Shown one piece after another: positions 1 through 36,858 of a stretch of DNA of 36,858 bases. The DNA comes from Desulfobacterales bacterium (GTDB taxonomy: Bacteria; Desulfobacterota; Desulfobacteria; Desulfobacterales; JARGFK01). A program made the position numbers and the translations under genes. Position 1 is the first letter of the stretch; every line of letters starts with the position of its first letter. The stretch covers positions 1-36,858 of the forward strand of contig JARGFK010000042.1 of the NCBI GenBank assembly GCA_029211065.1, given 5' to 3'. Under the pieces are notes generated by a model that was given only the letters and a program-made list of their open reading frames with translations, was not told the DNA's origin and did no database searches.

Positions 1-198
1 AATGCCGCGTGATTTGCAATGAAACCTTTATCGAAAAAAATTATTTTTATGCGACAACTATCTTGACAAACGCCGAGAGACAAAGACTATGACCGGTACA
101 TTGCCCTGGGCGTTCTGGGGAGAAACCTTCAGACCCTTGGCAACATTCTAATTGAGAAAGAACGAAAGCGTCAAAAGCTCTTTTCATTAGCTGCTTAA
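1..198 (+). pseudogene. C-terminal remnant of a transposase, frameshifted
   Basis: Positions 3-92 read in frame 3 as a short peptide ending LTNAERQRL-stop. The sense then continues in frame 1 as DKDYDRYIALGVLGRNL and on to a stop at 196-198. A one-base indel near position 85 would join the two pieces into one basic tail. The YDRYIALGVLGRNLQTLG block resembles C-termini of IS transposases of the ISNCY/IS5-like kind; this is recognition from memory, not a search. The 5' part lies outside the window. It looks like a decayed insertion sequence bordering the island. Confidence 0.45.
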
Positions 199-477
199 AA
201 GGTGCAAAGACCCTTAAAAGTGCCTTCTTAAAGGAGAAGTATATGCAAAATCAGCAATGTTTAATAATATCTATTTGCTGAATCGATTTTATAAATATAC
301 TTCTCCTGCTCATTGTAAAAATTGTTTCCGGGATGAATTTTTTCGTCCGATATTTTTTCAAAACTCGTATTTTTCGGACGGACACTAATTAGATTTTCAA
401 TTATTTTCAAGCGGTATTTTCTATGACAAAGTGGCACAATGACATGTCGGTTGAAAGAGGGATTGTAAACCAACATA
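199..477. other. AT-rich gap without a convincing gene
   Basis: About 280 AT-rich bases between the transposase tail and the terminator. The only structure seen is the palindrome at 232-307. Open frames here (for example 261-497 minus) lack a ribosome binding site and have no recognisable product. Confidence 0.5.
232..307. repeat. Long imperfect palindrome (hairpin) downstream of the transposase tail
   Basis: The 13-base arm AGGAGAAGTATAT at 232-244 is exactly complementary to ATATACTTCTCCT at 295-307. An inner TCAGCAA / TTGCTGA pair extends the stem. It lies 34 bases past the transposase stop, so it could be the end of an insertion sequence, a MITE-like element, or an RNA hairpin. Confidence 0.5.
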
Positions 478-515
478 AAAAAGCCGGTTTGGCACAAATG
501 CCAAGCCGGCTTTTT
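478..515 (-). terminator. Rho-independent terminator after nfnB
   Basis: Stem of AAAAAGCCGG, one mismatch, then TTGGCA, closed by a four-base loop and the complementary TGCCAA...CCGGCTTTTT. Read on the minus strand it ends in a run of six T and starts 33 bases after the nfnB stop, so it most likely ends the nfnAB transcript. The flanking A and T runs mean it could work in both directions. Confidence 0.8.
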
Positions 516-547
516 ATAAATTTAATGGCTATAATATTTTGCCGGGA

Positions 548-1960
548 CTACCATCCCCAGGTTAAATATGTATGGATCGAATCGGCCGCTATTCTGCCGG
601 CACCCATGGCCAGGATAACGGTGGCCGACCCGGTTACAATGTCGCCCCCGGCCCAAACCCCTTTTTTGCTGGTTTTTCCGGTTTCCGGTTCGGCGGTAAT
701 ATATCCCCACTTGTTGAGCTGCAACCCTTCGGTGGACTGGGTCAACAGCGGATTGGCGCCGGCGCCCACGGCAATAATCACCAGGTCGCATTCCAGCTCG
801 AATTCAGACCCCTCGACAGGGACCGGACGGCGACGGCCGGATGCATCGGGCTCGCCCAGGTCCATCTTCAGCCCTTCCATTCCGACAACCCGCCCCTTTT
901 CATCGCCGATAAACTTTGTGGGAGCGGTCAGGAAATGAAATTCAACCCCCTCCTCTTCGGCATGATGCACTTCCGCAGCCCTGGCCGGAACTTCCTGTCG
1001 GGAGCGCCGATAGACGATCCGGGAAACATCCGCGCCGAGGCGCAGGGCGGTCCGGGCAGCATCCATGGCGACATTGCCGGCCCCAAGGGTAATGACATTC
1101 TTGCCCTTGATGATGGGGGTGTCATACTCCGGATAGCGGTAGGCCTTCATGAGGTTGGAGCGCGTCAAATATTCATTGGCTGAAAAAATACCGATCAGGT
1201 TCTCACCCGGAATGCCTAAAAATCGCGGCAACCCCGCCCCCACCCCCAAAAAGACGGCATCATAACCTTCTTCAAACAGCTCGTCTAAAGATACGGTCCG
1301 GCCCACAACCGCGTTACATTCCAGCCGAACGCCCAACCGCTCCATAAAATTGACTTCCTGAAAAACAATTTCCTTGGGAAGCCTGAATTCCGGAATGCCG
1401 TAAACCAGCACACCGCCGGGCCGGTGAAAGGCTTCGAAAACAGTTACGTCATGCCCCTTTAAAACCAGGTCTCCGGCCACCGTCAGCCCGGAAGGACCGG
1501 ATCCCACCACCGCAACCTTTTTGCCGGTGGGCTTTGCCTTGGGGGGCAGTTCCCCTTTGCCGTGCTTGCGCTCATAATCGGCGGCAAAACGTTCCAGATT
1601 GCCGATGGCTACCGGTTCGCCCTTCTTGCCCACAATACAGACCCCCTCGCACTGGCTTTCCTGGGGGCATACCCGGCCGCAGACCGCCGGCAGTGCGTTG
1701 CGCTCCCATATCTTTCGGGTCGCCTTGGTAAATTCGCCTTCCTCGATAAGTTTAATAAATCCCGGTATATCGATGGATACCGGACAGCCCTCGATACAGC
1801 TGGGTTTCTTGCACTGCAGACATCGCTGGGCTTCCTTCATGGCTGCTTCCGTACTCAGTCCCAGGGGCACCTCATCAAAATTCCTGCGCCGGACTTCAGG
1901 TGCCTGTTCCGGCATCGGTTGTCTGGATATTTTTTCTTTTTTACCTTCTTGCTGCGCCAT
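548..1960 (-). CDS. nfnB: NfnB-type / GltD-like NADPH-binding flavoprotein
   Basis: 470 aa. Probable large subunit of the electron-bifurcating NADH-dependent ferredoxin:NADP+ oxidoreductase (NfnAB), also known as sulfide dehydrogenase SudA or glutamate-synthase-small-subunit-like protein. The N-terminus has the two-cluster Fe-S pattern: C47-x2-C50-x4-C55-x3-C59, then CGRVC...CEGVC. A first Rossmann motif, VAVVGSGPSGL, should bind FAD and a second, GAGNVAMDAART, should bind NADPH. The start at 1960 is chosen over an ORF start at 2020 because GGAGGAG lies three bases before it and the homologous region starts there. nfnA lies 226 bases upstream on the same strand, and a terminator follows. A standalone GltD-like role is possible, but the paired nfnA favours Nfn. 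Confidence 0.85.
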   Translation of the reverse strand: MAQQEGKKEKISRQPMPEQAPEVRRRNFDEVPLGLSTEAAMKEAQRCLQCKKPSCIEGCPVSIDIPGFIKLIEEGEFTKATRKIWERNALPAVCGRVCPQESQCEGVCIVGKKGEPVAIGNLERFAADYERKHGKGELPPKAKPTGKKVAVVGSGPSGLTVAGDLVLKGHDVTVFEAFHRPGGVLVYGIPEFRLPKEIVFQEVNFMERLGVRLECNAVVGRTVSLDELFEEGYDAVFLGVGAGLPRFLGIPGENLIGIFSANEYLTRSNLMKAYRYPEYDTPIIKGKNVITLGAGNVAMDAARTALRLGADVSRIVYRRSRQEVPARAAEVHHAEEEGVEFHFLTAPTKFIGDEKGRVVGMEGLKMDLGEPDASGRRRPVPVEGSEFELECDLVIIAVGAGANPLLTQSTEGLQLNKWGYITAEPETGKTSKKGVWAGGDIVTGSATVILAMGAGRIAADSIHTYLTWGW

Positions 1961-2186
1961 CTTCTCCTCCACAAAATAGCCATGTCGAGATTTTTTCAAA
2001 CAAAGCATAGGCCCGTTCACCCTGCTGCTTGTGAATGACCTCCATGGCTTCTATATATTTTTTTCCCCTTATATGACAAATAAATTTTGTCTAAAACCCT
2101 TTCGCAACTTTGCCGATTGAAAAAATACTTGCGATTCAGCCGGCACGGCCAGGCATCCGGTGACTCACCGGGATTGCCCTGCCTGT

Positions 2187-3020
2187 CTATGGATTCATGC
2201 GACACTGATGGTCTGCGTAGCACTGTTTTTCCTGCTCGGCGTAGGCCTGCAGCCGCTGCATCAGCTCATCGTAATCGACCTGGTGCCCATCAAACTCAGG
2301 CCCATCCACACAGGCAAACTGGGTCTGACCCCCGATGGATACCCGGCAGCAGCCGCACATGCCGGTGCCGTCTACCATAATGGGGTTCAGGCTGACAACG
2401 GTTTTTACATTGTATTCTTTGGTCAGTTTGGATACAAACTTCATCATGGGAACCGGACCGATCGCCACCGCCAGCTGGATATCATTTTTTTCCAAGACAT
2501 CTTTCAGGGCTTCGGTCACAAAACCCTTGCGGCCGTATGACCCATCGTCCGTGCAAACCTGCAATTCATGGGAGGCCGCTTTCATCTGGTCTTCCAGAAT
2601 AAGCAGCTCCTTGCTTCGCGCGCCGATGATGCAGGTCACGTGGTTACCGACTTCTTTAAGGGCGCGCGTGATGGGATGCAGCACCGCCACGCCGGTACCG
2701 CCGCCGACACACACGACATTCCCCACTTTTTCCAGATGGGTCGGTTTGCCCAACGGCCCGATGATGTCCATGTATCCGTCACCCACCGCCAAGTCCTTGA
2801 AAATCGCGGTTGATTTCCCCACCACCATGTAAATAACGGTAATGGTGCCTTTTTGCGGATCCGTATCGGCCATGGTCAATGGAATCCGCTCCCCGGTTTC
2901 GTTGGCTTTCAGGATCACGAACTGTCCGGGTTTTGCTTTTTTTGCAATCAGAGGAGCATCGATTTCGTTTAAAATCACGGTGCCCTCGGCCATTTCTTCA
3001 CGTCTGACTATCTTGAACAT
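2187..3020 (-). CDS. nfnA: NfnA-type ferredoxin:NADP+ reductase subunit
   Basis: 277 aa. An FAD/NAD-binding reductase of the ferredoxin-NADP reductase fold, the small subunit of NfnAB. It has a flavin-domain start (PGQFVILKANETGERIPLTM), a nucleotide-binding loop (CVGGGTGVAVLHP) and a C-terminal [2Fe-2S] site. The spacing D217, C222, C225, C237 matches the unusual one-Asp/three-Cys ligand set known for Nfn small subunits, which supports NfnA over a plain reductase. The start has GGGAGGG eight bases ahead. In this family the complex couples NADH and NADPH to reduced ferredoxin in the cytoplasm. The 226-base gap to nfnB is longer than usual but holds no gene that I can support. Confidence 0.85.
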   Translation of the reverse strand: MFKIVRREEMAEGTVILNEIDAPLIAKKAKPGQFVILKANETGERIPLTMADTDPQKGTITVIYMVVGKSTAIFKDLAVGDGYMDIIGPLGKPTHLEKVGNVVCVGGGTGVAVLHPITRALKEVGNHVTCIIGARSKELLILEDQMKAASHELQVCTDDGSYGRKGFVTEALKDVLEKNDIQLAVAIGPVPMMKFVSKLTKEYNVKTVVSLNPIMVDGTGMCGCCRVSIGGQTQFACVDGPEFDGHQVDYDELMQRLQAYAEQEKQCYADHQCRMNP

Positions 3021-3153
3021 AATGATTACCCTCCCAAAATAAAAAATCTTTACGGAATGCGCTATCTGGTTTATAACACCCCTGGAATTTTAACAAAAAT
3101 CGCCGTAAATTTGCGCATCGGAAGTGTGTTTTTGTTAAGCCATTAAAAGCAGT

Positions 3154-3182
3154 TTTTTATCGCTTCTGCCCCCATATGTCAA
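3154..3182 (-). promoter_or_regulatory. Possible sigma-70-type promoter for nfnAB
   Basis: On the minus strand TTGACA (3177-3182) is followed after 17 bases by TAAAAA (3154-3159). The -35 is perfect and the -10 is poor. It would leave an untranslated leader of roughly 125 bases before nfnA. Confidence 0.3.
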
Positions 3183-3245
3183 GGGACTTTGTATCCAAAA
3201 TATACGGACTGAATCTTTAGCGTCAAATACGAACCCTTTTTTACC

Positions 3246-4031
3246 ATGAAGCTTTTCGACACCCACTGCCATTTGGACGATCGAGCCTATAAAAACGATA
3301 TGGATGCTGTCGTCAGCCGGGCCCATGCGGCCGGGGTTCTCGCCATGATGACGGTCGGTACGGATAAACAAAGCTCACAAAAAGCCGTAGCCATGGCTGA
3401 AACGATCCCCGGTCTTTTCGCCTCGGTCGGAACGCACCCCCATGACGCCAAAGACATCGGCAAAACCGACCTTGATTTCATGCGCAACCTTGCCAAAAGC
3501 CCCAAGGTAAAAGCATGGGGCGAAATCGGCCTGGACTTTAACCGCATGTATTCACCCCGGGAAATTCAGGAAGACTGGTTTGTCGATCAACTTTCAGTCG
3601 CCGATGAGTTGGGCCTGCCGATCATCTTTCATGAAAGAGACAGCGATGGCCGGCTGATAGAGCTTTTGAAAAAGCATCCCAGCAGTGAAAGAAAAGGGGT
3701 GATTCATTGCTTCAGCGGAAATGAAAATGAGCTGCAGCAATATCTGGAAATGGGATTTTACATCGGAATTACCGGCATCCTGACATTAAAGGACCGGGGC
3801 GCCGGCCTGCGGGAACTTTCCTGCATGATTCCCCAGGATCGGCTGGTGGTTGAAACCGATGCGCCCTACCTGACCCCGGCGCCGGAGAAAAACCACACCC
3901 GCCGCAATGAACCCGCTTTTGTCAGATCCGTCATGTTCAAGCTATCGCAAGTCAGGGGGAATGACCCTGAAGCCCTGGCTTCTATCGTGTGGGAAAATAG
4001 CTGCAGTCTTTATCGTATCCCTCACTTTTAA
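3246..4031 (+). CDS. tatD: TatD-family metal-dependent deoxyribonuclease
   Basis: 261 aa, the usual length for the family. It begins at once with the metal-binding FDTHCHLDD. WGEIGLDF (metal-bridging Glu), IIFHERDSD, VIHCFSGN and VETDAPYLTP follow in the canonical order of a TIM-barrel amidohydrolase-type nuclease. TatD proteins are cytoplasmic 3'-5' exonucleases linked to DNA repair and quality control. No strong ribosome binding site precedes the ATG. The gene is divergent from nfnA, with 225 bases between them, and is followed 20 bases later by the TSUP permease on the same strand. It looks like a housekeeping gene unrelated to the respiratory operon. Confidence 0.9.
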   Translation: MKLFDTHCHLDDRAYKNDMDAVVSRAHAAGVLAMMTVGTDKQSSQKAVAMAETIPGLFASVGTHPHDAKDIGKTDLDFMRNLAKSPKVKAWGEIGLDFNRMYSPREIQEDWFVDQLSVADELGLPIIFHERDSDGRLIELLKKHPSSERKGVIHCFSGNENELQQYLEMGFYIGITGILTLKDRGAGLRELSCMIPQDRLVVETDAPYLTPAPEKNHTRRNEPAFVRSVMFKLSQVRGNDPEALASIVWENSCSLYRIPHF

Positions 4032-4051
4032 TAACAAATCAGGTGGCAAGT

Positions 4052-4819
4052 ATGACACTGGTTGAAGTGATCCATTCGCCGTATTTTGTTGCGGTTTTGT
4101 TTTTTTTCGTAGCGTTTACCTATTCTTCAGTGGGTCTCGGCGGGGGGTCTTCCTATACAGCCCTCATGGCCCTGCTGGGTTTCAGCACCCAGGCGATTCC
4201 CATGATCTCCCTTTCACTGAATCTGGTGGTTACCTCAGTCGGCAGTTATAATTTTATCCGAAACAAACACGCCAAAATCAGACTGATTTTACCTTTTTTG
4301 GTATCTTCGATCCCCATGGCATATTTAGGCGGTATGCTGAAACTGCCGAAGCTTTATTTCTACTGGATCCTGTTAATCTCATTGGTTTTTGTTGCCGCCC
4401 GCATCTACCTTTGGAAAAATCCGACCATACCACTCCATATCGGCAGAACTGGAAAAATCATCATTTCAATCTGTTCTGGTTCAATTCTTGGTCTGGTTGC
4501 CGGCATCGTCGGGATCGGTGGAGGTGTTTATCTGGTTCCCTTGATCATCATTTTGGGGCTGGGCAATGAAAAAGAAGCGGCAGCGTGCGGAACAATATTT
4601 ATCTGGCTGAATTCATTAGCCGGACTTATCTCTCGGTTTCAATACAATTCAATCAGCCTGTCGGATTATCTGCCCCTCTTTGTCGCTGTTTTGCTTGGGG
4701 GCAGTTTCGGTTCATTTTTGGGATCATCTAAATTTTCCCCTAAAACCATGGAGAAAATTCTTGGGGCAATTATTCTTGTTGCAATCTTTTTTTTAATCCG
4801 AAAAGTCCTGGTAATGTGA
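4052..4819 (+). CDS. TSUP (TauE/SafE) family membrane permease
   Basis: 255 aa. Two sequence-related halves each hold the family signature glycine loop: YSSVGLGGGSSYTALMALLG near residue 20 and GLVAGIVGIGGGVYLVPLI in the second half. About eight hydrophobic membrane segments are visible. TSUP proteins move sulfite, sulfonates, sulfoacetate, thiosulfate or similar small anions across the inner membrane. The ATG at 4052 is preferred to a GTG at 4043 because AGGTGG lies five bases before it. The gene is convergent with mobB, with only 24 bases between the stops and no obvious terminator. The substrate cannot be fixed from sequence; a sulfur oxyanion would fit this genome. Confidence 0.8.
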   Translation: MTLVEVIHSPYFVAVLFFFVAFTYSSVGLGGGSSYTALMALLGFSTQAIPMISLSLNLVVTSVGSYNFIRNKHAKIRLILPFLVSSIPMAYLGGMLKLPKLYFYWILLISLVFVAARIYLWKNPTIPLHIGRTGKIIISICSGSILGLVAGIVGIGGGVYLVPLIIILGLGNEKEAAACGTIFIWLNSLAGLISRFQYNSISLSDYLPLFVAVLLGGSFGSFLGSSKFSPKTMEKILGAIILVAIFFLIRKVLVM

Positions 4820-4843
4820 AAATGTCGCAGAAAATGGCTGAAG

Positions 4844-5428
4844 CTATAAAGCGGCCTCCTGCTGGATTTCTGGAGCTTTCGGCGCCACTTTGAAACGACT
4901 GATTAAAAATTCCGCCACTCCATCGATATCACCCAGCCTATAGCGGGGAACCCCCAAATCAAGCGGTGCATCGCTGATCAACGCCAGCAGGTTCCGGTCA
5001 TTCAGGCAAATGGGATCTTTATATGCTTCGGGCCTGTATATTTCCAGCTTCGGCACTGAACTTCTTTTAAACCCTTCCGCCAGGATGAAGTCCATACCCG
5101 TTAAAAGCGTCGCCAGTTCATCCAGGCCGTGATCATGGTCGACATCCCGGACCATTCCGATCTGGAAAGGAGAGGATATCAGGGTTGTTCTGGCGCCGGC
5201 CTTTTTATGCCGCCAGGTGTCTTTGCCGGGTTTGTCCATCTCAAAACCGTGGACATCATGCTTGATGGTCCCCACATTCAGGCCCCTTTGGGTAAGCGTT
5301 GAAATAAGTTTTTCTAAATATGTGGTTTTCCCCGCACCTGAATAGCCGACAACGGCCACAACCGGCGGCAATGTTTTCCCCTCAATTATCTTAAGGGATT
5401 GTTTTCGTTTTCCTTTTATTTCTTTCAT
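4844..5428 (-). CDS. mobB: MobB-type molybdopterin-guanine dinucleotide biosynthesis GTPase
   Basis: 194 aa. It has the P-loop GYSGAGKTT near residue 28, then the MobB signature TIKHDVHGFEMDKPGKDTWR and the later LAEGFKRSSVPKLEIYRP. MobB assists MobA in converting molybdopterin to the bis-MGD cofactor used by DMSO-reductase-family enzymes, so it fits the large molybdoenzyme encoded at 16743-19271. The ribosome binding site is weak (AAAGGA very close to the ATG), and no better start exists downstream. It lies 113 bases after the rhodanese gene on the same strand and may be the last gene of the molybdenum-related group. Confidence 0.88.
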   Translation of the reverse strand: MKEIKGKRKQSLKIIEGKTLPPVVAVVGYSGAGKTTYLEKLISTLTQRGLNVGTIKHDVHGFEMDKPGKDTWRHKKAGARTTLISSPFQIGMVRDVDHDHGLDELATLLTGMDFILAEGFKRSSVPKLEIYRPEAYKDPICLNDRNLLALISDAPLDLGVPRYRLGDIDGVAEFLISRFKVAPKAPEIQQEAAL

Positions 5429-5541
5429 ATCCTTTACTCTTATCTAACCTATTCACCATAGAGAGGCGAATCTTAATATTTGTTCCTATTTTCCTTTATC
5501 TGGATATTTTTCATCTGAAAGTCTTTTTGCTTGGCAGGTTA

Positions 5542-6117
5542 TCAATTACTTCCAGGCACATACATAAGTTCAGGGTTAAGCTTATAAGTCCAAGGCGCCT
5601 CTGAGTTTTTCCAGCCGTTTACCATGCGCCTCCCATTATAAAGGCTACCCTTATCCTTAACCTTATCCCCTTCGAATCCGCCAATGATATTATATGCCGA
5701 TTTAAATCCCGCCTCAGCCAGCATGTTAATGGCACGTGCGCTCCGATTGCCTGACCGACACATGACATAAAGCGTATCGGTACTGCTGAACTTCTTTTTC
5801 ACGTCAGACACAAAGTGGGTATTGGTTTTCATGACCGGTCGCTTTTTTTCGGCATTCCAGCTTTGCTCTAAAAATTCTATGGGGATATTGACCGCCGTGG
5901 ACACATGGCCGATAAAAATGTATTCCTCCGGCGTGCGAACGTCTATGATTTTTATGTTGTCCGGGGTAATTTGTTGTTTTTCGAAAACTTCCTTTGCGGT
6001 CACATATAAGTCCAATACGGTTTGCTTATTCTTTGGGAGCGCTGCCTCTCCAAAAGATATAGCCGCAGCGCTCAATACCAGAACAAGGATTCCCGCCGCC
6101 TTAACAAACTTCTTCAT
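5542..6117 (-). CDS. Exported rhodanese-like sulfurtransferase
   Basis: 191 aa. A Sec signal peptide covers roughly residues 1-25 (KKF start, hydrophobic core ILVLVLSAAAI). One rhodanese domain follows: IIDVRTPEEYIFIGHV, then the active-site loop CRSGNRS with C120 as the persulfide-carrying cysteine, then a GFEGDKV segment. The extra tail of about 40 residues after the domain (YNGRRMVNGWKNS) matches a periplasmic group often encoded beside respiratory genes. It should act on sulfane sulfur in the periplasm. It begins 35 bases after the MoeA-like gene, so co-transcription is likely. A sulfur substrate for the neighbouring respiratory chain would make sense of it, but that is inference. Confidence 0.8.
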   Translation of the reverse strand: MKKFVKAAGILVLVLSAAAISFGEAALPKNKQTVLDLYVTAKEVFEKQQITPDNIKIIDVRTPEEYIFIGHVSTAVNIPIEFLEQSWNAEKKRPVMKTNTHFVSDVKKKFSSTDTLYVMCRSGNRSARAINMLAEAGFKSAYNIIGGFEGDKVKDKGSLYNGRRMVNGWKNSEAPWTYKLNPELMYVPGSN

Positions 6118-6152
6118 GTCGCCCCCAAATTGAATGTGTGTCGCTCAAAGCC

Positions 6153-7190
6153 TTACATGCCCTTACCGAATGGACAGTGAGGGTAACTGCATTCCGGACA
6201 GTCGCGGCATAATCCCCCATGGCCCAGAAAGGCCAGTTCAGCCTTTCCGATCCGCTCTCCAGCCAGAATCCGCGGCAATATCAGATCCAGCACTGTAATC
6301 CGATGATGAAGACCACATGCCGGCACGCCCAGTAACGGCACGTCTCCCAGGTATGCCATTAAAAACATAGCTCCGGGCAGGGCGGCCGCGCCATAGTTGA
6401 ATTCGGTTGCCCCGGCCAATCGAATTCCGTGACGGGTGACATCATCCGGATCGACACTCATGCCTCCGCTCAACAATATTAAATCGCATCCCCGCTTAAG
6501 AAAAGATTTAATGGCCTGACTGATCATATCGGCATCGTCCGGTGCGAATTCCACACCCGCAACTTCAGACCCCAAATCATTCACTTTCCGGGTTAAAATC
6601 GGGGCAAATCGATCCTCAATCAGCCGATGATATACTTCGCTGCCTGTAATCACGAGGCCCACCCTGGCACGTTTCAATTCTTGAACCGACAACACCGCCC
6701 CATTCTGGCGGGCGATGGCTGCTGCACGGTCGATAGGAGCTTTTTTCATAACCAGTGGAATGGCTCGGGTTGCGGCAACAAGATCTCCTTTTTTAACCAA
6801 TGTATGGCTGTGAATGGTCGCACACATGACTTCTTCCACCATATTGAATGCGGCCAGGGCAGCCGTGTTTACCGTAAACAAACCGTCTCTTTCCGCAACC
6901 AGCTTTATTTTTCCTTCGATCGGTTTGTTCTTCCAGGCAACCCCCTCTCCTGCAAGTGCCCCGGCTATAACTGCGGCGGCTTCGTTCTCATGTATTTCAT
7001 CTTCGGCAAGATCGATGAGATAGAGGTGGTTTTTCCCCAGTTTTTGAAGATGGCAGATATCTTCATCACAGACGGTATGGCCTTTGCGAAAAGCGGGACC
7101 CTTGAACTCCCCGGGGCGAATTTCCGTGATATCGTGAGCCAGTTTCGTGCCCACTGCGTCTTCAACTTTTATGGTTTTTAACACGATCAT
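6153..7190 (-). CDS. MoeA/MogA-like molybdopterin-binding protein with Cys-rich tail
   Basis: 345 aa. Residues about 175-310 form a molybdopterin-binding (MoCF) domain, seen as VGLVITGSEVYHRLIEDRF, LILLSGGMSVDPDDVTRHG and LLGVPACGLHHRITVLDLIL. The N-terminal half resembles the LAHDITEI entry of MoeA-like proteins. The last 25 residues carry four closely spaced cysteines in GLCRDCPECSYPHCPFGKG, which could hold zinc, Fe-S or a metal in transit; standard MoeA lacks this tail. The start codon overlaps the fmdE-like stop (ATGA), and the ribosome binding site AAAGGAG lies inside that gene, so the two are translationally coupled. Likely role: cofactor maturation or trafficking for molybdoenzymes. 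The exact reaction is unknown. Confidence 0.75.
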   Translation of the reverse strand: MIVLKTIKVEDAVGTKLAHDITEIRPGEFKGPAFRKGHTVCDEDICHLQKLGKNHLYLIDLAEDEIHENEAAAVIAGALAGEGVAWKNKPIEGKIKLVAERDGLFTVNTAALAAFNMVEEVMCATIHSHTLVKKGDLVAATRAIPLVMKKAPIDRAAAIARQNGAVLSVQELKRARVGLVITGSEVYHRLIEDRFAPILTRKVNDLGSEVAGVEFAPDDADMISQAIKSFLKRGCDLILLSGGMSVDPDDVTRHGIRLAGATEFNYGAAALPGAMFLMAYLGDVPLLGVPACGLHHRITVLDLILPRILAGERIGKAELAFLGHGGLCRDCPECSYPHCPFGKGM

Positions 7191-7915
7191 ACTCCTTTTG
7201 GCTTTAAATTTCGTAAAGTTACAGGCTTTTGTAATATAAAATTCTCAGCCGTTTCAGGGCATCGGCTTACCGGATCCGACGCCCTGAATTCATTCATCGG
7301 GGTCCAGTTCATATCCGGCCAGGTGATTTCACTTGCATTTGAGAAATAGGTATTCCCCGAACATAGCCGGCAAAGCGTTACTCCGTCTTCAACCACTTCT
7401 CGGCCATCGCGCACAACCTGACCGCACCGGCCGCAGGAAACTTTTTTGCTGGTCGGCCCGGGCATATCAACCGCATTAACGGTAACCTGGACTTTTTGAA
7501 CTCGAAACAAAACGCTATCCGGCATTCGTTTATAGGCTTCTATCTGCCGTTCGGATTTTTTCACGATTTCAGGGGCATAAAAAGGGACCAGATCCCGGGC
7601 ATCCTCTGTAGATATTACCCGAAAAGCAGTATCTGTCTCTAAATTCACAAAAGTGGCAGCCATTATGCCGTAATCCATAAATTTCAAGGATCGCCGCCCC
7701 AGTTTAACACCGGTTACATGGGCAACGGCATCAGCCGTGCAGCGGTCCATTTCCACATATACAATCAGCTTTTTGATCTGGTCGTGGCTACTGGGATCAT
7801 CCAGACCGATCAGCCGGCAACCCAACATAGCCATGCGCACACCCACCACCTGTCCCGGGCAAAGATGGCCATGCGCTTTTGCCGATGTCTTTAAAAGTTC
7901 TTCAAACGACTTCAC
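7187..7915 (-). CDS. FmdE-like protein with C-terminal zinc-ribbon
   Basis: 242 aa. The N-terminal domain has the FmdE signature: AHGHLCPGQVVGVRMA near residue 14, VEMDRCTADAVAHVTG near 54, and GRRSLKFMDYG. FmdE proteins are named from the molybdenum formylmethanofuran dehydrogenase operon but occur widely beside molybdoenzyme genes, with an unproven role in cofactor handling. A CGRCG...CRLC pair (residues about 163-187) forms a small zinc-ribbon of the type seen in longer FmdE versions. GTG is the start codon; AAAGGTAAT lies about nine bases before it. It overlaps the MoeA-like gene by four bases and follows the AhpD-like gene by 17, which suggests one operon. Confidence 0.82.
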   Translation of the reverse strand: MKSFEELLKTSAKAHGHLCPGQVVGVRMAMLGCRLIGLDDPSSHDQIKKLIVYVEMDRCTADAVAHVTGVKLGRRSLKFMDYGIMAATFVNLETDTAFRVISTEDARDLVPFYAPEIVKKSERQIEAYKRMPDSVLFRVQKVQVTVNAVDMPGPTSKKVSCGRCGQVVRDGREVVEDGVTLCRLCSGNTYFSNASEITWPDMNWTPMNEFRASDPVSRCPETAENFILQKPVTLRNLKPKGV

Positions 7916-7932
7916 GGCTTATTACCTTTTTC

Positions 7933-8247
7933 TTAAGGATTCTCATTCAGAACCGCTTCGACCCATCCCATCGCAGCGATCATGTTCGGAAAGCCGGTGG
8001 TCGTTAGCGATAATAAAACCGCATGGATGATTTCATCGTGTGTGGCGCCTGATGTCAATGCTTTTCTGGTATGCGACATGACAGCGCCCTTGGCATTTGC
8101 GCCAACGGCGATGCCGAGCTTGATCAGATCCTGGCTTTTCTGATCCAACGGTCCGGCCGACCGGCAGGTCTTTCCCAATTGCTGATAATCTTTTAAAATT
8201 TCAGGAAATTTGTTAGAAAAGTTTTCGAATGTTTTCGGTAAATACAT
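7933..8247 (-). CDS. Carboxymuconolactone decarboxylase (AhpD-fold) family protein
   Basis: 104 aa, the size of a single AhpD-fold unit. The conserved helix pair is visible as LIKLGIAVGANAKGAVMSHTRKAL and GATHDEIIHAVLLSLTTTGFP. The usual CxxC...H thiol pair of AhpD is replaced by Ala...Ser-His, so it cannot act as a classical thiol reductase and is closer to the non-thiol CMD branch. A strong ribosome binding site (AAGGAGGT) precedes the ATG. It is the first gene of the CMD-fmdE-moeA-like-rhodanese set, 130 bases after the respiratory operon's last gene. Its function here is unknown. Confidence 0.8.
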   Translation of the reverse strand: MYLPKTFENFSNKFPEILKDYQQLGKTCRSAGPLDQKSQDLIKLGIAVGANAKGAVMSHTRKALTSGATHDEIIHAVLLSLTTTGFPNMIAAMGWVEAVLNENP

Positions 8248-8377
8248 ATAATACCTCCTTTGTTATTATGGTATAAACATGGTACCCTTTTTATGAAAGA
8301 TAGTGCTTAATGCCACAGTATTGTCCTTAAGAGAAAGAAAAATAGTTTGCCAAAGTATAATTAATTACACAGGCCAT

Positions 8378-10489
8378 TCACTCCTTTTTCAAAGCCGAAC
8401 GCCAACCCAAAGGCAGTTTTTTAAAGCGTCCCCCAAATTCAATAGGATCGCCCTTGTAGCCAAGCTGCTCGAAATCGATATAGTTGGTACGATTAAGCCA
8501 ATCCTGGTTGTCGCCTTCATGGCGGTGAACAAGCTTAAAGTCGATGCCCTGAAAGGCGAGTTTCTTGAAATCCACCTCGCGCTTGTCTTGGTGACATCGC
8601 CCGCACGACCGCTCGGTCGTCAGGCTTGCATGGCACTGGACACAGGATAGAGCGAACTTTTTGGCCACAACCTCGTGGGTCAAGCCCAGATACATCCGGG
8701 TCTTTACCCATTTGTACTGGCCGCTATAGGAAAGCCCGGCAGCCTCCGTGCCATCCGCAAAAGCTTTTTGCCAGTCCAAGTCTTCCCAGTAGCCGCCGGG
8801 GCCAAACAGGTGCGGGACAAGCAGGTAATTGTTCACTGTGTCAGCCGCTTGTATACCGTCCATGACCTTAAATGGATAAATCCTTGATTTGGGATCGTTA
8901 ATATCACCTACAGGCTCGGTGAGTAACGTTACTCCCTTGGTGTTGATCTTGTCCCCCAGAATATGGCGCCTGACCTTGCCGTTGTACCAGGCGTAGGCGG
9001 GTTGTGCACTCTTCTCCCAGGTAATGTCACCATAGCGCCAATTGTAATCCGGTATACCGAACTTATTTTTCTTGACCCTGCGCTGTTTATCCCCGGCGGT
9101 GGACCAATCCCAGAAAGCCTTGGTGGGATTATGCATGGCATATACGGGATTGTGACAGGTCATGCAGGCCAGGTGTTCGGTATGGCGATTGAGATGATGG
9201 TTTAAAAATCCCCCGCCATTGTGCGGAGCGGCGGTATGACAATCCTCGCAGGATCGGCCCCCTTCGGCCACCGGCAGGGTGAGGCTGCGCCCGGTAATCT
9301 TGTGATTACGGGTCTTATGGCATTCATGACACTGGAAGCCGAGGCCGCCCATATGGACGTCACTGGTTGTGGAGTGAAAATCGAGAGAGGGATTGAGCCT
9401 GCCGTGCTTGACCGGATCTTCGCCGCCGCCTGAGAAGTGACACTCGCCGCAGGTCTTTCGGCTGGGCTTACCCACGTTATTGGCTACCTTTATAAGATCC
9501 ACGTTGGCAGCCGGCATACCGGCGCCTTGAGGATCTTTCTTATAAGTCCCCGTGGTGTCGTGGCATATAAGGCAGTCAATTCTGGTTTTGTCGTTGAAGT
9601 CAAAAGAAGCATCCCTCCAGCCGTAGCCGGCATGGCAGTTGGTGCAACGGGGCCAATTGCTGGCGACGTTTATACAGAAATTGTTGATGGTTTTGGTGGC
9701 TTTGCCAAGGTCAATTCGCTTTTCTTCACCCTCGGTGAATGCGGAAGGCCCTTTCCACAACCAGTGGGTACTGGTAAGCATCTCGTTAGCCTGAGCATCA
9801 TGGCAGCGGAGGCACTCCCTGGTCACCTTTGTGGGTTCGGGTTTCCCTGTGAGCTTGATCAACTCGCTGTGGGCCGGAACATTCTTGGCGTGGCAATCGG
9901 TGCAGCCTACTGGTCCCTTATTCCATTCCTTGTGACAGCCCATGCACTGCCGGTGATGAGCGCCCTTGAGTCCGATTCTCCCGGGCAACTCGGGGTTAAA
10001 AGCGGTCTGGTGACATGCGGAACACCGGGTAGCTTCCGGTGCCGCAGAATCCGCCGGTCGGTAATGATGACAGATAGTGCAATCGTTGAGAAGCGCTGCG
10101 TGTTTTTTGTGCATAAACCGAACGGTGCCATAGAGGTTTTCTTCCGCCTTAATGATCGGATTGTTCAGGAGGAAGTAGCTGAATTTTATCTCTTCGAGCT
10201 GCAGCGCTTTAACGCCAAGGCGGGCTCTCCGCTGGGAAAGGGTTTCCCTGAGCACTTCCTTGACGAGGGGAACCACCTCGTCAGATCGATGGACGGCCGC
10301 ACTTTGCCGAGCTTCCCAAGGGCGGGGTGCGGTGGGTGGAGCCACACGAGATGTGGTCGAGACGAAATCATCGATTCGGGTTCTGCTTTTGAATACAGTA
10401 ACGGCAAGGGTCAAATACAGTGCTGCCGCAACCAAAATCACTGTCGCCACTAAAAAACCTATCTTTCTTGGTGTCATCTTCAGGCTCAT
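8378..10489 (-). CDS. Membrane-anchored 13-heme cytochrome c with octaheme tetrathionate reductase-like part
   Basis: 703 aa with 13 CXXCH motifs. An uncleaved anchor (residues about 10-33) is followed by a spacer. A tetraheme block comes first (CTICH, CSACH, CMGCH, CTDCH), resembling class III cytochrome c. Nine more follow: CLRCH, CTNCH, CLICH, CGECH, CHECH, CEDCH, CMTCH, then, after about 200 residues, CVQCH and CGRCH. THWLWKGPSAF after the first of these is like octaheme tetrathionate reductase (OTR) proteins. The start at 10489 overlaps the nrfD-like stop (ATGA), with CAGGAGG ahead. It probably faces the periplasm and takes or gives electrons for the NrfD/Fe-S/cytochrome b membrane module, or is itself a terminal reductase. 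The fusion of a tetraheme module to an OTR-like part is inferred from motif spacing only. Confidence 0.85.
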   Translation of the reverse strand: MSLKMTPRKIGFLVATVILVAAALYLTLAVTVFKSRTRIDDFVSTTSRVAPPTAPRPWEARQSAAVHRSDEVVPLVKEVLRETLSQRRARLGVKALQLEEIKFSYFLLNNPIIKAEENLYGTVRFMHKKHAALLNDCTICHHYRPADSAAPEATRCSACHQTAFNPELPGRIGLKGAHHRQCMGCHKEWNKGPVGCTDCHAKNVPAHSELIKLTGKPEPTKVTRECLRCHDAQANEMLTSTHWLWKGPSAFTEGEEKRIDLGKATKTINNFCINVASNWPRCTNCHAGYGWRDASFDFNDKTRIDCLICHDTTGTYKKDPQGAGMPAANVDLIKVANNVGKPSRKTCGECHFSGGGEDPVKHGRLNPSLDFHSTTSDVHMGGLGFQCHECHKTRNHKITGRSLTLPVAEGGRSCEDCHTAAPHNGGGFLNHHLNRHTEHLACMTCHNPVYAMHNPTKAFWDWSTAGDKQRRVKKNKFGIPDYNWRYGDITWEKSAQPAYAWYNGKVRRHILGDKINTKGVTLLTEPVGDINDPKSRIYPFKVMDGIQAADTVNNYLLVPHLFGPGGYWEDLDWQKAFADGTEAAGLSYSGQYKWVKTRMYLGLTHEVVAKKFALSCVQCHASLTTERSCGRCHQDKREVDFKKLAFQGIDFKLVHRHEGDNQDWLNRTNYIDFEQLGYKGDPIEFGGRFKKLPLGWRSALKKE

Positions 10490-11697
10490 GGAATAACCTC
10501 CTGATCCTGAGGACTGAGCACCGGCAGGTAGGTGACACAAACTAGATAGATAAATATAAGGGCTGAAATAAATCCGGCCGTGATCGCCATTTCACCAATA
10601 GCGGGGAAATAGGACGTTTCAGCATATGGAGGCTGAAAGCCTACCAGAAAAACGTTTACCCGGTTTAGGGCAACCCCTACTATGATGAGGGTGCTGGCAA
10701 TGAAAAGAGTACGTCGGGAATGAAGTAAGCCCGGAGTCAGGAGCATAAACCAGGGGATGATAACCCCCACAAGCATCTCCACTATGAAAGCTTTACTCTG
10801 AACCGTTCCGTCAAGAAGGTAAACATAGGTCCCCCGGACCAACATGTCGCCTATCTTGATACCCATATAGATTCCCAAAAGAAAAATCGTGACTCGGCTA
10901 AGTGGAACCAAGATGTCCATCTCATCTTTCAGCCCCAGGGAGCTTGAGGCCAGGGTGGTTTCAAAAACCACCATGGGGTAGCCCACGGCAATGGCCGAAG
11001 TGAGAAAAAACAAAGGCAGGAGAGGGGTGTACCAAAGGGGATGCAGCTTTGTCGGGGCGATTAACATGAGGGATCCCAGTCCCGACTGGTGCATACAGGA
11101 GAGCACAACCCCGGCAATAATAAAAACCCACATAACCTTGTCCAGTATTCGATCCGCTAACCCCAGTAAACCTTCAAAAACACTATCAAGAATTGATAGT
11201 CGTCCCGGCAGGGAAATCATTCCTTTGAAGTGCTGCACTACAATCGGAATAAATTCAATATACAACACGTGCAGATAAATCATGACGCACATGGCCACTT
11301 CAAAGAGAACCGAGTCCTTCTGCCAGTAGACCGCCGGGTGCCAGATGGCCCAGGAGCGTCCAATATCGACGATAAGGCTCAATGAAACAAAGGTATAACC
11401 CAGCATGGCGGTCAAAAGAGCCGGCCTGGTTACCGCCTCATATTGACGCCGTCCGAAGATGTGTGCCAGGGCGGCGGTGGTAAATCCCCCAGCGGCCAGA
11501 GCTACGCCGGTGGCCACATCGATACCGATCCACAATCCCCAGGGATGCGTGTCATCCAGATTGGTCACAGCCGCCAGGCCACCGATATAGCGGGCGATTA
11601 AAAAAAGAACACCGGTTAGCATGAAGGCCACCATGACAAAGACTCCGGGCGTCCAGAACTTTTCCTCAATCGGTGCAGGTTTTGTATGTGCACTCAT
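10486..11697 (-). CDS. NrfD/HybB-type integral membrane quinone-interacting protein
   Basis: 403 aa, about ten membrane helices, the length of HybB/HmcC-type NrfD proteins. Recognisable segments are HPWGLWIGIDVATGVALAAG near residue 50, SLIVDIGRSWAIWHP and LGIYMGIKIGDMLVRG. These proteins exchange electrons between membrane quinone and a partner Fe-S protein. The start overlaps the upstream Fe-S gene by four bases, and the downstream 13-heme gene overlaps it by four, so the three proteins are tightly coupled. Together with cytochrome b and triheme c they form a membrane module like Hmc, Nhc or Dsr complexes, but no cytoplasmic CCG-domain subunit (HmcF/DsrK type) is present here. Confidence 0.9.
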   Translation of the reverse strand: MSAHTKPAPIEEKFWTPGVFVMVAFMLTGVLFLIARYIGGLAAVTNLDDTHPWGLWIGIDVATGVALAAGGFTTAALAHIFGRRQYEAVTRPALLTAMLGYTFVSLSLIVDIGRSWAIWHPAVYWQKDSVLFEVAMCVMIYLHVLYIEFIPIVVQHFKGMISLPGRLSILDSVFEGLLGLADRILDKVMWVFIIAGVVLSCMHQSGLGSLMLIAPTKLHPLWYTPLLPLFFLTSAIAVGYPMVVFETTLASSSLGLKDEMDILVPLSRVTIFLLGIYMGIKIGDMLVRGTYVYLLDGTVQSKAFIVEMLVGVIIPWFMLLTPGLLHSRRTLFIASTLIIVGVALNRVNVFLVGFQPPYAETSYFPAIGEMAITAGFISALIFIYLVCVTYLPVLSPQDQEVIP

Positions 11698-12629
11698 GAG
11701 TTGTCCTCCATTCTTTCAGGCTCCGGGTTCTCTTTGGTCTGTTTGCGGTTAAAGGTCCACATGCAGCCTCCCAGAATAGCGAACAGACTCAGTGGCGCCC
11801 ACAGATAGCTGAATAACCCCTGTTGGATGCTTTCGGCAAGATGGGGTATAGGACGGGACGGCAGATCCAGAAAACCCAGCTTTTCGAAAGGTTCTCCGGA
11901 AATGTAGAGCCAGGAAGTGCCACCCACTTCGTATTCCCCGTAAAGTCGATTCAGATAGCGGCCCGGATCATTCTTGATCCGCCGGCGGGCGATATCAATG
12001 ATCTGACTGCGCTTGCCGAAGGTAAGCGCCTCAACCGGGCAAATGGCGGCGCAGGCCGGTTTTCCTCCCTCCTTGCTGATCCGGTCATAGCAAAAACTAC
12101 ACTTTCGCACCTCCGGGGTGAGCGGATCATGATAGTCATAGGCGGGGATCTGAAAGGGGCAGGCCACCATACAGTAGCGGCAGCCCATACACTTGGAGAC
12201 GTCGTAGTGGACCGCACCGTTATCCTTTTTTGTCAAGGCCCCCACAATGCAGGCAGATACACAGGCCGGGTCCTGGCAGTGCATGCATTGAACCTTGACA
12301 AAGGTCGGTATCAACAGGTTTCGCTCGTCAAGTTTGCCCGTATAGTGGCGGTTTACCACGGTGTAGGCTGTGGCATTCGGCCTGCGTTTGTGCTCCAGAA
12401 CGCGCGGATCATCAAATGAAATCTGGGGAGCAGGCAGACCATTGACCCGATTGCAGGCTTGCTCGCATTTACGACAACCAACGCACGCGGTAAGGTCCAC
12501 CAGGCATCCGTAAGGGTCTGACGGGGCTTTGGGCTTACGGACGGCCCGGGCTTTTTTCGGCCCGACGGCCAGGGCTCCGCCCACCATGGTACCGGCTATC
12601 CCCAGAAAAAAACGTCTGTTGATATTCAT
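11694..12629 (-). CDS. HmcB/HybA-type Tat-exported Fe-S protein with C-terminal anchor
   Basis: 311 aa. A twin-arginine signal, NINRRFFLGIAGTMVGG, starts the protein. Four [4Fe-4S] motifs follow: CVGCRKCEQACN, CMHCQDPACVSAC, CMGCRYCMVACPF and CSFC...CAAICP. A hydrophobic segment near residues 275-297 (LWAPLSLFAILGGCMWTF) should hold the C-terminus in the membrane, as in HybA and HmcB. It passes electrons between the NrfD-like protein and periplasmic cytochromes. The ATG at 12629 is preferred over a GTG at 12641 because it sits at the Tat n-region and has GGGGA ahead. It overlaps the NrfD gene by four bases. Confidence 0.88.
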   Translation of the reverse strand: MNINRRFFLGIAGTMVGGALAVGPKKARAVRKPKAPSDPYGCLVDLTACVGCRKCEQACNRVNGLPAPQISFDDPRVLEHKRRPNATAYTVVNRHYTGKLDERNLLIPTFVKVQCMHCQDPACVSACIVGALTKKDNGAVHYDVSKCMGCRYCMVACPFQIPAYDYHDPLTPEVRKCSFCYDRISKEGGKPACAAICPVEALTFGKRSQIIDIARRRIKNDPGRYLNRLYGEYEVGGTSWLYISGEPFEKLGFLDLPSRPIPHLAESIQQGLFSYLWAPLSLFAILGGCMWTFNRKQTKENPEPERMEDNS

Positions 12630-12729
12630 CGCCGTCCCCACTTGATGGAAGGATAAAGTGCAATTGGTGTTACCATTGGATTGGCCGCCACAGAAGAACG
12701 ATTACATCGCTTATGGGATGACAGACAAA

Positions 12730-13548
12730 TCATTTCAGCAAACCGCTTGCATTGACGATGCCGTTGACCAAAAGATAGACACAACCGATAATCATGGAAA
12801 ACCCGAAAACATAATATGTGACGCGAAAAGCCACCGGTGCGCTTTTGACCAGATTACTCGCCAGGGTTCCCTGTTTTTCCAGACGCGCCACCCAAGCCGG
12901 TCGTTCATGGCTGACCTTTTCAAGATCAACGCTCCCCTCGAACATGACCAGATCCATCGGAAAGTTGTGTCGCCTGAGATGGCCGATAAAAAAATGTATG
13001 ATGAAGACATGGCCCATGGCCAGGATCGCTTCAATGCGGTGGATCCACAAGAGAACGTTAAGCACCCAACCGGGCATGTAACGGCTGGATGTCACAGGGC
13101 TGTACAGAATCAAGCCGGTTCCGCCAAGAATGCAGATGCCCCAAAAAACAGCCCAGTAGTCGAATTTTTCCCAATACGCCCAGCGGTCAAATCGTGGCGC
13201 TTCTTTCAACCCTAAAATCCAGCCGAGATGCTGAAGCACCTGTCCGATATCTTCCCATCTGGGAAGCAGAGAATCGGGACCATAAACGCTTTTGGGAAAC
13301 CCGCGCCAATCGATTTTGATAAAAACGTAAAATACGTGAACAAAAAACGCCGCCAACATAAAAATGCCGACCAACTTATGGACATTGAGCACTCCGGAAT
13401 AACCTCCGAAAAATGATGCCAGAAAATGTCCCCAATGAGTCTCACCGTACATCCGGCCCAGCCCTGTCGCTGATTGGACAGAGAAACTGAGCATCAGAAC
13501 GAGGTGGAATACGCGCTGAGTGGGAGTAAAACGCTTAATTCGTTTCAT
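12730..13548 (-). CDS. Di-heme cytochrome b membrane subunit
   Basis: 272 aa with about five hydrophobic helices. It opens with FTPTQRVFHLVLMLSFSVQS (H15), then LNVHKLVGIFMLAAFFVHVF (H57, H71) and later WIHRIEAILAMGHVFIIHFF, giving transmembrane histidines suited to two b hemes as in FdnI/PhsC-type cytochromes b. GGGAG lies eight bases ahead of the ATG. The first 14 bases overlap the triheme cytochrome gene, so the two are translationally coupled and probably form one quinol-oxidising unit. An 88-100 base gap separates it from the Fe-S gene downstream. Confidence 0.85.
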   Translation of the reverse strand: MKRIKRFTPTQRVFHLVLMLSFSVQSATGLGRMYGETHWGHFLASFFGGYSGVLNVHKLVGIFMLAAFFVHVFYVFIKIDWRGFPKSVYGPDSLLPRWEDIGQVLQHLGWILGLKEAPRFDRWAYWEKFDYWAVFWGICILGGTGLILYSPVTSSRYMPGWVLNVLLWIHRIEAILAMGHVFIIHFFIGHLRRHNFPMDLVMFEGSVDLEKVSHERPAWVARLEKQGTLASNLVKSAPVAFRVTYYVFGFSMIIGCVYLLVNGIVNASGLLK

Positions 13549-14230
13549 CCTTTTTTCTCCCTATAGATCGAAACTTCCTCAGGTTCCACCGGAAAGTGTC
13601 TGGCAACAATTCTCTTACCCCCCACATAAACGCATGTGGCAAAAAAGCGGCAAAGGTACCCACGGCAATGGCGACCATGGCCCAAAAGACGTAAAAGAGC
13701 AACGGGAAGGCCTTTTGGGTGCTCATGAGAGCCGGACTGGGTTCGTGGACCACATATTTGGCAAAGGAAGCGCTCGCTCCTTCATGGCATTTGGCACAAA
13801 TCTGGGCATACCGCCGCCGGGGGTTCATTGAGGAGTAATAGTGATTGATGCCCGCAATGGGTTCCGGACCATGACACTGGCGGCAGGTGATTTTTGCCCT
13901 AGCATTATGCAGGCTGCGGATCTGCCCGGGATGGCACTTGATGCAGGTGAGACGCTTGTAAAACCTGAGCCCCTGATGAGCGTCGGCCAGGTATTTTCGG
14001 CGGCGAACACGCTCTGCTATAGGAGACAGAGAAATCAATTCCTGGCGGGAGGTCGGCACTTCCACAAAGGGCAGGTTTGCTTGAGGTCTGGCTTCATACC
14101 CCTCATAGTATCGGGGACTCACCTTCTGCTCACGGTAGCGATAACTACGCGAGGTAACTTCTTTCTGTGACCAAACCAACCCGGGAAAAACGATCACAAG
14201 AACGGTGAGGGCAATCAAAAATTTGATCAT
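13535..14230 (-). CDS. Triheme cytochrome c with C-terminal membrane anchor
   Basis: 231 aa. A signal peptide (MIKFLIALTVLVIVFPGLVWS) is followed by an Arg/Tyr-rich stretch, three heme motifs (CIKCH, CRQCH, CAKCH) between residues about 95 and 150, and a C-terminal hydrophobic helix (LFYVFWAMVAIAVGTFAAFL) with a basic end. The start at 14230 is chosen over an in-frame ATG at 14377 because it places the signal peptide at the N-terminus and has GGAG five bases ahead. Position beside cytochrome b suggests it accepts electrons from the b hemes, as DsrJ or NrfH-like subunits do. The 193 bases before it, up to the octaheme gene, contain no separate gene that I can support. Confidence 0.82.
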   Translation of the reverse strand: MIKFLIALTVLVIVFPGLVWSQKEVTSRSYRYREQKVSPRYYEGYEARPQANLPFVEVPTSRQELISLSPIAERVRRRKYLADAHQGLRFYKRLTCIKCHPGQIRSLHNARAKITCRQCHGPEPIAGINHYYSSMNPRRRYAQICAKCHEGASASFAKYVVHEPSPALMSTQKAFPLLFYVFWAMVAIAVGTFAAFLPHAFMWGVRELLPDTFRWNLRKFRSIGRKKDETN

Positions 14231-14423
14231 CTCCACTCCAAATGCCCCGAGACATCGCTTGCCGGACGCCTCATCCTTCACGCTTTCCGATACTCTTTCT
14301 TGCGTCCTCATGGGTTTTTGGGTGCGAAAAAGCAAAGAGAGAACGTTCCTGCCAACCGGAAACTGCTTTGAAATCATGAAAAAGGCCTCATCTTCTTCGA
14401 AAAATTCAAATCTTTCAGAACTG

Positions 14424-15677
14424 CTAACGGACCTGATGAACCTGCAGCAGGCTCTTTTGGGCCATGCCGTCGAAGACTTTTTGCAAGGTCGCGAGATCCG
14501 TGTCTTTGTGCTTATGGCAGGTCTGACACGAGTTGGGAACGGCCGGGTTTTTCAAGGTGTCCTTTGGCAACAAGGTCACAAACGCGTGAGAGTGCGTATC
14601 CCCGGATTCGGCGCTTTTAGCAATTTTGGGCATGTGGCAACCAATGCAATTAGCAAACGAGTGGATGGAATGGGAAGCGTTATTATTAATCACTTTGTGG
14701 CACATCAGACATTGCTGAGAACCAGCCCCTTTGGTCTGGGATTGGGTCGGGGCCACACCCAGTTGATGAACGTAATGGCAGGACGTGCAGGTGACGCCTT
14801 CCCTGGAATGAGCGGACTGCTGCCAGTCGAGATATTGTTGATGGTGCCCTTTAGCAAACTCATTGGCGTAAAAGTTTTTAACATCCCCGGCGGCGAAAGA
14901 GGCGGATTTATAGTACAGCCCCAAGGCCCGGCCGGGCCGATAGTCAACCGGCCATTCGGTATCCGGCATCTTGATCGATTTGCCGCGATTGTGGCAGGAA
15001 CCACAGATCTGGGTTCTGAACCCCGCGGGAAGTTGGGACGGATTAACAATGGTCGAACGTTTATCGAAGACGGCCGTCTCCGGCAAGGCCACATGGTGGG
15101 AACCGGGACCGTGACAGGCCTCGCAGCCGACGCTCGTTTCGGAAAAGGTGTTCTTTTCAAGATCAACTCCCATGGCGTGACAACCGCCGCAATACTTGTT
15201 CCAGGGGCGCTTGTCCCAATCCTCCTCGTGATAACTGACCCAATGCTCTGTTTTGGCGTTGTACTGGATGGGAGCAACATACAGCGTTCCCTTTTTTTCG
15301 ACCAGAAAACTCTGCTTCCACTGTATGCCCATGGTATATTTTATCTCATCGATTTTGGGAATATAGATTTCATTCACCGGCAGCTTTAACTGCGCTTGAT
15401 GTGTCTGCAAATCTGCCCGGATGGTGGCTGGATTGATCTCTGCGATCAGAGCGTCCCGGTTTTTGGTCACATCCGCAAGGGTGCGACTATGGAGAGTCGT
15501 TCTCCACGAGTCGTAGTGCTCCAGATGGCAATACTTGCACTCTCCGGAACCGACATAGGCCTTTGGCTTGGACAAAACCTGTTCAATATCTATCTGGGTC
15601 TCACCGCCGCCGCAGCCAAAAAACTGGGCAAGCAAAAAGGCCGATAACGCAAGTTTGATCAATCCACTTATTTTCAT
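14424..15677 (-). CDS. Octaheme cytochrome c, cytochrome c554 family, probable lipoprotein
   Basis: 417 aa. The N-terminus MKISGLIKLALSAFLLAQFFGC ends in Gly-Cys, so lipidation is likely. Eight heme motifs follow: CKYCH, CGGCH, CEACH, CGSCH, CTSCH, CLMCH, CIGCH and CQTCH. The opening YVGSGECKYCHLEHYDSW is typical of the cytochrome c554/c' family (PF13435 type), which includes electron carriers and relatives of hydroxylamine oxidoreductase. No tyrosine cross-link or CXXCK motif is visible, so I cannot say whether it is catalytic. The ribosome binding site is GGGGAGGAG, six bases ahead. It probably links the molybdoenzyme half of the operon to the membrane half. Confidence 0.85.
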   Translation of the reverse strand: MKISGLIKLALSAFLLAQFFGCGGGETQIDIEQVLSKPKAYVGSGECKYCHLEHYDSWRTTLHSRTLADVTKNRDALIAEINPATIRADLQTHQAQLKLPVNEIYIPKIDEIKYTMGIQWKQSFLVEKKGTLYVAPIQYNAKTEHWVSYHEEDWDKRPWNKYCGGCHAMGVDLEKNTFSETSVGCEACHGPGSHHVALPETAVFDKRSTIVNPSQLPAGFRTQICGSCHNRGKSIKMPDTEWPVDYRPGRALGLYYKSASFAAGDVKNFYANEFAKGHHQQYLDWQQSAHSREGVTCTSCHYVHQLGVAPTQSQTKGAGSQQCLMCHKVINNNASHSIHSFANCIGCHMPKIAKSAESGDTHSHAFVTLLPKDTLKNPAVPNSCQTCHKHKDTDLATLQKVFDGMAQKSLLQVHQVR

Positions 15678-15757
15678 CTTCTCTCCTCCCCTGCAACAGG
15701 AACACATAACGTTTCAGTGAGTTGCTACGAGCCGACCGGCCCGTTTCAATCGTACTA

Positions 15758-16063
15758 TCAGGCATCCCATCCATCATCATCATCATCACCTTCTTCTTTG
15801 TTTTGTGGTACTTTTTTATCTTTCTCGACAGGTACTTTTTTGTTTTCCTTAACAGCTTCTTTTTCGTCTTCCTTTACTGCGTCACTTCTTTTTTCAGCGG
15901 CAGATTGCGTATAGATAAGAACAGGCGTCTCCACAGACAACGCTTTCAGCACTGTTTCGGCAAATGCTTGTCGTTGAATATTTAACGGTGGCACCAGAAA
16001 TTGTAAACAGATAAGGCCCCCGGTTAGAATAACAACCACAAGGGCCCTTTTATTTAGGCACAT
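15758..16063 (-). CDS. Small exported protein with charged, acidic tail (unknown)
   Basis: 101 aa, no family recognised. A hydrophobic N-terminal segment (RALVVVILTGGLICLQFLV) looks like a signal or anchor. The second half is almost only Lys, Glu, Val and Asp and ends GDDDDDGWDA. The start at 16063 is chosen because it follows the TorD-like stop by five bases and has AAAGGA just ahead; an upstream in-frame start at 16099 would lie inside torD. Its place between the chaperone and the octaheme cytochrome suggests a small partner or assembly protein of the periplasmic enzyme. The tail could dock on Lys-rich cytochromes or bind a cation. Function is unknown. Confidence 0.6.
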   Translation of the reverse strand: MCLNKRALVVVILTGGLICLQFLVPPLNIQRQAFAETVLKALSVETPVLIYTQSAAEKRSDAVKEDEKEAVKENKKVPVEKDKKVPQNKEEGDDDDDGWDA

Positions 16064-16068
16064 TTCCT

Positions 16069-16719
16069 TTAACTGTCCTCCTTTATTATTTCTTTGCACT
16101 CAAATTCTATGAATTTTTGAGCCAACTCCGCTACCCCCTTATAAAAATGTGATTCCGTGTCTTGCATGACCTTTTTACAAAAAGCGGGGACCCAGCGAGA
16201 AAGGTGCTCCTCAATAAACTTTCTTTCAATTTGCAAACAATATAGAGCCTTCTCTTTATCTTGATCTTGCCACGCTTTAGCTTCGCTGAGCGCAACCTGT
16301 TGCATAAATTCAAGTTCCACGCTGATATGATCGGGAAGTCCTTTGTATTCGGACTTGTAGTCGAATCCCGCGGATTCGATAAATTTCTTGGCATCTACCG
16401 TTGACTGTCCCCAAAGCTTTCCCCACTGCCCGTCTTCTCGCTCGTGATGAATGGATTCATGGGGTGAAATGTGCTTGCCGGGCCCTAAAAACAACCGGGT
16501 AAATTCGACGGCCAACTCCTCGATCAGATCTTCGTCGGGTTTTTCAAAAAAATCACCTTTAAACTCAATACCCAGCCCAGACAAGACCCCCAAAAATCGG
16601 GGGTCTTTTATCTGATGCAGGAGGTCTGACGATATTTCCTGACCAAAGACCGTGGCCAAAAGTCCATAGACATTTCCTCTGTTATCGGCCACATCTCTGT
16701 TTTCATGTACTTTCGTCAT
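16069..16719 (-). CDS. TorD/DmsD-family molybdoenzyme assembly chaperone
   Basis: 216 aa, all-helical in appearance. The family signature is present as FTRLFLGPGKHISPHESIHH (near residue 73), and the helix LPDHISVELEFMQQVALSEAKAW is also typical. TorD-like proteins bind the Tat signal of their molybdoenzyme and hold it for cofactor insertion before export. The gene directly follows the catalytic subunit, 23 bases after its stop, with GGAGGG eight bases ahead of the ATG, so its client is almost certainly that enzyme. Confidence 0.88.
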   Translation of the reverse strand: MTKVHENRDVADNRGNVYGLLATVFGQEISSDLLHQIKDPRFLGVLSGLGIEFKGDFFEKPDEDLIEELAVEFTRLFLGPGKHISPHESIHHEREDGQWGKLWGQSTVDAKKFIESAGFDYKSEYKGLPDHISVELEFMQQVALSEAKAWQDQDKEKALYCLQIERKFIEEHLSRWVPAFCKKVMQDTESHFYKGVAELAQKFIEFECKEIIKEDS

Positions 16720-16742
16720 CTAACGCTCCCTCCTGTTTTGGC

Positions 16743-19271
16743 TTAGGCCTTGGTGACCGTAACCACCGTACTTTGATTGGCCCACTGGCCGCTGACCGGA
16801 TCCGGTTGTTTCTTAATAACCCAGTTCGGATGTACGCCGTACGTCGTCCAGGGTTTAAGCGCAAGATCTGGATCGTTGTCGCCCGCCAGCGGCGCCTTGT
16901 TACCGGACGCGTAACGGCCATACTCCCAATGACCCAAATGGTGAGAGATGGCAATGATACCGGGAACCACGTCTTCGTTTACGTCGGCCTTGATCGTAAT
17001 TTCACCGACATCCGACTTGACCTTGATCTTGTCCCCATTCTTGATCCCCAGACGTTTGGCCGTTTTTGAATTAATCTTGGCCGGATTGTCATGAAAGATC
17101 TCCGTCAGCCACTTGCAGTTGGCCGAACGGGAATGGATCTGGACCGGCACCTTGTAGCTCGTTAAAATAAGCTCATTGGGGGCCAGATTCTGATGGTCGG
17201 ACATCGGCGTGTAAGTCGGCAGGGGGGGGAATTTTTTTAGCTTCAGGAGTTCGGAATACAGCTCAAAATACCCGGATTTGTTTACCCTGTCAGGATTAAA
17301 GCCCTTATATACCTTGTCGCCAAACTGCTGGCCGACATAGCCTTTAACGGCATTCTTGGTAAGGGTGTACCCTTTTTTCTTGGCCTCGGCCTCACTCTTG
17401 GCTTTGGATTTTTTCCAGTTCCAGTAAACACCGGTGGCCTCATCAAAGATGACCCCCTCTGCTTTGAGATGTTTGTCGCCTCTTTTGTATTTATACATGT
17501 AATAATCCGGTTTTATGTTGGGATCATGCCAGACGCCGTGTTTCATCATGTAATCAAACCCGCCGGCTTCTTTTACGCCCGGTGTTTTTTCGCACGATTT
17601 TTTGACAAATTCTTCCATCGAATTAAAACCCAGTGGAAATCCCATCCGGTTGGCCAGATCACACACAACATCGCCCATCATGCGGCTCTCACCCATCGGT
17701 TTGACCAGCGGTTGCCGGATGTAATACTCAGCAACCTGGGTCGCGGAAACCATATTTTCCCAGTCCATCCATTCCAGATAGGACGGATGGGGCAGGAGAA
17801 GGTCCGCCAACGCGGCCGATTCGTCATAATAGGCATTGACATTAACGGTAAACGGAATCAACGTTTCATCTTTTAAGATGTCAATGCTTTCCTGGCACTC
17901 CCCGTTGGCATATACCGGGGTGTAGCAGAACCACATATAAATTTCAGGGCGGCCGGCTTTGCCGTCCTTGATCATCTTGAGGACCTGATGATCGACCCCA
18001 TGGGTCGGGTACGCAACTTGGCCTTTAAATCCTTTGCCGATACCAAGATCTTTGGTTTTGGGCGCCTTGGGAAATTTTGGATATTTCCATGAAGCGCTTA
18101 CAGCCCGGCAGCGGCCACCGGGGTTGTCGATGTTGCCGGTAATGGCTGCCAGCATCTGCACCGCCCGCTCGGTATCGGTCCCGTTAAGATGGGCCACGGC
18201 TCCCCGGTAGCTGATGACGCAGGCCGGTTTGGCTTTGGCAAACTCAAGCGCAATGGACTTGATTTTGGCCGCCGGTACCCCGCTGATCTTTTCGGCGAAT
18301 TCGGGCGTATATTGGGCCAGGTGCGCCTTCAAGGCGCTTACCTTTTCATCCGTGCTGGCCTTGTAATCCTCAGTAGCCTTAATGTACTGAAAGAAATCTT
18401 TATCATAAAGGCCCGCTTCCATGATTTCGCGGCACATGGCAAGAACCACCACACCGTCAGTGCCCGGCGTTATCGGCACCCACTCGGTTGATCGCGCCGC
18501 CGTGTTGGAAAGCCTGACATCAAAAGTAACCATCTTGACATCCCGATCCACCATGGCGTCAACCAGCCGCTGCCATGTTGGGATGGAATTGGTACCCGCC
18601 TCCATCACACCGCTGCCAAAATTAAGAACATATTTGGTATTTTCAAAATCCCAGTTATCGTAATGCTTGCCCCAGGTAAGCTCCTGTCCTACCCACTTGC
18701 CTGTTTCACAGATGGCAGTATGACCGGAGATGGTTTTGGTGCCGAAAGAACCGAGAAAGCCTTTAACTATTTTTTCGGAAGACCCTTTCATGCGGCCATA
18801 GTGAAACGCCAACTTTTCCGGATGGCCCTCATCACGCAGTTTTTTCATGCGCGCCGCCAAATCGGTCAGGGCGTCGTCCCAACTGATGCGCTTCCACTTG
18901 CCTTCCCCACGCTTTCCTGCCCGTTTCATGGGATACAGAATTCGGTCCGGATCATAGAGCTGGTTGATCCCCGCGGCGCCTTTGGCGCATATCTTTCCTC
19001 TTCCCCGGATGGAATCAGGGTGTCCTTCCAGCTTGACCAGCCTGCCGTCCTCCACAAAACCGATCATGGAATCTCTGGTCACGCACGACCAGCAGGCCGT
19101 TGGAATCATTTTTCGTTCCACACCGGTCTCGGGTGAAAAATCTTTTCCCCCTTTAATAAATTTTACTGTCCCGGCCAGGGCCTGCGAGCGCATTACTTTT
19201 CCGGTTGCCAAGACCGCGGCACTTGCCACGCCAAGCCGGATAAGGTCACGGCGATTAATGTCTTTATTCAT
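16743..19271 (-). CDS. Tat-exported molybdopterin oxidoreductase (PsrA/ArrA-like clade), catalytic subunit
   Basis: 842 aa. A Tat signal (NRRDLIRLGVASAAVLATG) is followed by the N-terminal cluster site, which reads C60-x2-C63-x3-D67...C95: the third cysteine normal for this family is Asp. The expected molybdenum ligand is C188 in ISGHTAICETGKW, as in polysulfide, thiosulfate and arsenate reductases. Later blocks are LNFGSGVMEAGTN, RGAVAHLNGTD, ITGNIDNPGGR and a C-terminal molydop-binding domain (LILTSYKVPVQIHSRSANCK). Length is close to ArrA (about 850) and shorter than TtrA. AAGGAGGAG precedes the ATG. It lies in the operon between the Fe-S subunit and its chaperone. Substrate unknown: a sulfur or arsenic oxyanion, or polysulfide, are all possible. 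Confidence 0.88.
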   Translation of the reverse strand: MNKDINRRDLIRLGVASAAVLATGKVMRSQALAGTVKFIKGGKDFSPETGVERKMIPTACWSCVTRDSMIGFVEDGRLVKLEGHPDSIRGRGKICAKGAAGINQLYDPDRILYPMKRAGKRGEGKWKRISWDDALTDLAARMKKLRDEGHPEKLAFHYGRMKGSSEKIVKGFLGSFGTKTISGHTAICETGKWVGQELTWGKHYDNWDFENTKYVLNFGSGVMEAGTNSIPTWQRLVDAMVDRDVKMVTFDVRLSNTAARSTEWVPITPGTDGVVVLAMCREIMEAGLYDKDFFQYIKATEDYKASTDEKVSALKAHLAQYTPEFAEKISGVPAAKIKSIALEFAKAKPACVISYRGAVAHLNGTDTERAVQMLAAITGNIDNPGGRCRAVSASWKYPKFPKAPKTKDLGIGKGFKGQVAYPTHGVDHQVLKMIKDGKAGRPEIYMWFCYTPVYANGECQESIDILKDETLIPFTVNVNAYYDESAALADLLLPHPSYLEWMDWENMVSATQVAEYYIRQPLVKPMGESRMMGDVVCDLANRMGFPLGFNSMEEFVKKSCEKTPGVKEAGGFDYMMKHGVWHDPNIKPDYYMYKYKRGDKHLKAEGVIFDEATGVYWNWKKSKAKSEAEAKKKGYTLTKNAVKGYVGQQFGDKVYKGFNPDRVNKSGYFELYSELLKLKKFPPLPTYTPMSDHQNLAPNELILTSYKVPVQIHSRSANCKWLTEIFHDNPAKINSKTAKRLGIKNGDKIKVKSDVGEITIKADVNEDVVPGIIAISHHLGHWEYGRYASGNKAPLAGDNDPDLALKPWTTYGVHPNWVIKKQPDPVSGQWANQSTVVTVTKA

Positions 19272-19296
19272 TTTCTCCTCCTTCTTTTATATGCTT

Positions 19297-20151
19297 TTAT
19301 ATAATACGGTCTTGATAGGCTTCATTTTTTTCATATTTTTTCCTGGCCGCAGCCATTTTTTGAAGCGCCCCATCCGGGTCGATGTAAAAGTTCATGGGTC
19401 TTGTCTTTTCTCCCGGGAGCAGGGTTGTTTTGTTTTGTTTATCCAGAAAACCGAATTCTTTGTTCAATTTTGAAACATCGCTGGCCGGATCATTCAAGTC
19501 TCCGAATATTCTCGCTCCTGCGGGACAAATATTGACACAGGCCGGAGCCACCCCCTTTTCAATGCGATGGTTGCAGGACGAACATTTGACGATGGCGAAC
19601 TTGGTGGAGTCCTTGCCGGCCTTAAGGCGTTTGTTAAAGGCCCGGGCGCCGTAAGGACACGCCTCGATGCATTTGCCGCAGCCGGTACAATACTGATTAT
19701 CGAAAAGGATAAGTCCGTCCGGGCGCTTATAGGTGGCCCCGCCGCGATACCGGATGGTTTTACCGTCAGAAGTTTTAAATGTGCGTCGATCCTTGGGGTA
19801 TTCCGGGCAGGCCTTAACGCAGGGTGGAATTTTGTCTTCCTCGTTTCCCTCGCAGTGATTACACCGCGTCGGCAAAAAGAGCTTTTCGGTGCTGGGGAAT
19901 TTGCCGTGAATTTCCTCAATGACAGCCGTCCGGAAAGCACCCAGGGGAACATCGAACTCGGCCTTGCAGGCAACGGTACATGCCCGACAGCCGTTGCACC
20001 GCCTGAGATCCATGACCATCGCCCACCGCGGTGCCTCTTTTTCGGCCGCGAACGCAATACCGTCCGGGACCAGACTGGTCGCCCCGGTAAGGGTCAGCGC
20101 GCCCGCTCCCTTTAGAACCTGACGACGTGTAAGCGTAACTTTTTCACTCAT
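19297..20151 (-). CDS. PsrB/TtrB-like four-cluster Fe-S electron-transfer subunit
   Basis: 284 aa. A Tat signal (TRRQVLKGAGALTLTGA) is followed by four cysteine groups: CNGCRACTVACK, CNHC...CVKACP, CTGCGKCIEACP and CSSC...CVNICP, giving four [4Fe-4S] clusters. The order and spacing are those of the beta subunits of polysulfide, thiosulfate and tetrathionate reductases. It should form a soluble or cytochrome-docked dimer with the molybdoenzyme, whose gene starts 25 bases after it. No NrfD gene lies beside this pair; the nearest NrfD is five genes further on with its own Fe-S partner. Electrons therefore probably reach it through the multiheme cytochromes. Confidence 0.88.
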   Translation of the reverse strand: MSEKVTLTRRQVLKGAGALTLTGATSLVPDGIAFAAEKEAPRWAMVMDLRRCNGCRACTVACKAEFDVPLGAFRTAVIEEIHGKFPSTEKLFLPTRCNHCEGNEEDKIPPCVKACPEYPKDRRTFKTSDGKTIRYRGGATYKRPDGLILFDNQYCTGCGKCIEACPYGARAFNKRLKAGKDSTKFAIVKCSSCNHRIEKGVAPACVNICPAGARIFGDLNDPASDVSKLNKEFGFLDKQNKTTLLPGEKTRPMNFYIDPDGALQKMAAARKKYEKNEAYQDRII

Positions 20152-20235
20152 AACAACCTCCTTTAGTTTAATTGTTCACCTTTTCTAAAATACAGGCATT
20201 TAGATCCATAGTGTCCCCTTAACTTTCGTTACGAA

Positions 20236-21807
20236 TTATTTACCTTCTTCGGTATAAGCGATCATATCATCGAAAAAGCCTATGGCCGCATCAATAAGCA
20301 TAATGGAATACTTCTTGTTATGAACACCGTTGCCGTGTTGGACAATGTCTATAATATCAAGGCCTTGCTTAAGTATCTGGTTTGCCTTGGCCAGTTTGTC
20401 ATTCGTAAGCCTGGACTTATACTTGGCAAGTGTTTCCAGCGCCTCCTGCTCGATCTCCCTGGCTTCCTTGATGTTTTTGACAAGCTCTGTCTTCCACTCC
20501 TTGAGCATTTTTTCGTGATCCTTGGTGTGACATTTGACGCAGGTCTTGCCCGATGCGGTCATGACTTTGGCGCCTTTTTCAGTGTGCTTCCGCTCCACGT
20601 GGCAACCCAGACAGTTGGTTCCCACTTTATACATGAAATCCGGTGTCTTCAAGACACCCTCGATCTTTGGACCGGAAACCAAAAGCCGCTGCAAGCGATG
20701 GGGACTAAAATGACAGGCCTCGCAACTGATGCGCTCGGGCTGGCTATCTAGGGGCCGTTCTAAATTGGCCTTTGTGTGCATGATCGGCCGGTGGCATTCA
20801 AAACAGCGGGCGTTTTTAGTCGTCACGTGCTTTTCATGCATCAGCTTTTTGTTCTTCACTTCTTTCAGCGCTTTGGCCTGGTCATGACAAGCGAGACAGG
20901 CTTCATTTTTTATCCGTCCAGCGCCCAAAACCAGCGTAGTTTTAAGCTCTCCTTTCTCAAAAAAGGCCTCGTACCTGCCCCCGCCTGAGGCCTGTATCAT
21001 CTCAATGTGGCAGCTTGAGCAGGAAACATTGGCTTTTTTTAGCATCTCATGGGTAATCGGCTTCTCCCCGGAAGTCTGGATGGGCTTTTCAGGTAGTGCG
21101 TGGCAAAGTTCACATCGGCCCCGACCTTCGTTAAATTTGACGTTGGTGAAATGACACTGATGACAGGCGGCCTGACTCACCTCAAACTTTTTCTGATCGG
21201 TTTCATGCTGATGACAGGAAGTGCAATTGATTGCCTGACCTTCAATCTGGTTCTTTTTTTCCAGGTGGGGCTTGTGGACAAAGCTGACTTTATCGGTAAA
21301 CTTTATCTTCTTGGTCTTGAACTCATCCTTGGGGTTGCCGTGGCAATTGGCCGTCATGCAGCTGGCATCGACGACCCGGGGCCGGGTCCTGACAACCTCG
21401 CCGCCAAGCTGCAAATAGGAAAAATGGGCCGGCGGTTCTTTAATGAGATCTTTAATTGGAATGTGTTTAATTTTTGATTCATTGCCTGCTGTCGGCGTCA
21501 CCCCCAGCCTACCGGCTTTACCGGGTGGGTAATGGCACTCCACACACCCGTATTTATTATGTTTGCCTTTCTTCCAGAGTTCATAGCCTTTATTGACAAT
21601 CCCCGGGTAAGTTAAGACGTGGCAGTAACCACAAAAAAATTGCGGCTGAGGAAGATCAGGGGCGGGAAGTTCGGTTAAGGATTTAGCCGCTTGATCCATT
21701 GCAAACACTGAACCGCTGAGTGCCAGGTTTACCACTACGAGCATAACAATGGAAATGAACCATGTCCGCCAACTACACTTCTTTTGGTACATGTACTTCA
21801 GCCTCAT
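20236..21807 (-). CDS. 12-heme cytochrome c with NapC-like entry and helical tail
   Basis: 523 aa. An N-terminal hydrophobic segment (TWFISIVMLVVVNLALSGSV) serves as signal or anchor. Eleven CXXCH motifs are present, the first pair (CGYCH, CVECH) in a NapC/NirT-like setting. One CX4CH motif, CMTANCH (residues 150-156), is of the kind seen in class III cytochromes c3. The last 90 residues are heme-free and helical, with the NGVHNKKYS motif common in large multiheme cytochromes. Two starts are possible: 21807 (AGGAG eleven bases ahead) and 21792 (GAGG nine bases ahead). The start overlaps the receiver gene. It may be the redox partner joining the membrane to the Fe-S/molybdoenzyme pair. Confidence 0.85.
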   Translation of the reverse strand: MRLKYMYQKKCSWRTWFISIVMLVVVNLALSGSVFAMDQAAKSLTELPAPDLPQPQFFCGYCHVLTYPGIVNKGYELWKKGKHNKYGCVECHYPPGKAGRLGVTPTAGNESKIKHIPIKDLIKEPPAHFSYLQLGGEVVRTRPRVVDASCMTANCHGNPKDEFKTKKIKFTDKVSFVHKPHLEKKNQIEGQAINCTSCHQHETDQKKFEVSQAACHQCHFTNVKFNEGRGRCELCHALPEKPIQTSGEKPITHEMLKKANVSCSSCHIEMIQASGGGRYEAFFEKGELKTTLVLGAGRIKNEACLACHDQAKALKEVKNKKLMHEKHVTTKNARCFECHRPIMHTKANLERPLDSQPERISCEACHFSPHRLQRLLVSGPKIEGVLKTPDFMYKVGTNCLGCHVERKHTEKGAKVMTASGKTCVKCHTKDHEKMLKEWKTELVKNIKEAREIEQEALETLAKYKSRLTNDKLAKANQILKQGLDIIDIVQHGNGVHNKKYSIMLIDAAIGFFDDMIAYTEEGK

Positions 21808-22177
21808 CTTCGTAAATACTCCTTAGCCAATATATAAGTTCGTCCATATCAACCGGCTTATTAATACACGCGTAAATGTGGTAACAGATAGCTTCCTTTA
21901 ACTCCGGATGAAATCGTTCCGACGACATGCAGAGAAAATATACCTCGGGGTATTTTTTGGTAAGGTCCCGAATCGTCCGGTTGTCCAGAGAGACGGTATC
22001 AAGGTCAATGATGACCACCAGACAGCTTTTTTTCTGGAGCAAAGAGTTCAGGTCCGATAACAAATAGACCGGAACCGTTTGATAGTCCCGGCCTTCCAAC
22101 AGATTGCATAAGGCCAAACATTGACTTTGATCATTGTCGAACACGACTGTTTTTTTTGTCAGACTGAGAGCCGTCAA
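21773..22177 (-). CDS. Receiver-only response-regulator-like protein
   Basis: 134 aa, a single REC-like fold without an output domain. The acidic pair is D14/D16 in VVFDNDQ. A phosphorylation-site candidate is D58 or D60 in VVIIDLDTVSLD, with S85 in LCMSSE and the conserved Lys-Pro pair in INKPVD (K107). TTG is the likely start, with AAGGATT about seven bases before it; no ATG fits. It is the first gene after the sigma-54 promoter and overlaps the 12-heme gene by 35 bases. No histidine kinase is seen in the window. It may tune the operon or act in protein-protein signalling. Confidence 0.7.
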   Translation of the reverse strand: MTALSLTKKTVVFDNDQSQCLALCNLLEGRDYQTVPVYLLSDLNSLLQKKSCLVVIIDLDTVSLDNRTIRDLTKKYPEVYFLCMSSERFHPELKEAICYHIYACINKPVDMDELIYWLRSIYEDEAEVHVPKEV

Positions 22178-22341
22178 CAGTTAATCCTTTATGCGTGATA
22201 GCCATATCTTGATAAGGATTTAAATTGTTTAGATAAATTTAACCGAAAGGTTATTACGCAAACCTAACCGCAACCTGAGAATATTGTGTATCTTGAAACT
22301 ATCCCTAAACTTAGAAAAACCTGTATATCATATAATGTTAC

Positions 22342-22357
22342 AGCAAATTGAATGCCA
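22342..22357 (-). promoter_or_regulatory. Sigma-54 (-24/-12) promoter of the respiratory operon
   Basis: On the minus strand the sequence is TGGCATTCAATTTGCT, matching TGGCAYNNNNNTTGCW with the GG and GC elements at the correct spacing. Transcription would begin near 22331 and reach the receiver gene start at 22177. The activator gene for such a promoter lies immediately upstream. Confidence 0.8.
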
Positions 22358-22525
22358 ACATTGGGGATGGGGTAATACACAGCGGTATTTTGATGCGATC
22401 TAAAGGCTTGGGTTCTCTTAACGTATTGAGATAAATTAAAATATAATTATAAAAAAGGCCGGATAATAATTTTATTTTTTTATGATTGATGATGGCGGTC
22501 GACATTTTCAAATTATGTTTTTTCG

Positions 22526-22648
22526 TTTGTGCGTAAAATATTGACATGAAATTCGTCATTATTAATATTCTGTTAAATAACAAAATATTAGGTGTGTGCA
22601 AAATCAGGACACAAATTGCTATAAAGACATCTCAATACGCACAATTTG
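22526..22648. promoter_or_regulatory. Candidate upstream activator sites for the sigma-54 activator
   Basis: Three related motifs: TTTGTGCGTAAAAT at 22526-22539, GTGTGTGCAAAAT at 22592-22604, and ATACGCACAATTT at 22635-22647 in the opposite sense. They lie about 170-305 bases upstream of the -24 element, the usual distance for enhancer sites. The similarity is short and could be chance in AT-rich DNA. Confidence 0.4.
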
Positions 22649-22783
22649 CCCTGTTGTTGCACCTGTAAGGTTTAATCAGCAGTAGTTGAGTCGATAAGAA
22701 AAAATGAGAGGGAACCCACTGATTTGAGTCCAAAATTAGACTATTATCGCCCCCGATCTGTGGATATCAGGCAAATAGCCATC

Positions 22784-24997
22784 CTAATGAAAAGTGGGCT
22801 TGGTGTTTGTAATTTGATATTTTTTAATTTTATTGTAAAGGGTGTTGCGGCTGATCCCCAGTCGCTGGGCGGTCTCTTTCTTGTTCCAATTGCTGGTTTC
22901 AAGGGCTTCCTCAAGCAATTTTTTTTCATTTTCAAAAATGGTCGGGGTTTCGGGGGCGGCCACTGATTGGGACGTCCTGTCTGCATTCCGAATAAATTGC
23001 GGCAAATCAGAAACTTCGACCTGCTCGCTTTTTGCTAGCACAACAGCATGTTCAATGCTGTTTTCCAGTTCGCGGACATTGCCCGGCCAGGGATAATCCA
23101 GCAGAACACGCATGGCTTCAGAATTAAATCCTTTCAGATTTTTATCCTGCTCGGCAGCGAACCGACGCAGGAAATGATTGGATAACAGCGGGATGTCATT
23201 CGGTCGCTTTTTGAGAAGCGGCAGCGTGATCGGGATTACATTCAAACGGTAATACAGATCTTCACGAAACGTACCGTTTTTAACCTCCTTCAGAAGATCT
23301 TTATTGGTTGCCGCAAGAATGCGCACATTCACACTTAAGGTTTGTTCCCCGCCCAACCGTTCGAATTTTTGAGTCTGCAAAACCCGGAGCAGCTTGATTT
23401 GAGCCGAAGGTGGAATCTCACCGACTTCATCCAAAAAAACCGTGCCGCCGTCGGCCTGTTCAAAGCGGCCCTGCTTTTGCCGGACCGCGCCGGTGAAAGC
23501 GCCTTTTTCATGCCCAAAAATTTCACTTTCCAAAAGCGTGGCCGGATAAGCGGAACAATTAATCACGACAAAGGGTTTGTCCTTCCGCAGGCTGTTCCAA
23601 TGAATCGCATTGGCGACCATTTCTTTACCGGTACCGCTTTCTCCCTGTATCAGAACGGTTGCATCCGTTGGGGCCACATCCTCAATGAGCTTATAAATTC
23701 CCTGCATTTCTGGGTTTTTGCCAATAATACCGCAGTATTCAGCTGTGTTTTCGATGCGGTGTTGAAGCGCTCGAATTTCTTCCTCCTGTAAGGCGGCGCG
23801 TTTGATTGCACCAGAGGCCTGGTTCAAAATCAGGTCAAGCAGCTCGATCTCTTTGCTGCGGTCCTCGAAATTGATGGGGCAACCCACAAACATCGCCCCC
23901 AGCAGCTGCCCCTCATGATGGAGCGGAAAAACAGCGACTCGCTCTGCGGTTTGGAAATCAACCGAAACAACCGGCGGCCTGAAATTGTTTTTGTTGATAA
24001 AGCTGATGCCATGTACATTCTTTAAGCTGTCAATCATCGGTTTAAAAAGATCAGCACGCAAATAACTGGCGTCTCCCTCAGATAAAACAAAAACAGCTTC
24101 ACGGCTAACTGAAAATATGATCAGTTGCATATGTCGGCAGTCCAAAATTTCTTGAAATTTGTCGATCAGATAGGCACTGATATCTTTTAAGTTGGGTAGG
24201 GCTCCGATTTCCTGAACGATCGAAAAGCAGCTTCTCGTTTGACGATGGGCCCGATCCAGTTCAATTGTCTTTTCTTCCAAACGCCGGGTATATTCTCTAA
24301 TCCGGGAAATCATACGGTTAAACGAAGAAGTCAACTTAACGACTTCTTCATGGCCCTCATGTTCAAGATTTAAATTCAGTTGGTGTTCATCAATATTTTC
24401 AACAGCTTCGGACAAGGCTGCCAAGGGTTCGGTAAATCGCCGGATAAAAAGAAAACTCACCAAAAGTGCCAGCAAAAGTATTCCCAGTGTCAATATACCC
24501 ATTTGAAACCACAATTTGGTCACCTGGTTTCGGTAAGGCTTTTCCGAAAGACCGAGGCGCAGGACCCCCGCCTTTCCTTCAAAAATCGGCCAGGCAATAT
24601 CCAGGTAGCGATCCCCTTTAGTAGAAACAATTTTTTTAAATTGGACCTGGCCGTCTTGAAGTGCATCAGTGGCAGTCATCAGTTCGGTCGGGAAACCATC
24701 GGTAAAGGTATGAGTTATTACCTGACCGCTTCTAACAATAAAAAGGTAAGCTACGGCGGGATTGCTGCTGATATGGTGTTCCAGCATTTTTTGAAGCGTT
24801 ACCAGATCGTTGATGAGAAGTATATCAGCGGCTTCAAGAGCAACGCTGTGTGCAACATTTTCAGCCTGGGCTGTTTCAGCCTGATAGAGGCTTCTGCTAT
24901 AGCGATGCGTAACCAGCAGGGAAATCATTATGCTGCTGATAATAACCAGCGCAGAAACCGCTGCCAGCAATTTACTTCTAAGGCTTCTCAGTCGCAT
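22784..24997 (-). CDS. Membrane-bound sigma-54 activator: sensor, HAMP, GAF, AAA+, Fis-type HTH
   Basis: 737 aa. TM1 spans about 10-29, an extracytoplasmic domain 30-160, TM2 163-186, HAMP 187-240 with a coiled coil, and a GAF-like domain about 255-400. The AAA+ domain follows, with Walker A GESGTGKE (452-459), the sigma-54 loop GAFTGA (499-504), Walker B FLDE (521-524) and [11 protein letters not shown] Fis-type helix-turn-helix covers 690-727 ([19 protein letters not shown]). No histidine kinase or receiver domain is present, so sensing and transcription activation sit in one chain. GGAGA lies ten bases before the ATG. The gene overlaps the PhnD-like gene by 20 bases, and the sigma-54 promoter lies 426 bases after its stop. 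Confidence 0.92.
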
Positions 24998-25952
24998 GGG
25001 GTTTCGTCTCCAGCAAGTGCAGGTCTTGTTTCATCCTAAAAATGCTATCATACCATTCATCCTTGGGCGCTACAAATTGTTCGATCATCAGTTCATTTAA
25101 AATCTTTTTACCCTTAGGATCTTGGTGCATGGTAAAAAGCAATTTCCGGATATGCTCTTTTTGTTGAACCGGCAGGGCTGCGGAAACAACCACGGGAGGA
25201 CTCCCAAAAAACTCTGATCGTTTGATAATCCGGGTTTTGGATGCATGGATGGGATCGCGTTGGTTGTAGTATTCCCAAATAAGGCTATCTACCGCGGCCC
25301 CGTCCACCAGTGCCTTTGCCACGGCCAGGATCGAATTGTCGTGACCGTAGGTATAGTTGATATTCTTAAAAAAAGACTCCGGCCTTTCCCCCATCTGCAG
25401 CAGCCAGTAAATGGGCACCAGTCTGCCGGTATTAGAATCCGGGTCCGTAAACGCAAAGGCCCGGCCCCTGAGATCCTCAAGGGTATGAAACCGGCTGTCT
25501 TTGTTGACGATCAAATACGATTGATAGAAAGGCTTTCCCCGTATCTGAGGTACGGCCAGGGCTTCAAAACCGTATTTCTCTTTGCCGGTGGTATAGGGAC
25601 CGGAGCAGAGGAAAGCCAGATCAATCTGCCCTTTGGCGAAAAGCTGATTAGTCTCCTCATAGGTTTTGCGCTGAACAAGTTGGGCTTCCAGGCCCAATTT
25701 AGCGCCGATATAATCCAGTAGTTGACGGTAATATACAAACGTGGGTTTGGGCGAAATCATGGCGCCTACCGACACTCTTAAAATGCCATTCTCAGGCATG
25801 CCCTCACCGGGCCGTTTAACCGCTACGGTTTTGGAAAAATCAACCACGGCGCTATCGGTGTCACTGCCGCAGCCCTGCGAAAAAACCAGCATCGATAAAA
25901 TCACGAGCCAGATCAGGTGAACCCGTTTATAGGGAAAAGTCATAATGCCCAT
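24978..25952 (-). CDS. PhnD-like periplasmic oxyanion-binding lipoprotein
   Basis: 324 aa. A signal peptide ends at SQGC, a probable lipidation site (C28). The rest is a type 2 periplasmic binding fold of the PhnD/PtxB kind: LRVSVGAMISPKPTF, DLAFLCSGPYTTGKEKYG, FTDPDSNTGRLVP and YGHDNSILAVAKALVDGAAVD. A cysteine (C116) sits in the loop that lines the ligand pocket in this fold. No ABC transporter permease or ATPase lies nearby. The gene instead overlaps the membrane activator, so a sensing role is likely, as for AioX in arsenite control. The start at 25952 has AAAGGA seven bases ahead. The ligand is unknown; phosphonate, phosphite, arsenite or a sulfur oxyanion are candidates. Confidence 0.82.
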   Translation of the reverse strand: MGIMTFPYKRVHLIWLVILSMLVFSQGCGSDTDSAVVDFSKTVAVKRPGEGMPENGILRVSVGAMISPKPTFVYYRQLLDYIGAKLGLEAQLVQRKTYEETNQLFAKGQIDLAFLCSGPYTTGKEKYGFEALAVPQIRGKPFYQSYLIVNKDSRFHTLEDLRGRAFAFTDPDSNTGRLVPIYWLLQMGERPESFFKNINYTYGHDNSILAVAKALVDGAAVDSLIWEYYNQRDPIHASKTRIIKRSEFFGSPPVVVSAALPVQQKEHIRKLLFTMHQDPKGKKILNELMIEQFVAPKDEWYDSIFRMKQDLHLLETKPHATEKP

Positions 25953-26096
25953 GGGTTTTCCTTTCTTAGCAAAAAGAAACATCATCATAAACGCCTTGAT
26001 GAATATTTATAATATACCAAGAAGTTCTGTAGGGTCAAGCCGCATTCCATGTTCTGTGGCCATCATATCTCGCTACTGTTTATTACCCGCCGTTCT

Positions 26097-26867
26097 TTAC
26101 TCTACCTTATTCGAGATACGCAGCCCGAGACGACTGCGTAGTTCCCCTTCCTTGATAAGACCGCTGTGGAAGCTGCCATCGGAAAAAATGTATGTCGGCG
26201 TCCCGCTGATCCCTTTGTCTCTCAGCAATTTGCCGGTCTTTTCAATTTTCATAATCCCATCCGAACATTGATTATCGGAACGGTAGCCGCTTTCAAATTC
26301 CGGCAGCGATTTGCCGTCGCAGATAACGGAAATGGACTGCTCCCTGGCACCCTTGTGTGAAGATAAGGGAAACAACAGAAACTTTACATGGACCGCTCCG
26401 CTTGAAACTATTTTTTTCAAAATTTCCGCGCCTTCTTTGCAGTAAGAACATTGCGGATCGGTGGCGAAATAGATCGTTTTCCCCGAATTTCCAATTGAAA
26501 AGGCCGTCAGGTCATTTAACAGAACCATTTCTTCAGGGGAAAATCGCGTGAGGGTTTCAAGGGTGCTCCGGGTCAGATTACGACCGCTGGAAGCGTCGTA
26601 CAACTGCCCCATCAGGAAAAATTCGCCCTTGGAACCGGCATAAAATATCTGGTTCCGGTTTTGCAGGCGAACGTGAACCTCGCAAATTTCGGCATAGGCG
26701 GTCGGCCGTACGGCGATTATCTGGACGCCTTTGGCGGCGAAATTGGCAATCCCTTTACGCACCGCTTCCGGCGTCGGACACTGCCCATAAACCGGGTCGA
26801 GTAGAAAAGGTAACAACATCAGGCCAAACAGTAGTCGCTGAAAAGTTTTCACATACCGTTTCATCAT
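26097..26867 (-). CDS. DsbC/DsbG-like periplasmic thiol-disulfide protein
   Basis: 256 aa. A signal peptide (residues about 1-28, cut near VYGQ) precedes an N-terminal dimerisation-type region and a thioredoxin-fold domain. The active site is FATDPQCSYCKEG (C140, C143), and the cis-proline loop is SGTPTYIFSDG. These are the family marks of protein disulfide isomerases of the DsbC/G type, which need a CcdA/DsbD-type carrier for electrons; a CcdA-type gene is at 29386. The insert with two extra cysteines (VICDGKS, DNQCSDG) is also typical of the family. It is the last thiol gene of the arsenic island, 144 bases before the PhnD-like gene. Confidence 0.85.
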   Translation of the reverse strand: MMKRYVKTFQRLLFGLMLLPFLLDPVYGQCPTPEAVRKGIANFAAKGVQIIAVRPTAYAEICEVHVRLQNRNQIFYAGSKGEFFLMGQLYDASSGRNLTRSTLETLTRFSPEEMVLLNDLTAFSIGNSGKTIYFATDPQCSYCKEGAEILKKIVSSGAVHVKFLLFPLSSHKGAREQSISVICDGKSLPEFESGYRSDNQCSDGIMKIEKTGKLLRDKGISGTPTYIFSDGSFHSGLIKEGELRSRLGLRISNKVE

Positions 26868-26882
26868 GGTTCCTCCCTTTAA

Positions 26883-27008
26883 TCAGCCGCAGAAAATTGC
26901 CCCGGCCATCCCAGGCCTGGTTTCAGGAACGTCGGATCTCACCAGGGCGTAACTGGCGCTTCCCTCCGATCTGAAGCTGATCACAAAGACAAGGCGTGTT
27001 GATATCAT
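26883..27008 (-). CDS. Possible 41-aa peptide between DsbC-like and MauE-like genes
   Basis: An open frame of 41 codons starts with MISTRLVFVISFRSEGSASY and ends FCG. It has a convincing ribosome binding site (GGGGAAGGGAAACG before the ATG) and fits neatly in the gap between two operon genes: 20 bases after MauE and 15 before DsbC. No family is recognised. It could be a real small protein or a leftover of a longer gene. Confidence 0.35.
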   Translation of the reverse strand: MISTRLVFVISFRSEGSASYALVRSDVPETRPGMAGAIFCG

Positions 27009-27028
27009 CGTTTCCCTTCCCCTTTTCT

Positions 27029-27499
27029 CTATTCACTCCCCTGTTTTTCCGCCCGGTTTGCAAACAGCAGATAGAATGCCGGAACCAGAAAAGAAGTGTC
27101 CCTCATCACCGTCCACCAGGATATCGGATCCGTTGAAGGTTCCGTGGAAAAGCACCCACAACTGATATTGAGCCCCCTGGCCATATTGAAAATCAGAATT
27201 CCGCTGAATGTCAGCAGCAGCAGGCTGCTGAGAAGCACAGCACCAGGCAGCCAGATTCCAACAATCAGTAAAATACCCAGAGCCAGCTCAAGCCAGGGCA
27301 GCACCAGGGCCGTCAGGTTTATCAGGACATCCGGCAAGATCTGATACTCATAAACCGCTTTGGCAAACAGACCCGGAGCAGGGATTTTTTCAAAGCCGGC
27401 ATATATCAGGATTCCGCCCAGAAACAGTCGACTCGCATGAAAAAGAACCGCCTCCCATGTCCATATGCTCTTTTTTTTAAATCCTTCTTCTTGTTTCAT
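27029..27499 (-). CDS. MauE/DoxX-type membrane protein
   Basis: 156 aa, four membrane helices. RLFLGGILIYAGFEKIPAPG is the DoxX/MauE entry, LVLPWLELALGILLIVGIW is helix 2-3, and NISCGCFSTEPSTDPISWW is the conserved CGCF loop of MauE. In the methylamine dehydrogenase system MauE is needed for disulfide formation in the periplasm, and MauE-like proteins elsewhere pair with rhodaneses and thioredoxins. The start at 27499 replaces a longer ORF start because it sits before the first helix, ten bases after the rhodanese stop, with AGGGA ahead. Likely part of a membrane thiol relay. Confidence 0.78.
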   Translation of the reverse strand: MKQEEGFKKKSIWTWEAVLFHASRLFLGGILIYAGFEKIPAPGLFAKAVYEYQILPDVLINLTALVLPWLELALGILLIVGIWLPGAVLLSSLLLLTFSGILIFNMARGLNISCGCFSTEPSTDPISWWTVMRDTSFLVPAFYLLFANRAEKQGSE

Positions 27500-27509
27500 C
27501 CTTATGTCC

Positions 27510-28028
27510 CTAAAATGAAACTGTATTCTTTTCGTCAACCGGCAGATTGGCATTCTTCCAGGCAGTCCAGCCCCCCGCCAGAACCTTGACATTTTCAAAT
27601 CCCATATCCCGCAGGAAGACAGCCAGGTCATGACTCAGGTTACATCCTTCTCCATCACAATAGGTGACAATCGGGGTTCCCGGAAGCAGGTCCGCCGTAA
27701 TCGATAGAAAAAGGCGATCGACATCCTGCCAGGGCAAATTCAGCGCTCCCTGGATATGACCCTTTTCATAATAAGCTGCAGAACGGGCATCGATAAAAAC
27801 TGCGGCCTTCTCTCGAAAAAGTTTAGCCGCATCAACGATCGATATGTCCAGACGTTCGCCGCTGACGGTGGTCATCTGCGTACCAACAGACCAATCCCCA
27901 ATAAGCGGCAACGGCGCTTTGCGCAAGCTGTTGACTGAAAGGGCCAGCATGCCGGTCACAATGAGTATTGCCGGTATCTGCCAAAGTGCCTGGCGCCATT
28001 TATGAAATAATTTGAAGGATTTCATCAT
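27510..28028 (-). CDS. Membrane-anchored rhodanese-like protein
   Basis: 172 aa. One N-terminal membrane segment (IPAILIVTGMLALSV) places a single rhodanese domain outside the membrane. The domain has AAVFIDARSAAYYEKGHIQG and the active-site loop YCDGEGCNLS with C124 as the sulfur-carrying residue. A second cysteine, C129, in that loop is unusual for plain sulfurtransferases and is seen in rhodaneses that sit beside MauE/DoxX. It begins directly after the stop of the 76-aa gene and is followed ten bases later by the MauE-like gene. Probably works with it in periplasmic persulfide or disulfide chemistry. Confidence 0.8.
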   Translation of the reverse strand: MMKSFKLFHKWRQALWQIPAILIVTGMLALSVNSLRKAPLPLIGDWSVGTQMTTVSGERLDISIVDAAKLFREKAAVFIDARSAAYYEKGHIQGALNLPWQDVDRLFLSITADLLPGTPIVTYCDGEGCNLSHDLAVFLRDMGFENVKVLAGGWTAWKNANLPVDEKNTVSF

Positions 28029-28259
28029 CTAATTACAATTGATGGCGATTTTGCTCCCGCACACCGTGATCAGTTTACCCTGCGTCCGGAAAGTAACCGA
28101 CGGCGGAGCCTTGATATATTCAAAACCACCCAGAACGCTGTTCAGGTATGGAAGCGCTCCGGAAACATCCTGGTTCAGGTGTGCAAAACAATGTACGGTC
28201 ATCGCACCCGGGTTGCATTCCGAATTGAATATTTCCAGCCGGTACGATTCAAGGAGCAT
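28029..28259 (-). CDS. Standalone N-terminal domain of an Fe-S protein (truncated)
   Basis: 76 aa. The sequence LESYRLEIFNSECNPGAM, HLNQDVSGALPYLNSVLGG and PPSVTFRTQGKLITV matches, from memory, the first domain of longer (Fe-S)-binding proteins that go on to a CNCRECGQPTC-type cluster motif. Here the reading frame stops with TAG right after that domain, and the next gene starts at once, so the cluster domain is missing. The ribosome binding site GAGG and the intact frame suggest a functional small protein rather than decay. It lies between ACR3 and the rhodanese. Role unknown. Confidence 0.65.
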   Translation of the reverse strand: MLLESYRLEIFNSECNPGAMTVHCFAHLNQDVSGALPYLNSVLGGFEYIKAPPSVTFRTQGKLITVCGSKIAINCN

Positions 28260-28271
28260 AAAATAACCTCA

Positions 28272-29357
28272 CTATGGCTTGCAGGTAACATGGCATACCC
28301 CGGTGGGCGTATCAACAGCGTAAGGGAAGTATTTGCGTTTGAACCAGAGCGCCACGTTAACCAGACTGATCAGAACCGGCACTTCCACCAGCGGTCCGAT
28401 TACCGCGGCAAAAGCCTGGCCGGAATCGATGCCGAATACCGCTACAGCCACGGCAATGGCCAACTCGAAATTGTTGGATGCTGCCGTAAAGCTCAGCGTC
28501 GTGGACTGCTCGTAAGTCGCGCCGGCTTTCATTGAAAGAAAAAAAGAAACGAAAAACATCACAAAAAAATAGATGCACAGCGGAATGGCTACACGGACAA
28601 CGTCAAACGGCAACTGGACGATATATTCCCCCTTGAGTGAAAACATCACCAGGATAGTAAAGAGTAGCGCAATCAACGTAATCGGGCTGATCTTGGGAAT
28701 GAACTTTTTTTCATACCACTCCCGGCCTTTTGTTTTCAGACCGATCACCCGGGAGATGATGCCGGCGAAAAAGGGGATGCCCAAGTATATAAAAACACTT
28801 TCAGCGATCTGGCCGATGGAGATATCCACCACAGCCCCTTCAAGACCCAGCCATTGCGGTACAATCGTAATAAAAATCCAAGCGTAAATGGAAAAGAACA
28901 AAACCTGGAAAATGGAGTTAAACGCCACCAACCCGGCACAGTATTCCGTATCGCCGGAAGCGAGATCGTTCCAGACAATCACCATGGCAATGCAGCGGGC
29001 CAGGCCGATCAGGATCAGCCCCACCATGTACTCATGATGCCCTGAAAGAAAGGCAATCGCCAAGAGAAACATCAGGATGGGACCGATGACCCAGTTCTGG
29101 ACCAACGAAAGCAAAAGGACCTTAAAGTTACGAAAGACCTGTCCCAGCTGCTCGTATTTAACCTTGGCCAGGGGCGGATACATCATCAGGATCAATCCGA
29201 TGGCAATGGGAATGTTGGTGGTATCCACCTGAAAATAATTGATCACGTTTCGCACGCCGGGAAAAAAATATCCCCAGAACACCCCCACGAACATGGCCAG
29301 AAAGATCCACAGGGTAAGAAAGCGATCTAAAAAGGACAGCCGTTTGATTTCAGCCAT
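28272..29357 (-). CDS. acr3: ACR3-family arsenite efflux permease
   Basis: 361 aa, ten membrane helices. Family marks are the conserved cysteine C122 in [37 protein letters not shown], and [17 protein letters not shown] with the conserved glutamate. ACR3 carries arsenite out of the cytoplasm by proton exchange and completes the ArsC pathway encoded at 33880. The C-terminus ends with an extra CHVTC thiol pair, which I do not recall as standard and which may bind As(III). GGAGGG lies six bases ahead of the ATG. The gene sits 13 bases before the truncated Fe-S-domain gene. Confidence 0.92.
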
Positions 29358-29385
29358 ATTTTCCCTCCTTGTCAGCGATATTTAT

Positions 29386-30093
29386 TTACACGACAATAAA
29401 TGGATTCAATAGGAAATAGACGCCCAAAAGTCCGATAACCACACCGGCGCCCCTGCGAAACCAGTTGCCCGCTCCCTGCCAGGAGCTGTTTTCCGTCAGT
29501 TTGCGGACCAGGGCCGTGGAACTGCCGGCGGCAACAATAGGCAGACAATGCCCCAGTGCAAACAGCACAATCATCAGAATGCCTGTCAGGACTTTTTGCT
29601 GGACTGTGACGATGGCTAGCATCGGCGCGATGAACCCGAAGGTGCAGGATCCGGAAAACACTCCGTAAGCCAAGCCCAATCTAAAGGCGCCGTAAATTCC
29701 CCGCAGGTTGAGACGGTAAAGCAGCGACCCGGACATGGAGCATGCCTGAACCCCGATCATCCCCATGGCCACCCAAATCAATACCGCACCGATTAAAACC
29801 TGCCAGTAGTTACCGATGTCCCCCAGCATTCGACCTAAAAGGACACATATGATGCCGATTACAGCAATAGTAATAAAAAGACCCAGCGTAAACATCGCCG
29901 CATAGATGCCAGCTTCTTTTGGCCTTAGCGCTTGCTGTTGTCCGCCTACGTACGCCACAATCAGCGGAATCGAAGCCAAATGGCAGGGGCTGAACAACAC
30001 ACTGATCATTCCCCACAAAAAACACCCAACGGCGGCAAGGTATGAACCGCTTACCATCCAGCCGTTAACATTTAAAAATATCGTTTCGAGCAA
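29386..30093 (-). CDS. CcdA/DsbD-beta type transmembrane thiol electron carrier
   Basis: About 235 aa, six membrane helices. The two conserved cysteines lie in SPCHLASIPLIVAYVGG and GSCTFGFIAPMLAIV, the positions used by CcdA/DsbD to move reducing power from cytoplasmic thioredoxin to periplasmic thiol proteins. The start is uncertain: no ATG fits, and TTG at 30093 is chosen because GGAAG lies ahead and the first helix follows; the frame itself is open from 30147. It would supply electrons to the exported thioredoxins and the DsbC-like protein in this island. A palindromic repeat separates it from the DUF2703 gene. Confidence 0.8.
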   Translation of the reverse strand: MLETIFLNVNGWMVSGSYLAAVGCFLWGMISVLFSPCHLASIPLIVAYVGGQQQALRPKEAGIYAAMFTLGLFITIAVIGIICVLLGRMLGDIGNYWQVLIGAVLIWVAMGMIGVQACSMSGSLLYRLNLRGIYGAFRLGLAYGVFSGSCTFGFIAPMLAIVTVQQKVLTGILMIVLFALGHCLPIVAAGSSTALVRKLTENSSWQGAGNWFRRGAGVVIGLLGVYFLLNPFIVV

Positions 30094-30174
30094 GCCGGTC
30101 TTCCTTTTCAATGGTATCTTTGTTAACTCTATAAGGAGTATCAACAAATAACGACATTAAACATGGTAAATCTC

Positions 30175-30303
30175 GTCATTCCTGCGAAAGCAGGAATCCA
30201 ATTTTTCTCGTATGAAACTTCATGTAAAAAGTTTCATTTTTGTTCAATCCGGGCTTTTTGCGCCCGGCGGCACCGCTGGATTCCGAATCAAGCCCGGAAT
30301 GAC
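30175..30303. repeat. Extragenic palindromic element inside the operon
   Basis: Terminal inverted repeats GTCATTCC (30175-30182) and GGAATGAC (30296-30303) enclose a second GGAATCCA / TGGATTCC pair and an inner GC hairpin (CCGGGC 30249-30254, GCCCGG 30262-30267). The layout is that of a dispersed intergenic repeat found in many proteobacterial genomes. It lies between DUF2703 and ccdA, so the operon transcript would pass through it. Confidence 0.7.
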
Positions 30304-30356
30304 AGGCTGCATAAGACCTGCGTCTTCATGTATAATTTGGAGAGGATACTTATATC

Positions 30357-30740
30357 TCAGCAACATTGAGCAATCTTACAGACCGCTTCCCGGATCAATT
30401 TTTTCGGTATCGTCTCATACTCTATCCCCGAGTGAATGATGGTCCGGCAGCAGGTCGAACTGCCGAGCAGATCGCTGCAGGAAGGACAATCATTTTGGGA
30501 AACGGCGGTTTCCGGAATAATTTCCTCCAGCGGAATCCCGTTTATGAAAATGCGGTTTGACTCCGGAATCTCTTTATCCGTCAGCTTGACTTCCTTTAAT
30601 GTGATATGGACATCCCGGGCTGCACACTCCTCGTGCAGACGATGGATGAACCCACGAATCTCTTCGCCGGTTCCGGCACAGCGGTCGCAGGTTCTGCCGT
30701 CCACGTCCAGATGCTTCCATTCGATTTCCAGTTCTTTCAT
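30357..30740 (-). CDS. DUF2703-type cysteine-rich protein
   Basis: 127 aa. It opens ELEIEWKHLDVDGRTCDRCAGTGEEI, which I recognise as a DUF2703-like, thioredoxin-fold start with a CxxC. The middle NRIFINGIPLEEIIPE is typical, then a dense cysteine part: CPSCSDLL, STCCR, and a final AQCC at the extreme C-terminus. Nine cysteines in 127 residues suit a cytoplasmic metalloid or Fe-S handling role. A good ribosome binding site (GGAGA) precedes the ATG. The family is often found in arsenic clusters; a binding function for As(III) is inference. Confidence 0.65.
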   Translation of the reverse strand: MKELEIEWKHLDVDGRTCDRCAGTGEEIRGFIHRLHEECAARDVHITLKEVKLTDKEIPESNRIFINGIPLEEIIPETAVSQNDCPSCSDLLGSSTCCRTIIHSGIEYETIPKKLIREAVCKIAQCC

Positions 30741-30768
30741 TGTCGTCTCCTTTCGAATCTATGCAAAT

Positions 30769-31718
30769 TTACTTCAGCCCCAACTTTTCAAGCTGCTTGT
30801 TGACTTCGGCTTCGGCGAAAAAGCCGACATGCCGAAAGGTCTCCCGGCCTGAGCGGTCATAAAAGACTTGAACCGGGATGGAACGAATTCCGAAGCGGGC
30901 GCCCAGGATTTGATTTTCCCGCACATTGACAAAAACCACGTTCAATCGCTGGCCATGGTTTTTTTTAATTTGTCCAGAATCGGCTGCATCATATCGCAGG
31001 GAACGCAACCGGTGGCGCCGAATTCCACCATCGTCGGTTTTTCGGAATGCCGCGCCCGATCCACCGGATTATCCCGGGCAAGAACGTTCTGCTTTTTTAC
31101 CCAATCCGCATCGATCCGGATGTCCTTCAGGTTCTCCAGATTTTTTACGTAATCAAAGACGGCATCCTGCTGTTTTTGCTGTATCAGAAATGCCTGGATG
31201 CTTTCCTTAACCTGATCAAACGGCAGCCCTCCGACCATTTCCTTGTTTTCATCATAAAACGATTTCACCTCTTTTTCCGCAACCGTAATCCCGGCGACTT
31301 TCCGACTTAAAAACGACTGGATGACCTGGTCTTCTGTTTGATCTTTCTTAGGGATGCCGGCCGCCTTTGCATCCCACAGGATCACCCGGCGCGTGACTTC
31401 CTGCTCCAGCAGAAAAAAGAGACTTCCCGCAGCCTCTTTTCGCATCTCCTCCGGAATCCCCTTGATGGTCTTATCCGCCCAGGTTTGTAAAATCTCGAAC
31501 CCGTCGGCGGAGAGCAGCCTGCCGGAACTGAGGTTATCCAGCCGGGCCGCTTTAAGAATGCCTGATGCCAGGCCGGGATATACTTTTTCAACGGCCGAAG
31601 AGTTTGCCGTTGCAAGTGAAGGCATGAAGGTGACCCAAAGGGAGAATAAAACTGCAATAAAGAAACACCGCTGATAAAATTTATAAGAATTTGAGAAGGT
31701 TTCAATTGCTAAGATCAT
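30769..31718 (-). pseudogene. Exported SurA-like/thioredoxin fusion split by a frameshift
   Basis: Read in one frame from 31718 the protein has a signal peptide, a helical region like SurA/peptidyl-prolyl isomerase N-domains, then a thioredoxin start (VEFGATGCVPCDMMQPIL), and stops at 30942. The missing half of the thioredoxin fold (LNVVFVNVRENQ, then the cis-Pro motif IRSIPVQVFYD) continues in the other frame to 30769. The frames cross at a run of eight A (complement of 30959-30966); nine would restore one 316-aa protein. The neighbouring gene at 31735 has the same fold intact. It may be a sequencing error, a recent mutation, or a gene read by slippage on the A run. Confidence 0.75.
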
Positions 31719-31734
31719 AAAATCCCCTAACTGT

Positions 31735-32136
31735 TTATTTGATTCCCATCTTTTTTAGCTGGGCTACGATGGCCTTTTCACTCATAAACCCGAGGTTCCG
31801 GTAAACCTCTTTTCCGTCCTTGTCAAAAAAAATCTGAGTCGGAATGGCCCGTATGCCGAAGCGTCTGGCCTGATCCTTATGTTTCCAAACATCAATAAAG
31901 ATGATGGCGACCCTGCCGCTGAATTCCTTTTCAAGTTTTTTTAAGATCGGCGCCATCAATTTGCAGGGGACGCAGGAATCTGCGCCCAGATCGATCATGG
32001 TCGCCATCCCCTTGGGAGGTAAGCTGCTGAAATCCTGGGCATGCACCTCCAAGTGGAAGCTTGAGAAGGAAGATAGAAATAAACAGCCGATAAGCGAAAT
32101 AACTGCTATCCTGGTTTGGATTCTCCGCAAATTCAT
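31735..32136 (-). CDS. Exported thioredoxin-like protein
   Basis: 133 aa. A signal peptide (about residues 1-33, ending VHAQ) precedes a compact thioredoxin fold with the active site DLGADSCVPCKLMAPIL and the cis-proline loop IRAIPTQIFFDKDG. The CVPC active site is the same as in the frameshifted neighbour at 30769-31718, and the rest of the fold is similar, so the two arose by duplication. The ATG follows the upstream stop by one base and has no ribosome binding site of its own, so translation is probably coupled to the DGC gene. It should take electrons from the CcdA-type carrier. Confidence 0.82.
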   Translation of the reverse strand: MNLRRIQTRIAVISLIGCLFLSSFSSFHLEVHAQDFSSLPPKGMATMIDLGADSCVPCKLMAPILKKLEKEFSGRVAIIFIDVWKHKDQARRFGIRAIPTQIFFDKDGKEVYRNLGFMSEKAIVAQLKKMGIK

Positions 32137-32137
32137 T

Positions 32138-32536
32138 TCAGCAGCAGATCGGTGGAACGGTTCTGTTGATGTATGCTCTGCGAACTGCGTCCTTTACTTT
32201 ACGGACATCTTCATCCTTAAGGTTGAAATCCTTGTTCTTTTCAATGGCAAGATCCGTAATGAGGACATAGTTTTTAATAGGTATCTCGGCATGATCTAAA
32301 ATCGCCTTGGCGCAGCCCACCGGGCACCCGTCGATAGCTACCATCGCAGGGATATCCTTTGCCGACTGCACAAAGCCGCTCAAATGTCCGCCGACGCCGG
32401 CCAGGCAAAACATCTTGCGGAAACCTTCCAAGGTGAGTTCAACGGCCGCCCTATTGCTCAACTGGCCGACGTTTGATCCGCCGGAACAGGAAAGAATCAT
32501 TACATTTCCATTCGGGGTACAGCAATCTTCAGACAT
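32138..32536 (-). CDS. DGC-domain (putative zinc-binding) protein
   Basis: 132 aa. The family pattern is VMILSCSGGSNVGQLSN near residue 12 followed by the Asp-Gly-Cys motif VAIDGCPVGCAKAILD near 67, as in the DGC family of predicted metal-binding proteins. An N-terminal CC (MSEDCCTPNG) and a C-terminal ICC are added. The cysteine layout suggests thiol capture of a metal or metalloid, but no reaction is established for the family. GGAGG lies five bases ahead of the ATG. It follows the split permease genes by 26 bases. Confidence 0.78.
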   Translation of the reverse strand: MSEDCCTPNGNVMILSCSGGSNVGQLSNRAAVELTLEGFRKMFCLAGVGGHLSGFVQSAKDIPAMVAIDGCPVGCAKAILDHAEIPIKNYVLITDLAIEKNKDFNLKDEDVRKVKDAVRRAYINRTVPPICC

Positions 32537-32562
32537 GCATCCTCCCTATAGTAACTTTCTGT

Positions 32563-33090
32563 TTACAAATTATTAATCCCGAAATTCTTATCCTTTAGAT
32601 ACCACTCCATGAAATAGCCGATGGCGACAAACAAAGGCAATGCAACCAAAGTTCGCGCCAGAGTAAACCGAACGCCCAGATAACCGATCTCCATCCCCAG
32701 CATCGGTATTTTAACCGATGAAAAAGCACCGAGATAAATAAATACATTTTTAATGCTGGCGCCTTTTTTATGAAGAATATAGGCGACCGGAAAGGCAACA
32801 TAAATCGGTCCGGCTTGCAGCATGGCCAAAATGACCATCAAAAATATTCCTTTGATTCCGGAGTCCTGTCCGATGTGTCTTTCAATTTTTTCCCTGGGAA
32901 ACCAGACATCCAACAGGCCGACGATGATAAATAAAAACGGAATGAACGTTATCATCTCTATGAAAAAGTGGGTGAAATTGCTGAAAACCACCTTGCCCGG
33001 ATCAAAGCCCAAGAGAAAAGAAAGGACGGTCGCCGCCAGATAAGACGCCAGCCAGATATATTGTTTATGTTTTGTTAGTAAATTATTCAT
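32563..33090 (-). CDS. Permease, second half (DUF318/ArsP-like)
   Basis: 175 aa with four membrane helices. The block LMVILAMLQAGPIYVAFPVAYIL and GAFSSVKIPMLGMEIGYLG belong to the C-terminal half of DUF318 (As_P-type) permeases. The true start is the ATG at 33090, overlapping the stop of the first-half gene by four bases (ATGA); a longer open frame to 33348 is only the overlap in another register. The two halves together (336 residues) are nearly the length of the intact permease at 34860. A two-subunit permease is the likely product. Confidence 0.72.
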   Translation of the reverse strand: MNNLLTKHKQYIWLASYLAATVLSFLLGFDPGKVVFSNFTHFFIEMITFIPFLFIIVGLLDVWFPREKIERHIGQDSGIKGIFLMVILAMLQAGPIYVAFPVAYILHKKGASIKNVFIYLGAFSSVKIPMLGMEIGYLGVRFTLARTLVALPLFVAIGYFMEWYLKDKNFGINNL

Positions 33091-33572
33091 AAAATCAAAC
33101 CAATGAATAGACCGATAATTATCGCAGCAATAAAATTTGAACCGTTTCGCAAAGCCGCCACTTTTTTTCCAAAATATTTGGCTTCCAGCGGGAATGTGAC
33201 TATTCCGACCATCATCAAGGTTGTCATAAAGGTTGCCACCGTGGTGTAAGTAGCGCCTTGCCCGATGAGTGTTGCGGCAATCGGATAAGATATAAAACCA
33301 GGTATTGCAGCAATTGAACCAATAACCGCCGCAAGTGTCAGCCCCCATATTCCGGAATCAACACCTAAATATTTGATGATTAAAGTTTGCGGAATCAAAT
33401 ACAAGGCAAGACTTACCAATATGAGAATATTCAGAAAAGGAACGGCAATTCCTTTAAACATTTTCAATCCTTTTCTGAGTCCCGCGATCGTTTTTTTCTT
33501 GTCTAGCATAAAAGAAACGAACGTCAAAACGATCGAAACGGCGATAAAAATAACAGCGTTATTAATCATCAT
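33087..33572 (-). CDS. Permease, first half (DUF318/ArsP-like)
   Basis: 161 aa, about four membrane helices. IKYLGVDSGIWGLTLAAVIGS and IPGFISYPIAATLIGQGATY resemble the N-terminal half of DUF318 permeases, with the SISYP-like loop in place of the CSCTVLP seen in the full-length paralogue. It has no cysteine in that loop. The ribosome binding site is weak and two ATG codons stand side by side at the start. It overlaps the second-half gene by four bases, so the subunits should be made together. Substrate unknown; efflux of an organic or thiol-bound arsenical is a family-based guess. Confidence 0.7.
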   Translation of the reverse strand: MMINNAVIFIAVSIVLTFVSFMLDKKKTIAGLRKGLKMFKGIAVPFLNILILVSLALYLIPQTLIIKYLGVDSGIWGLTLAAVIGSIAAIPGFISYPIAATLIGQGATYTTVATFMTTLMMVGIVTFPLEAKYFGKKVAALRNGSNFIAAIIIGLFIGLIL

Positions 33573-33600
33573 TCGTCACGCGGTATCCGACCGGCCACAA

Positions 33601-33834
33601 TTATTTTTTGATCCACCCTTTCACCTCTTCCTTGGAGGGTATTTTACCCACGCACTTTACCTCGCCATTCACCACAACCGCCGGTGTGCCGAACACCCCG
33701 TAACCGGCAATCTTCATCATATCGGTCACCTTCTCAACCTGGGCGTTCACGCCTCTTTCGGCAACCGCTTCCAAAACAATTTTTTCGGTCTGTTTGCATC
33801 TGGGGCATCCCGGCCCCAATATCCTAATATCCAT
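33601..33834 (-). CDS. Small redox-active disulfide (thioredoxin_3) protein
   Basis: 77 aa. A minimal thioredoxin fold starting MDIRILGPGCPRCKQTEK, with CxxC at residues 10-13, then VFGTPAVVVNGEVKCVG with the cis-proline and an added cysteine. Proteins of this size are cytoplasmic thiol carriers often encoded beside DUF318 permeases and ArsC. AAAGGAG lies eight bases ahead. It could reduce ArsC or hand a thiol-bound metalloid to the split permease; both are inferences from position. Confidence 0.85.
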   Translation of the reverse strand: MDIRILGPGCPRCKQTEKIVLEAVAERGVNAQVEKVTDMMKIAGYGVFGTPAVVVNGEVKCVGKIPSKEEVKGWIKK

Positions 33835-33879
33835 TTTTTTCTCCTTTTACGTTAACGTTTTATTGATATTGTGCAGGTG

Positions 33880-34326
33880 TTAACCCTTGCTTTCTTCATT
33901 AAGTATTTCAGGTAATTTTTCAACGAACTTTCGAATTTCGTCCCTTACCCGACGGTAAGGAGCCAGCTTTTCAGCTTCGGTTTTCGCATCCGCGGACAGC
34001 CTGGGCGGATCATCAAATCCACGGTAAATCCGCCGGGTTTTCCCCGGGAAAAAGGGGCAGGACTCATTGGCATTGTCACACAGGGTGACGACATAGGCAA
34101 ACCCCAGATGCCGAACGGCTTCGATATCCTTGGAAGTCTGCCCCGAGATATCGATGCCGACTTCCGCCATGGCTTTGACGGCCCGCGGATCAATGCCTTT
34201 GGGGGAAACGCCGGCGGAATAAGCCTCAAACTGGTTGTTTTTTAACTGCCGGGTCCAGGCTTCGGCCATCTGACTGCGACAGGAGTTGCCGGTACATAAA
34301 AAAAGGATTTTATATTTATCCGTCAT
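33880..34326 (-). CDS. arsC: Arsenate reductase ArsC (thioredoxin-coupled, LMW-phosphatase fold)
   Basis: 148 aa. The phosphatase-type loop CTGNSCRS gives C11 and C16, and TLCDNANESCPFFPGK gives C83 and C90, the pair that forms the disulfide exit path in thioredoxin-dependent ArsC of the Staphylococcus/Bacillus type. It reduces arsenate to arsenite in the cytoplasm for export by ACR3. The aspartate of the P-loop enzymes appears in GFDDPPR. Its neighbour, the small thioredoxin-like protein 45 bases downstream, is a ready electron donor. No clear ribosome binding site is seen close to the ATG. Confidence 0.93.
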   Translation of the reverse strand: MTDKYKILFLCTGNSCRSQMAEAWTRQLKNNQFEAYSAGVSPKGIDPRAVKAMAEVGIDISGQTSKDIEAVRHLGFAYVVTLCDNANESCPFFPGKTRRIYRGFDDPPRLSADAKTEAEKLAPYRRVRDEIRKFVEKLPEILNEESKG

Positions 34327-34390
34327 AAATTTACTTTCAATTTAAGTTATTTGGGGCCGTTCTTTTTTCTTTATCGCATCCCACCCATCG

Positions 34391-34627
34391 CTACCGGCTG
34401 CCACCGGACCGTTCCATAACGAATTTTCTGTATTCCTTGAGCAGAACATACGCATACTCTTTCCGGACACGCTCGGCCGAAGGGATATAATTCTTTCTTG
34501 CTTCTAGCCTGTTGATGATCTCTTCGGCAGTCTCATCGGAGGCCTTTCTGCCCTCGGTGTAAAGTTCAGCCATGATCTCGTCCAGCCCAATGACACCGAC
34601 CTGGGTATCATCGGAAAATTTCAACAT
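34391..34627 (-). CDS. Small conserved protein of unknown function
   Basis: 78 aa, acidic then basic, mostly helical: VGVIGLDEIMAELYTEGRKA, ETAEEIINRLEARKNYIP, then YVLLKEYRKFV. No cysteine, no signal peptide, no membrane segment. I recall similar small proteins beside permease and thioredoxin genes in sulfate-reducing bacteria, but no function. The start at 34627 has no good ribosome binding site; an in-frame stop 30 bases upstream fixes the limit. Could be an adaptor of the permease or a small metal-related regulator. Confidence 0.65.
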   Translation of the reverse strand: MLKFSDDTQVGVIGLDEIMAELYTEGRKASDETAEEIINRLEARKNYIPSAERVRKEYAYVLLKEYRKFVMERSGGSR

Positions 34628-34669
34628 GCGCCGGCCAACTACCGGCTGAGGGGAGACTCACCCATCTGT

Positions 34670-34759
34670 TCATCCTTTTTCGTCATTCTGAGTAATGCCT
34701 TGGGTCTGTTGTAACACATTTTTATAATTATTAAGTATATCCTCTTTTTTCTCTGACAT
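34670..34759 (-). CDS. Possible 29-aa peptide upstream of the 78-aa gene
   Basis: An open frame of 29 codons starting MSEKKEDILNNYKNVL and ending NDEKG, with one of the best ribosome binding sites in the window (GAGGAGGTTCAAT before the ATG). It lies in the 232-base gap between the permease and the 78-aa gene. It may be a small protein, or a leader that sets translation of the next gene. The rest of this gap shows nothing else. Confidence 0.4.
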   Translation of the reverse strand: MSEKKEDILNNYKNVLQQTQGITQNDEKG

Positions 34760-34859
34760 ATTGAACCTCCTCAGTCGCTGACGATATCCGATGATGGCGC
34801 TCCAGTGGCTGCCGATCATAATTTGTCCGACATCATAAGATTCTGTTTAGCATGGCCCT

Positions 34860-36032
34860 TTACCCGGCGAAACTGCCGTAAAGCATACCGGCAATCGTAG
34901 ACATGATGACGATAATGCTGCAGAAGGTAACTGTCTTTTTAACGCCCATTATGCTGCCGATCACCAGCATGTTCGGCAGCGAGAGAGCCGGACCGGCCAG
35001 CAGCAATGCCAGGGCCGGACCTTTGCCCATCCCGGCGCCAAGAAGACCTTGCAGAATCGGAACTTCGGTAAGCGTCGCAAAATACATGAGGGCGCCGGCA
35101 ACCGAGGCAAACAGGTTTGCCCACAGGGAATTGCCGCCCAGCAGGGATTGAATCCACCTATCGGGTATCAAGGCCGGATGCCCGGGACGCCCCAGCATGA
35201 AGCCTGCCACCAGTACCCCGGCGACCAGAAGCGGAAAAATCTGCTTCATGAATCCCCAGGTGGAGTCCACCCAGTTTTTACGCTCATCGCCCGTAAACCA
35301 GGCTTTGAGCATGAAGCTCAGAACGATCAGAAGTGCTATAGTGATATACCACTTTGCCGCAAAAACGGCGGGCCATAACCCGGTGGATCCTGCAGCCGGC
35401 CTGGCAAAGGCCGCAAATATCAGGATCAACACCATCGTACCTATATAGAGCGTATCCTGTGCGAGTGTTCGTTCTTTGGCTCCGGCTTCCGGCACATAAA
35501 TCGGTCCCATGGTGCGGGCGGCATCGTCTTTTCGAAAAATAAAAGCCATCAGCAGGCCTGTGATTACCGCAAAGAACACAGCGCCTATGGCACGCGCCAA
35601 ACCCAACTGCCAGCCCAGAATCTTTGCCGTCAGACTGATGGCCAGTACATTGATCGCCGGGCCGGAATAAAGAAAAGCGGTAGCCGGCCCGATCCCTGCG
35701 CCCCGCGTGTAAATACCGGCAAACAATGGCAGGACCGTGCAGGAACAAACCGCCAGGATGGTTCCGGACACGCTGGCCACCGAATAGGAAAGCACCTTTT
35801 TGGCCTGGGCGCCGAAATATTTTAAAACCGATGCTTGGGAAACAAATACAGCGATTGCGCCCGCAATAAAAAAAGCCGGGATCAGGCAGGTCAATACATG
35901 CTCCCTGGCATATTCCTGGAGCATCATGAACGCTTCCAGTCCGGATTGCCGGATGGTGGGGTGACTCCAGGGAATATAATAAGCCAGCAGAAATACCCCA
36001 ATGATCAAAATCAATTTATAACGCTCTTTCAT
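34860..36032 (-). CDS. DUF318/ArsP-type permease
   Basis: 390 aa, about eight to ten membrane helices. The signature is SGTILAVCSCTVLPLFAGIY followed by GAGIGPATAFLYSGPAINVL, then a second, similar half with GALMYFATLTEVPILQGLLG and LAGPALSLPNMLVIGS. Proteins of this family export trivalent organoarsenicals or other thiol-reactive compounds; the CSC pair fits metalloid binding. The start at 36032 has GGGAG eight bases ahead and precedes the first helix; a longer start at 36065 is less likely. It is the first structural gene after arsR, with a palindrome in the gap between them. Confidence 0.82.
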   Translation of the reverse strand: MKERYKLILIIGVFLLAYYIPWSHPTIRQSGLEAFMMLQEYAREHVLTCLIPAFFIAGAIAVFVSQASVLKYFGAQAKKVLSYSVASVSGTILAVCSCTVLPLFAGIYTRGAGIGPATAFLYSGPAINVLAISLTAKILGWQLGLARAIGAVFFAVITGLLMAFIFRKDDAARTMGPIYVPEAGAKERTLAQDTLYIGTMVLILIFAAFARPAAGSTGLWPAVFAAKWYITIALLIVLSFMLKAWFTGDERKNWVDSTWGFMKQIFPLLVAGVLVAGFMLGRPGHPALIPDRWIQSLLGGNSLWANLFASVAGALMYFATLTEVPILQGLLGAGMGKGPALALLLAGPALSLPNMLVIGSIMGVKKTVTFCSIIVIMSTIAGMLYGSFAG

Positions 36033-36073
36033 CCAACAGACTCCCGCATTGATGCCGCAACCCATATAATTAT

Positions 36074-36085
36074 ATATCGCGATAT
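36074..36085. promoter_or_regulatory. Candidate ArsR operator (perfect 12-base palindrome)
   Basis: ATATCGCGATAT lies in the gap between arsR and the permease gene. The half-site ATATCG recurs just upstream of arsR (36467-36472, ATATCG in CCATATCGTATTT). ArsR-family repressors bind AT-rich inverted repeats of this size. Function inferred from position. Confidence 0.5.
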
Positions 36086-36110
36086 CATGTTATATTAAGG
36101 GTAAAAAATT

Positions 36111-36455
36111 TTAGCCCTTGCAGATCTCCTCTCTGCGAATTCCCGGCAGCTTTTTCATCAAACCCATGATTTCTGGTTCTCCCTCAAGCCAGTGCTTGAT
36201 ATTGCCGATCATGCTGGCGGCATAAGGGCTTTGCGATCCATCCGCAAGATTGTAATTCATCCACGTGCCATCTCTGAAGGAGGTTATCAGTCCAGCGTCT
36301 TCGAGAATCTTCAGGTGCTTGCTGGCCGTTGACTGCGCCGTTCCTAATGCCGCCTGGACTTCACAAACACACATGACCCGGCGCTGCACCATTTTCAGTA
36401 TCTTAACCCGGGTGGGGTCCGAGACCGCTTTCATTACCTTTATGAATTCTTTCAT
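36111..36455 (-). CDS. arsR: ArsR-family transcriptional repressor
   Basis: 114 aa. Winged helix with the recognition part AQSTASKHLKILEDAGLI and the wing FRDGTWMNYNL. The N-terminus MKEFIKVMKAVSDPTRVKIL and the metal loop VMCVCEVQAAL (CxC) are those of As(III)-responsive ArsR proteins, which leave DNA when arsenite binds the cysteines. The start at 36455 is preferred over 36509 because the homologous region begins there, GGAG lies seven bases ahead, and the promoter would otherwise lie inside the gene. It heads the minus-strand arsenic island. Confidence 0.93.
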   Translation of the reverse strand: MKEFIKVMKAVSDPTRVKILKMVQRRVMCVCEVQAALGTAQSTASKHLKILEDAGLITSFRDGTWMNYNLADGSQSPYAASMIGNIKHWLEGEPEIMGLMKKLPGIRREEICKG

Positions 36456-36481
36456 CGTCCATCTCCATATCGTATTTAGGG

Positions 36482-36509
36482 AATATAATAGATGGATGGG
36501 ACATGTCAA
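36482..36509 (-). promoter_or_regulatory. Sigma-70-type promoter of arsR
   Basis: On the minus strand TTGACA (36504-36509) and TATATT (36482-36487) are separated by 16 bases. Transcription would begin near 36475, about 20 bases before the arsR start, and could run through the whole island. Confidence 0.7.
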
Positions 36510-36569
36510 GTTATTTTATTACCTCAAATGAGTGAAAAAATCCATAAATAGAAGTAATTAAAACTTGAA

Positions 36570-36634
36570 AAGCCTTTCAAAAACGGATATTTATGAGTTG
36601 AGCAAACGCAAAAAACCCATATTCTGAAAGGCTT
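36570..36634. repeat. 10-base inverted repeat before the transposase gene
   Basis: AAGCCTTTCA at 36570-36579 and TGAAAGGCTT at 36625-36634 are exact complements. The left arm may lie within the terminal repeat of the insertion sequence, and the right arm ends six bases before the ATG. It could fold in the transposase mRNA and limit its translation. Confidence 0.5.
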
Positions 36635-36640
36635 GTATAG

Positions 36641-36858
36641 ATGAGATATAAAAAACGAACTTTGATTGCAAGAAGAAACAAAATACTACCTATCAGTTTT
36701 GTTCGACAGGACATGACGACTTTCTCGGGATTGACTTTGATCGACCATTATTTACGGTTGAATTGCATCCATTCTCGAATCAAGCAAACCTTTAAATCAC
36801 ATGGGTTTAAAGGCGATTACAGCATCGGTGACATTCTTTTCATTGTGCTTATTTTGCT
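36641..36858 (+). CDS. Transposase, N-terminal part (runs off the window)
   Basis: An open frame from ATG at 36641 continues to the window's end. It starts with a basic stretch (MRYKKRTLIARRNKIL) and goes on with FSGLTLIDHYLRLN and YSIGDILFIVLILF. This layout resembles N-termini of IS1380-type DDE transposases; recognition is from memory. It is transcribed towards the right, away from arsR, and marks the right edge of the arsenic island as mobile DNA. The catalytic residues lie outside the window. Confidence 0.6.
   Translation, partial: MRYKKRTLIARRNKILPISFVRQDMTTFSGLTLIDHYLRLNCIHSRIKQTFKSHGFKGDYSIGDILFIVLIL

Follow-up and report, generated by a model that had tools for sequence, protein, structure and literature searches.

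The arsenate reductase ArrA is marked by the motif (R/K)GRY and ArxA by XGRGWG (PMC6549141, accessible portion), and arsenic respiration is surveyed through such known genes; in the available text of a cold-seep survey (PMC10060404), arrA, arxA and aioA were counted by sequence and all of the AioA, ArxA and ArrA recovered clustered with known ones. A further described system, the Nhc complex, consists of a nine-heme cytochrome, a four-cluster Fe-S protein, an NrfD protein and NhcD (PMC8076601, consulted in part).

We examined a window of 36,858 nucleotides, the whole stretch of DNA analysed here, from an uncultured sulfate-reducer-type bacterium. Twelve ORFs, all on the minus strand and separated by short gaps or overlapping, occupy positions 8378-22177 (ORF list and translations; Table 1). 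Counting motifs in each ORF bore out the first-pass annotation of 36 c-type heme motifs in four cytochromes (12 + 8 + 3 + 13): there are 13 CXXCH in H, three in L, eight in M, and 11 plus one CX4CH in R, the Cys, Cys and His of the latter forming invariant columns of a 25-row alignment in which two rows have CX3CH at this site. The other proposed components were also recovered, with NrfD (PF03916), cytochrome b561-type (PF01292), TorD-type (PF02613) and molybdopterin domains passing Pfam cut-offs, and with the two ferredoxin-like subunits (16 and 18 Cys) matching four-cluster families at scores below curated values. Control genes adjoin this span at 22342-25988, and same-strand genes run on beyond 8378 to about 4844, with a probable role in cofactor supply; homologues of MoeA-like and FmdE genes were each found in 11 of 54 loci related to P. 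A generic scan of the window for sigma-70 promoters and terminators gave no decisive signal.

Table 1. Features of the window, with the cassettes (A, B and C) to which genes are assigned
Feature	Position	Strand	Basis
CMD, FmdE, MoeA-like, rhodanese, MobB-like	4844..8247	-	CMD, FmdE, rhodanese by Pfam; MoeA and MobB names from reading of ORF translations
H: 13-heme cytochrome, c3-type domain + octaheme tetrathionate-reductase-like domain, cassette C	8378..10540	-	TIGR04315, 1sp3
I: NrfD-type membrane subunit, cassette C	10486..11697	-	PF03916
J: HmcB/HybA-like four-cluster Fe-S protein, cassette C	11694..12641	-	NF045715 339 bits, cut-off 420
K: cytochrome b561/FdhI-like, cassette B	12730..13548	-	PF01292, other genomes
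L: 3-heme cytochrome, hydrophobic C-terminal part, cassette B	13535..14377	-	heme motifs, other genomes
M: 8-heme cytochrome, cassette B	14424..15707	-	heme motifs, profile, other genomes
N: small protein, signal-like start + acidic tail	15758..16099	-	no family match
O: TorD-type chaperone, cassette A	16069..16719	-	PF02613
P: molybdopterin catalytic subunit, twin-arginine-type leader, separate clade, cassette A	16743..19271	-	profiles, Pfam, tree, model
Q: four-cluster Fe-S subunit, twin-arginine-type leader, cassette A	19297..20151	-	Cys count, profile + Pfam matches
R: 12-heme cytochrome c, cassette A	20236..21807	-	heme motifs, alignment
S: receiver-domain-like protein	21773..22177	-	PF00072 26.9 bits, below cut-off 30.2
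Sigma-54 (-24/-12) promoter-like site TGGCATtcaatTTGCT	22342..22357	-	164 nt upstream of S; pattern + conservation
Membrane sigma-54 activator: sCache, HAMP, AAA+, Fis HTH	22784..24997	-	Pfam
Putative ArrX/AioX-family periplasmic arsenic-oxyanion sensor, PhnD-like lipoprotein	24978..25988	-	PDB matches, pocket residues
Arsenic-resistance block	28272..36509	-	profiles, Pfam
Acr3	28272-29357	-	467 bits, cut-off 283
DUF2703	30357-30740	-	DUF2703 Pfam match
ArsP_1 permease	32563-33348	-	PF03773
ArsC-type	33880-34326	-	141 bits, below cut-off 174
SaoE-like permease	34860-36065	-	105 bits, below cut-off 325
ArsR/SmtB	36111-36509	-	subfamily profile over cut-off

Relatives of the catalytic subunit P were found in 54 public loci, with homologues of R in 26, Q in 48 and O in 45. 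The recurrence of R, Q, P and O together indicates that this core is not a chance grouping and, as first proposed, no NrfD of its own kind lies beside the P-Q pair. Profile scores, motifs and tree exclude P from ArrA, ArxA and PhsA. P reaches 219.6 bits on the ArrA profile NF041714 (curated score 1600, passed in none of 297 genomes, whose 14 full-length ArrA-type matches score 1016-1334) and 322.2 bits on the PhsA profile NF012032, its best-scoring NCBIfam profile (curated score 694), while Q scores 141.8 bits on the ArrB profile NF041715 (cut-off 450). In place of the RGRY found in all 15 ArrA rows (L081-L095), P has HYGRMK, and it lacks the ArxA motif present in L106 and L096. A tree of 24 chosen family rows, L059 and the window against 52 other rows, with no named AnrA among them, puts P outside the ArrA and ArxA clades, P and ArrA being in separate starred clades; alignment A1 held 41 of 45 loci, with L007, L011, L023 and L031 left out by choice. 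The predicted structure of P (mean pLDDT 85.6) has ArrA and PsrA (2vpw) as tied nearest folds (Z 32.1 each), so the fold does not choose its substrate. For R the mean pLDDT was 48.8; shorter relatives of this cytochrome begin like the quinol-oxidising NapC/NrfH. The P-family was recognised in no title or abstract of the literature searched, a search with most subscription journals outside it. The family may appear in a PNAS paper from 2019, reportedly on arsenic in oxygen-deficient zones.

The first-pass annotation, confined to 8378-22177, missed the ArrX-type sensor, which is the clue to substrate, together with the sigma-54 control and the arsenic-resistance genes. Among PDB entries, this lipoprotein matches ArrX (6x6b) best at 200 bits, followed by AioX (163), PtxB (63) and PhnD (46), in contrast to the ArxX of Cereibacter ORIO, which scores higher with AioX (288 bits) than with ArrX (115 bits). 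Six of the seven arsenic-pocket residues named in the accessible part of PMC5908839 are identical (Y88, C106, Y131, S161, H192 and D210), with S163 replaced by T. The pocket Cys is kept in 13/13 sensors examined from P-family loci (from 15 loci with a PhnD-type match, L014 and L058 being left out), and is Gly in two PhnD-like proteins from the same search. A loop, LTPVFL, common to AioX (6esv) and ORIO ArxX, is absent from the window sensor, its relatives and ArrX; the AioX chain 8ed5 also lacks it. In the sensor tree, where several forks are open, ArrX has a long branch and lies beyond the group of the window. Beyond Desulfobacterota-type loci, a sensor of the ArrX/AioX family was examined in one locus only (L053), and none was seen near alphaproteobacterial P-family members, many of whose contigs end early. 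These comparisons point to a putative ArrX-type sensor of an arsenic oxyanion.

The sigma-54 pattern occurred 17 times across the whole window at up to two mismatches against 20.5 expected, which is no excess over chance, so that the site upstream of S counts solely for where it lies and for being conserved. S has homologues in 14 of the 54 loci. With at most one mismatch, the site was present in 11 of 15 loci having S, against 0.4% of base shuffles, these 15 including close relatives (L008/L048 and L010/L011/L047); at up to two mismatches it was found upstream in none of the 10 scannable loci without S (L013 and L016, in which R starts off the contig, were excluded). Linkage to arsenic resistance was assessed in 45 genomes covering 50 of the 54 loci (L013, L025, L038 and L049, all short, were left out). 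Acr3 lay on the contig of the P relative in 7 of 33 genomes with one Acr3 match, where 0.43 were expected (probability about 1e-7 with genomes taken as independent, or 0.008 when no more than three independent events are counted), and on another contig in the other 26; 12 of the 45 genomes had no match at 1e-60. An ArrA-type match above 1000 bits was present in one of 46 genomes.

We therefore read the cluster, with a probability of about 0.58, as a putative sigma-54-controlled periplasmic system for respiration of an arsenic oxyanion, in which arsenate is most likely reduced. This reading is favoured because the sensor is nearest ArrX, with its pocket kept and the loop missing, and because the sigma-54 site is conserved and Acr3 linkage exceeds expectation; the single ArrA-type match above 1000 bits among 46 genomes, the place of ArrA among the nearest folds and the portability of cassettes B and C count on the same side. 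It is weakened because P falls below the ArrA profile, scores best on PhsA and has neither RGRY nor GRGWG; because Acr3 is mostly on another contig or not matched; because outside Desulfobacterota-type loci a sensor of this kind was examined in a single locus and none was seen near alphaproteobacterial members, and ArrX lies outside the sensor group of the window; because the sigma-54 site is absent from the 10 scannable loci without S; and because the ligands given in the accessible part of PMC5908839 do not include antimonate. To judge from sequence, P probably adds another lineage to the respiratory arsenic enzymes, as an arsenate reductase fed via cytochromes instead of an NrfD of its own. 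Arsenate would bind the lipoprotein, and the bound sensor would signal via the membrane activator, which would fire the -24/-12 site. P and Q, whose family is assigned above and whose substrate we infer, would form a catalytic pair without its own NrfD anchor and with R as the likely electron inlet. Cassettes B and C may act as two separate quinol-oxidising cassettes feeding periplasmic cytochromes, with a likely quinone site in K, and cassette C may itself be a reductase. The nearby Acr3 would pump out arsenite entering the cell.

The same layout could serve an AnrA-like antimonate reductase, reducing Sb(V) with export of Sb(III) by Acr3, a fitting role since Acr3 also moves Sb(III). A respiratory Sb(V) reductase of the DMSO-reductase family, AnrA, has been reported (PMC13284237 and PMC11521347, available portions). 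We consider this unlikely: the ArsC-type genes and ArrX-type sensor point to arsenate before antimonate. Somewhat less probable again is the opposite direction, with an arsenite oxidase delivering the electrons of As(III) to the cytochromes. ArxA, which oxidises arsenite and is a near relative of ArrA (PMC6549141, accessible portion), shows that closely related enzymes can run in different directions, and a related Azoarcus KH32C enzyme (39% identity) adjoins an AioX/ArxX-type sensor, ArsA and Acr3. Against this, the window sensor is nearer ArrX than AioX, and the host genome has DsrA, which would leave an acceptor for arsenite electrons not evident.

Just as improbable as arsenite oxidation is a sulfur-oxyanion or polysulfide reductase with arsenic genes as chance neighbours. 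PhsA is the best, though sub-cut-off, profile for P, and both cassette C and the rhodaneses are suggestive of sulfur chemistry: H scores 489 bits on the octaheme tetrathionate-reductase family TIGR04315 (curated score 375), its residues 237-639 align with 1sp3 at 420 bits with the lysine of VKHG kept, and a second copy of cassette C in the same genome, where NrfD and cytochrome share a single reading frame, adjoins a PhsA-like enzyme. A sulfur role leaves the arsenic-type upstream sensor and the recurrent Acr3 linkage unexplained.

From comparative gene content, the cluster is three joined cassettes, and not the one new complex first suggested. Cassette B (8-heme, 3-heme and b-type cytochromes) stands alone in four other genomes read and cassette C in six of nine, with tblastn locating all three of its genes in L178, L180 and L182; on this distribution we show that both are portable. 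A single 12-subunit complex, for all the close spacing of the genes and the promoter-like site in front, is rejected as highly improbable, since B and C stand alone elsewhere and J (50% identity) and I (45%) occur in none of the 54 loci. The proposed grouping of NrfD, Fe-S protein, cytochrome b and triheme protein as one module also fails, as the latter two travel with the 8-heme protein, although the NrfD module does lack a CCG subunit. The claim that the gene set matches no known complex holds for the whole, the complete 12-gene set being absent from every other locus examined, and not for the NrfD module, which by its composition is similar to the known Nhc complex (PMC8076601, accessible text). 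Cassette C has the Nhc/Hmc-type make-up of multiheme c3-type cytochrome, four-cluster Fe-S protein and NrfD in one unit, at scores below the curated values for HmcB (339/420 bits), HmcC (281/550) and the nine-heme cytochrome (40/640).

We see an even chance that the respiratory arsenic enzymes include a further lineage, unrecognised so far and distinct from both ArrA and ArxA, that extends across uncultured Desulfobacterota, Nitrospirota and Alphaproteobacteria, that in one branch has a 12-heme cytochrome in place of the NrfD quinone anchor of other members, and that couples to exchangeable quinol-oxidising cassettes. Although P falls short of the ArrA profile and shows neither motif, it is accompanied by an arsenate-type sensor, and its kind recurs among MAGs from several phyla; arsenic cycling may thus be undercounted where these organisms live. 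If true, surveys built on known genes would be missing a route of arsenic respiration, and the enzyme would be an example of respiratory wiring that changes by entire electron-transfer cassettes.

Among described systems, Nhc (nine-heme) and Mcc (octaheme sulfite reductase) share with cassette C a multiheme cytochrome, a four-cluster Fe-S protein and NrfD (PMC8076601, in part), whereas cassette C has 13 hemes, one protein combining a c3-type domain with an octaheme domain of tetrathionate-reductase-like kind, and a second copy with the shared NrfD-cytochrome frame described above; octaheme tetrathionate reductase 1sp3 (aligned chain of 443 residues) matches only the octaheme part of H. PhsA and PsrA supply the nearest named profile and a tied nearest fold, but P is below the curated score, has no NrfD partner and lies in an arsenic context. 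The Azoarcus sp. KH32C plasmid cluster (L080) resembles the locus in its Mo subunit, TorD, PhnD-like sensor and adjoining ArsA and Acr3, and differs in its order (Fe-S, NrfD, Mo, TorD), its own NrfD and the AioX/ArxX-type sensor loop; no multiheme cytochrome is annotated in its 20-kb stretch. ArxAB of the Cereibacter azotoformans ORIO plasmid (L106/L205, named ArxA by the GRGWG motif) shares superfamily, Fe-S partner, chaperone, PhnD-like sensor and ars genes, whereas P lacks GRGWG and belongs to another clade, and the ORIO sensor is nearer AioX. ArrAB(C) with ArrXSR is alike in its Mo and four-cluster Fe-S pair, twin-arginine-type leader, ArrX-type sensor and nearby ars genes. Against the ArrA rows P shows 25-29% identity, and it lacks RGRY and forms part of a separate clade; where ArrABC has the NrfD protein ArrC, the P-Q pair has a 12-heme cytochrome, and the place of the ArrXSR kinase and regulator is taken by a membrane sigma-54 activator.

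The respiratory cluster probably acts on arsenic or antimony oxyanions, and we put arsenate reduction by the system at a probability of about 0.58. Arsenate would then be the substrate, cassettes B and C would be quinol-oxidising feeders, the cytochrome R would be the electron inlet and electrons would flow in the reducing direction. The ORFs, in transcription order S, R, Q, P, O, N, M, L, K, J, I and H, include cassette A (R, the four-cluster Fe-S subunit Q, the molybdopterin catalytic subunit P and the chaperone O), cassette B (cytochromes M and L, and K) and cassette C (Fe-S protein J, I and cytochrome H). Pfam searches confirmed the molybdopterin domains, TorD-type chaperone (O), NrfD (I), cytochrome b561 type (K) and ferredoxin domains, and the 36 heme motifs counted in the first-pass annotation were recovered, with 12 in R (one a CX4CH site that is kept among its relatives), 8 in M, 3 in L and 13 in H. 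The host genome (4.94 Mb, 269 contigs) encodes a DsrA above the curated cut-off, like sulfate reducers.

Coordinates of features in the window and in loci from other contigs
Sequence	Coordinates	Strand	Feature
Window	8378-22177	minus	filled by 12 ORFs
Window	16743-19271	minus	P, molybdopterin catalytic subunit
Window	15758-16099		small protein, C-terminal GDDDDDGWDA, no Pfam family; sole counterpart weak, in L047
Window	24978-25988		sensor gene, beyond the span of the first-pass annotation
L121 (same genome)	7469-10750		second cassette C copy; NrfD and 13-heme cytochrome frame of 1094 codons, adjoining a PhsA-like enzyme and a rhodanese-type ORF
L194	5790-10125		cassette B, then an ORF reading like an outer-membrane porin
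L112	3915-14582		one cluster holding an ArxA-motif enzyme (GRGWG), another enzyme from the wider clade, and cytochromes with 4 and 5 hemes

P scored below the curated score of all 25 NCBIfam models listed (322 of 694 for PhsA and 220 of 1600 for ArrA). Scanning of named genome contigs turned up 54 loci in which a relative of P has 59-91% identity over its best segment; 49 are MAGs, and of the remaining five, one is an Olavius-associated bin and four are BMS3 bins. The taxa named are Desulfobacterota-type groups, Nitrospirae, Nitrospinia, Omnitrophota and (mostly alphaproteobacterial) Pseudomonadota. In a sample of 395 genomes from the phylum of the window, the single close match beyond its own genome was locus L059 (55% across almost the full length), and the remaining matches at E 1e-85 had 37-43% identity. 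In a 78-row tree the window grouped with 24 family rows and L059 in a clade of 26 (SH-aLRT 100), separate from 15 ArrA and two ArxA rows. Of 42 aligned rows of this family, 39 carry HYGRMK, two HYGRAK and one HYGRME; the family also has, with variants, the signature stretches HTSICEGGKW and WGKHYDN. R160, H184 and C188 of P align with the arginine, histidine and cysteine that serve arsenate binding in the corresponding stretch of ArrA, and an AlphaFold2 model of P (pLDDT 85.6) matched PsrA and ArrA equally (Z 32.1). Residues 60-67 of P read CWSCVTRD, with Asp at the third cysteine position of the N-terminal Fe-S motif; Asp occupies this position in 19 of the 42 rows, window included, and Cys in the other 23, and an Asp-ligated cluster in P is possible.

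The main reason for favouring arsenate is the sensor, which belongs to the AioX/ArrX/ArxX family and among solved structures matched ArrX best (200 bits; AioX 163, PtxB 63, PhnD 46). As described in the excerpted text of PMC5908839, such sensors bind the cognate enzyme's substrate at physiological concentrations, and the AioX pocket residues Tyr88, Cys106, Tyr131, Ser161, Ser163, His192 and Asp210 are conserved in ArrX and ArxX, with PhnD lacking Cys106. Six of these are kept in the window sensor and Thr replaces Ser163. Each of the 13 family-locus sensors examined keeps Cys106, with Asp210 replaced by Glu in that of L053; in two PhnD-like proteins encoded at ArrA loci, the Cys106 and Asp210 positions hold Gly and Lys. 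The same excerpt gives ArrX a shorter loop, without Val56 and Phe57 (PMC5908839). AioX (6esv), ORIO ArxX and an Azoarcus sensor have LTPVFL there; the window sensor and its relatives lack it and align to ArrX. The window group (11 rows, support 96) also stood apart from AioX, ORIO ArxX and Azoarcus (96) in a sensor tree, in which a long branch leads to ArrX and the deeper branching order is not settled; the tree alone therefore does not make the window sensor an ArrX.

The gene adjoining that of the sensor encodes a sigma-54 activator, for which the Pfam search listed sCache, HAMP, AAA+ and Fis domains and no kinase domain, and a promoter-like -24/-12 site lies 164 nt upstream of S. Across 15 loci with S, window included, the site was perfect in two, with one mismatch in nine and two in four; 0.4% of base-shuffled copies had a site with at most one mismatch, and none of 10 scannable loci without S had one at up to two.

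Arsenic genes are linked to the enzyme. In the window, Acr3 scored 467 bits against a cut-off of 283 and is encoded 9 kb from P, accompanied by ArsR/SmtB, an ArsP_1 permease, and ArsC-type and SaoE-like proteins below cut-offs. Related loci held Acr3 above the cut-off in L005, L026 and L034, a partial copy marginally below it in L007 and ArsA above its cut-off in L023; the ArsC-type and permease proteins scored from L020, L034 and L053 stayed below cut-offs. Among 45 genomes, 33 had one Acr3 match at 1e-60 (30 above the cut-off) and 12 none, and in seven of the 33 it was on the enzyme's contig (identity judged from equal length), ~4 to 19 kb off, versus 0.43 expected. The plain P of 1e-7 is too strong, because the seven comprise four Desulfobacterota-type genomes, two BMS3 bins and one Rhodospirillales; for three or more, P is 0.008. 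An ArrA-type match above 1000 bits occurred in one of 46 genomes (G446), and three others had matches at 338-451 bits. Separately, on Azoarcus sp. KH32C plasmid pAZKH (L080) a related molybdoenzyme (39%), perhaps an arsenite-side relative, is encoded together with an NrfD of its own, ArsA, Acr3 and a sensor of the AioX/ArxX type.

The cassettes are mobile. Homologues of Q, O and R occur in 48, 45 and 26 of the 54 loci, many of which end at contig ends, and R was found in no alphaproteobacterial locus among them. In the alphaproteobacterial loci read, P and O come directly after an Fe-S gene and, in most cases, a gene of NrfD size; a group of clustered NrfD-size proteins spans 30 loci, and in the Azoarcus KH32C relative the genes run Fe-S, NrfD, Mo, TorD. 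R thus occupies the place of NrfD in other members. In L017, L020 and L022, R has an N-terminal hydrophobic stretch and FCGxxCHxMDKP, a start that we take, from its likeness to NapC/NrfH sequences, to be quinol-oxidising. Downstream of TorD, most Desulfobacterota-type loci have another module, made up of a second 8-heme protein, an Fe-S protein and, in several of these loci, an NrfD, which are ~36% identical to M, ~33% to J and ~23% to I, respectively; in place of this module the window has J-I-H.

For cassette B, M was found at at least 50% identity in 12 of the 54 loci, L in 10 and K at at least 40% in nine. M matched at E 1e-70 in six of 247 sampled genomes, the window's own included; M, L and K were adjacent in all four read of the five others, and none of these others was among the P-matching genomes of the 395-genome search. 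The porin-like ORF behind cassette B in L194 hints at extracellular electron transfer; this locus also has a molybdoenzyme ORF distantly related to P (23%).

At thresholds of 50% identity for J and 45% for I, neither was present in any of the 54 loci, and one locus (L024) had a distant H-like ORF (36%). H-like matches at 1e-80 occurred in 49 of 297 sampled genomes, mostly to the octaheme part alone; gene context was read in nine of these 49 and for the second copy in the window's genome. Six of the nine (L177-L182) have J, I and H consecutively without a P-like match, five with a sigma-54 gene nearby. In L183-L185 and L121, I and H share one frame (1080-1106 codons), which argues that they act together, close to a P-like molybdoenzyme ORF (25.8-29.9% to P; that of L121 scores 536 of 694 on PhsA). 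H combines a c3-type part with an octaheme domain that matches 1sp3 (420 bits) and keeps the VKHG lysine (chain position 153), which serves as a heme ligand; judged from this likeness, cassette C may itself be a reductase, beyond a mere feeder.

In the portions of the literature searched, we found no description of the enzyme clade or its wiring. The parts of the system are of already known kinds. Nhc, as set out in the excerpted text of PMC8076601, has the same make-up as cassette C, so an NrfD module without a CCG subunit is not in itself novel.
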